From the NCBI GenBank assembly GCA_943788505.1, contig CALSQR010000002.1, positions 1 to 64,000 of the forward strand: a stretch of 64,000 nt of DNA, read 5' to 3'. A program made the translations under genes and the position numbers. Below, in pieces: positions 1-64,000 of this stretch. The notes under the pieces are model-generated. The model worked only from the letters and a program-made list of their open reading frames with translations. It was not told the origin of the DNA and ran no database searches. Origin of the DNA: an uncultured bacterium. GTDB lineage: Bacteria; Bacteroidota; Rhodothermia; Rhodothermales; UBA10348. Position 1 is the stretch's first letter; every line of letters begins with the position of its first letter.

Positions 1-96
1 CGATCTGGACTACGATGTGCGCCCAGGCAAGATGGCCTGTCCGCGCACCCCAACATAAAACTGCGCCGAATCAATTGGGAATCTGATTCAAACAAA

Positions 97-130
97 TGCG
101 CGGGCGCCGGCCTTGGCCGGCGCCCGCGCA
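97..130 (-). terminator. Rho-independent terminator of the choice-of-anchor B gene
   Basis: A perfect 16-bp inverted repeat with a 2-nt centre, made almost entirely of G and C and containing GGCGCC. Read on the minus strand it follows the stop codon at 181 and is trailed by TTTGTTTG. It could also stop plus-strand transcription entering from the left edge. Confidence 0.7.
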
Positions 131-180
131 TAATCAGGGACAGGACATTTGTGCGGAACTAACCTAACGCACCCCGTGAC

Positions 181-2532
181 CTACAAGTCTACTTCCCGCT
201 TTTTAAGCATAAAAAGCCCTTCTCTGCTCGATGTGACGACGATCGTTCCGCTATTGAAATACGGGTAGTTACTCCAAGAGCCTCCACCTGTGCGATCATT
301 CGAAACCGTGTCAAAGAAAGCCACTTCGGTCGGTGCTTTAGGATCACTCACGTCTAAGATGCGCAGTCCGGCCACATAGTTTGACTGATACATCAAATTG
401 CCCTTGATGTAGAGGTTGTGATCGGTGCTCGTCTCTGTCGAAATATGCTCACCCACAAGAATAGGATCATCTAAGTCCTGCAGATCAAAAATCAGCGTAC
501 GAGTACCATCAACCAATCCCTGCGGCTCATCTCCTTCATCGTTGATGTAGAAGTAGCGCTGATCTTCGGTAAACCATCCTTGGTGCGTGTACGCAATGGC
601 AGGATACGTTGCCATTGAAATGGCGAACGGAGCGTTCTTGTCTGTCACGTCGGCAATTGACATGGCCGTTTCATTGGATCCAATGCAGATTTCCTGGCCA
701 CTATGTTCTGTGTCAGGACCACGGTAGATGACGCATTGTGCATCGTGCGTATTACCCGTGTTGTTGCGCCCGGTGCCTTCGTGCGAAAAGCACCCGGCAA
801 ACGTTGGGTTCTTTGGATCTCGGATGTCAATCATGTGCAGGCCACCACCGCAGGTGATGCCCCCCATGCGTGAAGCAACCGAATACGCATATCCAGTTTC
901 TTCGTTGATGACGATGTTATGGGCACTGGCAATCTGATCGTAGAGGAAGTCCGGAGCAAATTCAACAGGTGCACCGGGTACATCAAGAAGGCGCTCGAGA
1001 TCGAATACTTGCATTCCGTGCTGTCCAGCGCCATCAGCCACGATATATGCGTGGTCTTCGTAGACCTTGATATCGCGCCACACTGAGTTGGTCGCGCCTT
1101 CGGTTTTGGACATGTTACCGAGATAAACGGGGTTGAATGGATCCGATACCTCGACAAACGCAGCTCCATCAGTTCGTCCGACGAGTGCAAAGTCTCGCCC
1201 CGACGCTTCGTGCGTCCAACCCCAAATGTCATTCATACGGGTTCCGCGCACTCCACCGATATCGCGTAATGAGAGGAAGGATTGAACATCCACATCTTGG
1301 CACCGGAATCCGGCGGCATCACCTTCTTCGCACTCAACCATCTCGCCGGTGAAGGAGTCCATAGCGCCTTTATCATGGAATACTATACCACTCTGAGTCC
1401 ATCCTTCATCCGTCTTGTCATATATGAATACTCCCCCTTCGCCGTTGTCGTATCCACTGGCTCCAATGGCGACAAAGTCATTACCAGGAGCCATGGAAGA
1501 AGCGAAACCTGTGCGAATCTGAAGGCCTTCCACTCCCACGGGACCAACAGGTACGAATCCTTTCATCATCTCCCTTGGAGAATACTGATAGGCCATCCCG
1601 TTGCGGGCATCGGCACCGGGCGCTCCAATCCAGATCATGTGATCGACATCGTGCATCATTGATGCTCCCATCTGCTCATTACCAGAAGCAACTGGTAGAG
1701 CCAGCCGTAGCGTGAACTCAAAAAGTCCAGAGTCTTCGTTCATGTGGTAGGCACCAACCCCACCAATCTGTTGGTCATATCCCGGCATTCCAACTAAAGC
1801 GCGGCCATCATGTAGAAAAAGCGATGCGCCAAGTCGGGTGTTGGGCATATCTGAAGATGGTAAGCGCTGAAGCTCTGTCCATTCGCCATCCTCACCTTTT
1901 TGAAAAACAGTTACGGCTCCCGCGCCTTCATTGAACTCGGGCGAAGATACCAGGGCCAAATCACCATCAATAGCTACTTGCGTTCCCTGCATTGCCATCG
2001 CGGTTTCTTCACTGCCTAAATGGCCCGACATTGCCCATGAACCGTCATCCTGACGTGTCCACACATGTGCAAAACCAGGGTTTTCCTCAGTGCCGTCACC
2101 TGAAGCTGCTGCTACAAGCTGATTGCCCTTCACAGCAACTGCTGCGCCAAGATTCATCCCAAACCCACTGAGCCTAGCTGTTTGGGTCCATATACCTGAA
2201 TCACCTTTTTCGAATACGTAAACTGCGCCTTCAACGGGGGCTCCCACAGCGAGAACTGTTCCGTCAGCCGAAAGAGCGCGGCCAAAACCGTCTTCTTCAG
2301 TGGCGCCGTCGCCTGCCATCAGCGTACCGGACTCGGCCCAAGTGCCATTTGCGTCTCGTTCGTAGGTGAATACCATCCCTGGAGTAACTCTGTTACCCGT
2401 CTCCCCGGCGAATACGATGCCGTCACTAGCCGCTACCGTGCCGCCAAATCCTTGAGCAGCAGCCTGCATTACGGGGAAGAGAAATAATGCCGCCAGCACG
2501 ATATAGCGGTTAGGGGAAGTCGTTTTGGTCAT
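181..2532 (-). CDS. Secreted choice-of-anchor B family protein with N-terminal propeller repeats
   Basis: A 783-residue exported protein. Residues 1-27 are a signal peptide ending AQG. Residues about 30-390 hold seven or so repeats alternating 'V..DG..ALVG.P' and 'W.E...L' motifs, as in FG-GAP/integrin-type beta-propellers. Residues about 410-783 match the choice-of-anchor B domain with LVIVD-type repeats: 'SAHNIVIN', 'GGGLHMID', 'HDAQCVIYRGPD' and 'YTHQGWFTED'. In this family a surface anchor, often a T9SS tail, is usual, but I see no Por tail here: the protein ends in basic residues (KKREVDL). The role is unknown; cell-surface binding is inferred from the fold. It is monocistronic, with a strong terminator downstream. 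Family assignment is firm and function is not. Confidence 0.88.
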   Translation of the reverse strand: MTKTTSPNRYIVLAALFLFPVMQAAAQGFGGTVAASDGIVFAGETGNRVTPGMVFTYERDANGTWAESGTLMAGDGATEEDGFGRALSADGTVLAVGAPVEGAVYVFEKGDSGIWTQTARLSGFGMNLGAAVAVKGNQLVAAASGDGTEENPGFAHVWTRQDDGSWAMSGHLGSEETAMAMQGTQVAIDGDLALVSSPEFNEGAGAVTVFQKGEDGEWTELQRLPSSDMPNTRLGASLFLHDGRALVGMPGYDQQIGGVGAYHMNEDSGLFEFTLRLALPVASGNEQMGASMMHDVDHMIWIGAPGADARNGMAYQYSPREMMKGFVPVGPVGVEGLQIRTGFASSMAPGNDFVAIGASGYDNGEGGVFIYDKTDEGWTQSGIVFHDKGAMDSFTGEMVECEEGDAAGFRCQDVDVQSFLSLRDIGGVRGTRMNDIWGWTHEASGRDFALVGRTDGAAFVEVSDPFNPVYLGNMSKTEGATNSVWRDIKVYEDHAYIVADGAGQHGMQVFDLERLLDVPGAPVEFAPDFLYDQIASAHNIVINEETGYAYSVASRMGGITCGGGLHMIDIRDPKNPTFAGCFSHEGTGRNNTGNTHDAQCVIYRGPDTEHSGQEICIGSNETAMSIADVTDKNAPFAISMATYPAIAYTHQGWFTEDQRYFYINDEGDEPQGLVDGTRTLIFDLQDLDDPILVGEHISTETSTDHNLYIKGNLMYQSNYVAGLRILDVSDPKAPTEVAFFDTVSNDRTGGGSWSNYPYFNSGTIVVTSSREGLFMLKKREVDL

Positions 2533-2843
2533 GGTCGGTCGATGAGTTGAGCGATTGAATTATCTATCGAAGCTAACCTGTCTGAATGAGTCGACAAATA
2601 GACGGGTGGCTGGAAGGAAGGGTCGGTAATGTATTAATCGCAGTCCGATTCCCAAACAATCAGAGTAGTTACTGAATTTCTTGATCCGCTTTTGTCATAC
2701 TAGAACCACAGAATCACTCACATCGAGGCTATGCATTGCTCAAATACATTTGTATTTAATCGGGACCGATCTGACCTTACATGCAGAGGCTTGCCATCAA
2801 GCTTCGCGGTATTGTTTCGAATAACCCCATGTGAAATACTTTA
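2533..2843. other. Intergenic region between divergent genes, no gene seen
   Basis: About 310 bases between two divergently read genes. It must contain the promoters of both, but I cannot place a convincing Bacteroidota-type promoter (TTTG near -33, TAnnTTTG near -7). No RNA gene or repeat was recognised. Confidence 0.5.
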
Positions 2844-3529
2844 ATGTTTGATAGTCTAACCTGCATTTATCGGATCAGTGACAACGGTAACAGTCAAGGA
2901 AAGCGGAAACTAAAAACTGCAACAAAAGAGCATTGCTACCTGAATTTCGTAAAGGAATTTGGGAAACGAATCATAGTTGTCGCTGATAAGTGCTCTCCCA
3001 GTTTGATTGAGTTCATTAAGTCACAAAAACCGAAGGAACTGATTGAAACAGAGCACGGGCACGTGGCTGGCGGATTCAGAACTGCACTGACGTGGCCATG
3101 GATAATCTGAAAGACCGGCATTCATTCTACATGGTAGAAGATGACTATCTGCACTTACCCGGTGCACGAAGTGTGTTGCGAGAGGGCTTGAAGATTGGAG
3201 AGTACGTCACGCTTTACGACCATCCTGATAAGTACATGAAAGCTGGCCCCAATCCTCATGTGATTAACGGAGCTGAAAAAAGCCAGGTCTTCCTCTCAAA
3301 ATCATGTCACTGGAAACAAACTAACAGTACTACGATGACGTGGGCGACGCGCGTAGAAACTCTAAAACAAGACCGTGAGGTTTGGTGGGCAAATAGCGAG
3401 GAAAAAGCAGCGTACGATTTCGAAGCTTTTATGAGTCTGGACCGCCTCACAATATCGTCCATTCCCGGCTGGTCAACCCACTGCGAAACTCAATGGCTAA
3501 CTCCACTTCAGGATTGGAAAGCCCTTTAG
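2844..3529 (+). pseudogene. Glycosyltransferase-like protein, broken by a one-base frameshift
   Basis: Two overlapping reading frames together make one protein of about 228 residues. The first (2844-3110) ends 'GGFRTALTW' and then runs into unrelated codons. The second, in another frame from about 3092, continues 'AMDNLKDRHSFYMVEDDYLHLPG'-like sequence. Restoring one G at ACGTGG(G)CCATG near 3094-3096 joins them exactly. The 'VEDDYLH' stretch resembles the acidic metal- and nucleotide-sugar-binding motif of GT-A-fold glycosyltransferases, and 'LYDHPDKY' and the C-terminal 'PGWSTHCETQWL' look conserved. The lost base lies in a G run, so a homopolymer sequencing error is as likely as a true pseudogene. 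The exact family is not certain. The start at 2844 is the first ATG and may not be authentic. Confidence 0.6.
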
Positions 3530-3533
3530 ACAG

Positions 3534-3553
3534 GCCAATTGATTGGCTTTTTT
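3534..3553 (+). terminator. Short hairpin with T6 tail after the glycosyltransferase-like gene
   Basis: GCCAAT and ATTGGC pair around a 2-nt centre and are followed directly by six T residues, five bases after the TAG stop at 3529. The stem is short, so strength is uncertain. Confidence 0.45.
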
Positions 3554-3605
3554 AGAAGTCGCGCAGGAAAAGCCCCGCAGCAAAAAATGTACACAAGGCT
3601 CTCAA

Positions 3606-6179
3606 TCAGCCAATACCTACTTCATCAAAACCTGCACCTCCCTGATCCTGATTACGGCGCTGCGTACGCTTAGGCGGCTTCCCAAAGTTGTATTGGAAGG
3701 TGATGTTGGCCGAGCGCGACTCCCACTTGCGGTTACCCAGCTGATAGAACGCGTCTTGATCGATTTCAAATTCGAAACCCATTCGATCTAAGGGATCATT
3801 GAACTTGATCGTCACACTTCCACGATCTTGCAATACTTTGTGACGCAATGAAATGTTGGAAACTGAGAATGACGATATGCGCCCCTGAGCAACATCGATT
3901 GGAGCGCGATAGAAGTAGAACAACTGTAGGTCTATCTGCGAGTTGATCTTGTAGGATGCACTCGCACGGCTAGACCATGAGACAGCGTCGTTCGACAAGT
4001 CTGACTCAACATTACCACCGTCGGTGACGATCTTGTAGGCATTGAAACTCGAGAACCCGCTCAATTTGCTGCCAATACGTAGGGACCCGATCAATTCGGC
4101 CCCGTAGGATTCGCTCTTATCGAAGTTGCGATACGTGAGCGTTGAAATCCCTGTTGTATTGTCTACCGTCTTATAACGCTCGATCTGATTGACCGTGCGA
4201 CGGTAATAAGGCGTGACGGATAGGGATCCCTTTCTCGAGAAGGTCTGATATCCCAACTCAAACGCATGAATGTATTGTGGCTCTAGAAGTGGATTGCCGA
4301 CATTCAAGTTTAGAGGATCTGTGTACGTCGTGAAGGGATTCAACTGGCTCGTCCGAGGACGAGTTACGCGCTTGCTATAACTGACTTTGAGCTGCTTCGT
4401 CTGCGAGAGATTGTAGTTTAGGAACGCGCTTGGGAAAAGACTGAAGTAGTCGTTATCGAACGTTTCATCTGTCGTACGAAGTGCAAATTCAGTCCGTGCA
4501 AGCTCAGCACGAACGCCCGCCTGCATTTCGAATTTACCAAATCCCGTACTCAAGATGCCGTATCCGGCCGTCACGTCTTCGATGTAGTCAAACGTGTTGC
4601 TTTGGGTGATATCATCGACAAAACCATCCGTTGACTCCTCAAAGAAAGAAACATCAAACGAGTTATCCATGCGTCTGAAGTCTCCTTTGAATCCGGCTTC
4701 GGCTTTAAACTCTCCGAACGTGCGGATAGCATCAAGTTGCGCCGTCCATTCGTTTTCGATGTTATCGAGCTCGTTGATCGTGGCTTCGATCAGATTTAGC
4801 GCCGATCCCCCATCGAGTGAAAGTAATTGCTCGCTGAGATCGTCCGCGCTTGCGCCATTTGAACGATTGAAACGAACTTCCCCGGTTAGCTCCCGCTTTG
4901 ACGCCTCCGGTATGCGCCGGAATGACAACGAGTAGTCCATCGAGTTACCGTCAGAAGACTGGATGCTTCGTCTTGAGGAACGATCCGTCAGAACGCGCTC
5001 AGTGCCGAGATTAAAATAATCGTTGGTAGACAGGTTGTCCCCGTTGCGAAAGCTGACTAGGGCTGATGCGGACAGCTCCGAAATGTCGGAAAGCGTGTAG
5101 TCAGCACTCGTGTTAAAGAGGTGCGACTGGCTTGTTCTGAGACCAACATTATCCTGCTCGAGAAACGTGAGCGGATTTACGTAGCGATTCTCGCGGAAAT
5201 TGAAACCGTTGCTGTCACGATCCTCGTTGCGGTAGCCATAGTTCGTGAACAGCTTGAGGGCGCCACGTTGCACATTGTATGAGCCAGAAACGTTGTACCC
5301 TCCATCCGTTCCGGCACCTGAAGTTATGCCGCCGCTTGTACCAAGCTCGACTTCTTTTTTGAGGACGATGTTGATCGCACCAGCTTGACCGTCGGGATCG
5401 TATTTGGCCGATGGATTCGGGATGACCTCGACGCGATCGATTGAGCTGGCCGGGATTTGTTGTAGGAAGGTCGCCAAAAAATCGCCCGTCAATGGCGAAG
5501 ACTTTCCGTTGATAAGAATCGCAACGCCCTGATTGCCACGAAGGCTCACCTTACCGTCCACATCTACTTCAATCGAAGGGATATTCTGGAGCACATCGGT
5601 GGCGCTTCCACCGGCCGATGACAGCTGGTTTTTCGTGTTATAGACTGTCCGGTCGATCTCAAAAGAGACTTCTGCTCTTTCAGCTACAATCTCGACGCCT
5701 TCCATCAACTCTGCGTCGAGATTCAGACGAATGGTGCCGAGATCAATTTGGCGTTGCTCTTGCGTGATAACTATCAGGTCTGTTTCGTACGCGGCAAATC
5801 CTACAAAACTAACGACCCCGAAGTAGGTACCTGGGTCAATTCTCTTGATTCTGAATTGCCCTTCCTCATTTGAAATCTCTCCGGTAACGAGGGTAGAGTC
5901 CTCTGCAGAGTAAATGGAAACTGTTGCAGCAAACAATGCCGCACCTGTATCTGCCTCGAGGATGGTCCCGTTGATCGATCCAATCGTTGGCGAAGCGCTC
6001 CCAGAAGTAGACGTCGTTGTGCCCTGTGCGAAATAGCTGTCGTTTGAATCGGCAGTCGGCGCTCCACTCTGGGCCATGACCGCCATTGGCAAGAACAGAA
6101 TAGAGATGAAAAGTGCCTTCAATGGGCCTAGGGGACCGAGCAGGCCTTTTACTGGGCGAATCGAGATTGGAGTAATCAT
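3606..6179 (-). CDS. TonB-dependent outer membrane receptor (OMP_b-brl_3 family)
   Basis: An 857-residue outer-membrane protein. Order: signal peptide (residues 1-36, ending MAQ); a carboxypeptidase-regulatory-like beta-sandwich (about 67-150, 'GSINGTILEADTGAALFAA'); a TonB plug (about 180-275, with 'GNQGVAILINGK' and 'YDPDGQAGAINIVLKK'); and a long barrel to the C terminus with many aromatic strands ('SYSKRVTRPRTSQLNPF', 'NPLLEPQY'). Residues after the last aromatic strand ('ANITFQYNFGKPPKRTQRR') form a basic tail. It lacks an adjacent SusD gene, so it is not a classical SusC/D polysaccharide locus; the OMP_b-brl_3 subgroup is often linked to siderophore, metal or peptide uptake. The substrate cannot be inferred. 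Confidence 0.92.
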   Translation of the reverse strand: MITPISIRPVKGLLGPLGPLKALFISILFLPMAVMAQSGAPTADSNDSYFAQGTTTSTSGSASPTIGSINGTILEADTGAALFAATVSIYSAEDSTLVTGEISNEEGQFRIKRIDPGTYFGVVSFVGFAAYETDLIVITQEQRQIDLGTIRLNLDAELMEGVEIVAERAEVSFEIDRTVYNTKNQLSSAGGSATDVLQNIPSIEVDVDGKVSLRGNQGVAILINGKSSPLTGDFLATFLQQIPASSIDRVEVIPNPSAKYDPDGQAGAINIVLKKEVELGTSGGITSGAGTDGGYNVSGSYNVQRGALKLFTNYGYRNEDRDSNGFNFRENRYVNPLTFLEQDNVGLRTSQSHLFNTSADYTLSDISELSASALVSFRNGDNLSTNDYFNLGTERVLTDRSSRRSIQSSDGNSMDYSLSFRRIPEASKRELTGEVRFNRSNGASADDLSEQLLSLDGGSALNLIEATINELDNIENEWTAQLDAIRTFGEFKAEAGFKGDFRRMDNSFDVSFFEESTDGFVDDITQSNTFDYIEDVTAGYGILSTGFGKFEMQAGVRAELARTEFALRTTDETFDNDYFSLFPSAFLNYNLSQTKQLKVSYSKRVTRPRTSQLNPFTTYTDPLNLNVGNPLLEPQYIHAFELGYQTFSRKGSLSVTPYYRRTVNQIERYKTVDNTTGISTLTYRNFDKSESYGAELIGSLRIGSKLSGFSSFNAYKIVTDGGNVESDLSNDAVSWSSRASASYKINSQIDLQLFYFYRAPIDVAQGRISSFSVSNISLRHKVLQDRGSVTIKFNDPLDRMGFEFEIDQDAFYQLGNRKWESRSANITFQYNFGKPPKRTQRRNQDQGGAGFDEVGIG

Positions 6180-6376
6180 GTATCCTGAAATGTATGTATG
6201 GTGGATCGCAGGAGTATTATGGGCCCCGCTTACCGTTCATATCATGCAAATGAACGATTTCATTGCCTTCAGGATAGAGTTGACCTCTCAACCTTTTTGT
6301 TACTTGGAGATTCGAAGAACGTCTGGAGACCAACTAGCGGACAGCAACGTCGATCAGGACTTGGAAGATGCACGGA

Positions 6377-7621
6377 TCACTGATTCGCGTATGTAAACGC
6401 CCGTCCCATTCGGATGGCTTCATCCTTTTCCACGATGGCTACAGGCTCAACTACTTCGGTTTCATGTTCAGACATAAACCGCTCTCCGCCGCCGCCTGAA
6501 ATGTTGAGCAAAATGACATCATCGCGATGCACTTCCCCTCTATAAATAGCCTGTTTTAGCGAGGCTAATGCTACCGCCCCGGCAGAAAACGGGTCAATAC
6601 CTTCACTCTCCACGAATAGATCAAACGCCTCGGACGCTTCATCTTTAGACACGGCATACGTTGCTCCATCGGATTCGACCAGCATATCGAAGAGTCCACC
6701 TCGCACGGAATACGCCGGGGCTCGATTCAATAAGACGTCGGAAAACACATCGGGATGGATGGCTTCTGGCGCAGGTGTCAATTCGAACGTGCGTTTCTGC
6801 CACGCATCATGCACCAGACAGAACTCAGCGTTCTGGGAAAGATGTTGCCTGGGCACAGGACCTTCCACGAATCCTGCGGCAATAGCGCGCTGCGCCATCT
6901 CATGCACCCCAATCGGTCCTGGCCCACCTCCTACTCCTTGGAAATAGTGCTTAGGCATCCCACCGATTGCTTCAATCGCCGTCAAAATCAGCGACCCGAT
7001 ACCATCACGCCGTGCCACATTGTGCACGCCACCTTCCCTTCTCCAGCCGCCGACCTCCATGATCTTGGAAGTAACCTCGTTGGCATCGCCGTAATCCCCC
7101 CCTTTGATACCAATCACCTTAACACTCGATGTTGGGTGACCTTTCGGAACCCAAATACGATCGAGGTGCTTCTCCGCAACGATCAGGAGAATGGGGAAAT
7201 TGGCTAAGCCCCCAAAATGTGCGAAGGCTCGGGCCGTATTGCCGGCCGATGAACAAATTAGGCCGGGCACATTGTGGTCTTCGAGGCGCTGGAGCGTCGT
7301 GACCGCCTCCATATCTTTAAAAGTGGTGGTTGGGCAGTCAGCACCGCGCTCGGGCCAATAACCGTGGAAAGAGATCCAAAGGTTTGAAAGCATCAACGCT
7401 TTAGAAAGCCCTTCACTTCGATAACAAATCGACCCTGCGTTCAGCGAGCCCGGCTTTGAAACTGGCAGCCAGTCTTCCCACCGCCAGAGGCCGGGAAGGT
7501 CCTTAGGGGTGATGGCGTTCGCGTACTCAGCGCGAAGAAGCGCCTTGTCATGGTAGCGAACTGTGTATTCGTCCTCGATCCGGTCCTGGGTGCCGAGACA
7601 ACGGAGCAAATATTTGGACAT
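6377..7621 (-). CDS. Cysteate synthase-like PLP-dependent enzyme (threonine synthase superfamily)
   Basis: About 414 residues from the ATG at 7621. An ATG at 7672 is possible, but the family similarity begins at 'YLLRCLGTQD'. The fold-type II PLP signature is complete: the Schiff-base lysine in 'TTTFKDMEA', a phosphate-binding 'SSAGNTARAFA' loop and a C-terminal 'NISGGGGERF' loop. This pattern matches the cysteate synthase branch (phosphoserine plus sulfite gives cysteate and phosphate) more than threonine synthase. The N-terminal Cys-rich motif is degenerate. In Bacteroidota and Salinibacter-type bacteria cysteate is the precursor of capnine-type sulfonolipids, so that is the likely role (inference). 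The expected fatty-acyltransferase partner is not in the window. Confidence 0.75.
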   Translation of the reverse strand: MSKYLLRCLGTQDRIEDEYTVRYHDKALLRAEYANAITPKDLPGLWRWEDWLPVSKPGSLNAGSICYRSEGLSKALMLSNLWISFHGYWPERGADCPTTTFKDMEAVTTLQRLEDHNVPGLICSSAGNTARAFAHFGGLANFPILLIVAEKHLDRIWVPKGHPTSSVKVIGIKGGDYGDANEVTSKIMEVGGWRREGGVHNVARRDGIGSLILTAIEAIGGMPKHYFQGVGGGPGPIGVHEMAQRAIAAGFVEGPVPRQHLSQNAEFCLVHDAWQKRTFELTPAPEAIHPDVFSDVLLNRAPAYSVRGGLFDMLVESDGATYAVSKDEASEAFDLFVESEGIDPFSAGAVALASLKQAIYRGEVHRDDVILLNISGGGGERFMSEHETEVVEPVAIVEKDEAIRMGRAFTYANQ

Positions 7622-7711
7622 GCGACAAGCGGAGTGAAGTGGGTACCTATTCCTAGGCAGAAGATACGCCACTTCTGATGAACCAGCCGAATGTTAGGAA
7701 TCCTATGCCGC

Positions 7712-7912
7712 TCAAGAGCCTTCCCGCGGCGAAACGAGTGCCCGCCCGATCGTGTTTGCGTCCGCGCCAAACCAAATCATGCCCGTTTCTTCATCGAAAT
7801 ACATGTGGCGGATGGTCCCACCACCAGATGGCACGTCTGCCTGACGGCTAAAAGACTCCGTGGTGGTGTCAAAACCAACGAAGCGGTTCGGCTGATGCCA
7901 AAGCCGCTGAAG
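7712..7912 (-). pseudogene. C-terminal remnant of a streptogramin-lyase (Vgb)-like propeller protein
   Basis: The reading frame ending at the TGA at 7712 encodes a C-terminal blade pair, 'NRFVGFDTTTESF', 'GTIRHMYFDEETGMIWFGAD' and 'NTIGRALV', typical of virginiamycin B lyase-like secreted propellers. About 55 residues remain of a family usually 300-400 long. It is joined upstream to a kinase N terminus in another frame (see the adjacent entry), so it is a deletion product and not a functional gene. Confidence 0.6.
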
Positions 7913-8033
7913 GAAGCACCTTGATGGCCACCGTTCGGTCGAGCTTTGTGTCCTGGGCCTTGTAAACAATGCCCATGCCGCCGCGGCCAAGCTCGGATTC
8001 GATGGAGTAGTGGGATAATGTGGAGCCGATCAT
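7913..8033 (-). pseudogene. N-terminal fragment of a Pkn-type serine/threonine kinase
   Basis: Starting at the ATG at 8031-8033, about 40 residues match the start of a bacterial Hanks-type kinase: 'YSIESELGRGGMGIVYKA' (glycine-rich ATP loop) and 'VAIKVLP' (catalytic lysine). Similarity stops after 'ALASAE', where the other frame takes up the lyase-like tail. The remaining 230 or so kinase-domain residues are absent. The fragment cannot be catalytically active. Confidence 0.65.
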
Positions 8034-8184
8034 GAGTAGCGAGACTGGGTGATTTCTCAAACTCGCTTTTTTGCTTGGCAAAGACAACTTATTTGGGCGG
8101 GAAAAAACACTGCGCTTCGTTTATCGGCGCAAGCCGAATCAACGGAGGCTTCTCGCCATGCGGCGGATCTAACCAATGGGTCGT

Positions 8185-9627
8185 CTATACCCCAAGCAGC
8201 ACATCGAGCACGTCATGCGCTGAATAGCTTGTGTTTCCATTTTTTAGAAACATGCCCATCTGAACAAGGTCATCTCCGGAGGTGACGATGGGCTTTTCGA
8301 CCGACCCATCCTTGCGAGGTTTTGCGAGGCCGATTGTCGCTAACAGGTTGTTGCACAAGCAACTACGACCAACCGTTTGATCGATCTCCCCTCCTTTGCG
8401 CAGAAAATCTTCTTCAGGCTCTGATGCGCATAGGTAGATCGGCTTACCGTCTTCGTCCGCGGCTAGCGAGCGCAGCATCCCCACGTCACAGATGCGTGAG
8501 CGCGCCTCGTAGACATCATCTTCAGACATCGTGCCCGGCACTTGGGCAATCTTGAACGGGAAACCGGTAGGTGATTTGTCGGGACTCGTGAACACTTCGG
8601 CTTTGCCTTCTTTGACGAGGTCCACAACCTCCTGTTTTAGGTTTGGCTCGATGCCTGACTCATTACACATGGCAAAGGCAGTACCAACCTGAATCCCTGT
8701 GGCGCCTGCATCGAGAGCGATTTGCAAGCCACCCGGCCGTCCATATCCGCCTGCAAGCCAGAACGGTTTGCCAAGCTTTGCGAGCTGTTCGAAGTCGACA
8801 AGGTCTTTCTCTCCGTAAATGGGCTCCCCTTCTTCTGTCAAGTTCAGCTTGCCTCTTGGCGGCGCGTTGTGCCCACCTGCGATCGGCGCTTCGACGATAA
8901 ACCCATCGACCGATCCTTCACTGCGTTTGATCAACGCCATCCCGAGAACAACAGAGGAGATGATTGGAAGGAATTTGGGGCGTTTGAGCATCCCAACCTT
9001 TTTGGCGATGCCAGGAAAGACCTGCTCTGGATCAAACTCAATCACCGTTTCACTACCCTTGACCGCGTTTTTTACGTCCAAGCGATAACTCACCTTTTCG
9101 TGACGCGCCAATTTGTCCAGGATGCCAGCCACCTGAGTAGGGATACCCGCTCCCATCAAGATGAAATCGACTCCGGCGAGCATGGCGCCGTAAAGAGAGG
9201 CGAGCGTGGGCAGCTGAATCTTCTCGAGGCGATTCATTCCGATTAGGCCGTCGTGCCCGTGCTTTGCCAAATTGACCTCGACGAAATTCCCAATCGTCGT
9301 CAATCGGTTTAGAAAGAGGCCCGGCTTGATCTTGTAGTTAGGGACTGCGCGATACGGCTGGCCCTCGGCGCGACCACCCTCAATGAAAAAGCGATCCAAC
9401 AGCTTCTTGGCCGCCTCTGGCATAGGGAATTCAGCCATCGCCTGGCGCATGAAGCCTCCTTCGTCCCCATCCATCAACCGCATAGCTAACACATGGTCCA
9501 GCGCTGTACCTGAGACTACGCCTAGCTGACCCCGCTTAGATACGGTAGCTGCCAGGTGCCAGTTGGACACACCGACACCCATGCCGCCTTGTATAATCTT
9601 TGGGAGATGGTCGAAACTCATGGCCAA
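8185..9627 (-). CDS. Nitronate monooxygenase family flavoprotein
   Basis: 480 residues, a TIM-barrel FMN enzyme of the nitronate monooxygenase / 2-nitropropane dioxygenase family. 'IIQGGMGVGVS' at the N terminus, 'LMGAGIPTQV', the conserved 'EAPIAGGHNAPP' (the histidine of the GGH motif is the usual catalytic residue) and the phosphate-binding 'WLAGGYGRPGG ... GATGIQVGTAFA' are all present. It is longer than typical 320-360-residue members because of an insertion near residues 70-110 and a Cys-containing C-terminal extension ('GRSCLCNNLL'), as in a longer subgroup. The reaction would be oxidative detoxification of alkyl nitronates; the true substrate may differ. It is monocistronic. Confidence 0.85.
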   Translation of the reverse strand: MAMSFDHLPKIIQGGMGVGVSNWHLAATVSKRGQLGVVSGTALDHVLAMRLMDGDEGGFMRQAMAEFPMPEAAKKLLDRFFIEGGRAEGQPYRAVPNYKIKPGLFLNRLTTIGNFVEVNLAKHGHDGLIGMNRLEKIQLPTLASLYGAMLAGVDFILMGAGIPTQVAGILDKLARHEKVSYRLDVKNAVKGSETVIEFDPEQVFPGIAKKVGMLKRPKFLPIISSVVLGMALIKRSEGSVDGFIVEAPIAGGHNAPPRGKLNLTEEGEPIYGEKDLVDFEQLAKLGKPFWLAGGYGRPGGLQIALDAGATGIQVGTAFAMCNESGIEPNLKQEVVDLVKEGKAEVFTSPDKSPTGFPFKIAQVPGTMSEDDVYEARSRICDVGMLRSLAADEDGKPIYLCASEPEEDFLRKGGEIDQTVGRSCLCNNLLATIGLAKPRKDGSVEKPIVTSGDDLVQMGMFLKNGNTSYSAHDVLDVLLGV

Positions 9628-9905
9628 TCTGGAAATAGCTGCTGGGGACGGTTCTGGACTGCGTAAGGAATAAGGCCCTTAGTCTAACCAATATAGGGTA
9701 GCCCCGCCAGCTTGGTCAGACAAACTGAAAGTGACGTACACAGGAAGATTTGCAGAGAATTGTAGGATGACGAGTTTTGACGTGAAAGAGATGTTTCTTT
9801 CCACCTCATCTTCACTTGCCCAGCGTTAGCCTATCGTGCTATATTTGCGACTCGCTGAAAACATCGGTCCTCGCCTAGCGTTGATACAACTGTTTCAAGC
9901 GAAAC

Positions 9906-9980
<75 letters not shown>

Positions 9981-9983
9981 TAG

Positions 9984-10015
9984 AAACCCTCGTAGGCTTT
10001 TGCCTGCGAGGGTTT
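9984..10015 (+). terminator. Terminator of tRNA-Arg
   Basis: The arms AGAAACCCTCGTAGGC and GCCTGCGAGGGTTTTCT pair with one T-G wobble around a T4 loop and are followed by ATTTT. It begins five bases after the tRNA. Confidence 0.75.
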
Positions 10016-10334
10016 TCTATTTTGGGGCCGTGAGGGTCGAACTCACGAAATAAGGGAGTTTGAGACGAGGCCGCCAACAGGCGGCCGACTAATGAGGGCC
10101 AACGGCCCGAATAATCGAACCCGGGCACATTCAAGAGGGCGTCACTTTTTAACCCAATAACTCTACTGTCGATCGCCCCAAAACTTGGGGAAGCTTACTC
10201 TGCGACCCAAAATCGCATTTTCTAGAACTCCCATCCCGTAGTGATCGGTCCTACCAGAAAACCGTACAATTCACTATTGGCGTGTACAAATATTTTCGTC
10301 AGGTTCTATCATCTTTCACAAACCTGAGAGCAAA
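10016..10334. other. Intergenic region with a small hairpin and a tRNA 3'-end echo
   Basis: About 320 bases without a gene. GGCCGCC and GGCGGCC (10069-10086) form a hairpin around AACA. At 10115-10128 the sequence TCGAACCCGGGCAC resembles the 3' end of the tRNA-Arg gene; CCCGGGCAC is identical to 9970-9978. The open frame antisense to this area is an artefact of tRNA-like sequence. The rest should hold the promoter of the next lipoprotein gene. Confidence 0.5.
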
Positions 10335-10922
10335 ATGAAGTTTATTTCTTTCCTACTTGCACTGTTTCTAATCGGGTGCTCGACACCAACCAGCCCGTTT
10401 GATTCTATATCATCCATGGATTCGGCTTTCAAGGGCAAACCTGATCACGCCAAAGGCCCTCCAACTGGCATCGGCCCTCCCCCACATGTTATTCTTCCTG
10501 AGGGAGCCCAAGTCCCCAACTTTGAGGAGAGTGTCACATTCACCTCGGTAATGACAGATCAGACCACAGGTGACAAAAATGGGGAAACAACTTTGGTTTT
10601 ATACCCGGGCTCAATGACCATGGATGTTTTAATTACATCCACCAACCTAGACTACCAGGAGATTACAGCACAAGTATTTTTCCGATGGAAAAGTGACTTT
10701 GTGTCAGATGGGAAAAAGGACCAGGTTGTAGTCGAAACCGGTCTCCCAGAACTCAGCAATGGAACTCTCACATACGAAACAACGATTGTCCTTCCGGGCA
10801 TTTTACAAGATGTCATTGATGCTGGAGGTGACTATTCAATCGAGTCTTTTGTAAGACTCTACAAGTATACGCCATCAGCCCACATCATTTCACTGTCAGA
10901 CCACTTCGCGCTGCCTCTTTAA
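10335..10922 (+). CDS. Small lipoprotein of unknown function
   Basis: 195 residues beginning with a short lipoprotein signal and lipobox LIGC (Cys at residue 15), followed by a Ser/Pro/Gly-rich linker ('GPPTGIGPPPH'). The body is predicted to be mostly beta strand ('ESVTFTSVM', 'TMDVLITSTNLDYQEI', 'GTLTYETTIVL') and could be an immunoglobulin-like sandwich. No family was recognised. It stands alone between a tRNA and a strong terminator, with base composition more AT-rich than its neighbours, consistent with an accessory gene. Confidence 0.8.
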   Translation: MKFISFLLALFLIGCSTPTSPFDSISSMDSAFKGKPDHAKGPPTGIGPPPHVILPEGAQVPNFEESVTFTSVMTDQTTGDKNGETTLVLYPGSMTMDVLITSTNLDYQEITAQVFFRWKSDFVSDGKKDQVVVETGLPELSNGTLTYETTIVLPGILQDVIDAGGDYSIESFVRLYKYTPSAHIISLSDHFALPL

Positions 10923-10940
10923 TAGGCTGCTCATAGCGTA

Positions 10941-10974
10941 AAGAGGGGGTAGGCACCAATGTCTACCCCCTCTT
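10941..10974 (+). terminator. Terminator of the lipoprotein gene
   Basis: AAGAGGGGGTAG and CTACCCCCTCTT form a perfect 12-bp stem with a 10-nt loop, followed by TATAAA, 18 bases after the TAA stop. Confidence 0.8.
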
Positions 10975-11403
10975 TATAAAGACATTAGCCACATTACTTC
11001 CAGTTCACCTAGATACGTCCTCAGGCATCATGGAGCGCCATCGCTTCCCCCAGCTAAGTTGCTCGGTCCTGAGGCATGGTGGCACGACCTTGGCTTCTGA
11101 AGACGACAAGAATCCACTTGCAGAAGACAACATGAGGTGGTCGGAATGCTTTGTCAGTATTAAATAACGGTGATCAAGCAAAAATGACCTACAAGAAGAA
11201 CGTTCAATGGAAAGAACACTGAGAGCCTAAAGCCAAAACGCCACTGTCTATATTGTTCTGACATCTCGAAGGCCCTAAACAACGGCAATGCTTGCTGCGA
11301 AGTAGGAGAGTGTTCGCGGACGCAATCATAACCTCCTCTCCCGAGCGTACTCTTAATTGACATCGAAGTCGCTTACTCGACTTCCGGCTGAAAAACGACT
11401 TTT
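10975..11403. other. Long intergenic region, no gene recognised
   Basis: About 430 bases. A minus-strand open frame at 11160-11363 shows no recognisable protein features and is dismissed. No tRNA-like fold or repeat was seen. It separates the lipoprotein gene from the DUF1456 gene and presumably holds the latter's promoter. Confidence 0.4.
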
Positions 11404-11868
11404 ATGACCACCAACGACGTAATGCGCCGAGTCCGCTTCATTTTTGATTTGAATGATGCGAAGATGATCGAACTGTTTTCTCATGTGGGACATACAGTTA
11501 CCCGCGCCCAGATTAGCGACTGGCTCAAGAAAGACGACGATCCTGCCTACGTCGAATGCACGGACACAGAACTCGCCATGTTCTTGAACGGCTTCATCGT
11601 GGAGAAACGCGGTCGCAAAGATGGTCCCCAGCCCGAACCAGAAACCGAGCTGTCCAACAACGTCATCTTCTTGAAGCTTAAGATTGCTCTCAACATGCAG
11701 GCAGAAGATGTCCTCGAAACGCTGAGGCGTGCGGACTTCTGGCTCAGCAAGCACGAACTCAGCGCCTTCTTCAGAAAGCCCGGCCACAAGCACTTCCGGG
11801 AGTGCAAAGACCAGGTGCTACGCAACTTCCTGAACGGACTCAAAGATCAGTACCGCGGCGAAGCGTAG
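11404..11868 (+). CDS. DUF1456 family protein (YehS-like)
   Basis: 154 residues containing two copies of the DUF1456 repeat. The first is 'MTTNDVMRRVRFIFDLNDAKMIELF', with 'ISDWLKKDDDPAYVECTDTELAMFLNGFI'. The second is 'NNVIFLKLKIALNMQAEDVLETL', with 'LSAFFRKPGHKHFRECKDQVLRNFLNGL'. Length matches E. coli YehS (about 156). The family is cytoplasmic, widely distributed and of unknown biochemical role. The ATG follows an AT-rich leader without a clear Shine-Dalgarno sequence. Confidence 0.93.
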   Translation: MTTNDVMRRVRFIFDLNDAKMIELFSHVGHTVTRAQISDWLKKDDDPAYVECTDTELAMFLNGFIVEKRGRKDGPQPEPETELSNNVIFLKLKIALNMQAEDVLETLRRADFWLSKHELSAFFRKPGHKHFRECKDQVLRNFLNGLKDQYRGEA

Positions 11869-11984
11869 ATAATCTAAAGGCAGCATTGTCGCATTGACTG
11901 TCAATCATTGCGATGGTGGATGGAAGACGTAGTTTCTTCTGGCAAGGCATGAGAGCTTAAAAACGGGAGTGTAGCTCCTTTCCC

Positions 11985-12425
11985 ATGAAAACCTGCGACC
12001 AATGCGGTAACCCGGTCCCGGCCGAGGCCTACCTCTGCCCCTTCTGCGGAGGTCACGAGCTGGAAGTACCTTCTGGAGCGCTCGTCGTTAGCCGGCTCGA
12101 CCTGGGACACACGGGACTCACAATGGCCGAAGCACGCGAACGGCTAAGCGATGCCATCAATGTGGCCTCCTACAAGGGCGAGGATGTCCTTATCGTCGTG
12201 CACGGATACGGCTCAAGCGGAACTGGAGGTCACATCCGGTCCATGGTCCGCGCCGAAGCCACCCGTGCCCTGAACGCAGGTCACTTGAGCGGCTGGATTG
12301 CCGGCGAAGACCTAGGGGGACGCTCGCATCACACACGAAACTTGGCCCGCCGCCTCCCAGCCCTGGCTAGCCTCGCTGTATGGCAGCGCGAGAACCCGGG
12401 CATTACGCTCCTTGTGGTGCGCTAA
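11985..12425 (+). CDS. Zinc-ribbon plus Smr-domain protein
   Basis: 146 residues. The N terminus has a zinc ribbon, CDQC at residues 4-7 and CPFC at 18-21. Residues about 37-120 match the small MutS-related (Smr) domain: 'RLDLGHTGLTMAEARERL', where canonical LDLHG is changed to LDLGH, and the glycine-rich 'VIVHGYGSSGTGGHIRSMV' loop. Smr domains are nicking endonucleases or nucleic-acid binders in repair, recombination or RNA quality control. The fusion with an N-terminal zinc ribbon is uncommon but simple. The DXH motif is not standard, so catalysis is unsure. The final residues 'GITLLVVR' close the fold, so the protein is not truncated. Confidence 0.8.
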   Translation: MKTCDQCGNPVPAEAYLCPFCGGHELEVPSGALVVSRLDLGHTGLTMAEARERLSDAINVASYKGEDVLIVVHGYGSSGTGGHIRSMVRAEATRALNAGHLSGWIAGEDLGGRSHHTRNLARRLPALASLAVWQRENPGITLLVVR

Positions 12426-12695
12426 AGATGCAGGCCCGACTGCGCTTTCTGATCTTTAGCGAAGCATAGATTCCCCATTCCTCGCTCCCCACTACTTGAG
12501 TTTTCTGTCCAGCGTCCACAACTGCCCTCCCGCCAACAGCCGTGCAGACGCGAGCAAGTGCATATCCACCCGGCCGAGACCGCTGCCAAACCACCTGCGC
12601 GCTTCAACCATAGTTTTTCTACACATATAGATTATCTATGCAACTTTGCTTAAATACGTGCCGTACGACCGCGAAACGTCACTTGGCAAAGGACC

Positions 12696-13046
12696 ATGTC
12701 TACAAAATCTCTCACAGGCGCGTCCATCGCGGCGGTCATCCTATCCATCCTCAGTAATGGGGACAGCTACGGCTACGACATCATCAACCAGGTACGTGAA
12801 CGCTCGGGCGATGAAATCGAATGGAAAGCCGGCTCCCTCTACCCCGTCATGCATCGCATGCAAACCAATGGATGGATAGAGGACTATTGGCACGAGCCAA
12901 AAGGAGAAAGACGACGTCGGTACTACCGCATCACACCGAAAGGCGTTAAAGCCCTCGAAAAGGAACGTAAACAATGGATGACTACCCATCGACTGCTTCT
13001 CAGCCTTTGGACTGAGGCTGGCTTTTCACCAGAGGTGGCTCAATGA
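12696..13046 (+). CDS. PadR-family transcriptional regulator
   Basis: 116 residues with the PadR winged-helix pattern: 'AAVILSILSNGDSYGYDIINQV', 'AGSLYPVMHRMQTNGWIEDYW', then the wing 'ERRRRYYRITPKGVKAL' and a C-terminal dimerisation helix. Its stop overlaps the start of the following permease by 4 bases (ATGA), so the two are translationally coupled. PadR next to an orphan MacB/FtsX-type permease is a recurring arrangement in Acidobacteriota and Rhodothermota; the regulator probably represses its own operon (inference). Confidence 0.92.
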   Translation: MSTKSLTGASIAAVILSILSNGDSYGYDIINQVRERSGDEIEWKAGSLYPVMHRMQTNGWIEDYWHEPKGERRRRYYRITPKGVKALEKERKQWMTTHRLLLSLWTEAGFSPEVAQ

Positions 13047-15685
13047 GAAGCCAAGAGAAATGGTCGTTCGACATCGACCGAGCCATGGATACATGGCGGC
13101 AATTCATGTCCAGCAATCCTGCCATCAGACCTGCGGACCTCGAAGAGCTTGAAATTCATCTTCGCGATGAATGGGAGTCACTCATCTCCCGTGGAATGGA
13201 ACCCGAAAAAGCATTCGACGAAGCCCGGCGCGACTTGGGCGATTTCTCTGAATTAAGCACATCTTTTGAAGAAGTCCATTTCGAAAAAGTCTTCAGGAAA
13301 GGGCAAGCGCGCTCTGAGACGCATGTCATCAAGACAGTTTTGGCCAATTATATCAAAACTGCCTGGCGCAGTCTTATCAGGCAGAAGGGATTCTCAACCA
13401 TCAATATTCTCGGGCTCGGACTTGCTCTCGCCGCAGCGTTTGTGATAAGCATGTTCATTCGTCACAGCCTGAGTTACGATCAGTATCTCGAACGTGCAGA
13501 CGAAACCTATCGGATTGTGCTCGACCGTGACTTTCCTGGAGAGAACTCCAACCAGTCATTTGTCACCGTTGGGCTCGCTGAGTTGATTCGCGCTGAATGG
13601 CCTGGTGCGGAAGTCGTCACGCAGATGTACGGGCGCTAGGACGGCGAAGTGCTCATCACGGTTGATGAGGTCCACTTTCAAATGACAGGAGTTCTCAGGG
13701 TCGATGAATACTTCTCGGACGTCTTCCCTTTCTCTTATCTCGATGGGAACGGGCCTGCTTCGCTGGATCGGCCCAACTCCATGCTGCTCACTGAGTCGAC
13801 AGCTCTGCTTCTCTTCGGAACGGAGGACGCCGTAGGAAAAACTATCCGGTTGGACGCCATCACCGACTACACCGTCACGGCCGTTGTCGAAGACCCTCCC
13901 ACGAACACCCATCTACCCTTTCGTGTTCTTGTACGAGGGTTTGTCGAACCTTCCCAGCTTTCCTGGAATTCCATCGGCAGTTTTGTTTATGTGTTGCTTC
14001 CCGATCCAGGGAAGGCATCTGAATTATCAGACTACCTCACTGATCGTTTCGAGAGGGAAAATCCCGGCGCCAATGGGTCATTCTCGCTTCAGCCCGTGAG
14101 AGACATCCACTTGAGCTCTGGTGTGATGGATGACTATGCGCAGCAGAGTGACTCCCGATACCTCCATATTTTCGCCTCCATCGGCCTGTTGATACTCATC
14201 ATCGCCTGCATCAATTATGTCAACATGGCGACAGCGAGAGCCGATAAGCGGGTAAGAGAAATTGGTGTCCGAAAGGTGATTGGTGCGAGTAATGTGCAAC
14301 TTAAAGTGCAGTTCCTGCTCGAATCGCTCTTAACTACGCTTCTATCCGTCCCGATCGCGTTGCTCCTGACCTCAATTGCGCTCCCACACATTAGCAATCT
14401 GCTCGGCGAATCGCTTGAGATGTCCCAACTGTTTGACCCAATGATGTGGTTGGTAGTGTCGACCCTCATTATCCTCGTCTCACAAGCAGCTGGATTCTAT
14501 CCAGCCACGCTTATGGCACGGAAAAGGCCCGTAGAGGTCTTTGCTGGCAGCCGGTCATTTGGCCACACAAAAATCACGTTGAGGCAACTTCTTGTGAGTA
14601 TTCAGGTGTCCATCGCCTTTGCCCTGATCGCCCTCACCTTGCTGATTTCAGGTCAGTTGGAATTCATCCAGACGAATCGCCTCGGGTTCGACACCGATGC
14701 AATCGTGACACTTTCTCCACAAGGTTGGTCACAAGAGCAGTTTGCTGCATTCCAATCTGAGATCACATCGTATTCTGCCATTCATTCTGCTGCCACCGGA
14801 CTACCGCTGGGGTTGGGATGGATGTATTTCTCTTGGTCTCACACGCAGCCAGAAGATGGCTCCACGGTGGAATTTGCCTCGGTGCCTGCTGGCATCGGAT
14901 TTGTCGAAACGATGGGTCTCGAACTGATTGAGGGGCGGACATTTACGGAAATCGACCTCAACGCTGACACACCGCCCCTCATCGTCACCAGCGCATATGC
15001 AGACGTCTTGGGCAATGGTACTTCTGTTGTGGGTAGTGAAATGCCATCTGGCAATGGTGGCCGTATTGTCGGTGTGGTGAAGGACTTCAGAAACGACTCC
15101 TTCAAAAGCAACAACAAGATTACGGTGTTGCGCTTGACCCCGGACATGACGCGCAACGCGGTAGTCCGACTGGCCGGTGGTCAACTATCCGAGGGATTGA
15201 CCATCATGGAGTCGGCCTGGACGAAAGTTTCTCCGGATCGTCCCATCAATTACCAGTTCCTGGATGACCGGATTCAGGCTCAGTATGAGGCTGAGGTCAA
15301 ATTCGGATCCATTTTCAACGTCTTTTCCGGGCTGAGCATCATCATCGCATCTCTCGGCCTGTTTGGACTTGCCGCGCTCACCGCACGCCAACGAGACAAG
15401 GAAATCGCGATCCGTAAATCCCAAGGCGCTTCGGAGATGAACATTCTAGCCCTCCTGATGAAAGACCTTTCGGTCACTTTCATTGCTGGAATCGCCGTGT
15501 CTACCCCATTGGTTTGGATCTACGGCAACAAGTGGCTGGCAGAATTCAACGAGCATGTACTGCTTGATGTATCTATCCTGTTGCAATCAGCTGTGATATG
15601 CCTAGCGTTTGTCGCCTTAGCCGTTGTCCTGCAGAGCCTTAAAGCGGCACGTGCAAACCCCGTTGTTGCCCTTTCGTGGGAGTAA
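13043..15685 (+). pseudogene. Orphan MacB/FtsX-type ABC permease interrupted by an in-frame TAG
   Basis: A continuous frame of 880 codons except for TAG at 13637-13639 (codon 199), between '...TQMYGR' and 'DGEVLI...'. Residues 1-100 are the soluble alpha-helical prefix found with PadR-linked permeases ('RPADLEELEIHLRDEWESLISRGM'). Then comes TM1 ('FSTINILGLGLALAAAFVISMFI'), the MacB periplasmic core domain (about 150-360), TMs about 370-480 with 'RVREIGVRKVIGASN', and a second FtsX half with core domain and terminal TMs ('RQRDKEIAIRKSQGAS'). No ATPase gene is adjacent, so it belongs to the duplicated orphan permeases. The sequence after the TAG is fully conserved in character, so the stop is recent, an error or read through. 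Confidence 0.8.
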
Positions 15686-15703
15686 TCTTCGATGATCTTC
15701 ACG

Positions 15704-17713
15704 TCACCGCTCCACCACTCGCATCACCCCGCGCATCGTAAACGAGTGCCCCGGAAAGCTGCAGACGTACTGGTATTCGCCTGGCTCGGTTGAGACGGTA
15801 AAGTAGATCGCCTCTATGAAGTCCGGTTCGAGTAGTACGGTGTGGAAGAGCACTTCGTCCATCTCCGGGATATAGCTCTGGTTCGGCCCAGCAAGACCCA
15901 ATGCAATCGCCTGCTCACCCACCTTGTCCGCAGCGCCTGGTTCGACAATCAGCAAGTTGTGCATCATGTCATCGTCGTTGTTAAAGACCAGTTTGAGCTT
16001 GCTCCCAGCTTGCACATCAAACGCCGGCAGATCAAACTGCAAACCGGGCTGCGTGCTAATCGTGATCGTCGCATCGGGCCCGTCCGTCCAAGACGCTGGC
16101 ATTTCCGTCATGCGCTTGGGCTGAGAGACAGCTGCCTCCGTTTCTGCTCGCTCCGCTGTAGGCTTGGCTGGCTTTGCAGGCGCCGCGACGGTCATCTTGG
16201 GCCCATCAGGAATCTCATTCAGCGTATAGTACGCCACGTCATGCAGCAGCGGGTCGCCTTCCTCTGAGCGCATACTCGTCAACTTAAATTCGTGGATGTA
16301 GCCTTTGCGCAACCCATCGACCGCAATGCGCGCGCTCAAGCCATCCTCCGCAATCTCAACGCCGCGAACAGGCGCTGTTTCCTGATTGGTGATCGGGCTG
16401 CCGTACGTGCTGTGATACATATACGTGAAGCCTTCCACGTGATACGAAGCGGGGTCAGTGGCAATCGCTTTATCAACCGGCTTGGTGAATGTGAGCTCAA
16501 ATCCATCGGGGCGCGCTTCGACCGACTTCACTTCAAAAGGCATCAAGCCGGTCCATTCCAGGCGCTGCAATCCATACGGCGCGGGGCCTGTCGACCCCCA
16601 TCCACGGCTCGTCATACCGACAAACATCGATGAATCCTTACCCCAAACCATGCGCAATACGCCAGAGGAGAACCCCTCTCGGAAAGGAAATGCTGCGCCT
16701 TGATAGACGCCGTTGACCTTCTCGAGGAAGACCCGCATCACGCGGCTCTGCCCTTGATCACCAACGAAGAGTTGCCCTTCGAACGGACCAAAACCACCCT
16801 TCGTGGTATCGGCCAGGATATCCGATGTCGACACACCCATCAGCGTATGAGGTAACCAGACGGCTGGCATTTTGAGCTCCGGCACCTGTGGCGCGATTTC
16901 CACCATCGGCTGACCTGTATCGGGCACATCTTCCGGTTTCAAGGATAGCGGCGATCCCGGTAAGTCCGTCCAGCGCAATCCCGCCGGGTTGCCGACAAAG
17001 TCGCCCTTTTCGACATGGGTGATGTACCCCGAGCCGATCCAGTCCCCTTGGTTTTCGCCGTAAAACACATCGCCTTCCATGTTAAACCCAAAGCCTGCTG
17101 GAGAGCGCATGCCCGTTGCAATCGGCGTCATTTCGCCGTCAGGCGTGATCTCGAGCATCCATCCCCTCCATTTTGAGAGGCTGGCGCCATACCCGACCCA
17201 GGCCAAGTTGAGCGTCACGATCATCGTTCCGTCCGGTTTGATCAGCGGACCATAGGAGTATTCGTGATAGTTGCCTTCGAGCGGCCAACTATACACCGTC
17301 TCATACGTGTCGGCCTGCCCATCGCCATCAATGTCTTTGAGTCGCGTCAGCTCGCCGCGCTGGGACGTGTAGATCATGCCGTCGCGGTAGGCCAGGCCCA
17401 AAGCTTCGTGCATGCCGTGCGCGAAGCGCTTGAACTCAGGCCGTGCGGGGCCGATCATAGAAGGGTTTTTGACCAACCACACTTCGCCGCGGCGGGTAGA
17501 GACAGCTAACTGCCCGTCCGGCAGCACATCCATCCCTCCCACTTCGAGGACCACTCCTTCTGGAATCGGCAGTGTTACGATTTTGTAGTAGTCTGCTTCT
17601 GTGGTCGATACCTGTGCTTGGACGGAACCGACAGAGAAAAGCGCTGCGAAGACGACTAGGGATGCGATGAACGAACGAGTCATGCGGGGTGTCAAAGTAG
17701 TAGTGGTATTCAT
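15704..17713 (-). CDS. Secreted dehydrogenase-like beta-propeller fused to an azurin-like copper domain
   Basis: 669 residues. Signal peptide 1-34; a six-bladed propeller of the PQQ-dependent glucose/sorbosone dehydrogenase (GSDH-like) class (about 45-390; 'GGMDVLPDGQLAVSTRRGEVWLV', 'EALGLAYRDGMIYTSQRGELTRL'); an Ig-like segment (about 395-500); a Pro/Ala linker; and a C-terminal cupredoxin (about 545-669). The type 1 copper ligands are visible: His in 'DDMMHNLLI', Cys and His in 'YVCSFPGH', and Met in 'TMRGVM'. The fusion suggests electrons from a periplasmic oxidation pass to copper and on to the respiratory chain. It lies 4 bases downstream of the DUF1080/PA14 gene in the same operon, so both likely act on one carbohydrate substrate. 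Confidence 0.85.
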   Translation of the reverse strand: MNTTTTLTPRMTRSFIASLVVFAALFSVGSVQAQVSTTEADYYKIVTLPIPEGVVLEVGGMDVLPDGQLAVSTRRGEVWLVKNPSMIGPARPEFKRFAHGMHEALGLAYRDGMIYTSQRGELTRLKDIDGDGQADTYETVYSWPLEGNYHEYSYGPLIKPDGTMIVTLNLAWVGYGASLSKWRGWMLEITPDGEMTPIATGMRSPAGFGFNMEGDVFYGENQGDWIGSGYITHVEKGDFVGNPAGLRWTDLPGSPLSLKPEDVPDTGQPMVEIAPQVPELKMPAVWLPHTLMGVSTSDILADTTKGGFGPFEGQLFVGDQGQSRVMRVFLEKVNGVYQGAAFPFREGFSSGVLRMVWGKDSSMFVGMTSRGWGSTGPAPYGLQRLEWTGLMPFEVKSVEARPDGFELTFTKPVDKAIATDPASYHVEGFTYMYHSTYGSPITNQETAPVRGVEIAEDGLSARIAVDGLRKGYIHEFKLTSMRSEEGDPLLHDVAYYTLNEIPDGPKMTVAAPAKPAKPTAERAETEAAVSQPKRMTEMPASWTDGPDATITISTQPGLQFDLPAFDVQAGSKLKLVFNNDDDMMHNLLIVEPGAADKVGEQAIALGLAGPNQSYIPEMDEVLFHTVLLEPDFIEAIYFTVSTEPGEYQYVCSFPGHSFTMRGVMRVVER

Positions 17714-17717
17714 GGCA

Positions 17718-19643
17718 TCACCAGATCAAAGCGTAGCGGACAGCCTGAGGGCCATCTGCAAGGGAAACAGGAATGAGCAATTCTTCGCCGCTCGCAGTGT
17801 CGCGAAGCATTGCCTCTCCTCCCCCAGAGTCCATTATCTCCAGGTAATAGGTCTTTCCGTCTATGTCATAGCTGCCATTATTCGCCAATCGAATAGACGA
17901 ACCCGTGGCGATACGCACCCAAACCGTACTTGAGTTATCTCCTGAGAGCGTGATTTCTCGCACTAGGCGCAAACCGTCGTTCCAAGGACTAATACGATCT
18001 GACACAACGATATCGTCCAGTTCATAGTGGAAGGAAGGATGTCTATTTTCGCCCAGATCATATCCCTTGAACGCGTAGGCTGATCTCACGCTGTCGGGCC
18101 ATGCTGCATTCGCATCAGAAAGCAATGCCACTGTGGGTGCGCCTGAAAATGTGAGGACAGCACCGCGTGGCACGGCGAGTTGATCCTGTCCCCTGCTGTG
18201 CCACATATCCGTGGTCTCGATGAATGCACCCTTCCATGCGTGCAGCACAGCGCCCTGCGCTGAATCCATCACATAGTGAACGCCATCAGGATCGCCCACC
18301 GCGATCGTGCGTGTTTTCTTGACGCCATCGTGCCGAACAAACCCTCGAATGATTTCCGGCTGTGACGTCGGCTCGACGAAGATGGCAGGCACATAGCGCG
18401 GCTCGACCAGCGCTCCCGGCGCATTGAGCGATTGCAGCGGACTCCCCCCACCCTCCACATAAAGGGCTATTCTGGGCGCCACCCAAGGGCGATTCTTAAA
18501 CACGGCAAGCGCGAAGGGATAGGTCCCAGCCGATAGCTGAACATCTCCTGCCACCGTGCGCTCTTTCGACGGGTGGACGAGGACCGTCCGACCATCGATT
18601 TTCAGTTCGCCCCCTCCGATGGTTGCATTCATGAAATGCGGATCGCCCGTTACCCAATCGAACATGAGCTGAAACCGATACATACCATCATACGGAATAT
18701 GGATATCGCCCGTGAACTGTATGGCAAACCGGTCCTGGACACCTGCGGCTCGCCAATCAATGCCATCGACAGCCCCTTCTTTGTCTGGAGTAATGGTTGT
18801 CATGTCAGGCATGGCAACCAGACTGTCTTCTACAGACCGAAACCAAACGTTTGACAGCGAAACGGGCTGCGGTTGATACAACTTGTAGCGAATGTTGCGC
18901 AGGGCAACGGGCCCATGATCGCCTTGAATCATAAGCGGCCCCATCGCGACTTCATCCTGGTAAGCTGATGCGCGCGTTGGTCCTGTGAGTTCCACGTTTT
19001 CATGGACGACGACTCCGTTCTGCGTCACCTTGACCATCCGAGCATTCGCCACCTTCCGCCCGTCAGCATCGAACCGAGGGGCTTGAAAGTGAATCTTGAG
19101 AGTCTGCCAGAGTCCCGGCGCCCGACTTACGTTCATGCTGGGTGGGTGCCCTTCATACCCCCGCTCATTTTCAGAGCGCGTTTCATCCCACCGTTGATAG
19201 ATCCCTCCAGCATCGGCAAATGTCGGATTCGTGACACCCCAGCTATCAAATAATTGAATTTCGTATCGGCCCTGTAGGTACACCCCAGAATTTGAGCCCT
19301 TTGGCATCATGAATTCGAGTTCGAGTTCGATATCGCCGTGCTCCCAGTCCGTGAAAAGGTTGTCCCTTGCGCCATCAGCAGGCAGATTGACCAAAACGTC
19401 TTCGCCCGGCGTGGTACTGATTTCGCGCTCTACATTGCGATCTGCCATCGCGTCGCCAACGATGGCCCAGTTCGCCGCCACAGGACGAAATCCATCCAGG
19501 TCAGACAGGGATTGCGACGACATGGGCAGGGACTGCTGAGCGCTTGCAGGTAGGCTGGCTGCCAACAAGAGCAAGGCCAGGAGAGGCACGGCGATGATGC
19601 GGCCACGTAGTCCGGGGAAAGCGTATCGCTTTTTCGATTCCAT
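17718..19643 (-). CDS. Secreted DUF1080 (3-keto-disaccharide hydrolase-like) plus PA14 protein
   Basis: 641 residues. Signal peptide 1-36 ending ASAQ. Residues about 80-260 are a DUF1080 laminin-G-like fold: 'DIELELEFMMPKGSNSGVYLQGRYEIQLFD', 'GGIYQRWDE', 'LWQTLKIHFQAP' and 'GPLMIQGDHGPVALRNIRY'. A PA14 carbohydrate-binding module follows (about 290-400; 'GDIHIPYDGMYRFQL', 'GGELKIDGRTVL'), then a beta-rich C-terminal domain. DUF1080 proteins include 3-ketoglycoside hydrolases acting after sugar 3-dehydrogenation. That fits the neighbouring dehydrogenase-cupredoxin 4 bases downstream: one would oxidise and the other cleave (inference). The first gene of the operon; no clear ribosome site. Confidence 0.85.
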   Translation of the reverse strand: MESKKRYAFPGLRGRIIAVPLLALLLLAASLPASAQQSLPMSSQSLSDLDGFRPVAANWAIVGDAMADRNVEREISTTPGEDVLVNLPADGARDNLFTDWEHGDIELELEFMMPKGSNSGVYLQGRYEIQLFDSWGVTNPTFADAGGIYQRWDETRSENERGYEGHPPSMNVSRAPGLWQTLKIHFQAPRFDADGRKVANARMVKVTQNGVVVHENVELTGPTRASAYQDEVAMGPLMIQGDHGPVALRNIRYKLYQPQPVSLSNVWFRSVEDSLVAMPDMTTITPDKEGAVDGIDWRAAGVQDRFAIQFTGDIHIPYDGMYRFQLMFDWVTGDPHFMNATIGGGELKIDGRTVLVHPSKERTVAGDVQLSAGTYPFALAVFKNRPWVAPRIALYVEGGGSPLQSLNAPGALVEPRYVPAIFVEPTSQPEIIRGFVRHDGVKKTRTIAVGDPDGVHYVMDSAQGAVLHAWKGAFIETTDMWHSRGQDQLAVPRGAVLTFSGAPTVALLSDANAAWPDSVRSAYAFKGYDLGENRHPSFHYELDDIVVSDRISPWNDGLRLVREITLSGDNSSTVWVRIATGSSIRLANNGSYDIDGKTYYLEIMDSGGGEAMLRDTASGEELLIPVSLADGPQAVRYALIW

Positions 19644-19807
19644 GGGAGGTTCTGGGTTCAGCTACTGGATCTTCTGGGGGCGTAGTGTGATCGGGTCGAT
19701 AGACCGCCCCCGATCTAGAGGCATCGACGAATGCCCTGACACCGAACGGAATGTAGTTGAAAGAGGACCTGATTAAAAAGCGGGAGCTGTTTTGACCGGA
19801 CGTACCA

Positions 19808-20206
19808 CTATCCGATCTCTTCCTCTCTCGTTTCTGCTTCTCGCAAATCCAGAATTTCCAGTGTTCCATTGGCAGCCATCGTGACGTCCAATAGAAACAT
19901 GATCGCGCTGGCGATGCCTAACAGCGTGACGACAAGAATATTGATTCTAATAAGCGGAATGAGAGCAAATATTCCCAGTACAACCGCTATCAAGCTCAAT
20001 ATCACGCTTCCCGTGGCCAGCATGATGGCTGTTTTCATCAAATAGATCCGGTGCCTGAATCGGGTGATCTGGGCACTATGATGCTCGGCGGCATGATCTC
20101 TAGCTCGGGCCGTCAACACCTGAAAACGGTTGGTGAGCACGAGCAGAAAAAGACTCATTCCGGAAACGAAAACGAGCGGCGTAAGCGCAACTTGGAGATC
20201 GGCCAT
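19808..20206 (-). CDS. DUF2721 family inner-membrane protein
   Basis: 132 residues with three hydrophobic segments (about 7-27, 59-83, 88-110). N-terminal 'LVFVSGMSLFLLVLTNRF' followed by the basic helix 'ARARDHAAEHHSAQITRFRHRIYLMKTAIML' is characteristic of DUF2721. Function is unknown. It is monocistronic, with its start 10 bases inside a purine-poor leader. Confidence 0.85.
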   Translation of the reverse strand: MADLQVALTPLVFVSGMSLFLLVLTNRFQVLTARARDHAAEHHSAQITRFRHRIYLMKTAIMLATGSVILSLIAVVLGIFALIPLIRINILVVTLLGIASAIMFLLDVTMAANGTLEILDLREAETREEEIG

Positions 20207-20370
20207 GACGTGGATTACCGTGGACCTGAGCCAGGTGAATCAGATGATTCGGTTAAACTAGTTGATCCGGGTGGACGGGTGGACCGCATTATACGTTCGC
20301 CTTTCCACGGAAAGTGTGAAAAGATTGGGGGTACGTATAACGCCTGCGATCGGCCTAAGGCATCACGTTT

Positions 20371-21396
20371 TCACCCCAACGCAGGCTTTACCTTCTCGCC
20401 CAGCAATCGGGTTGAGTTGAGCAGCTGATCATGACTCAGCTCCGCCACGTTCATATGGAGTTGGAATCGAACGAGTCCACCCAATGCTTCTGAATGGCGA
20501 TGAATCTTTTCGGCGACCTCATCTGGACTGCCTACCACGAGCGCGCCTGTTGGGCCAACTTGCGCATCGTATCCCGGACGTGACACGGGACCGCCTCCGC
20601 GCTCCAACCCAATTCGGGTGAACGTGCGAGCATAACCTGGGTAGAAATCTGCATGAGCCTTTTCACTGGTTTCAGCCACATAACCCAGCGAGTGCACTCC
20701 AACATTGAGCTGGTCTTGCGAGTACCCTGCTTCAGCTCCTGCCCGATAGTACAGGTCCACCAGCGGACGGAAACGATGGGTTTCTCCTCCGATAATCGCG
20801 ACCATCAATGGAATGCCAAGCAGTCCTGCACGGACGAAAGAGGCCGGCGTGCCACCAACTCCGATCCACGTCTGGAGTTTGTCTCGATACGGTCTGGGAT
20901 AGACGCCCTGGCCACTCAATGCGGGTCTGAACTTGCCTTCCCAGGTCACATGTTCTTCCTCGCGCAGTTTCAAGAACAGATCCAATTTCTCTTCGAAAAG
21001 GGCTTCGTAATCGTTGAAACTGTAACCAAACAGCGGAAAGGCCTCAGAAAAGGATCCCCTTCCCAAAACAACACCTGCTCGGCCACGTGAGATCAGATCA
21101 ACGGTCGAGAGTTGCTGGAAAACCCGAACTGGGTCAGCTGCGCTCAGCACGGTGACGGCGCTTATCAGTTCTATGCGTTTGGTGCGCGCCGCAGCGGCAG
21201 CTAGCAGAATGTGAGAAGCCGAATCCAGATATTCTGGACGATGGTGCTCTCCGATCCCGAACGTGTCCAGTCCGATCTCATCAGCCACCTCTATTCGAGA
21301 GAGAAGCTCTTCAATAGCCTGCGCGCGTTCATCGGGCGAACTGGTCCGACCGTCCTTCGTACGGACCGCTGCAAAACTGTCTATTCCTAGTTCCAT
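20371..21396 (-). CDS. LLM-class flavin-dependent monooxygenase
   Basis: 341 residues of the luciferase-like TIM-barrel family. Recognisable are 'MELGIDSFA' (strand 1), 'ADEIGLDTFGIGEHHRPEY', 'LAAAAARTKRIELISAVTVLSAADPVRVFQQLSTVDLISRGRAGVVLGRGS' (FMN/F420 region), 'TWIGVGGTPASFVRAGLLGIPLM' and 'LVVGSPDEVAEKI'. This subgroup is annotated as alkane or long-chain monooxygenase-like, with unknown natural substrates. A reductase partner is not adjacent. It is monocistronic. Confidence 0.92.
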   Translation of the reverse strand: MELGIDSFAAVRTKDGRTSSPDERAQAIEELLSRIEVADEIGLDTFGIGEHHRPEYLDSASHILLAAAAARTKRIELISAVTVLSAADPVRVFQQLSTVDLISRGRAGVVLGRGSFSEAFPLFGYSFNDYEALFEEKLDLFLKLREEEHVTWEGKFRPALSGQGVYPRPYRDKLQTWIGVGGTPASFVRAGLLGIPLMVAIIGGETHRFRPLVDLYYRAGAEAGYSQDQLNVGVHSLGYVAETSEKAHADFYPGYARTFTRIGLERGGGPVSRPGYDAQVGPTGALVVGSPDEVAEKIHRHSEALGGLVRFQLHMNVAELSHDQLLNSTRLLGEKVKPALG

Positions 21397-21518
21397 GGGG
21401 GTGTGTGACTAGTGGGGCTCCATTGTTACGATGGGTATTCAACTGGTTTCCACGTCAGAACCGAATTCCCAGTCGGTCGTTTCCGCGCTGATCCATTCAA
21501 TCGACTACTCCTCAGCTG

Positions 21519-22280
21519 GTGCCCTTCTCCCTTCATCAACCGGGCCTGCTCTACGGCGCGACCCCATATTGTGGACCTGCTGCGATTTCGGCCGTAACCG
21601 GGCACGACATCGAGACCGTTCAGGCTTGGATCAATCACGTGCGCGGGACGAAGGAGCTGCACACGCGCATTAAGGGGATGACGATGAAAGAAGCTGTTGT
21701 CTTCTTTCGGCGCTCCAGCCCCCACGTGAAAATGCACTTTCAGCGGTTGCCTTCGCGCCCAACGCTCGCTGCCTTTCTGCGAGATCACTCCGGTCCCCTG
21801 CCTCCCGCTCTGTTTTCTTTGACGTGGGGTCGCGGGCGTTCTGGACACATGGTCGCCGTGGCAGGATCCCAAATAGCTGACAATCTCTTGGGTTTGGATG
21901 ACCTATCTACATCCCGTTACCGTCGAAGCCGAGTGAAATCCATTTTGTGGCTATCAGGAGACGGTCTTCAGACTACGGAAATAGGCCATCCTCCTGGGTG
22001 GACGGATCCTCGCCAAATCGCGGCGCGCACAGCCTTTGCTGTGTGCGCCACAAGCAAGGCGGCAGCAAGGAAAAAGGCTTCGAGAGACGCCAAATGGTCG
22101 CTTGTGTGCCCAACGTGCGAAAAGACTTGCGCAACGTACTTGCGAAAGCCCAACGTTGGCGACAAGTACTGCATGAACTGTACGAAGGACATCGCGCGTG
22201 CCGCAGGAAGAAATCCAGGACCAAGGCGCAACCGCATTTATGATGAGCGTACGCGGCTCGTTCTTCGGCAATTGCGCTGA
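21519..22280 (+). CDS. C39-peptidase-like protein with C-terminal zinc ribbon
   Basis: 253 residues from a GTG at 21519; an in-frame TGA at 21489 limits the start. Residues 9-35 'LLYGATPYCGPAAISAVTGHD' resemble the catalytic cysteine helix of papain-like C39 peptidases, and 'GRGRSGHMVAVAGSQIADN' (about 104-122) supplies the histidine and a downstream Asp/Asn. A basic linker follows. Then comes a Cys4 ribbon, CPTC (about 195-198) and CMNC (about 219-222), as in SprT-like and amidase-type zinc ribbons. The protease-like domain plus a nucleic-acid-type ribbon is unusual and the role is unknown. Not exported. It converges with the SNase gene. Confidence 0.65.
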   Translation: MPFSLHQPGLLYGATPYCGPAAISAVTGHDIETVQAWINHVRGTKELHTRIKGMTMKEAVVFFRRSSPHVKMHFQRLPSRPTLAAFLRDHSGPLPPALFSLTWGRGRSGHMVAVAGSQIADNLLGLDDLSTSRYRRSRVKSILWLSGDGLQTTEIGHPPGWTDPRQIAARTAFAVCATSKAAARKKASRDAKWSLVCPTCEKTCATYLRKPNVGDKYCMNCTKDIARAAGRNPGPRRNRIYDERTRLVLRQLR

Positions 22281-22308
22281 GGCCCAATTGGAACCTTGGA
22301 CCTCACAC

Positions 22309-22926
22309 TCAGCAGTCCCCGCTCCTGAAAGCACTAGGCTCACAGGCGAATCCATCAACAGCCCAAAGTCCAGCAGCATCTTCTCGCGCGGCTTCTTGCG
22401 CCGTCAAGAAATGATCAGTGTATCGCACATTCGGAGGATAGGTGGCAATCAACGCGTACCCCTCCCTTACGAGACGCCAGTTTAGTAACTCTCCATCCTT
22501 CCACAAATAGCCGAGGATGCGGTCATAGCGATCGACCCGGTCTACGTCGAATTCGATCAGCAATTCAGAGCCGATCGGCGCCATGGCGGTTAGGGCTGCC
22601 GTCGCTTGAGGGCCAAATGGGGCTTGAGCTCGTTCCGGCGTATCCATTCCAATCAGTCGGATGCGCCCCACCGGCTCGCAGTTTATCGTATCCCCGTCAA
22701 CGATTCGGTCGACGATACATGACGCTGTTTCCCCTGAAGGTTGAAGGCCCGATCCTGAAGCCGCCCCAATCGATGCTCCTCGACGCGCCTCTCCAAATGG
22801 CGCTGATTCAGCTCCGCTCGCTGTGGGCTCGTTCGGAGCTATCGGATCAGACGGTTTGAACACATATTCGCGAAGCAAAAGGACGGCGACGATGATCAGG
22901 ACAACGATGCGCAGCTTGGTTCTCAT
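22309..22926 (-). CDS. Staphylococcal-nuclease-like (SNase) exported or membrane-anchored endonuclease
   Basis: 205 residues. An N-terminal hydrophobic segment (residues 6-21) can act as signal or anchor, followed by a low-complexity Ser/Gly/Ala linker to about residue 66. The SNase OB-fold follows, with active-site pattern 'IVDGDTINC', 'RIRLIGMDTPER' (Arg and Asp for Ca2+ and phosphate) and 'DRYDRILGYLW' (second catalytic Arg), then 'REDAAGLWA'. It would cleave DNA or RNA in the periplasm or outside the cell for nutrient recovery. Its 3' end faces that of the C39-like gene with a 28-base gap. Confidence 0.88.
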   Translation of the reverse strand: MRTKLRIVVLIIVAVLLLREYVFKPSDPIAPNEPTASGAESAPFGEARRGASIGAASGSGLQPSGETASCIVDRIVDGDTINCEPVGRIRLIGMDTPERAQAPFGPQATAALTAMAPIGSELLIEFDVDRVDRYDRILGYLWKDGELLNWRLVREGYALIATYPPNVRYTDHFLTAQEAAREDAAGLWAVDGFACEPSAFRSGDC

Positions 22927-23066
22927 TCAGACACTTCTGGGTCGATGGCGAAAATTCTAACTTGGTGCGATGCATAATACTCGCTACCCGGGACTTTCAG
23001 TAGATTGAATTGCTCACATCTCGTGTAAAAACTGATGATTCCAGCCCGCCCAATAAGTAGACTCTT

Positions 23067-23702
23067 TTGAGCCAGTCATTAGACATATCCTGTCCGCTTT
23101 GCTCCACGCTGGGTGAGCCGTTTTCTGGAGATGCATTTTGGTCTTGTCCAACCTGCGGCGGCATTTTCCGCCCACCTTGGCAGCGGCCATTACCAAATGA
23201 AGAGAAAGCGCGATACGAAGAGCACAACAATGATGTGAATGACGATGGATACCGGCGTTTCGTGGCGCCAATTACCTCCCGCATTCTTGCCTCGTATCGG
23301 CCGTCGGACAAGGGGTTGGATTTCGGCTCAGGTACAGGCCCGGTAATCTCCGTCGTCCTTGAGGAGGCGGGGTATGACATCACCCAATTCGACCCATTCT
23401 TTCGGGATGATCGTGCGGCCCTGGAACGGCACTATGATTACATCGCCTGCTGCGAAGTCGTTGAGCATTTCCATGACCCAGCGACGGAGTTTGCTCGATT
23501 GCATGGTTTACTCCTGCCCGGCGGCCGCCTTTACATCATGACATTCCTCTACGACGAGAGCATCGACTTTAAGGGGTGGCACTACCAGCGTGACAGCACG
23601 CATGTGTTCATCTTCAGAAAACAGACGATGGAATGGATCGCCGAGAGATTCGGCTTCACGTCAGTCTCGGTCGATGGTCGGCTCGTTGTTTTGGATCGAT
23701 GA
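23067..23702 (+). CDS. SAM-dependent class I methyltransferase with N-terminal zinc ribbon
   Basis: 211 residues from a TTG at 23067; an in-frame TAG at 23058 rules out an earlier start, and no ATG precedes the conserved Cys. 'CPLC' and 'CPTCGGIF' form a zinc knuckle. The Rossmann motif I is 'GLDFGSGTGPVISVVLEEAGYDITQFDPFF', motif II/III 'YDYIACCEVVEHFHDP', then 'LLPGGRLYIMT' and a late 'HVFIFRKQTMEWIAERFGF', the typical Methyltransf_23 pattern. The substrate is unknown. Its last 42 bases overlap the 3' end of the opposite-strand regulator gene. Confidence 0.88.
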   Translation: MSQSLDISCPLCSTLGEPFSGDAFWSCPTCGGIFRPPWQRPLPNEEKARYEEHNNDVNDDGYRRFVAPITSRILASYRPSDKGLDFGSGTGPVISVVLEEAGYDITQFDPFFRDDRAALERHYDYIACCEVVEHFHDPATEFARLHGLLLPGGRLYIMTFLYDESIDFKGWHYQRDSTHVFIFRKQTMEWIAERFGFTSVSVDGRLVVLDR

Positions 23703-24386
23703 ACGAGATTCGTTCGCTCCCGACGTTTTGGATCGGTGAACGAATGCCAATGCGCCGCTAACATGCTCCGGCATGGACGCAACAACTTCTTCGGGCACCT
23801 CATCCGTGATCCACTCCGACCCATCCCCTTGACGATCGGCGTCCAATGTGATTCGAACTACTTTTACGTCCGGATCGGATGCTAGGTGGTGGGACTGGAT
23901 TGAGACTTTGTTCGATAGAACAAAGAGAACGATGGCAATTGCTGACGCCCAACCGACCACCTTCTTGTTCTTGCGATGTTGAGTGGCCGGTGGCGCTGCC
24001 GCACGCGAAAGAGGACCCTGAGATGCTACTTTGCGTGGTGATTGGACAGATTGCACATCTGCCGTCACTCGGTATCCCACTTTTCTAATCGTCTCTACTA
24101 TTCCTTTCTCTGCTCCAACATCGGTTAGCGCCTTTCGCAATTTGGAGATCGCCTGTGTCAGCGCCTCATCATTTGGCTCCGATTGAGTCCAAACAGCCCG
24201 ATATAGCGCTTCCCTTGTCACCGGCTCGTTCGAATGTTTGGCAAGATGTACTAAAAGAAGCATGACTTGACGCTCTACATGGACCGAACACGGACCTTGA
24301 CTGATGCGGTTGAGCATGGGCTCGACCAACACATCACCTAAAAGAAAGGTTTTTTCAAGGTCGATAATCGCTGTTTTCTGTACCAT
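23661..24386 (-). CDS. CadC-like membrane-anchored winged-helix regulator
   Basis: 241 residues. Residues about 10-108 are an OmpR/PhoB-type DNA-binding domain (Trans_reg_C): 'LLLVHLAKHSNEPVTREALYRAVW', 'DEALTQAISKLRKAL' and the wing 'IVETIRKVGYRVTADV'. One TM helix follows at about 141-158 ('VVGWASAIAIVLFVLSNKV'), leaving a short periplasmic tail of about 80 residues. No receiver domain is present, so it resembles CadC/ToxR one-component regulators that sense periplasmic conditions. The small secreted protein at 24498, 112 bases away and divergent, is a likely target (inference). Confidence 0.85.
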   Translation of the reverse strand: MVQKTAIIDLEKTFLLGDVLVEPMLNRISQGPCSVHVERQVMLLLVHLAKHSNEPVTREALYRAVWTQSEPNDEALTQAISKLRKALTDVGAEKGIVETIRKVGYRVTADVQSVQSPRKVASQGPLSRAAAPPATQHRKNKKVVGWASAIAIVLFVLSNKVSIQSHHLASDPDVKVVRITLDADRQGDGSEWITDEVPEEVVASMPEHVSGALAFVHRSKTSGANESRSSIQNNEPTIDRD

Positions 24387-24497
24387 GGGGCCGATTCAGC
24401 TAAAGGAGAGAAAAAGGAAATTATTCTTCAGGTAAACGACGTGGCGGTCGGGTTATTGTTGCGACAGGACAACTAGACACCAAACTCATCTTTAAAA

Positions 24498-24950
24498 ATG
24501 ACGAACAACAATCCCGTGTCACGAACTCGCAATACCCTTTTCCTATTGCTGATGATGACTTTTTCAGTCGCTACCCTGAGCGTGACTGCAGCCCAAGCTC
24601 AAGACGCTGACCACGTCACTGACGTCGCAAAAGTTCAGCCGCCGACCGCCGACGAACTCGGTGACTTCGTTGGATCTTTTGAAGGTCGCGACTTCACCTT
24701 GGAAGGCTCGACATTAACCTATTTCCGACAGGGTATGCAAGGAGCCATTGAACTCACACCTATAGGCCCTGACCACTTTGGAATCGTGATCCCTCCTGGG
24801 GCTCAGGTTCAGGCACCAGCTGGTCATCAGATTCCAACCTTCAAATTCTTGCGTTCAGAAAGTGGTGTCATTACGAGCTTGGTCATTCTGAACCCCGATA
24901 TGTCCGAGATCTCCCGTCATATGAAGCGACCCGAAGCAGCAAGTCAGTAA
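24498..24950 (+). CDS. Small secreted protein of unknown function
   Basis: 150 residues with a signal peptide of about 34 residues ('LFLLLMMTFSVATLSVTAAQAQ'). The mature part 'LGDFVGSFEGRDFTLEGSTLTYFRQGMQGAIELTPIGPDHFGI' resembles the small beta-barrel domain (DUF3471-like) seen at the C terminus of serine beta-lactamase-like proteins, here free-standing. It is divergent from the CadC-like gene. Confidence 0.75.
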   Translation: MTNNNPVSRTRNTLFLLLMMTFSVATLSVTAAQAQDADHVTDVAKVQPPTADELGDFVGSFEGRDFTLEGSTLTYFRQGMQGAIELTPIGPDHFGIVIPPGAQVQAPAGHQIPTFKFLRSESGVITSLVILNPDMSEISRHMKRPEAASQ

Positions 24951-24982
24951 GGGAATGGCTAATGGGCATGGGTAGCGACCCA

Positions 24983-25711
24983 CTATAACTCTCTCACCCA
25001 CACATTATGATAGCTCACCGGATTGCCGTGGTCCTGAAGCATGATCGCGCCTTTCCCGTGCGCCGAGTAATCTGGGATCCCGATGTATTCGGTCGGCCCT
25101 GATAATTCGACGTGGTTCTGGATGAGAACCCCGTTGTGCAGCACGGTCACGATCGCCGGACGAACGACATCGCCGTCTTCAGCAAATACCGGGCTCTGAA
25201 AAATGATATCGTAGGTCTGCCATTCGCCCGGGCCCCGTGTCACATTTACGAGGGGAATATGCTGTTTGTAGATGCTTCCTGCTTGTCCGTTGGGATAGGT
25301 GATGCTTTCGTAGGAGTCCAGTACTTGGACTTCATACATCTCATGGAAGAACACACCGCTGTTGCCTCTCCCCTGCCCATCTCCCATTACTTCTGCGGGC
25401 GTACGCCACTCTATATGAAGCTGTACGTCACCAAATGCCTGACGCGTCCTGATACCACCAGTGCCGGCCTTCACGGTCATTGCTCCGTCCGAAACGGTCC
25501 ATCCAGCGCTGCCACCCCGGGGCGATTCCCAACTTGATAAATCAGTCCCATCAAACAGAACGATTGCGTCTGAAGGAGGTGTGCCCATGAGGCCCGGCGT
25601 AACCTTTTCTGGAACTGGCGACCACTTTTCGGTCATTTCAGGGGTGAATTCCTGACTTTGCGCTGGGATGGCAAACAACAGCAGTAGGAGAACTGATAAA
25701 GTGGTTTTCAT
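24983..25711 (-). CDS. Secreted DUF1080 protein (3-keto-disaccharide hydrolase-like)
   Basis: 242 residues, signal peptide 1-19. A single DUF1080 domain covers the rest: '[18 protein letters not shown]', '[30 protein letters not shown]', '[23 protein letters not shown]', '[27 protein letters not shown]' and '[22 protein letters not shown]'. Length is typical of stand-alone members. It shares the fold of the larger PA14-fused gene at 17718-19643, so the genome keeps two versions about 6 kb apart. Likely a periplasmic glycoside-processing enzyme. Confidence 0.9.
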
Positions 25712-25832
25712 TGGCGATGAGTTGGCTTATGCCCTAGAGTCTATGCGAAGGCTGGTCTTTAGCAACAATAACCTCAGAGGAGAGGCAAAGGCAATAGTTG
25801 GGTCGATGTCAGACGTAATGTCTAAAAGCCGC

Positions 25833-26684
25833 CTATTGGCTGAGTTCGTAAAAAGGCTTCAAAACTACACCTTCAGAACTAAAAAGCCGTGCAAGGTCCG
25901 GATCTGCTAGGACGTCCCGAATGTCCATCGTCTTCCCGTCAACCAGCACATCACGACTCACCAGCCTGATTCCGTGGCTGTAGTCAACCCACCGATCCGT
26001 ATGCCCGGTGTAGACCGGCTGAATGGGAATTCCGTCCGTTTGGTGCCAGCCGTAGATGGCGACTTTCCCGTCGACGCCATTCAGACGGCTCGTGACAACG
26101 ACGTCCTTTTTGTGGCCAGCTCTGAGACCACTCGGGCCGTTCCCCAGCGAATCTCGCTGGGATGTAAGCATCTGATTGTGCTGAACGAACACTCTAAGGG
26201 TGGTCATAGCAGGACTTGGAGGAATGGGTCTCGGCTCGAATTGATTGTCTGCTGCTTGCCAAACCAGATCGACCATGAGTGGGGTTGGCAGCGACATACC
26301 CGTCGTGTCGGCAATTCGTTGCGCAGCCTGCGGACTCAACGGTATATACAGGAAGTCGTCATCGGACCCAACAGCGAGATAGTCGGGTAGGACGTGGAAG
26401 GTGACGACGACAAATCCTTGACTGCCGGACCGAGAGGCTTTTATAGGCACAAGCTGACGATACCAAGACGGCACATTGCCCGCGAGGATTTCGTTGATGG
26501 CGCCCTCCTCTCTGGCTTCGAGATCCAGTTCGGCCCATTCGTCGACAAGACTAGATGCCACCTGCGCATCGCTGGGCCGTTCTGGGAGGTTCCAGCGAAC
26601 ATCGAGGGATGGAGAACTGCTATCACAACCGCCCCAAAGCGTCACCAACAGGAAGATCGTGAGCCATCGACTAACCACAACCAT
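25833..26684 (-). CDS. Conserved lipoprotein of unknown function
   Basis: About 283 residues from the ATG at 26684, preferred over the ATG at 26723 because GGAG precedes it and the signal then fits: 'WLTIFLLVTLWGGC' with the lipobox Cys at residue 20. Conserved-looking blocks are 'DYLAVGSDDDFLYIPLSPQAAQRIAD', 'PTPLMVDLVWQAAD', 'GLRAGHKKDVVVT' and 'AIYGWHQTDGIPIQPVYTGHTDRWVDYSHGIRLV'. The recurring His, Asp and Trp suggest a hydrolytic or ligand-binding pocket. I remember similar hypothetical proteins in diverse bacteria but no assigned function. It is divergent from the dienelactone hydrolase gene. Confidence 0.8.
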   Translation of the reverse strand: MVVVSRWLTIFLLVTLWGGCDSSSPSLDVRWNLPERPSDAQVASSLVDEWAELDLEAREEGAINEILAGNVPSWYRQLVPIKASRSGSQGFVVVTFHVLPDYLAVGSDDDFLYIPLSPQAAQRIADTTGMSLPTPLMVDLVWQAADNQFEPRPIPPSPAMTTLRVFVQHNQMLTSQRDSLGNGPSGLRAGHKKDVVVTSRLNGVDGKVAIYGWHQTDGIPIQPVYTGHTDRWVDYSHGIRLVSRDVLVDGKTMDIRDVLADPDLARLFSSEGVVLKPFYELSQ

Positions 26685-26796
26685 TCTCCTATCTCCTGTT
26701 TTTGTAACCTTGTATTCGGGCATCGCACTGAATGTAGCAAGGAAGCGCGTTCCCTGTCAGCGTTTTTCACCCTCATTGGAAGTATATCTACCACCC

Positions 26797-27687
26797 ATGA
26801 ACCGACTATCACTCTTTGTTTTCCTAGCCATTTCTGTGGCTGTAAGTGCTTGTGCGCCTTCTGATTCCGCCTCTGATCAGACGATGCAGGCAGATCCGCG
26901 CGTTGCCTACATGCCTACCTCAGATCAACAACTACCCCCAGCCGTCCTAGGCAATGGCGGTGAACTGGAAGGCAGTGACCTTACATATTTCGACGCTGAT
27001 CCCACGGCAACAGGGTATCTAGCTGTTCCCGAAGGCGAAGGCCCCTTCCCCGCCCTCGTGATTATCCACGAATGGAATGGACTGACCGACCGCGTTCGTC
27101 AGGTGGCAGATGACTTTGCGGCCGAAGGCTACATCACACTGGCTGCTGATCTGTACTCAGGTCGTACGGGTAGCAACTCTCAGGAGAATATTGCGCTTAT
27201 GCAGGAAGTCAGCGGCGATATGGCGACTGTTGTCGCCAACCTCAATGCTGCAACTGCATATCTGAAAAGCCGAAACGACGTCACAGGACGCATTGGCGCG
27301 ATGGGTTGGTGTTTTGGTGGCGGAATCGCCCTTTCGTTCGGTCTTGACGGCGACGAACACGATGCTACTGCGATCTTTTACGGTCGTCTGATTGATGATC
27401 CCGAAGTCCTAGCCCATATCGACCACGAAGTCTACGGCACGTTTGCTCGATTGGACCAAGGACCGGCACCTGAGCAAGTAGAGGCATTCGAAAGCGCACT
27501 CAACTCGATTGGTATTGAAAACGACCTACACATCTACGACGAAGTTGGTCACGGCTTCTGGCTGCGCATCGACGAGGATGCTGCCGTGCGCGCTGAGCCG
27601 GGCCTTGACGCCTGGAATCGCCTGAAAGCCTATCTCGACCGTACCCTGCGCTCTGACGCAGATGCAGAAGACGAAATAGCTGATTAA
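26797..27687 (+). CDS. Dienelactone hydrolase family lipoprotein
   Basis: 296 residues from the ATG at 26797; the frame is open further upstream, but this start gives a proper signal and lipobox (VSAC, Cys 19). The alpha/beta-hydrolase of the DLH type shows 'ALVIIHEWNGLTDRVRQVADDFAAEGYITLAADLY', the nucleophile elbow 'GWCFGGG' (Cys), and 'DEVGHGFWLR' (catalytic His). Dienelactone hydrolases open lactone rings; lipid-anchored envelope forms act on unknown esters. It ends 2 bases before the converging DUF4399 stop. Confidence 0.9.
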   Translation: MNRLSLFVFLAISVAVSACAPSDSASDQTMQADPRVAYMPTSDQQLPPAVLGNGGELEGSDLTYFDADPTATGYLAVPEGEGPFPALVIIHEWNGLTDRVRQVADDFAAEGYITLAADLYSGRTGSNSQENIALMQEVSGDMATVVANLNAATAYLKSRNDVTGRIGAMGWCFGGGIALSFGLDGDEHDATAIFYGRLIDDPEVLAHIDHEVYGTFARLDQGPAPEQVEAFESALNSIGIENDLHIYDEVGHGFWLRIDEDAAVRAEPGLDAWNRLKAYLDRTLRSDADAEDEIAD

Positions 27688-27688
27688 A

Positions 27689-28165
27689 TCACTGTACCGT
27701 GATCGTCACTCTCTCACTCAAGACAGGTGGGTCATGGGGAATGTGAAGGTGATTACCCAAGATAAGTTGGAGAGTGTGCGTTCCTGGTTCGAGGGTCAAT
27801 TCCACCTCAGTCTGACCTTTGCCGAAGTGTACATGCTGAGCATCGGCAGGAAGTGGCATATCAAGAGCCGGCATCTCATCGATGTCAATCAGCAGATGAT
27901 GATGCCCTGAAAATTCTTGATCAGTCCCAGCAGGCACGATCTCCATTCCCTCAATACCAAATTGGACAGTGACTGGGCTGCTTACCGTAGCACCATCTTC
28001 TAAATTGATGAAGTAGCTCTGGGCACCTTCGGTGGACGCAGATCGAAGCGCCTCCATGGATTGGGTGTCTGATTCTTCAGCCGTCGCTGTTGTTTGCTCA
28101 TCTGGAGTTTCTGAACAAGCTGTAAGAAACAGGACAAAAAAGAGCGCAAGTAGTAATCGAGACAT
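27689..28165 (-). CDS. DUF4399 lipoprotein
   Basis: 158 residues from the ATG at 28165, which begins a lipoprotein signal ('RLLLALFFVLFLTAC', lipobox Cys 17); a start at 28237 would bury it. A Thr/Glu-rich spacer is followed by DUF4399: 'YFINLEDGATVSSPVTVQFGIEGM', 'SGHHHLLID', 'ALDMPLPADAQHVHFGKGQTE' and 'LEPGTHTLQLILGNHLHIPH'. The many histidines suggest metal binding, though the role is unknown. Confidence 0.9.
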   Translation of the reverse strand: MSRLLLALFFVLFLTACSETPDEQTTATAEESDTQSMEALRSASTEGAQSYFINLEDGATVSSPVTVQFGIEGMEIVPAGTDQEFSGHHHLLIDIDEMPALDMPLPADAQHVHFGKGQTEVELTLEPGTHTLQLILGNHLHIPHDPPVLSERVTITVQ

Positions 28166-28370
28166 GATCGTTGTTGGTCGGCGTCGTTCTTCTAAATGAT
28201 GCTTGAATGTACTCAACACGCCCGGAATGATCGACATGAACCTGGAAAATCAACAGAGAGCGATAATTCTCGGATGTTACAGCTTTCGATTCCTCGTGTC
28301 TTTCCGATGGTAGGCACGTCTTGCCACAACCCAAGCACTACATCTTCGAATGTCGGACCTCAAACAGAGC

Positions 28371-28436
28371 GATTTCCCTCTTAGGCATACTGGACGTACA
28401 AACGTACAACAAACTTGTCTAAGGGCTTCGAGGACG
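28371..28436. repeat. Twin structured repeat, copy A
   Basis: 66 bases nearly identical to copy B 102 bases away. Arms CTTAGGCA and TGTCTAAG pair with one G-U wobble around a loop containing ACGTACAAACGTAC, itself self-complementary. No coding signal. It lies in the 430-base space (28166-28597) before the PIN gene. Confidence 0.8.
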
Positions 28437-28472
28437 TCGTCAAGGGGGAGGGAAAGCGAACTCTATAGGAGG

Positions 28473-28538
28473 GATTTCCCCTTAGGCATACTGGACGTAC
28501 AAACGTACAACAAACTTGCCTAAGGGGCTTTGAGGACG
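28473..28538. repeat. Twin structured repeat, copy B
   Basis: 66 bases matching copy A with about five differences, including a compensated one. The arms CCCCTTAGGCA (28478-28488) and TGCCTAAGGGG (28517-28527) are perfect complements. The 36 bases between the copies are purine-rich (GGGGGAGGGAAAG) and not repeated. It ends 60 bases before the PIN gene start, so operator, RNA leader or mobile remnant are all possible. Confidence 0.8.
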
Positions 28539-28597
28539 CTTTGCACGACTCTACAGACCATTAAATCGTCGCACATCCAACAGTCTGACAATGGCCA

Positions 28598-29149
28598 ATG
28601 AATATGCAGACAAACAGTGTGCATCCTCCAAAACCGGAATTCCCAGCGTGGCGATCAATCGAGCGAGGTGGTCAGAAACTGGAGATTTTATTCCCGCCCA
28701 CGCAAGGAGTGGTGGTGGACGCCACTGCCATTCTTGCTGTGCTACTTTGCATTCCACCCTGGCGGGATGTGTTGGCCATCACAAGGAAAACCCACCTAGT
28801 GGCACCTAGCATGGTACGAGATGATGTGGAAATAGCTTTACAGCGTCTTTTTATGGATCGCCAGATCACATGGGAGCAGGAGTACGCTGCCAGAACATCT
28901 TTCAACCTCATTTCTATTGAACATCCACAACACAAAGTGGGCAACCTGCCCGACCGTTTGCTCCAAAATGACATTCCTCCACGCTATTATCCTTACATCT
29001 TCTGCGTATGGACAACTCGCCATCCCATTTTGACCTTCGACCAAACGCTCCAGCTAGCTTGCGTGACTGCAGGGGCAAAAGTGATTTCGTACAACCCCAA
29101 ATACCCACCTTCCCTGCCTCGCATGTACGCAAGCATTTCTCTGCGATGA
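28598..29149 (+). CDS. PIN-domain-like protein, possible toxin
   Basis: 183 residues. After an unremarkable N terminus of about 37 residues, PIN-type motifs appear: 'GVVVDATAILAVLL' (first acidic residue), 'LVAPSMVRDDVEIALQRLF' (second) and 'PILTFDQTLQLACVTAGAKVI' (a further one). The acidic residue expected in the middle helix is replaced by 'RYYPYIFC', so the metal site may be incomplete. PIN proteins are usually tRNA- or mRNA-cleaving toxins. The downstream gene looks like a Phd/YefM antitoxin, but the order is the reverse of usual and the two overlap. The twin repeats upstream may be its operator. Could also be a decaying module. Confidence 0.6.
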   Translation: MNMQTNSVHPPKPEFPAWRSIERGGQKLEILFPPTQGVVVDATAILAVLLCIPPWRDVLAITRKTHLVAPSMVRDDVEIALQRLFMDRQITWEQEYAARTSFNLISIEHPQHKVGNLPDRLLQNDIPPRYYPYIFCVWTTRHPILTFDQTLQLACVTAGAKVISYNPKYPPSLPRMYASISLR

Positions 29150-29322
29150 TGGACGAGGTGATGTCCAGCGGAGGTGTATACATCATCCGGTATAAAAAAG
29201 AACGCTTTCTGCTCTCTCCTGCCCCAATAGAAAAATCGATGCTCGATGTGACAGGGGTGAAGAGCGAAGTAACTATGGAGCAGTTAGTGATGGCCGTTGG
29301 AAGCTCGGAAAGGCCTGGGTGA
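29059..29322 (+). CDS. Phd/YefM-like antitoxin, overlapping the PIN gene
   Basis: The motif 'IPTFPASHVRKHFSAMMDEVMSSGGVYIIRYKKERFLLSP' (split in reading, around 29101-29220) matches Phd/YefM antitoxins, whose N terminus binds DNA and whose C terminus neutralises the toxin. The start is unclear: TTG at 29059 gives 87 residues and ATG at 29008 gives 104; both lie inside the PIN gene in another frame. The overlap with the PIN frame is therefore 91-142 bases. The C-terminal part is short and lacks an obvious toxin-binding helix. Confidence 0.6.
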   Translation: MRDCRGKSDFVQPQIPTFPASHVRKHFSAMMDEVMSSGGVYIIRYKKERFLLSPAPIEKSMLDVTGVKSEVTMEQLVMAVGSSERPG

Positions 29323-29364
29323 GCTCAACCTCCATGACCATTCCGAGGACACCAAGCCAACAAA

Positions 29365-29399
29365 AAACGGGGCGGCGCCGAATCGGCGCCGCCCCGTTT
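29365..29399 (-). terminator. GC-rich terminator of the azurin gene
   Basis: A perfect 16-bp stem (AAACGGGGCGGCGCCG with its complement) around AAT, 46 bases beyond the azurin stop. On the minus strand it is followed by a T run (GTTTTTTG). It is nearly symmetrical and could also end the plus-strand PIN/Phd transcript. Confidence 0.85.
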
Positions 29400-29445
29400 G
29401 GACGTAACGAGCACGAAGTACTCGTCAAATCAAGTCATCTTGTCC

Positions 29446-29919
29446 TTACTCAACCGTCATAACGCCACGCATGGTGCCGTAGTGACCTGGGAAGGAGCAA
29501 AGGAACTCGTACGTTCCAGGCTCGGTCGGAGCCGTGAACATAACCATGGCTTCTTCGCCAGGGCCAAGCAGTGTGCTGTTTGCAAGAACCCAGTCTGCCA
29601 TATCGGCTGGAATGTATTCGTTATCAGCTGCTGAAACAGCTGCTTGACCGAACGCCTGAAGATCAGCACCGGCAGTCAAGAAGACGATGTTGTGACCGAA
29701 GGTTTCTTTTGGAAGTGAACCTACGTTCTTCAACATGATGTGGACATTAGATCCGGCTGCAGCTGTGAACTCCGTGACGGAGAACTGCAGTTGATCACCT
29801 GCTTCGATGACAATTGCATCGTTTTCTTCAACGGCTGGAGCTTCTGAAGAGCCACCGCATCCAGTGAATAGAAGGGCTGCAAAGAGCAGCGCCAAAAGTT
29901 TTGTCGAAAGCGTACGCAT
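29446..29919 (-). CDS. Azurin-like copper lipoprotein
   Basis: 157 residues. Lipoprotein signal with lipobox FTGC (Cys 21) and a short Glu/Ala linker, then a type 1 copper domain: His in 'TFGHNIVFL', Cys and His in 'FLCSFPGH' and Met in 'TMRGVMTVE', all four canonical ligands. The azurin alpha-helical flap is represented by 'ADLQAFGQAAVSAADNEYIPADM'. It would carry electrons in the periplasm between a cytochrome or quinol oxidase and dehydrogenases. The last residues closely repeat those of the cupredoxin domain of the propeller protein at 15704-17713. Confidence 0.95.
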   Translation of the reverse strand: MRTLSTKLLALLFAALLFTGCGGSSEAPAVEENDAIVIEAGDQLQFSVTEFTAAAGSNVHIMLKNVGSLPKETFGHNIVFLTAGADLQAFGQAAVSAADNEYIPADMADWVLANSTLLGPGEEAMVMFTAPTEPGTYEFLCSFPGHYGTMRGVMTVE

Positions 29920-30017
29920 GATGGGGATTGTATTGGTGTATAAACACAGCGCCTGAAACCCTACTTAGACCAGCCTGATCCGCCCTGAAGCGATGTTCAC
30001 AGGATATTCCCGAATCA

Positions 30018-30692
30018 CTATTTGTGCGTTTCCCCAGTAAGAACCTCAGCAATCAAATGGAAACGAATAGTGATCTCGTTGCGCGCCTTGACGAGCCCAA
30101 ACAAAGCCGTAGGCGGCTCAACGTCGAAATCGGTCATTTTCAGGTCCAGCGAACCCCATCCATGAAGGCGCAGAGATTCATCAAGGTCTCCTTCCACTTC
30201 GAGGTTAACGACACGAGTCACCCCAGCTAGAGAAAGGTGACCTTCGACCGTGATACTTGGATCAGGCTCTAGCTCAGTATCAGCGCTCGCCTCATTACCA
30301 GGTACGAGAATGATGCGAATAACATCAAATCGGATCTCTGGATGAAGGTCAGCCTTGAGAGCATCTCGCAGGTCCCTGTTCATCCTACGATTGTCACAAT
30401 CCAGCTCACGAACCGGAATAACGATCGATACCCCTGGCATCGTAAAACCCGTCCCTTGTATGTCAGTGGACGGATTGTGCACTTCCTGAATAACCTCTGC
30501 ATCGCAGTCAAATGAGTTGACGCTGGATGTCCCATGGATTTCCAGAGAGCTATTTTCCATGATGTGGTAGCTCATGGTAGGCGCCCTCTGAATGAATTCA
30601 GGGGACATCTGCCCAAGTGAAGTACTTGCCGACACGATGAAGAAGGCCAAGACCAATGTCGATCGCATGGTATGGAGCGTCAGATTCGTCAT
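30018..30692 (-). CDS. YceI-family secreted protein
   Basis: About 224 residues from the ATG at 30692 (30668 is possible). Signal peptide 'RSTLVLAFFIVSASTSLGQ', then the YceI lipocalin-like barrel: 'SLEIHGTSSVNSFDCDAE', 'IPVRELDCDNRRMNRDLRDALKADLHPEIRFDV', 'VEGHLSLAGVTRVVNLEVE' and 'FDVEPPTALFGLVKARNEITIRFHL'. YceI proteins bind isoprenoid quinones or other lipids in the periplasm. It shares its motif order with the YceI gene at 32157-32747, so the two are paralogues flanking a porin. Confidence 0.9.
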   Translation of the reverse strand: MTNLTLHTMRSTLVLAFFIVSASTSLGQMSPEFIQRAPTMSYHIMENSSLEIHGTSSVNSFDCDAEVIQEVHNPSTDIQGTGFTMPGVSIVIPVRELDCDNRRMNRDLRDALKADLHPEIRFDVIRIILVPGNEASADTELEPDPSITVEGHLSLAGVTRVVNLEVEGDLDESLRLHGWGSLDLKMTDFDVEPPTALFGLVKARNEITIRFHLIAEVLTGETHK

Positions 30693-30756
30693 TTTTCTGA
30701 TTTTCAGCTTGAAAGCCAAGAACGATGTACTGTTTCTTCTTCTTGAGAAACGGATC

Positions 30757-30785
30757 AGGGGGCGCCGCATCGCGCGGCGCCCCCT
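30757..30785 (-). terminator. GC-rich hairpin after the porin gene
   Basis: AGGGGGCGCCGC and GCGGCGCCCCCT form a perfect 12-bp stem with a 5-nt loop, between the porin stop at 30846 and the YceI gene. The T tract on the minus strand is weak, so this may be a processing or partial-attenuation structure. Confidence 0.6.
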
Positions 30786-30845
30786 TCCCGTGGAGACTGT
30801 ACTATCGCCTGAAGTCTACCATATCGTTCATTGAATGAACGTTCA

Positions 30846-32096
30846 TCAGAAGGCTACCACTCCTTCGATGGTGAGGCCGTTAAACTTGCCATCTTCTAGG
30901 ATGCTGCCAGCGGGGTAGTCGTTGTACGTCTGGCTTGTGTAAACTGCTTTCAAGAGAACGTTAGAGGTCATGAACCAACCAGCACCAACTTGGATGCGAT
31001 CGGTAGAGACATCTTCTCCACTCTGAAGCTCACCAGAAACGGTGTTGTAGCGAGCGCCGAAGTATAGGTTGTCCATGCGGTAGATAGCATCGATTGCGAT
31101 CTGGTCGAATGTACGGGTGTCTGTTTCGCTGTTCTTTTTGCCAGAAGCTGTTTCGTACACGCCGTGCAGCTCAAATCCCTGGAACTTAACCATTGGGTTG
31201 ATCTGGATAGCCGTGACTTCGTTGCTGAAACCAGGGTTTTCGCGACCGTTACGGAAGCTGTCGCCTGCACCTTCTACGAGAACATCGTAGTAACGTGAGC
31301 CAGCGCGGTCGCCTGACTACAGGGTGTTGCTGATGGCTTTTGACGTTGTGTAAACACTACCCGAGACGCGAACACGAAGGTCTTCATTAAGCTGACGATC
31401 GAATCCGGCTTTCCCGATGATAGAAGCTCCACGATCGTCTGGACGATCAACGCGACCTTTGATTTCGCCACCTGTCATGGCAACCATACCGAAGATACCG
31501 TCTTTCTGTACCATGAATTCAGCGCCGATTTCTGTGGCGAAAGAGTCCATGATGAGGTTTCCAACGAATGGGTTGTAAAGGGCGTTTCCGTTGTCTGTGC
31601 GACGGAAGTGAGCATCTCCGTAGTTGACTTCGAAGTGACCTGCGCGAACCGTGAGGTATTTGAACAGATTGTCGATCATTTCACTGTTCAACATTTTCAT
31701 GTTGTCGACCTGCAAAAAACCACCTTTTACCCATGCTTCCGAATGGTGACGAGAAGATAGGTAGGTGATCAAGTTGACCTGAATACCGTCAGCAAGCTGA
31801 GCATTCATGTTCAAGTTGGCTGTTGCGAGGTTGAAACCGTTGCCAATGTCAAGAAGCTCGACAGCGCCAGAGTTTTCATGTGAAAGCATCTGGAATTGCT
31901 GCGTGAAGCCAGCACCCCAGTAAAGGGCCAGGCCATCAAACGATTTTTGATCTGACTTATCTGATTCAAAGACGGTTAATCCATCCGAGCTCATCGGACG
32001 GGAATATTGGGTCTGTCCAATTTGAGCAGTAGCGCTTAGCGTTACGAGCGTCATGAGGACCAAGGAAAGGGCGATGTTAAAGTAGCGAGTTTTCAT
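30846..32096 (-). pseudogene. Outer-membrane porin interrupted by an in-frame TAG
   Basis: A 416-codon frame with a single TAG at 31317-31319 (codon 260). Signal peptide 1-24 ends SATAQ; the barrel features include 'ALYWGAGFTQQFQML', 'LTVRAGHFEVNYGDAHFRRTDNGNALYNPFVGNLIMDSFATEIGAEF' (quoted in parts: 'DAHFRRTDNGNALYNPF' is highly conserved) and a C-terminal 'GLTIEGVVAF' ending in Phe, as outer-membrane barrels do. After the TAG comes 'SGDRAGSRYYDVL', again strongly family-like. Porins of this type in Bacteroidota often sit beside YceI genes, as here. The remembered family pattern suggests an aromatic residue at the stop position (inference). Translation to the TAG alone would lack the last strands. 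Confidence 0.78.
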
Positions 32097-32156
32097 GGTG
32101 CTAAAACCGGGATTGGTTCGCTTAGGTTGTTAAGTGTCTTAAAGAATGACGCGTAT

Positions 32157-32747
32157 CTATTTGGCGATAACCACGAAACGAATCGTGACTTCGTCGCCAG
32201 TTTTGAGGCGTCCGAGTAATGCGGTTGGCGGGTCGACACCGTAGTCCGTCTGCAGCAGTGACGTAGATCCTTCGAAACGAATCTGTCCATCAGCTTGCGT
32301 ACCGGTTGCCACCATGGAGATGGGCTTTGTCGATCCGGCGATAGTGAGACTGCCGTTGAGTGCCATTTCAAATGCACCATCGCCAAGCGCCGTTGTCGTT
32401 ACCGACTCTAGCGCGTAGGAAATATTGGTGGCATCATTAATAGTCAAGGCAGCTTTGAGCTTCTTGTTCATCGTTCCCTTTCCGCATTCAATGTCTTCAA
32501 CATTGATAGCGACGTCCCCACTCTCTACTGAGAAAGCAGAACCGTCTTCGGTGAGGGTCGCGGCGAACGAGCCCGTGGTTTTTTTGACATCACAGGTCCA
32601 ATCATGTAATGACGATGTGCCGTCGATGAATACCTGAGTGTCAGCTGTGAATAAAAATTGAGAGGCGTCCTGTGTGGACTGGGCTGCCAGTGGCTGGAGG
32701 AGTCCAGCTGCGAGCAAAAGAATGAGCGTTGTGGTAGTGGCTCTCAT
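32157..32747 (-). CDS. YceI-family secreted protein
   Basis: 196 residues from the ATG at 32747 (the frame opens at 32831, but the signal peptide starts here and AGGGA precedes it). Signal 'TTLILLLAAGLLQPLAAQ'. YceI barrel: 'TQVFIDGTSSLHDWTCDVKK', 'GDVAINVEDIECGKGTMNKKLKAAL', 'LNGSLTIAGSTKPISMVA' and 'TDYGVDPPTALLGRLKTGDEVTIRF'. It is upstream of the porin by 60 bases and probably co-transcribed, giving the order YceI, porin, YceI, azurin on one strand. Confidence 0.93.
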   Translation of the reverse strand: MRATTTTLILLLAAGLLQPLAAQSTQDASQFLFTADTQVFIDGTSSLHDWTCDVKKTTGSFAATLTEDGSAFSVESGDVAINVEDIECGKGTMNKKLKAALTINDATNISYALESVTTTALGDGAFEMALNGSLTIAGSTKPISMVATGTQADGQIRFEGSTSLLQTDYGVDPPTALLGRLKTGDEVTIRFVVIAK

Positions 32748-33015
32748 GATGATTCCCTGGTTGGGTTGTTTCGATGGCAAAAATATCGCTTTACCCATAC
32801 GGGGGAATGCCCGATAAAGCGTAGTGTGCATGAGCGGGCTACCTTACGTGATTTGCGGGGGAGATCCCTACAGCCCCTACAAAAACAAGGTCTATTGGGT
32901 TTAAAGACGGATTCTGACGCCCACTCTGAATCAGGGGAAAAAAAGGCGAACAATTCTGTACATGGCCCCCTTGCAATTTTCCTCTGTTTTACTCGGCAAT
33001 TCCCTGATATAAAAT

Positions 33016-33047
33016 GGTGCGCCGGACGAAGCCGTCCGGCGCACCAA
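33016..33047 (-). terminator. Terminator of the amidohydrolase gene
   Basis: TGGTGCGCCGGACG and its complement form a perfect 14-bp stem with an AAGC loop; on the minus strand it is followed by TTTTATAT. It lies in a 343-base space (32748-33090) otherwise free of genes, which should also hold the YceI promoter. Confidence 0.85.
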
Positions 33048-33090
33048 CTCAAAAACCCATCAATAAAAAGATGTCTAGGTTACCGTTCCC

Positions 33091-34461
33091 CTAATTCTGA
33101 TTCAGCATGTTGCCACGAGGCTGCTTGCGCCGAGGATTGTTATGGTATCGGGGTGTCTCGCGAACGAACGTATCGTCCTGCACATACACATCACCGTCCT
33201 TCATTACGAAGTGGATACCGCGCAAATTCTCGATATCATCCTGAGGATTGCTGCTCATCGCAACGATATCCGCATTCATACCCACCTTGACTTGACCCGA
33301 ATTGGCGCCTAACAGGTCAGCGGCATTCATGGTCACCATACGAAGGATATGATCCATGGGGAGACCGGCGTCGACATAACTACGGAGAAAATCCAGAGTT
33401 TGCTCTCCGCGCGTTCGTCCCGCTTCATAGTAGACAGCATCCGAGCCAAAGGCCATCGGAACACCAATCGCAAAAGCGCGCTTGTTTCGTTCTATGTTCG
33501 ACTGATAGCGGGCATCGCCAAGGCGACTAGCAGGAAAATCTGTTCCAACTAGATAAGTACCCCGATCTGCCATCAGCTGCAAGGTCTCGTCCGAGGGATT
33601 AAATCCGTGTTCGATGGAATCGACACCACCAAGAACAGCATTCCGGATGCCTTCATCACTCATCGCGTGAGCCATTACCCCCACACCCATATCGTGGGCC
33701 TCCTCGACAGCTACGCGCACATCTTCTTCTGAGTATATATAAGGTTGGTTGTCAATGATGAGCTTGACAAACGTGGCGCCATAATGCACGTTTTCTCGCA
33801 CCGCATGGATGATCTCTTCATGCGAATCCGCATAAAAGTATTCTGGCTCACCTAACAGCGGTTTTTCTGGGTTCATCTGAAATTGCCCTCCAAAGGGTGC
33901 AATCATGCGACCTGCTGCGACCATATTGGGGCCTGGAATCCAATTCCCTTGAATTGCCCGCCTCAATGTCACATCACCATAATTGCCGTTGTTTCCCGTA
34001 TCTCGGACCCAAACAAAGCCACTTTCGAGCATCGAACGCGCCATCTGAGTCCCTTGGGCGACACGCATAGAGGTGTCTTCAATCAGCGAAGCATAGTAAT
34101 ACGAACCAGCATCGTCTATATCCGACCCATCCATTTCCATGAGTGCCAGATGGGTGTGGGCATCAATTAACCCTGGCATTACCCAGGAATCTGAGAGATC
34201 TATTACCTGCGCTCCATCGGGTGCCACGACCCGGCTTCCCATGGCGGTAATCTTGCCGCCCTCAATTAGAATAGACTGATTTTCGAGTACGTCGCCTGTT
34301 GCTACATCAATTACGTGACCTGCACGAATAATTATAGGCTCTGCTGGAGGAGGTGCGAATTGGGCAAGTGCCGGAAACGTCGAACCAAACATTAGCAGAA
34401 AGAGAACCACAAGGACGGATAAGCCCTTGCTTGAATAAACCTGTGACCACTGGGTAATCAT
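33091..34461 (-). CDS. Secreted amidohydrolase (imidazolonepropionase/prolidase-like)
   Basis: About 456 residues from the ATG at 34461 (or 466 from 34491). Signal peptide ends FPALAQ. Amidohydrolase metal ligands are all visible: 'GLIDAHTHLAL' (HxH), 'FVKLIIDNQ' (bridging Lys), 'VMAHAMSDEG' (His), 'SIEHGFNPS' (His) and 'MAFGSDAVYYEA' (Asp). The fold matches secreted Xaa-Pro or acyl-amino-acid hydrolases of the imidazolonepropionase-like group. It is divergent from the dppD-type gene, so it may supply products for import (inference). Ends in a Gln/Asn-rich tail. Confidence 0.9.
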   Translation of the reverse strand: MITQWSQVYSSKGLSVLVVLFLLMFGSTFPALAQFAPPPAEPIIIRAGHVIDVATGDVLENQSILIEGGKITAMGSRVVAPDGAQVIDLSDSWVMPGLIDAHTHLALMEMDGSDIDDAGSYYYASLIEDTSMRVAQGTQMARSMLESGFVWVRDTGNNGNYGDVTLRRAIQGNWIPGPNMVAAGRMIAPFGGQFQMNPEKPLLGEPEYFYADSHEEIIHAVRENVHYGATFVKLIIDNQPYIYSEEDVRVAVEEAHDMGVGVMAHAMSDEGIRNAVLGGVDSIEHGFNPSDETLQLMADRGTYLVGTDFPASRLGDARYQSNIERNKRAFAIGVPMAFGSDAVYYEAGRTRGEQTLDFLRSYVDAGLPMDHILRMVTMNAADLLGANSGQVKVGMNADIVAMSSNPQDDIENLRGIHFVMKDGDVYVQDDTFVRETPRYHNNPRRKQPRGNMLNQN

Positions 34462-34700
34462 GGTATTGGATTGATTTGGTGGGTGGGACATTCCTCAAAT
34501 ACGAGATGCCCATGACTAATACAAGACTTTTGGAGCCACAGAACAAGTTTCTCCCTGTTTACATTCAGTACTCGACGCCTGATACATCAATGCGAGCGCT
34601 GTGTCGAAACAAGCGGTTTGATAGTCGGCAAAAAGTGGCGTCAGAAATCGAAGACCACATGGGGCATGAACATGTATATTGCGCTAAGTACAGCCCACAC

Positions 34701-35690
34701 ATGAGCGATTTCACTCCCATTCTTGATATCCGCGATCTAGCAATCGACTTCTGTTCAGATGGCTGTTCAGTCCGCGCCGTTCGGGACGTGAGCCTGACCG
34801 TCGCCGCTGGTGAAACACTGGCTCTTGTTGGAGAGTCTGGTTCAGGAAAGTCGGTTACTTGCCTTAGCATCATGAATCTTCTGCCAGAGACAGGATCTGT
34901 GGTTCAAGGAGACATTCTCTTCAATGGCAAGAGTCTGACTACAATGGATGCTGACGAAAGACGTTCACTTCGGGGGTCCTCCATTGGGATGATTTTCCAA
35001 GAGCCCATGACGAGCCTGAATCCTCTTTTCAGGATTGGAGCACAAGTCGCAGAAGCTGTACAGTGCTCTAGCGGTGGTACCAAAGAGTCTGCGACTCGGA
35101 AGGCGGAAGAACTGCTCGAACGCGTGCGAATTCCCGAAGCAAAAAAGCGACTACGAAATTACCCGCATGAATTGTCTGGAGGCATGCGACAGCGTGTCAT
35201 GATAGCTATGGCGCTCGCAGGCAATCCCTCGCTATTGATAGCGGATGAGCCTACAACGGCTCTCGACGTGACAGTGCAAGCGCAGATACTTGACCTTCTT
35301 GGTACGCTGCAGCAGGAATTGAAAATGGCCATGCTGTTTGTAACCCATGATTTAGGTGTGGTTGCTGGCCTAGCCGATCGGGTATGTGTGATGTACAGTG
35401 GCCAGGTTGTTGAAGAAGGCCCGGTCAATCAGCTCTTCGCCAGTCCGCTAATGCCGTATACAAAAGGACTATTGCGAAGTGTGCCGGCTCTTCAGGGCGA
35501 AGGGGCAAGCAGCCGTCTCCAAACAATACCTGGACAAGGGCCTCAGCCTGGAGAAATCCTGCCTGGCTGTCATTTCGCTCCCCGTTGCGAAGCAGCTAAT
35601 TCCGATTGTATCAAAAATCCCGTTGCACTTACTTCAGTTAATGACCGTAGAGTTCGCTGTCTTCGGCACAATGAATGGGGTCAATCATGA
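34701..35690 (+). CDS. dppD: Dipeptide/oligopeptide ABC transporter ATPase (DppD-like)
   Basis: 329 residues from the ATG at 34701; the frame is open upstream, but similarity starts here ('ILDIRDLAIDF'). Walker A 'GESGSGKSV', Q-loop 'IFQEPMTSLNP', signature 'ELSGGMRQRVMIAMAL', Walker B 'LLIADEPTTALD' and switch His 'FVTHDLGV'. The C-terminal oligopeptide-type Cys motif ('GCHFAPRC', 'CIKNP') marks the OppD/DppD family and can bind an Fe-S cluster in homologues. It overlaps the next ATPase by 4 bases. Together they would power the DppB/DppC permeases at 44381-46139. Confidence 0.92.
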   Translation: MSDFTPILDIRDLAIDFCSDGCSVRAVRDVSLTVAAGETLALVGESGSGKSVTCLSIMNLLPETGSVVQGDILFNGKSLTTMDADERRSLRGSSIGMIFQEPMTSLNPLFRIGAQVAEAVQCSSGGTKESATRKAEELLERVRIPEAKKRLRNYPHELSGGMRQRVMIAMALAGNPSLLIADEPTTALDVTVQAQILDLLGTLQQELKMAMLFVTHDLGVVAGLADRVCVMYSGQVVEEGPVNQLFASPLMPYTKGLLRSVPALQGEGASSRLQTIPGQGPQPGEILPGCHFAPRCEAANSDCIKNPVALTSVNDRRVRCLRHNEWGQS

Positions 35691-36649
35691 GTGATTCACT
35701 TCCATTGCTCCAAGCTTCTCGAGTAAGCGTTCGATTTCCGACGGAAAACAGGCAAACCGTCAAAGCTGTAACTGAAGTGTCCATCTCGATCGGGCGTGGA
35801 GAGGTTTTTGGCTTAGTGGGCGAGTCAGGATCGGGCAAAACCACCCTGGGCAAAGCCCTCCTCCGGCTGGTAGCACCGAGCAGCGGTTCAATTCACTTTG
35901 ACGGAGTAGACATCGCCACTATGGGGCCTGATGATCTGCGCCGATTTCGTACTCGAATGCAGGTCATCTTCCAAGATCCGTTCGGAAGTTTGAACCCTCG
36001 AATGACGGTAGAATCCATTCTGACAGAGGCAGCATTACTTGTCGAGTCGAAAGCATCGCTTGCCCCCCGTTTGGCAGAACTGCTAGATCTAGTAGGACTA
36101 CCATCCTCTTCTCTACCTAGGCACCCTCATGAGTTTTCAGGAGGACAGCGGCAGCGTATTTGCATTGCAAGAGCTCTAGCCGTCCGTCCGGAGTTCATCG
36201 TAGCAGATGAACCGGTTTCTGCGCTCGATGTATCTATTCAGGCCCAGATAGTGAATTTGCTTCAGGATCTCCAAAAAGAACTTGGGCTTACAATGTTGTT
36301 TATCGCTCATGATTTGGCCGTCGTACGGCACATCTCCGATAGAATTGGGGTCATGTATTTAGGACGGATGATGGAGACTGGACCGGCCGATGTCATCGTT
36401 TCTGATCCGGCTCACCCATACTCGAAGGCCTTGTTGTCCGCCGTTCCTGTTCCTAATCCCGCAACTCGCGTGACCCGGCAGGTTCTCTCAGGAGACCTCC
36501 CAAGCCCAATCAACCCGCCTTCAGGATGCGTTTTCCGAACACGATGTCCCGTTGCGGTAACAGAATGCTCCCAAAGTGTCCCTGAGCTGCTACCTGTTTC
36601 GGAAAATCAATCAATGGCATGCCTGATGAGACCCACTGGTGAGGCCTGA
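35687..36649 (+). CDS. dppF: Dipeptide/oligopeptide ABC transporter ATPase (DppF-like)
   Basis: 320 residues from the ATG at 35687, overlapping the stop of the preceding ATPase gene (ATGA). Walker A 'GESGSGKTT', Q-loop 'IFQDPFGSLNPRMTV', signature 'EFSGGQRQRICIARAL', Walker B 'FIVADEPVSALD', His in 'FIAHDLAV', and the C-terminal 'GCVFRTRCP' Cys motif. It converges on the DapA-like gene with 44 bases between and no visible terminator. Confidence 0.93.
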   Translation: MSDSLPLLQASRVSVRFPTENRQTVKAVTEVSISIGRGEVFGLVGESGSGKTTLGKALLRLVAPSSGSIHFDGVDIATMGPDDLRRFRTRMQVIFQDPFGSLNPRMTVESILTEAALLVESKASLAPRLAELLDLVGLPSSSLPRHPHEFSGGQRQRICIARALAVRPEFIVADEPVSALDVSIQAQIVNLLQDLQKELGLTMLFIAHDLAVVRHISDRIGVMYLGRMMETGPADVIVSDPAHPYSKALLSAVPVPNPATRVTRQVLSGDLPSPINPPSGCVFRTRCPVAVTECSQSVPELLPVSENQSMACLMRPTGEA

Positions 36650-36693
36650 TCATTACGTATTCCGTGCAACGCTACTCGGCCATTTGCGACACT

Positions 36694-37617
36694 CTAGCGA
36701 GACCATGGCTCCACTTTCTGAACTCCTCGAGCCCCCAAATCAAGACCTACCCTCTTGATTATGCCGGTAAGTTCACGCTCTGTGTACGCATCAATGAGGC
36801 GCCCGGGCGGACGAATATATTGCGTCGAGATAACGCCCCGTTTCTGGTATATAAACTTTCGATACGCCAGTCCGATTTTGGGCTGAAACTCGTATCGAAT
36901 AAGCGGTATGTATCTATCAAATATTGCCGCAGCCAACTCCTCATCCCCCGCACGGAACGCATTGTAGATGCCAACAAGTACCTCAGGAAAGGCGAATCCA
37001 GTCATAATTCCGTTCGCACCGCGTTGCAATTCCTCCAAGAAGTATTCTCCTCCAAGCCCGCCAAAAATGCCAAAATCTGACGCAGCTTCTTTACGGATCG
37101 CAGTGAGTTTGTCCAGCACAGGAAGCTCTTCGAGCTTGATATACTGCACGCCGGGGATCTCGTGCGACATCCTAACAATCAGGCTGGCCGATAAAATCGT
37201 CCCAAATGATTCGGGGAAATCATGGATAATAACTGGAATATCCACGGCATCAGCCACTCCTGCGTAGTGCTGGAACAGAGGTTCATCTGCCTGAATGCCG
37301 ATTGGAGCAACGAATACTGCAGAAGCACCCAATTCTTGCGCTTCGCGAGCTTGCTCAATCGCACCGGCCGTTCCGAAAGCACGTACACCCACCCAGGTCG
37401 GAATATGCCCACCTGTCTGTTCGACAACCGTTCTCACGACAAGCTTTCGTTCAGACTCAGCCATCTTGTGCGCTTCTCCCATAAAGCCGAGAATCGAAAC
37501 GCCATGGACACCGACTTCCATTTCGAAATCGATCAATCGACGCATACTTGCCTCGTCAACAGCGCCAGTATCCGTAAAAGGGGTTGGAAGAATAGGAAGG
37601 ACTCCCTGGAAGTTCAT
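36694..37617 (-). CDS. DapA/NanA superfamily aldolase or lyase
   Basis: 307 residues, TIM barrel. 'GVLPILPTPFTDTGAVDEASMRRLIDF' is the family start, the substrate loop is 'ILGFMGEAHKM' (GTTGE in true DapA), and the Schiff-base lysine is in 'QYIKLEELP'. The Tyr of DapA's catalytic triad ('YNVP') is replaced in 'IIHDFPE', so this is not dihydrodipicolinate synthase but a related lyase acting on a keto acid. The last gene of the minus-strand cluster beginning at 48481; it would process a carbon skeleton released upstream (inference). Confidence 0.85.
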   Translation of the reverse strand: MNFQGVLPILPTPFTDTGAVDEASMRRLIDFEMEVGVHGVSILGFMGEAHKMAESERKLVVRTVVEQTGGHIPTWVGVRAFGTAGAIEQAREAQELGASAVFVAPIGIQADEPLFQHYAGVADAVDIPVIIHDFPESFGTILSASLIVRMSHEIPGVQYIKLEELPVLDKLTAIRKEAASDFGIFGGLGGEYFLEELQRGANGIMTGFAFPEVLVGIYNAFRAGDEELAAAIFDRYIPLIRYEFQPKIGLAYRKFIYQKRGVISTQYIRPPGRLIDAYTERELTGIIKRVGLDLGARGVQKVEPWSR

Positions 37618-37667
37618 GGTGTGCTTTGATTTACTAGTTTCACTGTGATGAAATATACCCTAAAGGC

Positions 37668-39029
37668 TCACGTCGGACGAACAAATTGTCCTGCACCCGC
37701 AGTTGCGGAGACTACTCCCTCAGAATACACGGAAAGACCTCTTACCCATGTAGACTCGACCCGACCAGAAACGGTCATGCCCACATATGGGCTCGCGCCT
37801 ACCGCATAGTGCAAGGCTTCGTCGTCTACTATCCACGTCGCATCCGGATTGAATACAACGAAGTCTGCATCAGCTCCCTCTTGCAAACGCCCCTTCTGGC
37901 TAAAACCAAAAACATCAGCTGGACCGGAACAGACTAATTCAAGGAACCTGGAGAGGGAAAGACGTCCAGTAGCTACTCCCGCGCTATACAGAAGCGCCCC
38001 GAGAGTTTCTACGCCAGGAATGCCAGCGTAGGCATCAAAAATGTCAGAGGTCTCTTTGCGAAAAAGCGGATATGGAGAGTGGTCAGAGGTCACAATATCG
38101 ATCCGACCATCAATCAGGCGCTCCCAAAGCCCATCGACATCCTGCTGCGTTCTAAGTGGCGGATTACATTTCATTCGCCCTCCGTGTTCAGCTAGCGCCT
38201 CTTGAGAAAGGAGTAAGTATTGTAGACAAGTTTCTCCCGTGGTTTTGACTCCCTGAGAGCGATTCCAATTTATGAGATCGAAGGTTCGAGGAATCGTTCC
38301 GTGCACCATGTGAAGATGCGCGCCTGTCCAGTAGGCGAACTCCAATAGTCGCCCCGCAGCTTCCGCCTCCGCAACCGGGGGGCGACTTAAGGCATGGTCA
38401 ATTGGGGCGATTCGTCCAGTGGAGCGGAATCTGGCTGACTCGGCGAAGATGATTTCCTGGTTCTCCTGATGGGCTGCAACTGGTCTTCCAGTCCGAGCAA
38501 TCTCGCGAAATGCATCTACAAATCGATCATCGGAAATTCGAGGAAACCTGATTGGATCTACCTCGATAGTGGACACCTTGAAACCGGCAGCCCCACCATT
38601 GGCCAACAGCGCTATCTGGTCTAATGGTCCAGAAGCAGGAAATGTGACATACAGTCCAACATCAATGACCGCCTCCTTCGATATGTCTCTTATTTTTGTT
38701 TCAAGTCGTTCGAGGGTGTTGACGGGACGAGCGGGCTTATCAAAAGGCATATCGATCAACGTAGTCGTACCTCCTGCCGCTGCCGCCGTTGTCGTCGCCG
38801 TGATGCCTTCATCCACACAGGATCGGCAATGCACGTGGGCATCAACAAATCCAGGAAGTATGAGCTTTTCACCAGCATTGATTTCCTTCCGCCCAAAAAT
38901 GGGTGTTTTTGAAATCATCGCAATTTTCCCTGCCCGGATTCCCATCCATCGATGGGGAGGTTGATCTGCCCCCGCAATAGCCAGCCGCCCATACACGACC
39001 AAGTCGTACGTCGAATCACTAGTCATCAT
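37668..39029 (-). CDS. Dihydroorotase/allantoinase/hydantoinase-like cyclic amidohydrolase
   Basis: 453 residues, TIM barrel with complete binuclear metal site: 'GFVDAHVHCRS' (HxH), carboxylated Lys in 'GAAGFKVST', His in 'VAAHQENQE', His in 'HLHMVHGTI' and Asp in 'IVTSDHSPY'. These residues define the cyclic-amide hydrolases that open hydantoin, dihydropyrimidine, allantoin or dihydroorotate rings. 'AGGTTTLIDMPF' is closest to allantoinase and hydantoinase. Neighbours lack other pyrimidine or purine genes, so the substrate is a transported cyclic amide (inference). Confidence 0.88.
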   Translation of the reverse strand: MMTSDSTYDLVVYGRLAIAGADQPPHRWMGIRAGKIAMISKTPIFGRKEINAGEKLILPGFVDAHVHCRSCVDEGITATTTAAAAGGTTTLIDMPFDKPARPVNTLERLETKIRDISKEAVIDVGLYVTFPASGPLDQIALLANGGAAGFKVSTIEVDPIRFPRISDDRFVDAFREIARTGRPVAAHQENQEIIFAESARFRSTGRIAPIDHALSRPPVAEAEAAGRLLEFAYWTGAHLHMVHGTIPRTFDLINWNRSQGVKTTGETCLQYLLLSQEALAEHGGRMKCNPPLRTQQDVDGLWERLIDGRIDIVTSDHSPYPLFRKETSDIFDAYAGIPGVETLGALLYSAGVATGRLSLSRFLELVCSGPADVFGFSQKGRLQEGADADFVVFNPDATWIVDDEALHYAVGASPYVGMTVSGRVESTWVRGLSVYSEGVVSATAGAGQFVRPT

Positions 39030-39061
39030 AATTTTCTTTTCATCGTGAGCATGTATTGCAC

Positions 39062-39772
39062 TTAATCGATGGAATCTGTGCTAGTAAGCACTTTTTCCTC
39101 CAACTCGTCCCACTCTTGGATGATTGCTCGGGCAAAATCAGTGGCGAGGTATCCCAGATCATATATAGGCGTGGGAAGGGCCTCGCGAACCCGATTAAGT
39201 ATGCTACGTGAGTATCCTACGTAATCGAGTACAAACGCGTTAGCATCCTGACCTGCGGCCAATGAAATAAGCCATTGATCTGCTGGACTCTTTATCGGAC
39301 GAGCTTGCATCGAGCGTACAGAAACCTCAAATCCTGCATTCTGCCACTTTCTCTTTGCTGGATCGACTTGCTCATCAAAAGGGACAACAACCATGAGACG
39401 TTCGTATCCCTTACTGATGAAAACATCACATGCGTGCTCAAATGGTCGTATTAACGCCCCTTCACTTTTAAGGGTCGGAAATTCTCCAGCGCATAGAACT
39501 ATATGCAACTGCACCTTTTCTTCGTTCTCATCAATATTGGCTTGCAAAAGAGGAGCTAGAAAGGCTGCATCAACTTCTACTCGCGTGCCATCTGAGAGTC
39601 GCGTTTCAAGGGGAAACCCAGATGTCGAACACGGAGGTATTTCGGTTAGGGAAAGACCGTTCAAAGCTCCTGTGACGACGATATCAGGAACGCCGAGCGC
39701 AGAAACCAGGAATGGTGTCAAATCAGGACGCGGGGTCTGGCCAATGGTATGAAGTGCAACTGAAACAGACAT
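39062..39772 (-). CDS. AroM family protein
   Basis: 236 residues from the ATG at 39772, sharing one base with the stop of the upstream gene; a longer start at 39808 would sit inside that gene. 'ALHTIGQTPRPDLTPFL' is the AroM signature; 'LHIVLCAGEFP' and 'VVPFDEQ' follow. AroM is a small family of unknown function whose fold resembles Asp/Glu and hydantoin racemases (as I remember). In a cluster with a hydantoinase-like enzyme, a racemase role is attractive but untested. Confidence 0.8.
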   Translation of the reverse strand: MSVSVALHTIGQTPRPDLTPFLVSALGVPDIVVTGALNGLSLTEIPPCSTSGFPLETRLSDGTRVEVDAAFLAPLLQANIDENEEKVQLHIVLCAGEFPTLKSEGALIRPFEHACDVFISKGYERLMVVVPFDEQVDPAKRKWQNAGFEVSVRSMQARPIKSPADQWLISLAAGQDANAFVLDYVGYSRSILNRVREALPTPIYDLGYLATDFARAIIQEWDELEEKVLTSTDSID

Positions 39773-41145
39773 CAGAATAACATGAGACCTCCTGTGCCCG
39801 GATCCCATTCATCAAGGACTGGACCAAGCGCCGTGAGACGAACTGGGTTGTACAAGAACAGCCACGGCGCATTTTTGCTCAATCGAGTATAGGCCGAACG
39901 ATAGAGAGTCTTTCTTGCAGAAAGATTGGGCGTCCCGCGGCCGCGGTCTACCAAGGCATCGAATTCAGTGTCGCAATACCCCATCCACCATGGGCCCGCA
40001 AACCCTGAATGGAATTTTTCTCGGTAGATCCTATAAGTACTAGCCGGGCTGGAGTCGAAGCAAGCCATATCGCCGATATGTCCATCGCGAATCCTTGTTG
40101 CATACCCCGGACGATCGCTATCCATCCGGATACGAGCGGAAAGCCCAATAGCCGCCAAATACTCAACAATACGCTCTGCCAAGGCTGGGGCTTCATCCGG
40201 GAGTACGGCCGGAATATCGATTAGCACTTCATCTGGCTGGACGGCACATTGTTGCAACTCTTTCCTCGCAGCCGCTGGATCGTATGGCCATGCCATGACC
40301 GAACGATCATATCCCAAGTGCCTGCTTGTGAGGGGACCAGCGAGGGGGTCGGCGGCGCCATTCATTACGTCTTTAATCAGCGTATCAACATCCACTGCCA
40401 TATTGATGGCCTTGCGTAGATGTAGATCTTGCATTTTAGCTGACTGCAGATTGAACATGAATGTGGCACATACAGATGTGCTACTGCGAACGATCCTTAC
40501 ATCTTCTGTATTCGCGTCCGCCACGGCAATCTTTGTAGCAGCATCGACGTCGCTTGACTGGACTCGTCCTAGACGCGACGATGGGTCTGGATCAGCGATC
40601 CATTCAATTCGCAGATCATCCGATGACAGTACAACGAGAGCATCGTCCATGCTTTCAATCCGGAAACGTCCAGTACCGATCAGAGCCTGTGGCAATGATT
40701 CGACAGACGATGCAGAGAGAATTGGGATTTCCGAGAGTAGGTCAAGCAGATCTGCCATCGGTTCAGGCGTTCTCAGCCTCACGTTTCCCTCTGAATCCGT
40801 ATCAATGACCGACTCAGCCAAATAACCGCGGATCACGCCTCTTGTACCCAATTCTCCGGGCAAGTCTTCGTCGCGCATCCTAGTCAATGAGAACACTACA
40901 TCTTCGGGAAGAAGCTTCTTTCCATTGTGGAAAGTAACATCGTCTCGAATACGAAACGTCCATTGCGTCGCGTCCTCTGATAACGTCCATGAGGATGCAA
41001 GAGCCGGCTGAAACGTTCCATCCTCCCTTACCCGCATGAGCGGATCAACTACATTTCCTAGGATCGACAGTCGTTCGGCATTATCACTCGTGATATGAGG
41101 ATCAGATATCCGGACATGCTCCTGTGCGATGCGAAGCGTTCTCAT
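39772..41145 (-). CDS. SBP_5-type solute-binding protein without a signal peptide
   Basis: 457 residues with the peptide/nickel-binding (SBP_bac_5) fold: 'LGNVVDPLMRVREDGTFQPALASSWTLSEDATQWTFRIRDDVTFHNGKKL' in order, 'VFSLTRMRD', 'FMFNLQSA', 'LHLRKAINMAVDVDTLI' and 'YDPAAARKEL'. It starts directly in the fold ('MRTLRIAQEHVRISDPH'), with no hydrophobic leader. The start ATG overlaps the DUF6282 stop (ATGA), so no earlier start is natural. It is therefore probably cytoplasmic, perhaps a ligand sensor or chaperone. It is shorter (457) than usual family members (about 500-540). Contrast the lipoprotein member at 46150-47670. Confidence 0.82.
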   Translation of the reverse strand: MRTLRIAQEHVRISDPHITSDNAERLSILGNVVDPLMRVREDGTFQPALASSWTLSEDATQWTFRIRDDVTFHNGKKLLPEDVVFSLTRMRDEDLPGELGTRGVIRGYLAESVIDTDSEGNVRLRTPEPMADLLDLLSEIPILSASSVESLPQALIGTGRFRIESMDDALVVLSSDDLRIEWIADPDPSSRLGRVQSSDVDAATKIAVADANTEDVRIVRSSTSVCATFMFNLQSAKMQDLHLRKAINMAVDVDTLIKDVMNGAADPLAGPLTSRHLGYDRSVMAWPYDPAAARKELQQCAVQPDEVLIDIPAVLPDEAPALAERIVEYLAAIGLSARIRMDSDRPGYATRIRDGHIGDMACFDSSPASTYRIYREKFHSGFAGPWWMGYCDTEFDALVDRGRGTPNLSARKTLYRSAYTRLSKNAPWLFLYNPVRLTALGPVLDEWDPGTGGLMLF

Positions 41146-42206
41146 GCCGTCAAAGCCGTTTCAACGGTGTCCTGTTCTGAAAGTGGCTCAAGTCCCAGCA
41201 GTCGTTCAGGATTGGTCTTGATCATCGTCCGGATGTCGTCGGCGGGTATTCCCAGATCCAACATGCATGCCACAAACTCCCTAAATCCTTCCACGGGGGT
41301 CGGCAGTGTATAAACCCCGAAATCTGTAGCCAAAATGCATTGCTCCGGCCCTAATTCCCTTATCTGCTCCGAGACTTTTTTAACACCACCATCTGGAGCG
41401 ACATCCATGCCCTCGTCAATTGACATGTACTCCCGCTCTACATAATAATGTGTTTTTGGAATTGGAGTTGTATGGGTATATGCGGCCAAGGTGTATTCGA
41501 TAAAGGCTCCTTTCGAAGCCATCCACTTGAGTTCATCCATTGTCGCAATCTTGGTGACAGACGAAGCGATCAATACTTTCTCTATACCATATTCTTCAGC
41601 CAACTCTACAAGCCGAAGTGCCTCGGGCACTGAAATATGTCCTGTGTTCAAATACACATGCGGGTGCTCGGCAATGAGTCGGAGAATCTCATCCAATTCA
41701 GGTGAAACGTCGCCTTCCACTGGTATGCGGATACAGCGATCCAATTCCTCCGTTTTGAACTGCGGATACAATTCGCTCAATGGGACGAATTTCCCATCCA
41801 CTATGTGTCCCTCCCTGGCGGCCTGGAAATACGTCGAATGAGCTCCGAAGCTTATGTATTTTGCTCCCGTTCCATAGAATAAGGCCGTTTTGACGGCTCT
41901 TGGATTCATACCCCCATACACGGTGTTCATGATTAGACCGCCGAAGGTCTCGAACGGACCGGGTTGGTCTCTCAGTACCCTGTTCACGATCCAAGATGTC
42001 CCGTTGGACATCTCAAAGACATCCATGTAGACAATAGCTCGCATTCCTGCCTCCCTGGCCTGCAGAGCGGCCTCCACAGGGTCGACACGGCGCGGGCTAG
42101 AAAAAATATGTGGACCTGCATGAACGTGGATGTCTATCGCACCCTTTAATAGTTCTTGCGAGAGCTCGAAAGAACGACCTGGCGGAAGAAGATGACTGGA
42201 TTGCAT
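41142..42206 (-). CDS. DUF6282-like amidohydrolase-superfamily protein
   Basis: 354 residues. 'GAIDIHVHAGPH' carries an HxH metal motif, then 'MRAIVYMDVFEMS', 'FGGLIMNTVYGG', 'HVYLNTGHISVPEALRL' (third His), 'GIEKVLIASSVTK' and 'QCILATDFGVYTLP' (Asp). This order matches DUF6282, a group of metal hydrolases of unknown specificity found beside transporters. It is coupled by a 4-base overlap to the next gene downstream. Confidence 0.82.
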   Translation of the reverse strand: MQSSHLLPPGRSFELSQELLKGAIDIHVHAGPHIFSSPRRVDPVEAALQAREAGMRAIVYMDVFEMSNGTSWIVNRVLRDQPGPFETFGGLIMNTVYGGMNPRAVKTALFYGTGAKYISFGAHSTYFQAAREGHIVDGKFVPLSELYPQFKTEELDRCIRIPVEGDVSPELDEILRLIAEHPHVYLNTGHISVPEALRLVELAEEYGIEKVLIASSVTKIATMDELKWMASKGAFIEYTLAAYTHTTPIPKTHYYVEREYMSIDEGMDVAPDGGVKKVSEQIRELGPEQCILATDFGVYTLPTPVEGFREFVACMLDLGIPADDIRTMIKTNPERLLGLEPLSEQDTVETALTA

Positions 42207-42298
42207 TCTTTATAACTTGATTGAATACGTCGATGAAGAACAAGATGGCAGAAATAGACGAGAGGCATTGAAGTAAGCAGCCGGCGACTATTTGAGAG

Positions 42299-43207
42299 CT
42301 ACAGTTGGCCGAGCCAGATCAAAAAACCATCCTTTTTGACAGGCATTCCGATATTCATATTCATGACTTTCGCGTCTTCAGGAGCTGTAACCTGTTGCAG
42401 CACATCACCAAAATAGTCCCTCACCACGCCGAGGTCTGCTCCTTTAGGCACGTCTTGTCCAACAGTGACCGTAGGAAAATAGATACCTTCCTGGTCCGCT
42501 GTCAGCCACCATCTGTCGCCTATGACGACCGGTTCTGGATAATCGATTGCTGGGCCTTCGAGGAATCCGAGCTCTTTCAAGACGTTAACGATGCCGCCAT
42601 ACATGATGGAGTCATCCCTATCGCCTATTTGGCCAACCTCCGGTGTTATCTCGGGGATACCGAGTTTGTCACACAATCCTTTTTTGGGCCATAGCCACCA
42701 AGCCGGACGAGCGCCTGTTGGGTCCGGTGGCGGCTCTCCTCGGTACGTTGAAAGCGATACGATACCTACTCCGAATGCGCGAGCCATGCGCATTGCTTGA
42801 GCCTCAGCCACCTCGTTGCCAATCAACCGTGAAATGACATATGGATGCATCAGCTCGGTAAATTCCCCACCGTGACAGTTGATGATGTACTGACTGCCGG
42901 TCGCGGCCTCCAGCATCATATCCGCAATTTCAGGATGAGTCGGAGCGAACTGTATCCAGTTCATGAGAGACTCTTCGTGCGTAGCCATGGAAATGACAAT
43001 TGTCCCTGCCACATCTTCCGGATCAGTCTCTCGAAAGAGACGCATTGCAGCCTCTATCCCAGCATATTCCGTCCCGTGCTGACCGCCAAATATGGTGATT
43101 TGCTCGCCGGGATTGACGCCGTGGATGACACCAATAGGCATACGGCGCTCGCCGCCATCCGTGGTTGTACGACGTAGAAAATAGGTCTTTTTTGTGCCTG
43201 CATTCAT
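42299..43207 (-). CDS. Succinylglutamate desuccinylase/aspartoacylase-like deacylase
   Basis: 302 residues, M14-type zinc hydrolase. Zinc ligands: His and Glu in 'FGGQHGTEYAGIEAA', His in 'IINCHGGEFTE'; catalytic Glu in 'ITPEVGQ'. The C-terminal part 'YPEPVVIGDRWWLTADQEGIYFPTV' and 'VPKGADLGVVRDYFGDVLQQV' is the usual beta-barrel extension. It would remove an acyl group from an amino acid or similar amide. It belongs to the same operon as the transporter permeases. A second, distinct member is at 62168-63142. Confidence 0.87.
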   Translation of the reverse strand: MNAGTKKTYFLRRTTTDGGERRMPIGVIHGVNPGEQITIFGGQHGTEYAGIEAAMRLFRETDPEDVAGTIVISMATHEESLMNWIQFAPTHPEIADMMLEAATGSQYIINCHGGEFTELMHPYVISRLIGNEVAEAQAMRMARAFGVGIVSLSTYRGEPPPDPTGARPAWWLWPKKGLCDKLGIPEITPEVGQIGDRDDSIMYGGIVNVLKELGFLEGPAIDYPEPVVIGDRWWLTADQEGIYFPTVTVGQDVPKGADLGVVRDYFGDVLQQVTAPEDAKVMNMNIGMPVKKDGFLIWLGQL

Positions 43208-43219
43208 GATTTAAAATCC

Positions 43220-44290
43220 TCAGACAAGGTTCTTGATGAGATCGACAAAGACTCGTTGACCATCCTTGCATCGATACAATCCAATGTCGGGATCAGTCAA
43301 GTCCCCTTCTGGGGTGAAGGAGATCTCGCCGAGAGCACCCGAATAGGTTCCGAAATTTTGCATCTCTCTAAGGACATCGCTCCGGGTTACCTGAGGAGCT
43401 CTTCGGATACATTCTAAAATCATATTGGCACAATCATAGGCTTCCGGAGCATATTGCGGAGCATCAAGCATCTTGGGATATCGCTCAGCAAAATCAACCA
43501 AGAACTGACGAGCCGATTGCTTGACCATCATGTCGATTCCAGCAAGCGAATGGTAGGGCGCTTCCTTGTCCCTGCTCGGCACTTCAAGAAACGCGTACGG
43601 CTTTAGGGCATCACTACCAAGGAATACGGCATCGACACCGCGTTCCCGCAAAATGTGAGTGATTATATGGGTCTGATTCCAGTAGACAGCAAAGTAGACT
43701 AGATCTGGTTTAGCCTCCACGACAGCATCGATTAGATCATCGTAATTGAGTCCCCTTTCCTTTTCGGTGTAGCCGAAGTGCAAGACAGGCGGTACGCCAA
43801 GTCGAGTGATTTCATCAGAAAATATCTTAGAAATCGGCTCCCCCCATGCAGAATCCTCATTGAGAATCGCAATCCGCTTTCCGCCGATGTAGTTCACAGC
43901 TGCCTGGCCTAATGCTCGGCCTTGAACTTCGTCGTTGGCTACGGTCCTGAAAAAATGTGTGTATCCCTTGTTACTGAGCAAAGGACTTGAAGCCTCTGAA
44001 CTCATTTGAAGAATACCGGCATCGGCATACACATCTTGCGAAATAACCGCCATGGCACTGTTCGTTGGGCCTAGTACTGCGATTGCATCTTTACGAGCCA
44101 CGAAATCAGCTGCTGCTTTTCTTGAAATGTCTCGGTCTTTACCGTTGACGATCACCTCGAGTTTGACGTCAACTGGGAGATTTCCTGCAGCATTTGCTTG
44201 ATCGATCGCCATCTCCGCGGCACACCAACCAGCTACGGAATAAACGTCATCATTGGACAATTCAAATCCGATTGTTACGGAGTCAGGCAT
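43220..44290 (-). CDS. LivK-like (Peripla_BP_6) ligand-binding protein without a signal peptide
   Basis: 356 residues. Type I periplasmic-binding-protein fold with 'VTIGFELSNDDVYSVAGWCAAEMAIDQANAAG', 'KDAIAVLGPTNSAMAVISQDVYADAGI', 'NEDSAWGEPISKIF' and 'YAPEAYDCANMILECI'. The protein starts inside the first strand (MPDSVTIGF), and TAA lies in frame only nine codons upstream, so no leader can be added. Related LivK-type proteins work as cytoplasmic sensors (AmiC of Pseudomonas); this one may do the same. No LivH/M/F/G genes are present. Last gene after the permeases, 90 bases downstream of dppC. Confidence 0.85.
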   Translation of the reverse strand: MPDSVTIGFELSNDDVYSVAGWCAAEMAIDQANAAGNLPVDVKLEVIVNGKDRDISRKAAADFVARKDAIAVLGPTNSAMAVISQDVYADAGILQMSSEASSPLLSNKGYTHFFRTVANDEVQGRALGQAAVNYIGGKRIAILNEDSAWGEPISKIFSDEITRLGVPPVLHFGYTEKERGLNYDDLIDAVVEAKPDLVYFAVYWNQTHIITHILRERGVDAVFLGSDALKPYAFLEVPSRDKEAPYHSLAGIDMMVKQSARQFLVDFAERYPKMLDAPQYAPEAYDCANMILECIRRAPQVTRSDVLREMQNFGTYSGALGEISFTPEGDLTDPDIGLYRCKDGQRVFVDLIKNLV

Positions 44291-44380
44291 AGTGGATGCG
44301 GGTTTAACGGGGAAAAATTATGGGGAAATCAAAGTAGTTGAATAATATCCGGATAACCACCGGATTTACTGATAGTACGT

Positions 44381-45247
44381 CTAATCTCCAATACGCGGAT
44401 CATAGACATCTCTAAGCCAATCCCCAAGCATGTTGACAGAGTAGACGGAAAGCATTAGAGCAATGCCTGGTAGCGTCGAAACCCACCAAGCGATTCGAAG
44501 ATAATTCCTGCCCTCACCTAGCATACCACCCCAGGTGGGGGTACTTGGCGGGACGCCGACACCTAGAAAACTCAAGGATGCCTCATTTATAATGTTTGTC
44601 GCCAAGGCAAAACTGGCTACGACAATCAATGGGTTGATAATGTTTGGAACTACATGGCGCCACATTATCGTCCAGTCACGCAGTCCTAGAGCCTCAGCAG
44701 CTGTTATGTATTCCTGGTTACAGACCTGAAGCGTTTGCCCTCTTGCAACACGGCAGAATGGTGCCCATGTGGCTATGCTCAGAACAATAACGACGTTCAT
44801 CATACTGGGACCCACTAAGGCCATAATGGCCACAGCAAGCAAAATGGAAGGAAAAGCCAGCTGAATGTCCACAAGTCGCATGATTACTGTTTCCACCCAC
44901 CCCCGGAAATAGCCGGCTATCAAACCCAGCACCGAACCGAATATGCCTCCAAGAAGCACGGTGGCTACCCCTACAAACAAAGAAACACGAGCACCATGAA
45001 TGATCCGGCTTAAGACATCTCGACCCACGTTATCCGTGCCCAAGACATGATCACTCGATCCACCATCCATCCAAGAAGGAGGCGTCAGACGAGTTCTAAT
45101 ATCGATCGCACCGGGATCCACTGGTGAAACCCACGGAGCAAATAGAGCAAGCAAGAGCATCAAGCCCAGAATTGAGACTGATACCAATGCCACCGGAGAT
45201 CTTACTAAACGTCTTCGCAGATCATTCATGACGGATTCTTGGGTCAA
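44381..45247 (-). CDS. dppC: Dipeptide-type ABC transporter permease (DppC-like)
   Basis: 288 residues, about six TM helices. The N-terminal cytoplasmic helix and TM1 'LVSVSILGLMLLLALFAPWV' are followed by 'GTDNVGRDVLSRIIHGARVSLFVG', typical of DppC, and the EAA loop 'AAEALGLRDWTIMWRHVVPN'. 'EASLSFLGVGVPP' ends the conserved core. It overlaps dppB by 26 bases. Confidence 0.93.
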   Translation of the reverse strand: MTQESVMNDLRRRLVRSPVALVSVSILGLMLLLALFAPWVSPVDPGAIDIRTRLTPPSWMDGGSSDHVLGTDNVGRDVLSRIIHGARVSLFVGVATVLLGGIFGSVLGLIAGYFRGWVETVIMRLVDIQLAFPSILLAVAIMALVGPSMMNVVIVLSIATWAPFCRVARGQTLQVCNQEYITAAEALGLRDWTIMWRHVVPNIINPLIVVASFALATNIINEASLSFLGVGVPPSTPTWGGMLGEGRNYLRIAWWVSTLPGIALMLSVYSVNMLGDWLRDVYDPRIGD

Positions 45248-46139
45248 TGAACGAGTAGCTTAGATCCACAACTAAGTTGACTAGGACAAATACTAACGCT
45301 CCAAAGGTAATCACGCCCTGAACGAGGGGAAGGTCTCGGGCCTGAATCGCCTGAAGGGTCAGCCGACCTATTCCAGGCCATGCAAATACCGTTTCCGTGA
45401 TCAAGGCACCTCCAAGCAGGCCACCAATCTCAAGTCCAAGCAACGTGATCACAGGAATCAGTGCGTTACGAAGGGCGTGAACGTAATAGATCCGCCAATT
45501 GGGAAGCCCCTTTGCTCGGGCCGTCCGGATGTAGTCCTGCCCAAGAACATCAAGCATGGAGGAACGCACTAAACGGGCGATGCGAGCAGTAGAAAACGTA
45601 GCAAGAGTGATGGCTGGAAGAAGTAGATGCAGGAAGGTGCCTCGTCCAGAAACAGGAAGCCATCTCAACCATACTCCGAAGACTAATATCAGCATGATTC
45701 CTAGCCAAAAAGTCGGTACGGATTGAGCAAACAAGGCACCGCTCATCGCGACTCGGTCTGCTAGGGAATTACGCTTAACGGCCGATAGTACCCCGATCGG
45801 GATCGAAATGAAGACGATCAAAAAGAGGGCAGCTGCCGTCAGCTCAAGGGTAGCCGGAAACCGCTGCAGGATGAGATCCATAACTGGGATTTGCTGCCGT
45901 ACCGATACACCAAAATCTCCTTGAGGCAGCCCAGCTAAAAAATCACCGTATTGAACTAGAAGAGGCCGGTCGTATCCCATCGCCTCCCGGAATGAGGCGA
46001 TTTGCTCACTGGTCCAGTGGTCCCCGATCATTAAAGTTGCAGGATCACCTGAGAGAAAGGTCAATGCAAACGCAATCGTCGCCACCGCCCACAAAATGAA
46101 GACGGCCATGAGTAAACGCTTGGCGACGTATTTCAACAT
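45222..46139 (-). CDS. dppB: Dipeptide-type ABC transporter permease (DppB-like)
   Basis: 305 residues, six TM helices. 'KYVAKRLLMAVFILWAVATIAFALTFLSGDPA' is the DppB N terminus, 'GLPQGDFGVSVRQQIPV' the periplasmic loop, and 'YIRTARAKGLPNWRIYYVHALRNALIPVI' (in parts) the EAA loop that docks on the ATPases. It begins 11 bases after the binding protein gene stops, so binding protein, DppB and DppC are one unit. Confidence 0.94.
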   Translation of the reverse strand: MLKYVAKRLLMAVFILWAVATIAFALTFLSGDPATLMIGDHWTSEQIASFREAMGYDRPLLVQYGDFLAGLPQGDFGVSVRQQIPVMDLILQRFPATLELTAAALFLIVFISIPIGVLSAVKRNSLADRVAMSGALFAQSVPTFWLGIMLILVFGVWLRWLPVSGRGTFLHLLLPAITLATFSTARIARLVRSSMLDVLGQDYIRTARAKGLPNWRIYYVHALRNALIPVITLLGLEIGGLLGGALITETVFAWPGIGRLTLQAIQARDLPLVQGVITFGALVFVLVNLVVDLSYSFIDPRIRHE

Positions 46140-46149
46140 GGTGACATCG

Positions 46150-47670
46150 TCAGAGAGTCAGAGATACGTCCCACAAATGAATAATTTCGTCTGGTCTCGG
46201 CTGCCAGTCTATCTGGTCTGAAACGCCATAAACATCTGGTTGAATGTGCAGAAATATCCACGGTGCCTCTTCGTGAACGATCTCCTGCATACGATACCCG
46301 ATTTCTTGGCGGCGATCTGGATCAAGTGCAGCCTGCAGTTCATCCCAGAGCTCCTCGTACTCATCGTTTTCCCAGCGATAGAAGTTTGATGGGCTGGTGA
46401 TTGTTAAATCCGCCGCTTCGGTCAGCAACTCGAATTCCCCTCCAGACCCCTGCATGAATAGGCCTGGCAGATCGTACGAAAGTAACTTGCCTCTGTAATT
46501 CCCCCATTCGTACGTGCGTACACCTTTCTCGAGCGTGACACCAACGTCAGCTAACTGAGACTCGATCGTTTGAGCGAGTTCGAAATCCTGGATCCATTTC
46601 CCAAGAGGCGTATCCAGAGATGACAACTCGAAGCCATTGGGGTAGCCCGCTTCTTCCAACAGCTTACGAGCCTTTGCGGGATCATAATTGTACGCTTCTA
46701 AGGTTGGATGATTGTACGGAGGGTTGAACATGTAGGACATTCTGTCTACCTGTCCGCTGAAAAGACCCTCAGAGATCGCATCAAAATCAATAGCATAGTT
46801 AAGCGCCTGTCGAACCCGTTTGTCCTTCAAAGGCTCTGGACCGCCTGATGTAGTGATCCCAATCATGACGCGCCTACCCCCTGAAATTCTTGCAACATGA
46901 ACTCCGGGCGTATCATCTAGCAAAGCCGCCTGGTCAAAGGGAAGGTCCGTCACAAGGTGTACACCTCCTGTCTCTAATTCTGCTATTCGGGTAGATACTT
47001 CAGGAATGACACGCCAGATGACACGAGCAGCTTTAGGCGCGCTTCCCCAATAATCTGGGTTCGCAGCCAAGGCGACATGACTGTCACGAATACGTTCACT
47101 GACAGTGTAGGGACCCGTTCCAACTGGATTTTCCGCCCGATCGGCATCTGAGGCATCTGTGTAAAATCCTGGATCGATCATCCACATTTGGGAGAGATAA
47201 AAAGGCAAAAGGGCCTTGGGGCTACTCGTTGAAATATTTACCCTCAACGAATCTAGGATATCTACTCTCGTGATGTCGGCGCTCGGGATGGCAACGGATG
47301 CTCCTCCAACGGTCCGCCCGGCAGCGTTTCTTTCATAATAGGATTCAATGGAGAATTTCACTGTTTCAGCGTTAAAAATCGCTCCATTATGAAACCGAAC
47401 GCCCTCCCGCAATTGAAATGTCCACGTAGTATCACCTTCGAGTCGCTCCCAAGAAGTTGCCAGAAGGGGCTCAACCTCCATGTCCTTATTAAAGAAAGTC
47501 AGACTCTGAAAAAGGTGGTCACCAAACGCGACCTCCACCCGTGAGAACATTCCAAACGGATCCATGGTCGAAATATCCGTTGAGTTGGCAACCGTAAGAT
47601 CTCCTTGAGAGGAACACCCTCCGATCATCAAAGCCAAAGAAAACGTTAGTGCTCGGAATAAATTGCGCAT
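46150..47670 (-). CDS. SBP_5 peptide-type solute-binding lipoprotein
   Basis: 506 residues from the ATG at 47670, which gives a lipoprotein signal with lipobox IGGC (Cys 19); an open frame extends upstream but has no such signal. 'DLTVANSTDISTMDPFGMFSRVE', 'PLLATSWERLEGDTTWTFQLREGVRFHNGA', 'VGTGPYTVSERI', 'DKRVRQALNYAIDFDAI' and 'YDPAKARKLLEEAGYPNGFEL' are all standard. This is the exported receptor for the DppBC/DppDF transporter of the cluster. The start is one base after the SDR stop. Confidence 0.93.
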   Translation of the reverse strand: MRNLFRALTFSLALMIGGCSSQGDLTVANSTDISTMDPFGMFSRVEVAFGDHLFQSLTFFNKDMEVEPLLATSWERLEGDTTWTFQLREGVRFHNGAIFNAETVKFSIESYYERNAAGRTVGGASVAIPSADITRVDILDSLRVNISTSSPKALLPFYLSQMWMIDPGFYTDASDADRAENPVGTGPYTVSERIRDSHVALAANPDYWGSAPKAARVIWRVIPEVSTRIAELETGGVHLVTDLPFDQAALLDDTPGVHVARISGGRRVMIGITTSGGPEPLKDKRVRQALNYAIDFDAISEGLFSGQVDRMSYMFNPPYNHPTLEAYNYDPAKARKLLEEAGYPNGFELSSLDTPLGKWIQDFELAQTIESQLADVGVTLEKGVRTYEWGNYRGKLLSYDLPGLFMQGSGGEFELLTEAADLTITSPSNFYRWENDEYEELWDELQAALDPDRRQEIGYRMQEIVHEEAPWIFLHIQPDVYGVSDQIDWQPRPDEIIHLWDVSLTL

Positions 47671-47671
47671 T

Positions 47672-48481
47672 CTACCACACCGTTTTGCTTTTACCGCCAT
47701 CGACCATGAGGGTCGCTCCGGTAACATATCGAGCCGCATCTGACAGCAAAAAAGCCCCAGCTTCACCAAACTCTTCTATCGTCCCATAGCGGCCCATAGG
47801 AATCATAGCCTTTCGTTTCTCCTGCCAGTCCTCCAAAGGAACGCCGAGCTGATCTGACTTAAAGATGTCATTTGAGCGAACTCGATCCGTATCGATCTGA
47901 CCCGGCACCAGGTTATTAATCCGGATTTCTTCTGCCGCCAAGTCTGAAGAAAGGCTCTTTACGAGGCTCACTACGCCGGAGCGGAAAACATTTGATAGCA
48001 ACAGGATGTCGATGGGTTCTTTGATCGACGAGGAGGTAATCGTAACAATCGAACCACTACCCTGGGCACGCATGATCGGAAGAACGCCGCGAATCATCCG
48101 AACAGCACTCATCAGGGTGAGTTCGAACCCGTTTTGCCAATCTTCGTCTGAAAATTTATCAAATTTGCCTGCAGGGGGGCCACCAGCATTCACTACGAGG
48201 CCATCGATCCGACCGAAATGAGTATGAGCATCCTCTATCCACTTGGCAATGCTGTCTGGACTCGTAGCATCCATAACGTAGCCTTGAGCTTCTGAACCGG
48301 TAGAGTCTCTCAAAGCCACGGCCGCCTCATCTATTGTCTCCCTTGTTCGGCTTGCCAGTGCCACCTTGCCACCTTTACGGGCAACTGCCTGGGCAATTCC
48401 GAATCCGAGTCCGACCGACGAGGCCGCAACCAAGACCACTTTGCCTTCAAATGCTGCGTTTTCCAGTGTTCTATCCTCCAT
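47672..48481 (-). CDS. SDR-family oxidoreductase lacking the usual YxxxK motif
   Basis: 269 residues, Rossmann fold. Cofactor loop 'VLVAASSVGLGFGIAQAVARKGG', 'GLVVNAGGPP', the 'IVTITSSS' strand with Ser, and the C-terminal 'VTGATLMVDGG'. The catalytic position reads 'LLLSNVFRSGVVSLVKSL': the Tyr and Lys of YxxxK are Ser and Arg. A subgroup of SDR proteins (often called 3-oxoacyl-ACP reductase-like) shares this. It may use another acid or act on a non-standard substrate. First gene of the minus-strand operon, starting 164 bases from the truncated aldo/keto reductase. Confidence 0.9.
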   Translation of the reverse strand: MEDRTLENAAFEGKVVLVAASSVGLGFGIAQAVARKGGKVALASRTRETIDEAAVALRDSTGSEAQGYVMDATSPDSIAKWIEDAHTHFGRIDGLVVNAGGPPAGKFDKFSDEDWQNGFELTLMSAVRMIRGVLPIMRAQGSGSIVTITSSSIKEPIDILLLSNVFRSGVVSLVKSLSSDLAAEEIRINNLVPGQIDTDRVRSNDIFKSDQLGVPLEDWQEKRKAMIPMGRYGTIEEFGEAGAFLLSDAARYVTGATLMVDGGKSKTVW

Positions 48482-48645
48482 AATATTGCAAGACTCCAGT
48501 ATCCGTAGAAATACCTAAGGAGGCAAGACATTCGTGCATTTTGTCATCTTGGACCCCCATTGTCCTCGATGACCAGGAGTGGTCGAGTCAAAATCTCCAT
48601 AGAACTGGATTACTTTCTCGAACAAAAGAAGATTACTCAGGCACT

Positions 48646-49335
48646 TCAGTCCCTCGAAGTAAGAATGGCTTCGATATGAGCAAGCTCCCCATCGGTCAGC
48701 GGATCAGAGTCCATGACGGCGAGTGCATCGTCGATGTGGGCCGTGCGGCTCGCTCCAATCAACGCAGAGGTCACACTATTGAAACGCAGCACCCATTGAA
48801 CGGCCATCCGCGCCAGTGTTTGGCCACGATCCCCCGCCAGCTCGTTTAGCTGCTTAATTTGATTTAGGCGATGCCCTGTCAGCTCATCCGGCTGGAGAAA
48901 TCCATGCACTTTGCCCGCACGGGAGTCAGCAGGAATACCATTCAAATATTTATTGGTAAGCATTCCTTGCGCTAGGGGCGAAAACGGGATACACCCGATC
49001 CCCTCTTCTTCCAAGACTTCCAATAGCTCAGGTTCAATCCATCGCTCAAACATCGAATACTTCGGTTGATGGATCAGGCACGGTGTCCCCATCTCCTTAA
49101 GAAGTCGCGCAGCCTCGCGCGTTTCTACTGGACCATAGCTGGAAATACCCACGTAAAGCGACTTTCCGCTGTGCACGAGGTGCGCAAGAGCGCCCATGGT
49201 CTCTTCCAATGGTGTGTTGGGATCGTAGCGGTGGGAATAGAAAATGTCGACGTACTCCAACCCCATCCGCTTCAGGCTCTGATCGGCGCTCGCGATGATG
49301 TGTTTCCTTGAACCCCACTCACCGTAAGGACCCGA
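48646..49335 (-). pseudogene. Aldo/keto reductase lacking its N-terminal third (YghZ-like)
   Basis: About 230 residues matching the C-terminal two-thirds of the YghZ/GpR group: 'GPYGEWGSRKHIIAS', 'DQSLKRMGLEYVDIFYSHR', 'YVGISSYGP', 'LIHQPKYSMFERW', 'GCIPFSPLAQGMLTNKYLNGIP' and 'ALIGASR'. The frame is open only to 49338, where TAA occurs just before GPYG. The roughly 108 N-terminal residues of the family, including the catalytic Asp-Tyr, are missing, and the upstream DNA has no AKR similarity. The NADPH-binding C terminus is intact. A start at 49266 would give only 206 residues. Probably inactive. Confidence 0.85.
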
Positions 49336-49613
49336 CCTTTAGAGTCGTGGGCCAGCCAGAGATCATCAGTGAACTTGCAGGCCTTGCGGACTTCCATGTA
49401 GATGCAGAAGGTCGGATTATAGCCCTGATAAACAATTCTTACGTTGGAGACCAACAAAGGAATGCACCCACCGATGTGACCATCTTCACCCATTTCGATC
49501 AGCGGGCTCATGAAATGGCGCCATGGGCCGAGAATTGACCCTGAACAAGCCGGTGATTGGTTTGCGCATGATGTAAATTCAGTCGCATCCCTTCGAACAA
49601 TTCGCTTTTCTCC
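49336..49613. other. Unassigned segment abutting the truncated reductase
   Basis: This 278-base stretch replaces the missing AKR N terminus. Plus-strand open codons to the TGA at 49536 read 'GLADFHVDAEGRIIALINNSY', which could be the end of another gene, but I recognise no family, and a minus-strand frame is open too. The last part is the leader of the DNRLRE gene. Confidence 0.3.
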
Positions 49614-50609
49614 GTGACCCACTTTCTTCCGACCATCCGGTTTTCCACCCTCTTCATCCTAGTTGTGCTCGTGGCCTTCGGCGCGCCGGCTGTATCAGCT
49701 CAGCACGTTGCCGAAATCTCTGCATCGAAAGACAACACCTTGTTTGAAGACAATGACGGACTTCTTAGCAATGGGCAAGGCATCTATATTTTTGCCGGAA
49801 TGACTGCTCGGAATGAAAAGCGTCGCGCGTTGATCGCCTTCGATATTGCAAGTGCACTCCCTCCTGACGCTCTGGTTGATAGCGTGCATTTTCAGATATT
49901 TATGGACAAGTCACTGGCGGGCGATGTACCTGTCTCTCTGCATCCAATGAGCGTTGCCTGGGGTGAAGGGGCCTCCGACGCGCCAGCAAATGAAGGGGGT
50001 GGAGTCGTGGCAGCAGACGGCGATGCTACCTGGATCCACTCATTCAAACCATCCATGACGTGGACCACTCCCGGCGGTGATTTTGACACAGATGCTAGCG
50101 CCACGACTGCAATTGGTGGCAGTGGAACCCATATTTGGTATTCGACCTCTGCAATGGTAGCTGACGTGTCCTCCTGGCTCTCGGATAGCTCTGCAAATTT
50201 CGGTTGGATGATCGTTGGAGATGAATCACAACCTGTCACGGCTAAGAGGTTTGGAAGTCGCCATGCTGCAGATGCAGCTCATCAGCCCGTCTTGCGCGTG
50301 TTTTATACGTCTAACTCAACGGCCTCTGAGAAAACAGAGCTTCCAACGGCATTTCGATTTGATTCTGCATGGCCCAACCCGTTTGCAACATCGACAACTG
50401 TCGGGTTTACAGTGGAACGCCCCGGTCGGTTTGTTCTAGATGTCATAGACATGACGGGGAGAATCGTCCATTCGACTACATATCAAGCTCTACAGCCGGG
50501 CTCTCAACAGGTCTCAATTCCAGGCTCCTCGCTTGCTGCAGGACTGTTTATTGTCAAAATATCTGGTCAGTCTGATGCCGTGATGGGCAAGCTTGTGCAC
50601 TTGCGTTAG
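49614..50609 (+). CDS. Secreted DNRLRE-domain protein with T9SS sorting tail
   Basis: 331 residues from a GTG. Signal peptide 1-29 ('STLFILVVLVAFGAPAVSAQ'). Residues 35-230 are a DNRLRE-type beta-sandwich: 'SASKDNTLFEDNDGLLSNGQGIYIFAG', 'RRALIAFDIASALPPDALVDSVHFQIF' and 'GWMIVGDESQPVTAKRFGSRHA'. The C-terminal 75 residues ('FRFDSAWPNPFATSTTVGFTVERPGRFVLDVIDMTGR' in parts, ending 'AGLFIVKISG...GKLVHLR') are a Por secretion type A sorting domain. It is therefore exported by the type IX system and surface attached. This is strong evidence for the phylum. Confidence 0.9.
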   Translation: MTHFLPTIRFSTLFILVVLVAFGAPAVSAQHVAEISASKDNTLFEDNDGLLSNGQGIYIFAGMTARNEKRRALIAFDIASALPPDALVDSVHFQIFMDKSLAGDVPVSLHPMSVAWGEGASDAPANEGGGVVAADGDATWIHSFKPSMTWTTPGGDFDTDASATTAIGGSGTHIWYSTSAMVADVSSWLSDSSANFGWMIVGDESQPVTAKRFGSRHAADAAHQPVLRVFYTSNSTASEKTELPTAFRFDSAWPNPFATSTTVGFTVERPGRFVLDVIDMTGRIVHSTTYQALQPGSQQVSIPGSSLAAGLFIVKISGQSDAVMGKLVHLR

Positions 50610-50635
50610 ATGCCCGCACCCAACCCAAACGTCTC

Positions 50636-51031
50636 ATGCCATCGAAACTATTCTTGATTGCGTCCACCCTATTCCTTGGCGTATTGGGTATCGGTGGCTC
50701 CTTTGCTCCCACGGAATCGTTGGCACTCGCCGGAGTTGAGCCGTCTGTAGAAGTGAGTTTCATATTTCAAATGATGGGTGGACTTTACCTTGGATTTGCG
50801 ATGCTCAATTGGATGAACAGAAATGCACCTGTTGGAGGCATCTATGGGCGCCCCTTGCTGACGGCCAATCTGATTCATTTCCTCATCGTTTCCCTCATGC
50901 TTATCAAGCATGTTATAGATGGTGCCGGGAATGGATTGATCCTCCTGTGCGTCCTTTATACGTCCTTTGCAGTAGGATTTGGACTGCTCCAGTTCATGGA
51001 TCCAACACGCAAATCGGTCAAAACCGGTTAA
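50636..51031 (+). CDS. Small four-helix membrane protein of unknown function
   Basis: 131 residues with TM helices about 5-24, 41-59, 72-93 and 98-117. 'FQMMGGLYLGFAMLNWMNR' and 'GRPLLTANLIHFLIVSLML' are suggestive of a DUF4345-like family, but I cannot confirm this. It follows the DNRLRE gene by 26 bases and precedes the dipeptidase by 82, so it may be co-transcribed with both. Confidence 0.7.
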   Translation: MPSKLFLIASTLFLGVLGIGGSFAPTESLALAGVEPSVEVSFIFQMMGGLYLGFAMLNWMNRNAPVGGIYGRPLLTANLIHFLIVSLMLIKHVIDGAGNGLILLCVLYTSFAVGFGLLQFMDPTRKSVKTG

Positions 51032-51113
51032 AACGGCATATGACGTATATTCGTCACCCCGGAGATCGATCGTTGATCGAATTCAGCCCCACACAATCCC
51101 CTTTTCTCCAGTT

Positions 51114-52421
51114 ATGAAGATATTTTCCTCCCGCCTGTCCTATCTGCTAGTGGTTGCGCTCATCCTGTTTACGGGATGCCAGCCGGCAGAAGAGACTGAA
51201 GAGCAACTCATCGAACGCGCACAAGGAATCCACGAACGTGTAATCACGCTGGATACCCATGATGATATCAATATTGCCAACTTTACAGAAGAGAAGAATT
51301 ACACCATGGATCTGGACACCCAGATCACTCTACCTAAAATGCGTGCTGGAGGCTTGGATGTAACATGGCTCGTCGTGTACACGGGACAAGGAGATCTCGA
51401 TGACGCTGGTTACGCTGCTGCGTATGAGAATGCGATCTCCAAGTTTGACGCTATCCATTGGTTGGCTGAAGAGAAAGCACCGGAGCAGATCGAAATCGCC
51501 TACACGTCAGATGACGTTCGGCGCATCGTTAGCGAAGGCAAGCTAGTTGCCATGATCGCCATTGAAAACGCTTACCCTGTTGGACTCGACATCGCAAATA
51601 TTGCTGATTTCCAGGCACGAGGTGGACGCTACATGTCGTTGTCTCACAACGGACACAGCCAGTTTTCGGATTCCAATACTGGAGAACGCGACGATGTATG
51701 GCTCTACGAAGGACTTAGTGATTTTGGCAAGCAGGCTATCACTGAAATGAATCGAGTCGGCATCATGGTCGACCTTTCTCACCCATCCAAGAAGTCTAAC
51801 ATGCAGGCTATGGCTCTTTCAAGAGCACCGGTCATGGCGTCGCACTCTTCAGCCCGCTCGATGAACGATGTCAGCCGTAACCTGGATGACGAAGAACTCA
51901 TGGCACTCAAGGAAAATGGCGGTGTCGTTCAGACCGTTGCATTCCGTAGCTATCTCAATACAGCTAAGAATAACGCCTACCAAGAGGCTGTTACAGCCCT
52001 CCGTGAGGAAATCGCCGCGGAAATGGGCGTAGAAGTGATTTCAAACCGTGGCGAACTTCGCCAGATGTCAGAAGAAGACCGGGATGCCTATATGGCTGCC
52101 GTCGCACCCGTCATGGAAGCTGCAGAAGCTCGCATGGGCGAAGTGGACGCTGAACCAGTTGGTGTAACGGACTTCGTTGATCACATCGACTACCTCGTGA
52201 ACCTGATCGGAATCGACCATGTTGGTATCTCCTCCGACTTTGATGGTGGCGGCGGTATCGAGGGTTGGAACGATGCGTCCGAAACGTTCAATGTGACGCT
52301 GGAACTAGTCCGCCGAGGATATTCCGAAGAGGAAATTGGCAAAATCTGGAGTGGTAACCTCCTGCGTGTCTTGGACGATGTCCAAGCCGTAGCAGCGCAA
52401 ATCCAGGCTGAGCAGGGCTGA
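51114..52421 (+). CDS. Membrane dipeptidase (M19 family) lipoprotein
   Basis: 435 residues from the ATG at 51114 (a longer open frame lacks a signal). Lipobox FTGC (Cys 19). M19 metal motifs: 'VITLDTHDDINI' (HxD), Glu in 'MIAIENAYPVG', 'SLSHNGHSQFSDS', 'MVDLSHPSKKS' and 'VMASHSSAR', with 'HVGISSDFDGGGG' near the end. This is the renal-dipeptidase fold with a two-zinc centre, cleaving dipeptides including those with a D-residue at the C-terminal side. It is anchored in the envelope and ends just before a strong terminator. Confidence 0.93.
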   Translation: MKIFSSRLSYLLVVALILFTGCQPAEETEEQLIERAQGIHERVITLDTHDDINIANFTEEKNYTMDLDTQITLPKMRAGGLDVTWLVVYTGQGDLDDAGYAAAYENAISKFDAIHWLAEEKAPEQIEIAYTSDDVRRIVSEGKLVAMIAIENAYPVGLDIANIADFQARGGRYMSLSHNGHSQFSDSNTGERDDVWLYEGLSDFGKQAITEMNRVGIMVDLSHPSKKSNMQAMALSRAPVMASHSSARSMNDVSRNLDDEELMALKENGGVVQTVAFRSYLNTAKNNAYQEAVTALREEIAAEMGVEVISNRGELRQMSEEDRDAYMAAVAPVMEAAEARMGEVDAEPVGVTDFVDHIDYLVNLIGIDHVGISSDFDGGGGIEGWNDASETFNVTLELVRRGYSEEEIGKIWSGNLLRVLDDVQAVAAQIQAEQG

Positions 52422-52451
52422 TTTTGATCTACATCAGGACTGACTGATTCT

Positions 52452-52490
52452 GGCGGGGAAGGCGTGATGCCTTCCCCGCCACTTTTTTAT
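52452..52490 (+). terminator. Strong terminator after the dipeptidase gene
   Basis: GGCGGGGAAGGC and GCCTTCCCCGCC form a perfect 12-bp stem with loop GTGAT, followed by ACTTTTTTAT. Confidence 0.93.
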
Positions 52491-52597
52491 TGGGAGAACT
52501 GGAAAGGCGTGGTGCTCTTAGGTGCGATGGTATGGCTGTAATGGATCGGACGGGCAACAGGTGCGTCTAATCGGATCCTTTCCAACTGACGTGATCA

Positions 52598-54418
52598 ATG
52601 AGCGAATCCAGCGAACCCGTGGCGAAAGCCAAGAAAAAGAAATCAGGCACGCTTCAAGAAGCCAAGAGGCTCATGTGGGCGCACCGCGGTAAACTGGCCT
52701 TCGGCTTTTTGCTGATGGTGGTTAACCGACTGAGTGGCTTCGTGCTGCCTTGGGCATCTAAGTACCTCGTTGATACGGTGCTGGCCGATGGCAAAATGGA
52801 TATGCTGCTCCCTATTGCCCTTGCGGTAGGTGGTGCGACCATAGTTGGCGCCATTACCAATTTTTCCCTCTCCCAGATTATCAGCGTGACCGCACAGGCT
52901 GCCATCATGAATATGCGCCGCCAGGTGCAAGCGCACGTGACCCGGCTTCCCATCCGGTATTTTGAAGGCACCAAGTCAGGTGTCTTGATATCTAGGATCA
53001 TGACCGATGCAGAAGGAATCCGAAACCTGGTCGGAACGGGCATTGTGCAACTTGTCGGTGGGGTGTTTACGGCTCTAATTGCTCTTTCATGGTTGTTCGT
53101 CATCAACTGGCAGTTGACGGCAGCAACGCTAGCCTTCCTATCGATCTTTGGCGGCGGTATGGCGATGGCCTTCAAGCGCTTGCGTCCACTTTTTCGCGAA
53201 CGTGGGGAGATTAATTCTCAGGTAACAGGTCGACTCAATGAAACGCTGAATGGCATTCGAATCGTCAAGGCATACGGCGTTGAAGGACGAGAACAGGCCG
53301 TATTCTCAGGCGGTGTCGACGAGCTCTTCCAGAACATCCGCAAGTCAATTACCGGTGTTGCCGCCATCTCAACGTTTGCCGGCATAGTCATCGGTGGCGT
53401 TGGGATTCTCATGATCACCGTCGGTGGCAATGCAATTGCAGCCGGATCAATGACTATGGGTGATTTCGTGATGTACATCTTCCTAGTCGGGCTACTCGCT
53501 GCACCGATCGTGCAGATGGCATCGATCGGAACGCAGGTGTCTGAAGCTTTCGCCGGCCTCGATCGAATTCGCGAGTTGATGGACAACCCGACAGAGGACG
53601 CTGAAGACGAGCACAAAAGCCATCTTCCTACCATTAAGGGAGATATCGAACTGAGCGATATCCATTTTGCCTACGAGGAAGATGTCCCTGTATTGAAAGG
53701 GGTGTCTTTGAAGGCGCCTGCCGGTACAACGACAGCTCTTGTGGGCTCAAGTGGGTCTGGGAAAAGTACCTTGGTAAGTCTGGTAATGGCTTTTAACCGT
53801 CCAGATCAGGGGCGCATCTTGATTGATGGTCACGACCTAAACGAGGTGAAGCTTCAGGATTATCGCTCCAGCCTGGGTGTCGTTTTGCAGGAAAACTTCC
53901 TTTTTGACGGCACCGTAGCCGATAACATCCGGTTTGCTCGACCCGACGCATTACCGGAAGATGTCGAAAGAGTGGCTCGACTGGCACATTGTCATCAGTT
54001 CATCATGGAATTCCCTGATGGATATGAGACTGTCGTGGGTGAGCGCGGCGTAAAGCTTTCGGGCGGCCAGAGGCAGCGCATTGCCATAGCTCGTGCCATT
54101 TTGGCTAATCCACGTATCCTCGTTCTAGACGAAGCTACATCCAGTCTTGACTCAGAAAGCGAAGCGCTTATTCAGGCAGGATTTGCTAGCCTGCGCGAGG
54201 GTCGTACCACGTTTGTCATTGCCCATCGCCTCTCCACCATTCGAAGTGCCGACCAGATTGTGGTATTAGAGCAAGGCCAAATTATAGAGTGCGGCACTCA
54301 TGCAGAGCTCATGGCCAATAAGGGCCGATATAAGGAGCTACACGACCAACAGTATAGTTGGGAGGAAAATCTGTTCGTGAACCCCGGTGAGGACTACCTA
54401 CCAGGCAATTCGGAGTAG
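52598..54418 (+). CDS. MsbA/McjD-type ABC exporter (fused TM and ATPase)
   Basis: 606 residues. TM domain about 30-330 with 'NRLSGFVLPWASKYLVDTVL' and the coupling motif 'GIRIVKAYGVEGREQ'; ATPase domain about 350-590 with Walker A 'GSSGSGKST', Q-loop 'VVLQENFLFDGTV', signature 'LSGGQRQRIAIARAIL', Walker B 'ILVLDEATSSLD' and 'FVIAHRLSTI'. A homodimeric lipid, peptide or drug exporter. The next gene starts 3 bases after its stop. Substrate unknown. Confidence 0.95.
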   Translation: MSESSEPVAKAKKKKSGTLQEAKRLMWAHRGKLAFGFLLMVVNRLSGFVLPWASKYLVDTVLADGKMDMLLPIALAVGGATIVGAITNFSLSQIISVTAQAAIMNMRRQVQAHVTRLPIRYFEGTKSGVLISRIMTDAEGIRNLVGTGIVQLVGGVFTALIALSWLFVINWQLTAATLAFLSIFGGGMAMAFKRLRPLFRERGEINSQVTGRLNETLNGIRIVKAYGVEGREQAVFSGGVDELFQNIRKSITGVAAISTFAGIVIGGVGILMITVGGNAIAAGSMTMGDFVMYIFLVGLLAAPIVQMASIGTQVSEAFAGLDRIRELMDNPTEDAEDEHKSHLPTIKGDIELSDIHFAYEEDVPVLKGVSLKAPAGTTTALVGSSGSGKSTLVSLVMAFNRPDQGRILIDGHDLNEVKLQDYRSSLGVVLQENFLFDGTVADNIRFARPDALPEDVERVARLAHCHQFIMEFPDGYETVVGERGVKLSGGQRQRIAIARAILANPRILVLDEATSSLDSESEALIQAGFASLREGRTTFVIAHRLSTIRSADQIVVLEQGQIIECGTHAELMANKGRYKELHDQQYSWEENLFVNPGEDYLPGNSE

Positions 54419-54420
54419 CC

Positions 54421-54945
54421 ATGTCACGAGCCTTTGTTAAGGAAGACGCCCCTGATGGCGTCGTCTATATTCCACCAAGGGCACCTCTCCCTGCTGGGGC
54501 GGTAAATTATGTCACTTCGCGTGGATTAGACCTCCTTACCAAGGAGAAAGAGACATTTGAAGCTGAGCGGGAGCGGCTCAAAAAAGGAGATCCTCACAAC
54601 CCGGATCGCAACAGGGCACTTACCGTTGTCCGCGGCCAATTGAAGGACCTTGAAAGTCGCATCCAAAGTGCGAGGGTTGTCAAACCGTCAGAACAACCGT
54701 CAGACGAAGTTCGATTTGGGGCGAAAGTGACTGTAATAACCGAGAAAGGTCGCACTCCGGGGCTTAAACGTACGTTCAAGATTGTAGGAGTTGATGAGGC
54801 AGACATCACAACTATGCGGGTTGGATACGTCGCACCGCTCGCCAGAACGCTAATTGGGCTGGCACAAGGAGAAACCACTGTCTTGATGATGGGTGGTATT
54901 GAGGAAACACTTAGGGTCGAACACATCGAGTACTCAGATGATTGA
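54421..54945 (+). CDS. GreA/GreB-family elongation-factor-like protein
   Basis: 174 residues. An N-terminal coiled coil (about 30-85; 'TKEKETFEAERERLKKG', 'RALTVVRGQLKDLESRIQSARVV') is followed by an FKBP-like C-terminal domain ('VRFGAKVTVITEKGRTPGLKRTFKIVGVDEAD', 'YVAPLARTLIGLAQGETTVLM'). The coiled coil in true Gre factors carries two acidic tip residues that stimulate transcript cleavage; here the tip is 'KGDPHNPDRN', so whether cleavage is active is unclear. It is coupled to SelO by an 8-base overlap. Confidence 0.85.
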   Translation: MSRAFVKEDAPDGVVYIPPRAPLPAGAVNYVTSRGLDLLTKEKETFEAERERLKKGDPHNPDRNRALTVVRGQLKDLESRIQSARVVKPSEQPSDEVRFGAKVTVITEKGRTPGLKRTFKIVGVDEADITTMRVGYVAPLARTLIGLAQGETTVLMMGGIEETLRVEHIEYSDD

Positions 54946-56515
54946 CTTGCCCTCCGTTGAAAACCGATTCACGACGCATTTCCCCGCCGACCCATCTAGC
55001 GAAAATATTCCTCGCCAGGTCTCTGGAGCCGTTTGGTCACAGGTCCAGCCGACGCCTGTTTCTTCTCCCCATCTGGTTGCGTATTCAGCCGACTTGGCGA
55101 AGGAATTGGGCTTATCGGCGCAGGTCATTCAAAGCCAGGAATTCCTGGAGATGATGTCGGGTAATCGGCTCGCTGATGGCGCTATTCCCTATTCCATGAA
55201 CTATGGTGGGCACCAATTTGGGAATTGGGCTGGACAATTAGGCGACGGGCGCGCGATTAGCATCGGCGAGCTGCGTGGCGAGGATGGCTCATCCTGGACG
55301 CTGCAATTGAAAGGAGCTGGTCCCACTCCTTATTCGCGCACGGCAGACGGCCGAGCCGTATTGCGCTCGTCTATGCGAGAATTTGTCTGCAGTGAGGCAA
55401 TGCATCATTTAGGTATTGCAACGACAAGAGCATTAACGCTAGTCAGCACGGGTGAGAGCGTACTTCGCGACATGTTTTACGATGGCAATCCAGCGCCTGA
55501 GCCAGGAGCCATCGTTTGTCGGGTGTCCCCATCCTTCTTGCGCTTTGGTAATTTCGAGATACATGCCGCGCGACGGGAAACTGATCTCCTCAAGCAGCTC
55601 GCCGATTGGGTGATAACGGAGCACTATCCACATCTCTGGTCACCTTCGCAGGACACGTATCTGGCTTGGCTTCAGGAAGTTTGTGATCGCACAATTCGTT
55701 CCGTGGTAGACTGGATGCGGGTTGGTTTCGTTCACGGCGTGTTGAACACGGACAACATGTCTGTACTCGGGTTGACGATCGATTATGGACCATACGGATG
55801 GATTGACCATTTTACGCCCGACTGGACGCCCAACACGACGGATGCCATGGGCCGTCGTTATGTGTTCGGCAACCAGCCCAAGGTGGCGCACTGGAATCTT
55901 GCTCAGTTTGCCCGTTCACTTATTCCGCTGATCGGTGATCCCGCTCCTTTGCAGGAAATCATACATGATGTACCCAACCGGTACGGTAGCCTATATCGTG
56001 ATATGATGGCGTCTAAACTCGGTTTTAGGCGCTTCGAAAGTCCACAAGACGAAGAGCTGCTGAAGGAGTTGTTTGAGCTATTTGAAGCTCACGAAACGGA
56101 CATGACTAATTTTTTTCGAGCCTTGGCCTACGTTGACCCCTCCTCCCCGACGGTCGCGGCCCTCACTGATGTGTGGTATGGAGAACCATCCTCCGTTCAT
56201 TTGTCTTCCATGGACTCCTGGCTTCAAAAGTGGGCTGACAGAATTGTGGCCGAAGACCAATCTCCCGATGAGCGAATTGCTGCCATGAATAGAGCGAACC
56301 CTGCGTTTATCCCGAGAAACTGGTTGGTACAAGAGGCCATAGACCAAGCTCACGAAGGATTATATGATCGGATACACCAATTGATGGATCTAATCCGCTC
56401 CCCATACGATGCCCCAGACGCCGTAGAAGGAGGGATAGCAGATCTAGCAAAGTGGAAGCGCCCTGAATGGGCTCGGCATAAGCCTGGTAGTTCCATGCTA
56501 TCGTGTAGCTCCTGA
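54938..56515 (+). CDS. selO: Protein adenylyltransferase SelO (YdiU family)
   Basis: 525 residues from the ATG at 54938, overlapping the preceding stop. Pseudokinase features: 'LQLKGAGPTPYSR' (Lys 125), 'ELRGEDG', 'SSMREFVCSEAMHHLGIATTRALTLV', 'VHGVLNTDNMSVLGLTIDYGPYGWIDH' (Asn and Asp at the metal site, quoted in parts). SelO transfers AMP from ATP onto Ser, Thr or Tyr of target proteins, linked to redox control. The C terminus reads 'MLSCSS', retaining the conserved terminal Cys that corresponds to the selenocysteine of animal SelO. Longer than E. coli YdiU (478). Confidence 0.95.
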   Translation: MIDLPSVENRFTTHFPADPSSENIPRQVSGAVWSQVQPTPVSSPHLVAYSADLAKELGLSAQVIQSQEFLEMMSGNRLADGAIPYSMNYGGHQFGNWAGQLGDGRAISIGELRGEDGSSWTLQLKGAGPTPYSRTADGRAVLRSSMREFVCSEAMHHLGIATTRALTLVSTGESVLRDMFYDGNPAPEPGAIVCRVSPSFLRFGNFEIHAARRETDLLKQLADWVITEHYPHLWSPSQDTYLAWLQEVCDRTIRSVVDWMRVGFVHGVLNTDNMSVLGLTIDYGPYGWIDHFTPDWTPNTTDAMGRRYVFGNQPKVAHWNLAQFARSLIPLIGDPAPLQEIIHDVPNRYGSLYRDMMASKLGFRRFESPQDEELLKELFELFEAHETDMTNFFRALAYVDPSSPTVAALTDVWYGEPSSVHLSSMDSWLQKWADRIVAEDQSPDERIAAMNRANPAFIPRNWLVQEAIDQAHEGLYDRIHQLMDLIRSPYDAPDAVEGGIADLAKWKRPEWARHKPGSSMLSCSS

Positions 56516-56547
56516 TCCGACCTCTTCATTTTGACCAACTCAATCGA

Positions 56548-59427
56548 ATGACGAATACGATGTTCAACACCCACCGATTGCGTTCGACCTCTGCCTTCTT
56601 TCTGGCACTATTGCTTGTAGCCTTGATTTCGTCCCGGACGGCTACCGCACGGCAGGATATCCAAGCTGACTTTCCCAAGGCGCAGGAAGAGGCTGATCGC
56701 ATTCCACTCGACCTGCGCATCCAGCACGGCACGCTGGACAATGGTCTCAAGTGGATGATTCGGCCGAACGACAAGCCGGAAAACAGAGCTGAATTGCGAT
56801 TAGTCGTCGATGTTGGGTCTATTCTGGAGGACGACGACCAGCTTGGTCTTGCCCATTTTGTAGAACATATGGCCTTCAACGGGACGGCTAATTTCGAGGA
56901 GCAGGCTCTTGTGGAGTACCTCGAAAGTGTGGGTATGCGTTTCGGACCCGATGTGAACGCATATACCAGCTTCGATGAAACGGTGTACATGCTGCAATTA
57001 CCCACCGACGATCCAGCCATCTTAGATACGGGCCTCCAGATTCTAAGGGAGTGGGCGGGCTCGGTGTCATTTGATCCGGAGGAAATCGAAAAAGAACGCG
57101 GCGTGGTGCTCGAAGAGTGGCGATTACGTCAAGGAGGAGCCAACAGAATCCAAAACAGGCAACTTCCCATCCTGCTCAATGACTCTCACTATGCGGTGCG
57201 CCTTCCCATCGGGACTCCTGAGAGTCTGAGAGGGTTCGATCCGCAAAGACTCGTTGCTTTCTATCATACATGGTATCGCCCGGAATTGATGACGGTGATT
57301 GCCGTGGGTGACTTCGATGAGTCTCAGATGCAACAGCGAATCGGCGAGTTGTTCTCGGATCTTCAGCTGGTTCCAGATGCACGAGAGCGAATATGGTTCG
57401 ACGTTCCAGATCACGACGAGCCGCTCTACAGTATTGAATCCGACCCAGAAGCAGGGTTCGCCGTCGTCCGTGTTACCTTCAAACATGACTCAGGAGATGA
57501 AGGTACTCGATCCGAATACGAGGAGAGCCTCAGGAGGTCACTCTTTGCCAGCATGCTAAACCAACGCCTTGCGGAGCTCACGCAAGATGCGGACCCTCCA
57601 TTCATTGGAGGTGGGGGTGGAGATGGTTCGCTAGTGCGAACCAAGTCGTCATTCAATTTGAGCGCAAGCGTCAAAGATGGACAGTACCTACGAGCTCTTC
57701 GCGTGATGTTAGAGGAAGCAGAACGCATTCGCCGACATGGATTTACGGCATCTGAGTTTGATCGTGCACGGACATCTCGATTGCGTCGCATGGAAGTTGC
57801 TTTCAATGAACGCGAAAATGAGCGATCAGGCTCTCTAGCCTCTGAATATGTAAGACATACATTAACGGGAGAGTCGGTCCCCGGCATCTCCAGAGAATTC
57901 CGTCTATTTCAGGAAATGCTGCCGGAAATTTCCTTGGAGAGCGTGAACGAACTCGTACCAGCGTTGATGACACGAGGCAACCAGGTCCTTCAGATTTCAG
58001 GCCCGGGTGGCGAGGAGCACCCAATGCCGACAGTAGCAGAAGTTCAGAGCGTGTTTGAAAGTATCGGTACTACGGAGCTGGATCTCTGGGAGGATTCAAC
58101 CAATGACGTTCCTCTTTTGGCAGAGATTCCTGCGCCCGGCACTATCGTTAGCGAAGAGACCAATGACGAATTGGAATTGACGACCTGGACATTGTCCAAT
58201 GGAATAACGGTTGTACTCAAGCCAACCAACTTCCAAGCTGATCAAATTCTCCTTTCTGCAACAAGCCCTGGTGGGGCGTCTCTTGTTCCGGATGAAGACT
58301 ATATGTCCGCATCATTTGCTACCAACATCATCGGAGGGAGTGGTGTAGGTGTATTTAATGCTATAGAACTGTCCAAGAAGTTGACAGGGAAAGTGGCCCG
58401 TATCCGGCCTTACATAGCCAATTTTGACGAAGGTTTTTCTGGTTCAGCATCGCCACAAGACTTGGAAACACTATTCCAACTCGCATGGCTCTATGGAACT
58501 GCTCCGAGAGCGGACAGCACGGTTTATGCCTCATTCATGGGTAGAATGAGCAGTATGCTCTCTACCATAAAGGCGAATCCTCAATCAGCCTTTGGCGATA
58601 CACTAAACGTTACCCTGAGTGACTATCACTACCGCTCTCGCCCGATTAACGAGCAAGTGCTGGCTGAGGCACAACTTGATAAGATGGTTGATATTTACGC
58701 CGATCGATTTGCAGACTTCTCTGACTTCACCTTCTATTTAGTGGGTTCATTTGATCTGGAAACCCTACGACCATTGGTTGAGACGTACTTGGCTTCTCTT
58801 CCCTCAACCGGACGTGAGGAATCATTTCGCGATGTTGGCATACGAGCACCCGGCGGTATCATCAAAAAGGAAGTGTTTCGTGGCATAGAGCCACAAAGTC
58901 AGGTCGCCATTGTGTTTTCTGGAGAAACCGACTGGTCGATGGAAGAGCGTCGTCGCATCGCAATGCTCTCTGAAGTATTAGATACTCGGCTCCGCGAAAT
59001 TCTGCGCGAAGCCATGGGTGGCACCTACGGTGTTTCTGTGAACGGCTCATTGCGCGACCAGCCCGCCGGGATCTATCAGTTCGTGATCTCCTTCGGCTGC
59101 GACCCTGAGCGAGTGGACGAACTTGTTGCGAGCGTATGGGCAGATATCAAGCTCCTACAGGAAGAAGGACCGTCTGAAGAACACCTTGCTAATGCACGGG
59201 AAGCATCCCTTCGGAGCTGGGAAGTTGGCCTTGAAGAAAATGGCTCTTGGCTTAATTCACTAGAATTCTACCTCTCAAGAGGAATGGATCCATCCCGGAT
59301 TCTTGTTGATCCAACGACTTCACTCGAGGAGATTACTCCCTCCGACGTGGCTGACACAGCTGGCAAATACCTACGCGATGATCAATACGTACGTGTTACT
59401 CTATACCCAGAAACAGAGGGGTCGTGA
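56548..59427 (+). CDS. M16-family zinc protease (two-domain, PqqL/pitrilysin-like)
   Basis: 959 residues. Signal peptide about 1-35. First M16 domain with the inverted zinc motif 'HFVEHMAFNG' (about 102-111) and the third ligand Glu about 76 residues on ('ERGVVLEEWR'). Second half repeats the fold without the zinc motif ('LTTWTLSNGITVVLKPTNFQADQILLSATSPGGASLV' in parts). The periplasmic location suggests peptide turnover. It starts 32 bases after SelO and overlaps DUF3465 by 4. Confidence 0.93.
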   Translation: MTNTMFNTHRLRSTSAFFLALLLVALISSRTATARQDIQADFPKAQEEADRIPLDLRIQHGTLDNGLKWMIRPNDKPENRAELRLVVDVGSILEDDDQLGLAHFVEHMAFNGTANFEEQALVEYLESVGMRFGPDVNAYTSFDETVYMLQLPTDDPAILDTGLQILREWAGSVSFDPEEIEKERGVVLEEWRLRQGGANRIQNRQLPILLNDSHYAVRLPIGTPESLRGFDPQRLVAFYHTWYRPELMTVIAVGDFDESQMQQRIGELFSDLQLVPDARERIWFDVPDHDEPLYSIESDPEAGFAVVRVTFKHDSGDEGTRSEYEESLRRSLFASMLNQRLAELTQDADPPFIGGGGGDGSLVRTKSSFNLSASVKDGQYLRALRVMLEEAERIRRHGFTASEFDRARTSRLRRMEVAFNERENERSGSLASEYVRHTLTGESVPGISREFRLFQEMLPEISLESVNELVPALMTRGNQVLQISGPGGEEHPMPTVAEVQSVFESIGTTELDLWEDSTNDVPLLAEIPAPGTIVSEETNDELELTTWTLSNGITVVLKPTNFQADQILLSATSPGGASLVPDEDYMSASFATNIIGGSGVGVFNAIELSKKLTGKVARIRPYIANFDEGFSGSASPQDLETLFQLAWLYGTAPRADSTVYASFMGRMSSMLSTIKANPQSAFGDTLNVTLSDYHYRSRPINEQVLAEAQLDKMVDIYADRFADFSDFTFYLVGSFDLETLRPLVETYLASLPSTGREESFRDVGIRAPGGIIKKEVFRGIEPQSQVAIVFSGETDWSMEERRRIAMLSEVLDTRLREILREAMGGTYGVSVNGSLRDQPAGIYQFVISFGCDPERVDELVASVWADIKLLQEEGPSEEHLANAREASLRSWEVGLEENGSWLNSLEFYLSRGMDPSRILVDPTTSLEEITPSDVADTAGKYLRDDQYVRVTLYPETEGS

Positions 59428-59837
59428 ACGAGGACAAACTAGAGATACCGAAAGAGAACGAAGGCCCCGATGTAAGCAACGACGCTAACATCGGCGAAGA
59501 CGCTGCTGCCGGCGAAAGCCCAATTGCTTCCGATGAGCATTCTATGCCCCCAATGCAGCGTCTCGAGGGAAAAATCATTCGCCTGCTCTCTGACGACGAG
59601 ATCGGTGATCGGCATCAACGCTTCGTGATCGAGCTCGCAGGAGGCAGAACTGTGTTAGTCGCCCACAATATCGACGTGGCGCCTAGGGTCGAAGGCCTAT
59701 TCATTGGCGGCCATATTGTGGTGTACGGTGAGCTTGCCTCGAATGACTTGGGAGGTGTGATGCATTGGACGCACGCCGACCCTGAAAACGACATCCCAGG
59801 CGGTTGGATCGAGTTCAAGAACAATCGATATGCCTGA
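59424..59837 (+). CDS. DUF3465 family protein
   Basis: 137 residues from a GTG overlapping the M16 stop (GTGA). An acidic N terminus (about 45 residues) precedes a complete DUF3465 OB-fold-like domain: 'GKIIRLLSDDEIGDRHQRFVIEL', 'GGRTVLVAHNIDVAPRVEGL', 'GGHIVVYGELASNDLGGVMHWTHADPEN' and 'GGWIEFKNNRYA'. Without a signal peptide it appears cytoplasmic. Function unknown. Confidence 0.9.
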   Translation: MNEDKLEIPKENEGPDVSNDANIGEDAAAGESPIASDEHSMPPMQRLEGKIIRLLSDDEIGDRHQRFVIELAGGRTVLVAHNIDVAPRVEGLFIGGHIVVYGELASNDLGGVMHWTHADPENDIPGGWIEFKNNRYA

Positions 59838-59862
59838 TATTTGTCTCTTTGTGTAGACGTGA

Positions 59863-59897
59863 ATAGGGCCTGCCGCATTACATGCGGCAGGCCCTAT
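59863..59897. terminator. Bidirectional terminator between converging genes
   Basis: A perfect 16-bp palindrome (ATAGGGCCTGCCGCAT and complement) around TAC lies between the DUF3465 stop at 59837 and the S46 peptidase stop at 59925. T-rich tails exist on both sides but are imperfect. Confidence 0.75.
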
Positions 59898-59924
59898 CTC
59901 ATTCTTAACACAGCTGCCGAGCAC

Positions 59925-62021
59925 TCAGCGCTCGTCAGCTTGCATCTCTGTTTCGACCAGTATGCCAGAGGTGAGTTCAAGAACAATGCGATCCATGTCA
60001 TAAACCTCATCGAGCGCTTCTAGCATGCCTCGGCTGTCTGCGGCAACTGATCTTGCAACCTCGGTCTGATAAATGAATGCTGACGGTAGGGACTCAACGT
60101 TGCCGTCGAAAATTAGCCCGACCACTTCAAGGTCCTTGTTTACCATCGGTGAACCAGAATTCCCGCCAATGATGTCGTTTGTCGTCACGAGATTCATGGG
60201 TGTGGAACGATCAAATGTTGCCGGTGCATTAATCCACCGATCGGGTAGTTGCCATTCTCCGGTGCCATCTACTTCCATTTGATGGCTGAAGTATCGGTTA
60301 TAGAGCCCGTGGAAGGTGGTAAAAGGTGGTGCCTTCGAACCATTGTACTCGTAGGAAGCCACCACACCGTCTGCGATGCGCAGTGAAAACGTTGCGTCTG
60401 GAGGACGTGATGTGCCATACACCTCAAAACGTGCTCGTCCATGCTGCGCGTGCAATTCCTGCTCCTGCGAGGCCAGTCCGCTGAAGGCGCTTATGAAGTC
60501 AGCCCGCTCGCTCATATAGGGAGCAACAGCAGCAATAGCCGGATCATCCGCAGTCAGCGCTGCCACATCTAGGTTTGCCATGTCTACGAGCATCGAACTA
60601 TCCCACACTTGGTCAGATATGCCTTCGGCTGTTTGTTCGGCCATCATCCCACCATCTCCGAGGAAGCGGGAGAAATCGTTTAGTCTTGCTTCAAAAAATC
60701 GACGATCAATCGCTGAATCCTTATCAGGTACACTCATCAAGGCAGCTTCGTAAGGCGACGTGTCTTCGCCGGCATCCTTCGCGCGCAACAGTTGCCATGC
60801 AGCAGCAGCGCGCTGCATGGTAGGCGAAGACAGACTCGACATCGGATTGAATGAAAGGAAGGCCCCATATTCAGCTGCGAGTTCTCGTTTCTGCTCCTGT
60901 ATGCGAGCCAAATCACTAATTATGCTGGAATAGGGTGCATCGATATCGGATGTCAGACGCTCGCCATACTTTTCCTCCAAATCGTTGAGGAATGTAGTCT
61001 CGGTGTCTAGGCGTTTAGCCATTATCAGTGGATCATTCAGCCCCTTAACCCGGCCTCCGTAGAGCTTTTGCGCATTCTTGAGCGAGAATACTTGGTTGAG
61101 CAAGGCATCGGAAGGCTGCTCTGCATACACCATTTCGAGAGCGGCAATTCTTGAATCGAGTAACTCAAGTAGGTATTTCTCTTGGATATCCCGCCTGAAT
61201 TCTAACTGTGCAACCGTCTCTAATCGAAGCGTCGAGCCAGGATTACCTAGTACAAATACTGCGTCACCTTCGGCGGCACCATCAGTACTCCAGGTAAAGT
61301 GAGCTTCCGGTTCTAAAGGCATATCATTTTCGTATACCCGGAAAAACGTCATATCTAGCGCGTAACGGGGGTAGGTGAAGTTATCTGTGTCCCCTCCGAA
61401 ATAGCCAAGTTGAAGCTCTGGTGCCATGACCAAGCGCATGTCACTATAGCGCCGGAACGTGTAAGCGGAGTAGCGGCCACCGTTGTACATATTAATGACT
61501 TGCACAACATGATTATCGTCTAGACCCGTCTCAATGCGAGCTTGCGCCGCCGCGATGGCTTCTTGCCTAGCTGAAGCTTTCTCCGCATCCGTTTCCATTC
61601 CTTCGAGTGCAGCAAATACTTCGGCCGTCACATCTTCGATCATAACCAACTGATCTACATATAATCCCGGTACGGGACGTTCATCGGCTAGATCAACTGC
61701 CATGAATCCGTCATCGAGCAGCGACTCCCCTGGCTGTGCCACTTGAGCGACTGCCCCCCTACCACAGTGGTGGTTCGTCATGACCAACCCGTAGGGTGAA
61801 ACGAAGGAAGCACTACAGTTTGGCAGGCGAAGAGCTCCAAGACGGGCCTTCGTGAACCAAGCATCATCCGGCGTAAAGTCGTACGTGGCCTGAAGCTGTT
61901 CCACCGGCGGATAATCAAACGTCCACATCTGTCCATTGTCGTACTCGCCGGCTTGACCAAAAGCAGGCTAAATCAACAAAAGAAGAAGGGTAAATAGGGA
62001 AATAGTACGTTTACAGACCAT
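59925..62021 (-). pseudogene. S46 dipeptidyl-peptidase with an in-frame TAG inside the signal peptide
   Basis: From the ATG at 62019-62021 the frame reads a typical signal, 'MVCKRTISLFTLLLLLI', then TAG at 61968-61970 (codon 18), then 'PAFGQAGEYDNGQMWTFDYPP'. The following 667 residues from the internal ATG at 61926-61928 are a complete S46 peptidase: catalytic His in 'YGLVMTNHHCGRG', Asp region 'GYFGGDTDNFTYPRYALD' and Ser in 'DIIGGNSGSPMVN'. S46 enzymes (DPP7/DPP11) release dipeptides in the periplasm. Without readthrough only a leaderless cytoplasmic form could be made. Confidence 0.85.
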
Positions 62022-62167
62022 GTCAGGTCACCTCTGTTCGTTGGACAATGAGTGGACAAATAGTCTGAACAAAGGACGCATTCCCCCTGACAATCGCCGA
62101 AAGGCTTTCCTTTGGCTTCGTGTGATCCGGCGACCAAGCAAGATGTCAGGTATTCCCTGAGAGGGAT

Positions 62168-63142
62168 CTACTCGTACGCTATCGCCATGAGCGGATCTCC
62201 TGAATTCATTGCCAAAGATGTGACAAGAAACAGGATTTCACCGCTGACGGGTGATGTAGATGACTGCAGCTCTTCTCCAAAAATGTCGCAGATGTTGCCC
62301 ATATCCTGCCCTTTTTCCACCATATCCCCAATCCCAACCGTAGGATAGAAAAGCCCGTCAACTTCTGCGCGAAGCCATCCCCATCCGCCGAGACGCTGCA
62401 CTGTCTCTCCTGGATCGTTGATGGCCTCGTACATGTCGAATGCCGACATCACCCGACGCACTCCATCCTGCAATATGTCGACCTCGTGCTCGTGCCATAC
62501 ACCTTGCCCTCCTGCTTCAGTAAGCAGCGCAGGAACGCCCGCTTGTGCCGCAGATGCCGTCGTCGTGCCTCCAATCGGACCAGCGCCTTCCTTGACGAGC
62601 ATAGCTCTGATTCCGTAGGCCCGGGCCATTTTTTCAGCCGTCTCATTGGCTGCTTCATTGTCCGTTGTCGTGATAGCTACGAAAGGCACTAAGGCCTCGA
62701 TCATGTCTCCTCCGTGCATGTCGATGTACATATCTCCAGCAGTGATCACGTTTTGAAACAACCAATCAGCCCATTGCTGCGTGAATGTCCCGTTCGGGTC
62801 GCCGGGAAACTGCCGGTTGAGATTCAGACCATCTGGAGGCGTGATGTAGATGCTGCGAGCTTTGAATGCCACCGGGTTTGCGGATGGCACGATGATCATC
62901 TGGCCCCTCAACTTGGTGGGATCGACGTCGCGCCCCAGTCTCGTAGCTGCCTCTACACACGGGTACTCCCCTCCGTGAATGCCAGCAGTGACCACTAGCT
63001 TCGGCCCCGGCATTGAACCATTGACCAAGTACACGGGCATCTTTACTTCGATACCTGTGATATCTCGTGTGATCCAACCGCGGGTTGTCGTGCCGGGTGC
63101 AGCTGAGAGTTCATTGAATTGGAGCATATCTGACATGATCAA
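62168..63142 (-). CDS. Succinylglutamate desuccinylase/aspartoacylase-like deacylase
   Basis: 324 residues of the M14 aspartoacylase group (close to ectoine-type N-acetyl deacylases). Zinc ligands in 'VVTAGIHGGEYPCVEAA' and 'DMYIDMHGGDMIE', catalytic Glu in 'ALLTEAGGQG', and the C-terminal biotinyl-lipoyl-like barrel 'ERLGGWGWLRAEVDGLFYPTVGIGD' (approximate). It overlaps the upstream symporter stop by 4 bases. The pair likely imports and deacylates one substrate. Confidence 0.88.
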   Translation of the reverse strand: MIMSDMLQFNELSAAPGTTTRGWITRDITGIEVKMPVYLVNGSMPGPKLVVTAGIHGGEYPCVEAATRLGRDVDPTKLRGQMIIVPSANPVAFKARSIYITPPDGLNLNRQFPGDPNGTFTQQWADWLFQNVITAGDMYIDMHGGDMIEALVPFVAITTTDNEAANETAEKMARAYGIRAMLVKEGAGPIGGTTTASAAQAGVPALLTEAGGQGVWHEHEVDILQDGVRRVMSAFDMYEAINDPGETVQRLGGWGWLRAEVDGLFYPTVGIGDMVEKGQDMGNICDIFGEELQSSTSPVSGEILFLVTSLAMNSGDPLMAIAYE

Positions 63143-64000
63143 TCGTCTGGATTTGAGGAATGTGCACTGGGAAGAAAAGGAGCAATCACAGCATCGTCTG
63201 ATCGAGGTGTTAGCAGACTGACCGTAATCAGCAGAAATAACGATACCATAACGCCCGGAATCACAACGTAATCACTACTGGCGAAATCGAAAACAGTATC
63301 ACCCATAACAAATGAAAGATCTAGCCCAAGATTACTGAGGATCACGAGCCCAAGTATGGTCCCTAGCCCTCCTGCAAGGCAAGCGGTTGCCCCTTGAGCA
63401 GTCACTCGCTTCCACATAAAGGCCGCCACCAAGACGGGAGTCAATGCAGCGCCAATCACGGAATACGCGTATAAAGCCATCGTCAAAACAGACTCAAACC
63501 TGGTGAGCAGCAAGACACCGATAATGGCTAGGCCGACCACAGCCATGCGCTGTACTCGCAGTTTGTCCTTGTCGCTTGCCTTTGGCCTGAGAAATCGCTC
63601 GTAGAGGTCGCGTGTGACATTCGAAGAGGCAACCAGCAACATCGTGCTGCCAGTTGAAAGGACAATTGCGACGGCAGCAGCGAGTAGTGCCGCGCCTAGC
63701 ACATCTGGCAGACTATGCCTTGCGAGATATAGGATTACCGTCTCAGAAGCTGCACGACCGACTACAGACGTCTCAGTAGCGAGCTGGGGGACGATTGAGC
63801 GTCCTGTTATGCCCAGTAGTGCGATACACGTTTCTATCACCATGATACCCGCGAGCATCCCAAATACACTTCTACGAGCTGCACGAGCGTTTTTTGCCGA
63901 GAAAAACTTCTGATACATCCCACTTTCGCCAAAAAGGAAAAGGAATGTGGGTAGCGCGACCCCAATTACCCAAAGGACATTGTGGCCACCGGATATGGTG
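63139..64000 (-). CDS. Sodium/solute symporter (SSS family), 5' end outside the window
   Basis: About 287 residues of the C-terminal part; the frame continues unbroken to base 64000 ('SGGHNVLWVIGVALPTFLFLFGESG' in parts). 'GMYQKFFSAKNARAARRS' and 'ALLAAAVAIVLSTGSTMLLVASSNVTRDLY' are SSS core motifs (the second holds the Na2-site Ser). Seven or so TM helices remain. It is coupled to the deacylase by an ATGA overlap. Confidence 0.9.
   Translation of the reverse strand, partial: TISGGHNVLWVIGVALPTFLFLFGESGMYQKFFSAKNARAARRSVFGMLAGIMVIETCIALLGITGRSIVPQLATETSVVGRAASETVILYLARHSLPDVLGAALLAAAVAIVLSTGSTMLLVASSNVTRDLYERFLRPKASDKDKLRVQRMAVVGLAIIGVLLLTRFESVLTMALYAYSVIGAALTPVLVAAFMWKRVTAQGATACLAGGLGTILGLVILSNLGLDLSFVMGDTVFDFASSDYVVIPGVMVSLFLLITVSLLTPRSDDAVIAPFLPSAHSSNPDD

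Follow-up and report, generated by a model that had tools for sequence, protein, structure and literature searches.

A leaderless LivK-like binding protein encoded in an Opp transporter and hydantoinase operon of Rhodothermales

Examination of a 64,000-nucleotide stretch of DNA from an uncultured Rhodothermales bacterium (hereafter the window) revealed an ATG-started open reading frame of 356 codons (43220..44290, minus strand) coding for a 356-amino acid LivK-like binding protein of the Peripla_BP_6 family, in which a complete type I fold starts at the mature N terminus without any leader. A cytoplasmic location of this protein is well supported by its sequence. We consider it fairly probable that it is a LivK paralogue whose leader has been permanently lost and that, together with OppA2, a second leaderless binding protein from the same operon, it acts as an intracellular ligand-binding subunit of a module combining Opp import with hydantoinase/amidohydrolase catabolism.

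The reuse of a leaderless binding protein inside the cell is of a kind already known from AmiC and NasS, relatives of binding proteins that have kept their ligand sites and control transcription via a partner (PMC3795266). In the present case, absence of the leader has become fixed, in one lineage for the LivK-type protein and across two phyla for OppA2, and no antiterminator partner accompanies it. No description of two leaderless folds in an Opp-hydantoinase operon lacking an antiterminator was found in the literature searched, and a search on cytoplasmic binding proteins returned nothing relevant. Binding proteins without a leader are readily mistaken in annotation for ordinary receptors of transporters, a hazard that the authors of the NasS study point out (PMC3795266); should both proteins influence uptake or metabolism from inside the cell, a group of binding proteins now labelled as receptors would have a different job.

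The LivK-like protein, its relatives and its predicted ligand site

Residues 1-40 of the LivK-like protein contain neither lysine nor arginine and no hydrophobic core, which rules out both a Sec and a Tat leader. The in-frame codons 5' of the start read TAA TTT TTC CCC GTT AAA CCC GCA TCC ACT ATG. The sequence-only reading had noted both the lack of a signal peptide and a TAA nine codons upstream that prevents extension, and both observations hold: the stop lies nine sense codons ahead of the ATG in the same frame, and no basic or hydrophobic N terminus is found. The 90 nt that separate OppC from the LivK-like gene contain, in the two remaining frames, no leader that could be joined and no leader remnant. 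The match to PF13458 (Pfam, Peripla_BP_6; 6.7e-33, 115 bits, cut-off 31.7) is in register with the start of the profile, residue 22 falling on profile position 22. Structure prediction, which had been proposed as a check, yielded an AlphaFold model with a complete fold from the mature N terminus: beta strand 1 spans residues 4-11, and in the structural alignment residue 3 pairs with residue 1 of mature LIVBP (2liv 1-344), which makes the protein a complete binding protein from which precisely the leader is missing.

The leaderless start is found in 10 genomes, always directly 3' of OppC: the source genome, eight loci from other assemblies (L004-L011) and one further genome of the family (G401). 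Since the same start recurs in these loci, it is not the sequencing error of one assembly. A leader, the finding of which had been named as a refutation, is absent from all relatives. The relatives show 59-85% identity to the LivK-like protein of the window, and the spacers 5' of the gene are dissimilar in sequence to one another. Nonsynonymous divergence (pN) is 0.10-0.25 with synonymous sites saturated (pS ~0.8-0.9), and the gene evolves more slowly than its operon partners OppA1 (pN 0.12-0.27), OppA2 (0.25-0.37) and AroM (0.30-0.45). By this sequence comparison the gene is under strong purifying selection; a low evolutionary rate alone fails to separate a regulator from a carrier.

The nearest solved proteins by sequence are a leucine-bound LivK homologue from Brucella, Atu2422 and LBP. 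Confidence of the AlphaFold model is middling (pLDDT 72.8, with residues 228-278 poor), and the reading of the pocket therefore rests on sequence alignment. The residues contacting the alpha-amino and alpha-carboxyl groups in LIVBP and LBP, which we take to be S79, T102, Y150, Y202 and E226, align to S78, S101, W149, Y203 and D227 of the LivK-like protein, and these five are invariant in 9/9 LivK-like sequences. According to this alignment, the predicted ligand site is kept and is of amino-acid type, and the protein probably binds an amino-acid-like product. The invariant E99 occupies the position of Gly100 in LBP (presumably Ala100 in LIVBP) and may favour a ligand bearing an extra donor group.

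The LivJ/LivK-type binders of branched-chain amino acids and GABA (2liv, 2lbp, Atu2422 3ip5, Brucella 4n0q) share with the LivK-like protein the fold over its full length, several of these structures matching the model with Z scores of 27-30, as well as the alpha-amino-acid contact residues. Apart from the residue at position 99, they differ in being exported and in serving LivHMFG.

The operon and its second leaderless binding protein

The gene order SDR-OppA1-OppB-OppC-LivK-AstE-DUF6282-OppA2-AroM-hydantoinase-DapA is conserved, and every locus that extends far enough shows convergent OppF and OppD genes at the end of the operon. In the window, the operon lies on the minus strand and opens with an SDR dehydrogenase gene (47672..48481; PF13561, 3.2e-52), which is kept in L009 and G401. 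It is followed by OppA1 (46150..47769; SBP_bac_5, 2.1e-75), an exported lipoprotein receptor having a basic n-region, a hydrophobic stretch and a lipobox-like GGC; its true start is likely the ATG of MRNLFRAL...LMIGGC, at about residue 34 of the ORF. The permease OppB (45222..46139) is recognised by its operon position and by 77-94% identity to OppB of related loci, and OppC (44381..45247) by its BPD_transp_1 and OppC_N domains. The ATPases OppD and OppF are encoded on the plus strand (34476..36649). Judging by its sequence features, OppA1 is evidently the receptor of OppBCDF.

Starting 12 nt past the LivK-like gene is the gene for an AstE/AspA-like metallo-deacylase (42299..43207; PF24827, 1.1e-6) carrying HGTE and CHGG motifs. 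The next gene encodes a DUF6282 protein of amidohydrolase fold (41142..42206; PF19799, 6.1e-43) with an HVH motif, 83-87% identical to its relatives; a literature search for DUF6282 found no paper. Beyond OppA2 lie an AroM-like protein (39062..39808; PF07302, 7.6e-29), which we assume to fall in the hydantoin/Asp-Glu racemase superfamily, a hydantoinase-like cyclic amidohydrolase (37668..39029) and a DapA-family lyase or aldolase (36694..37617; PF00701, 5e-37). The best NCBIfam match of the hydantoinase-like protein is ErtD (hydantoin-5-propionate amidohydrolase), at 473 bits under a cut-off of 650.

Several variations and neighbouring genes were observed. In one Rhodothermales genome, a gene for an S-adenosylhomocysteine hydrolase (Pfam AdoHcyase; L011 7873-9192, plus strand) stands between OppA2 and AroM and hints at a connection of the pathway with methyl or adenosyl groups. 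The operon of G401 carries an inserted gene for a peptidase-looking lipoprotein between AroM and the hydantoinase (L026 11767-13536, minus strand). In Shinella (L013), a 48% identical DUF6282 gene has as neighbours genes at 13900-14799 and 13075-13743 (both plus strand), whose predicted products resemble, in sequence, a homocysteine S-methyltransferase and an Asp/Glu or hydantoin racemase, respectively. Upstream of the operon in the window, an aldo-keto reductase gene (48646-49266, minus strand) is short of about 120 N-terminal residues; no intact upstream frame was found for it, and it is probably a truncated remnant. A second AstE/DoeB-like deacylase is encoded outside the operon (62168-63142, minus strand; NCBIfam TIGR02994, 2.7e-29, below the cut-off), beside a gene resembling that of a sodium-solute symporter.

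The operon had also been said to hold two leaderless binding proteins of different folds, and the analysis bears this out: the second, OppA2 (39772..41145, minus strand), is a leaderless OppA-like protein of the SBP_bac_5 family (Pfam, 2.4e-45). Its best matches on plasmids, from Microvirga, Labrenzia, Sulfitobacter, Ensifer, Terrarubrum, Alloyangia and Allorhizobium, likewise begin at the mature N terminus; the start of the Rhizobium sequence (L048) among the alphaproteobacterial loci (L041-L049) is ambiguous. In the tree, one branch (support 100/99) separates all leaderless OppA2-type sequences from all exported ones. On this evidence the leaderless OppA2 clade is common to Rhodothermota/Bacteroidota and Alphaproteobacteria, and as one branch spans phyla, leader loss in the family is old. 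Existing annotations, where there are any, present the leaderless OppA2-type proteins as plain ABC transporter substrate-binding proteins.

The alphaproteobacterial Opp operons resemble that of the window in having leaderless OppA2 orthologues beside an exported SBP1: an SBP1 gene is present in the operon at 6/6 annotated loci, with a leader in all four N termini that were read. L041-L043 and L046 also contain amidohydrolase, Asp/Glu racemase, DapA-family and SDR-type genes or matches. They differ in that L041-L049 have no LivK-like gene and that L041-L043 carry GntR and VOC genes, which are missing from the LivK-like operon. The presence of GntR in several leaderless-OppA2 operons makes a role of OppA2 as transcription sensor less needed. 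In L044 (6526-8685, plus strand) and L047 (7780-9549, plus strand), leaderless SBP2 genes of another subgroup stand beside genes for VOC and EgtB-like (SUMF1) proteins, the latter replacing the amidohydrolases, which suggests a related but different substrate.

Proposed role and alternative readings

In the role that we favour, exported OppA1 would catch a peptide-like or cyclic-amide compound outside the cell and OppBCDF would import it, after which the hydantoinase, AstE-like, DUF6282, AroM and DapA-like enzymes would degrade it, yielding an amino acid. On that amino acid, or on a close N-acyl or N-carbamoyl precursor, the LivK-like protein would close in the cytosol; OppA2 would bind the substrate and the LivK-like protein the product, both in the cytoplasm, and their ligands would then name the substrate and product of the hydantoinase/DUF6282/AroM pathway. 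In its closed or open form, the LivK-like protein would act by binding directly to other proteins, the likeliest targets being the transporter or enzymes of the operon, and the output could be control of metabolism, feedback on uptake or the hand-over or carriage of ligand, rather than a signal through an ANTAR antiterminator. A more speculative extension, to which we give little credence, is that two unrelated binding folds moved independently into the cytoplasm as a paired gauge of substrate (OppA2) and product (LivK-like protein), tuning an ABC importer and its enzymes without a transcription regulator. Control of this type would be new for uptake systems.

The foremost alternative is that the LivK-like protein is a ligand sensor controlling transcription in the manner of AmiC and NasS, through a non-ANTAR partner encoded elsewhere in the genome. 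Action as a sensor is possible on sequence grounds, and the AmiC/NasS precedent (PMC3795266) favours it, as the protein is likewise leaderless with a kept ligand site. The sequence-only reading had proposed an AmiC-like candidate sensor; a cytoplasmic placement and a retained ligand site are well supported, but membership of the AmiC family and an ANTAR partner are not. As a yardstick we used a Paraburkholderia plasmid locus (L038) in which the AmiC gene adjoins genes for AmiR/ANTAR and for an amidase, the latter as read from its sequence. Against PF13433 (the AmiC-type family, Peripla_BP_5), the LivK-like protein scores 20.7 bits, below the cut-off of 27, compared with 427 for the AmiC of L038, and BLAST aligns the two proteins in patchy pieces at 24%. 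AmiC is not among the closest relatives. Its structure (1qo0_B) does appear in the structural match list with a Z score of 26.5, amid many other receptors, so that structure alone neither makes nor breaks an AmiC reading.

That no AmiR/ANTAR partner is visible near the gene had been remarked before, and the observation extends to the whole source genome (2.75 Mb, 97% complete), where the ANTAR domain (PF03861) is absent. Three control plasmids were positive in the same search (1e-13 to 3e-21), their matches being AmiR and NasT-like genes with the leaderless partners adjacent. Weak ANTAR matches in five Bacteroidota genomes cover only 31-35 of 54 positions and were distrusted. AmiR_N (PF21332) is also absent from the source genome, in a search that had no positive control. 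At the loci examined, the operon has no conserved regulator gene, whatever its type, as a neighbour; an Rfam search of 33000-50500 returned no known RNA switch or leader, and promoter and terminator patterns at the operon are near chance. With the PF13433 score below cut-off, no ANTAR and no conserved regulator, this is not an AmiC-AmiR system, and membership of the AmiC family was rejected. AmiC resembles the LivK-like protein in lacking a leader, in overall fold and in sitting in a catabolic operon; it differs in family and in its AmiR partner. AmiC binds short aliphatic amides; the contact residues of the LivK-like protein appear to be of amino-acid type. NasS, of the NasS-NasT pair, is likewise a transporter binding protein that has lost its leader and kept its ligand residues (PMC3795266), but it has another fold (NMT1_2) and acts via NasT, which is absent here along with any ANTAR protein. 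In the control plasmids, genuine AmiC and NasS genes adjoin those of their partners AmiR and NasT; a transcription sensor with a distant partner seems rather unlikely.

The LivK-like gene stands among enzyme genes, close to the AstE-like one, and the binding fold could have been recruited as a pathway enzyme or as a subunit of one. MqnA and Thi5 are examples of type II binding folds that evolved into enzymes. No comparable case among type I folds is known to us, and the amino-acid-binding residues are retained rather than replaced; we therefore regard this conversion as improbable.

It is quite improbable that the protein is exported after all, by a non-classical route or with a leader-bearing partner, and feeds OppBC or another permease. 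The position of its gene directly after OppC would fit such a receptor, and its LivK-type relatives from Proteobacteria are usually exported (among the matches L050-L052, the leaderless start occurs in 0/3 and two have clear leaders). Against this, a leader is found in 0/10 genomes, OppA1 already serves as exported receptor, and to our knowledge no type I binding protein serves an Opp permease. Of the features of a LivK/LivJ receptor (HAAT family), the Peripla_BP_6 domain and the contact residues are present, while the leader and LivHM are lacking. A LivHMFG set that could use the protein had been named as a refutation of an intracellular role, and no LivHM permease (PF02653) scores above the cut-off in the source genome, where the best match is one fragment (E 9.8e-4, 18.5 bits, cut-off 26.8); 12/14 control genomes exceed the cut-off. 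PF02653 above cut-off is also missing from 7/8 carriers of the LivK-like gene. Use by a Liv transporter is thus unlikely, and the candidate role of receptor for such a transporter was rejected on the lack of LivHM above cut-off.

An artefact, in which a sequencing or annotation frameshift removed the leader or the gene is decaying, could not be dismissed from one genome by itself but is refuted by the relatives and has a negligible probability: the identical start in separate assemblies and other frames free of any leader remnant rule out a frameshift or wrong start codon, and pN against pS rules out decay.

Distribution of the module

In a phylum-wide search of 394 sampled genomes, the LivK-like gene was found in the source genome only. 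Phyla beyond Bacteroidota/Rhodothermota were covered through plasmids only, and as far as searched, the leaderless LivK is confined to the Bacteroidota/Rhodothermota version of the operon. Within the family, the gene is present in 8/27 genomes and OppA2 in exactly those eight; the module is accessory, yet inherited as one unit.
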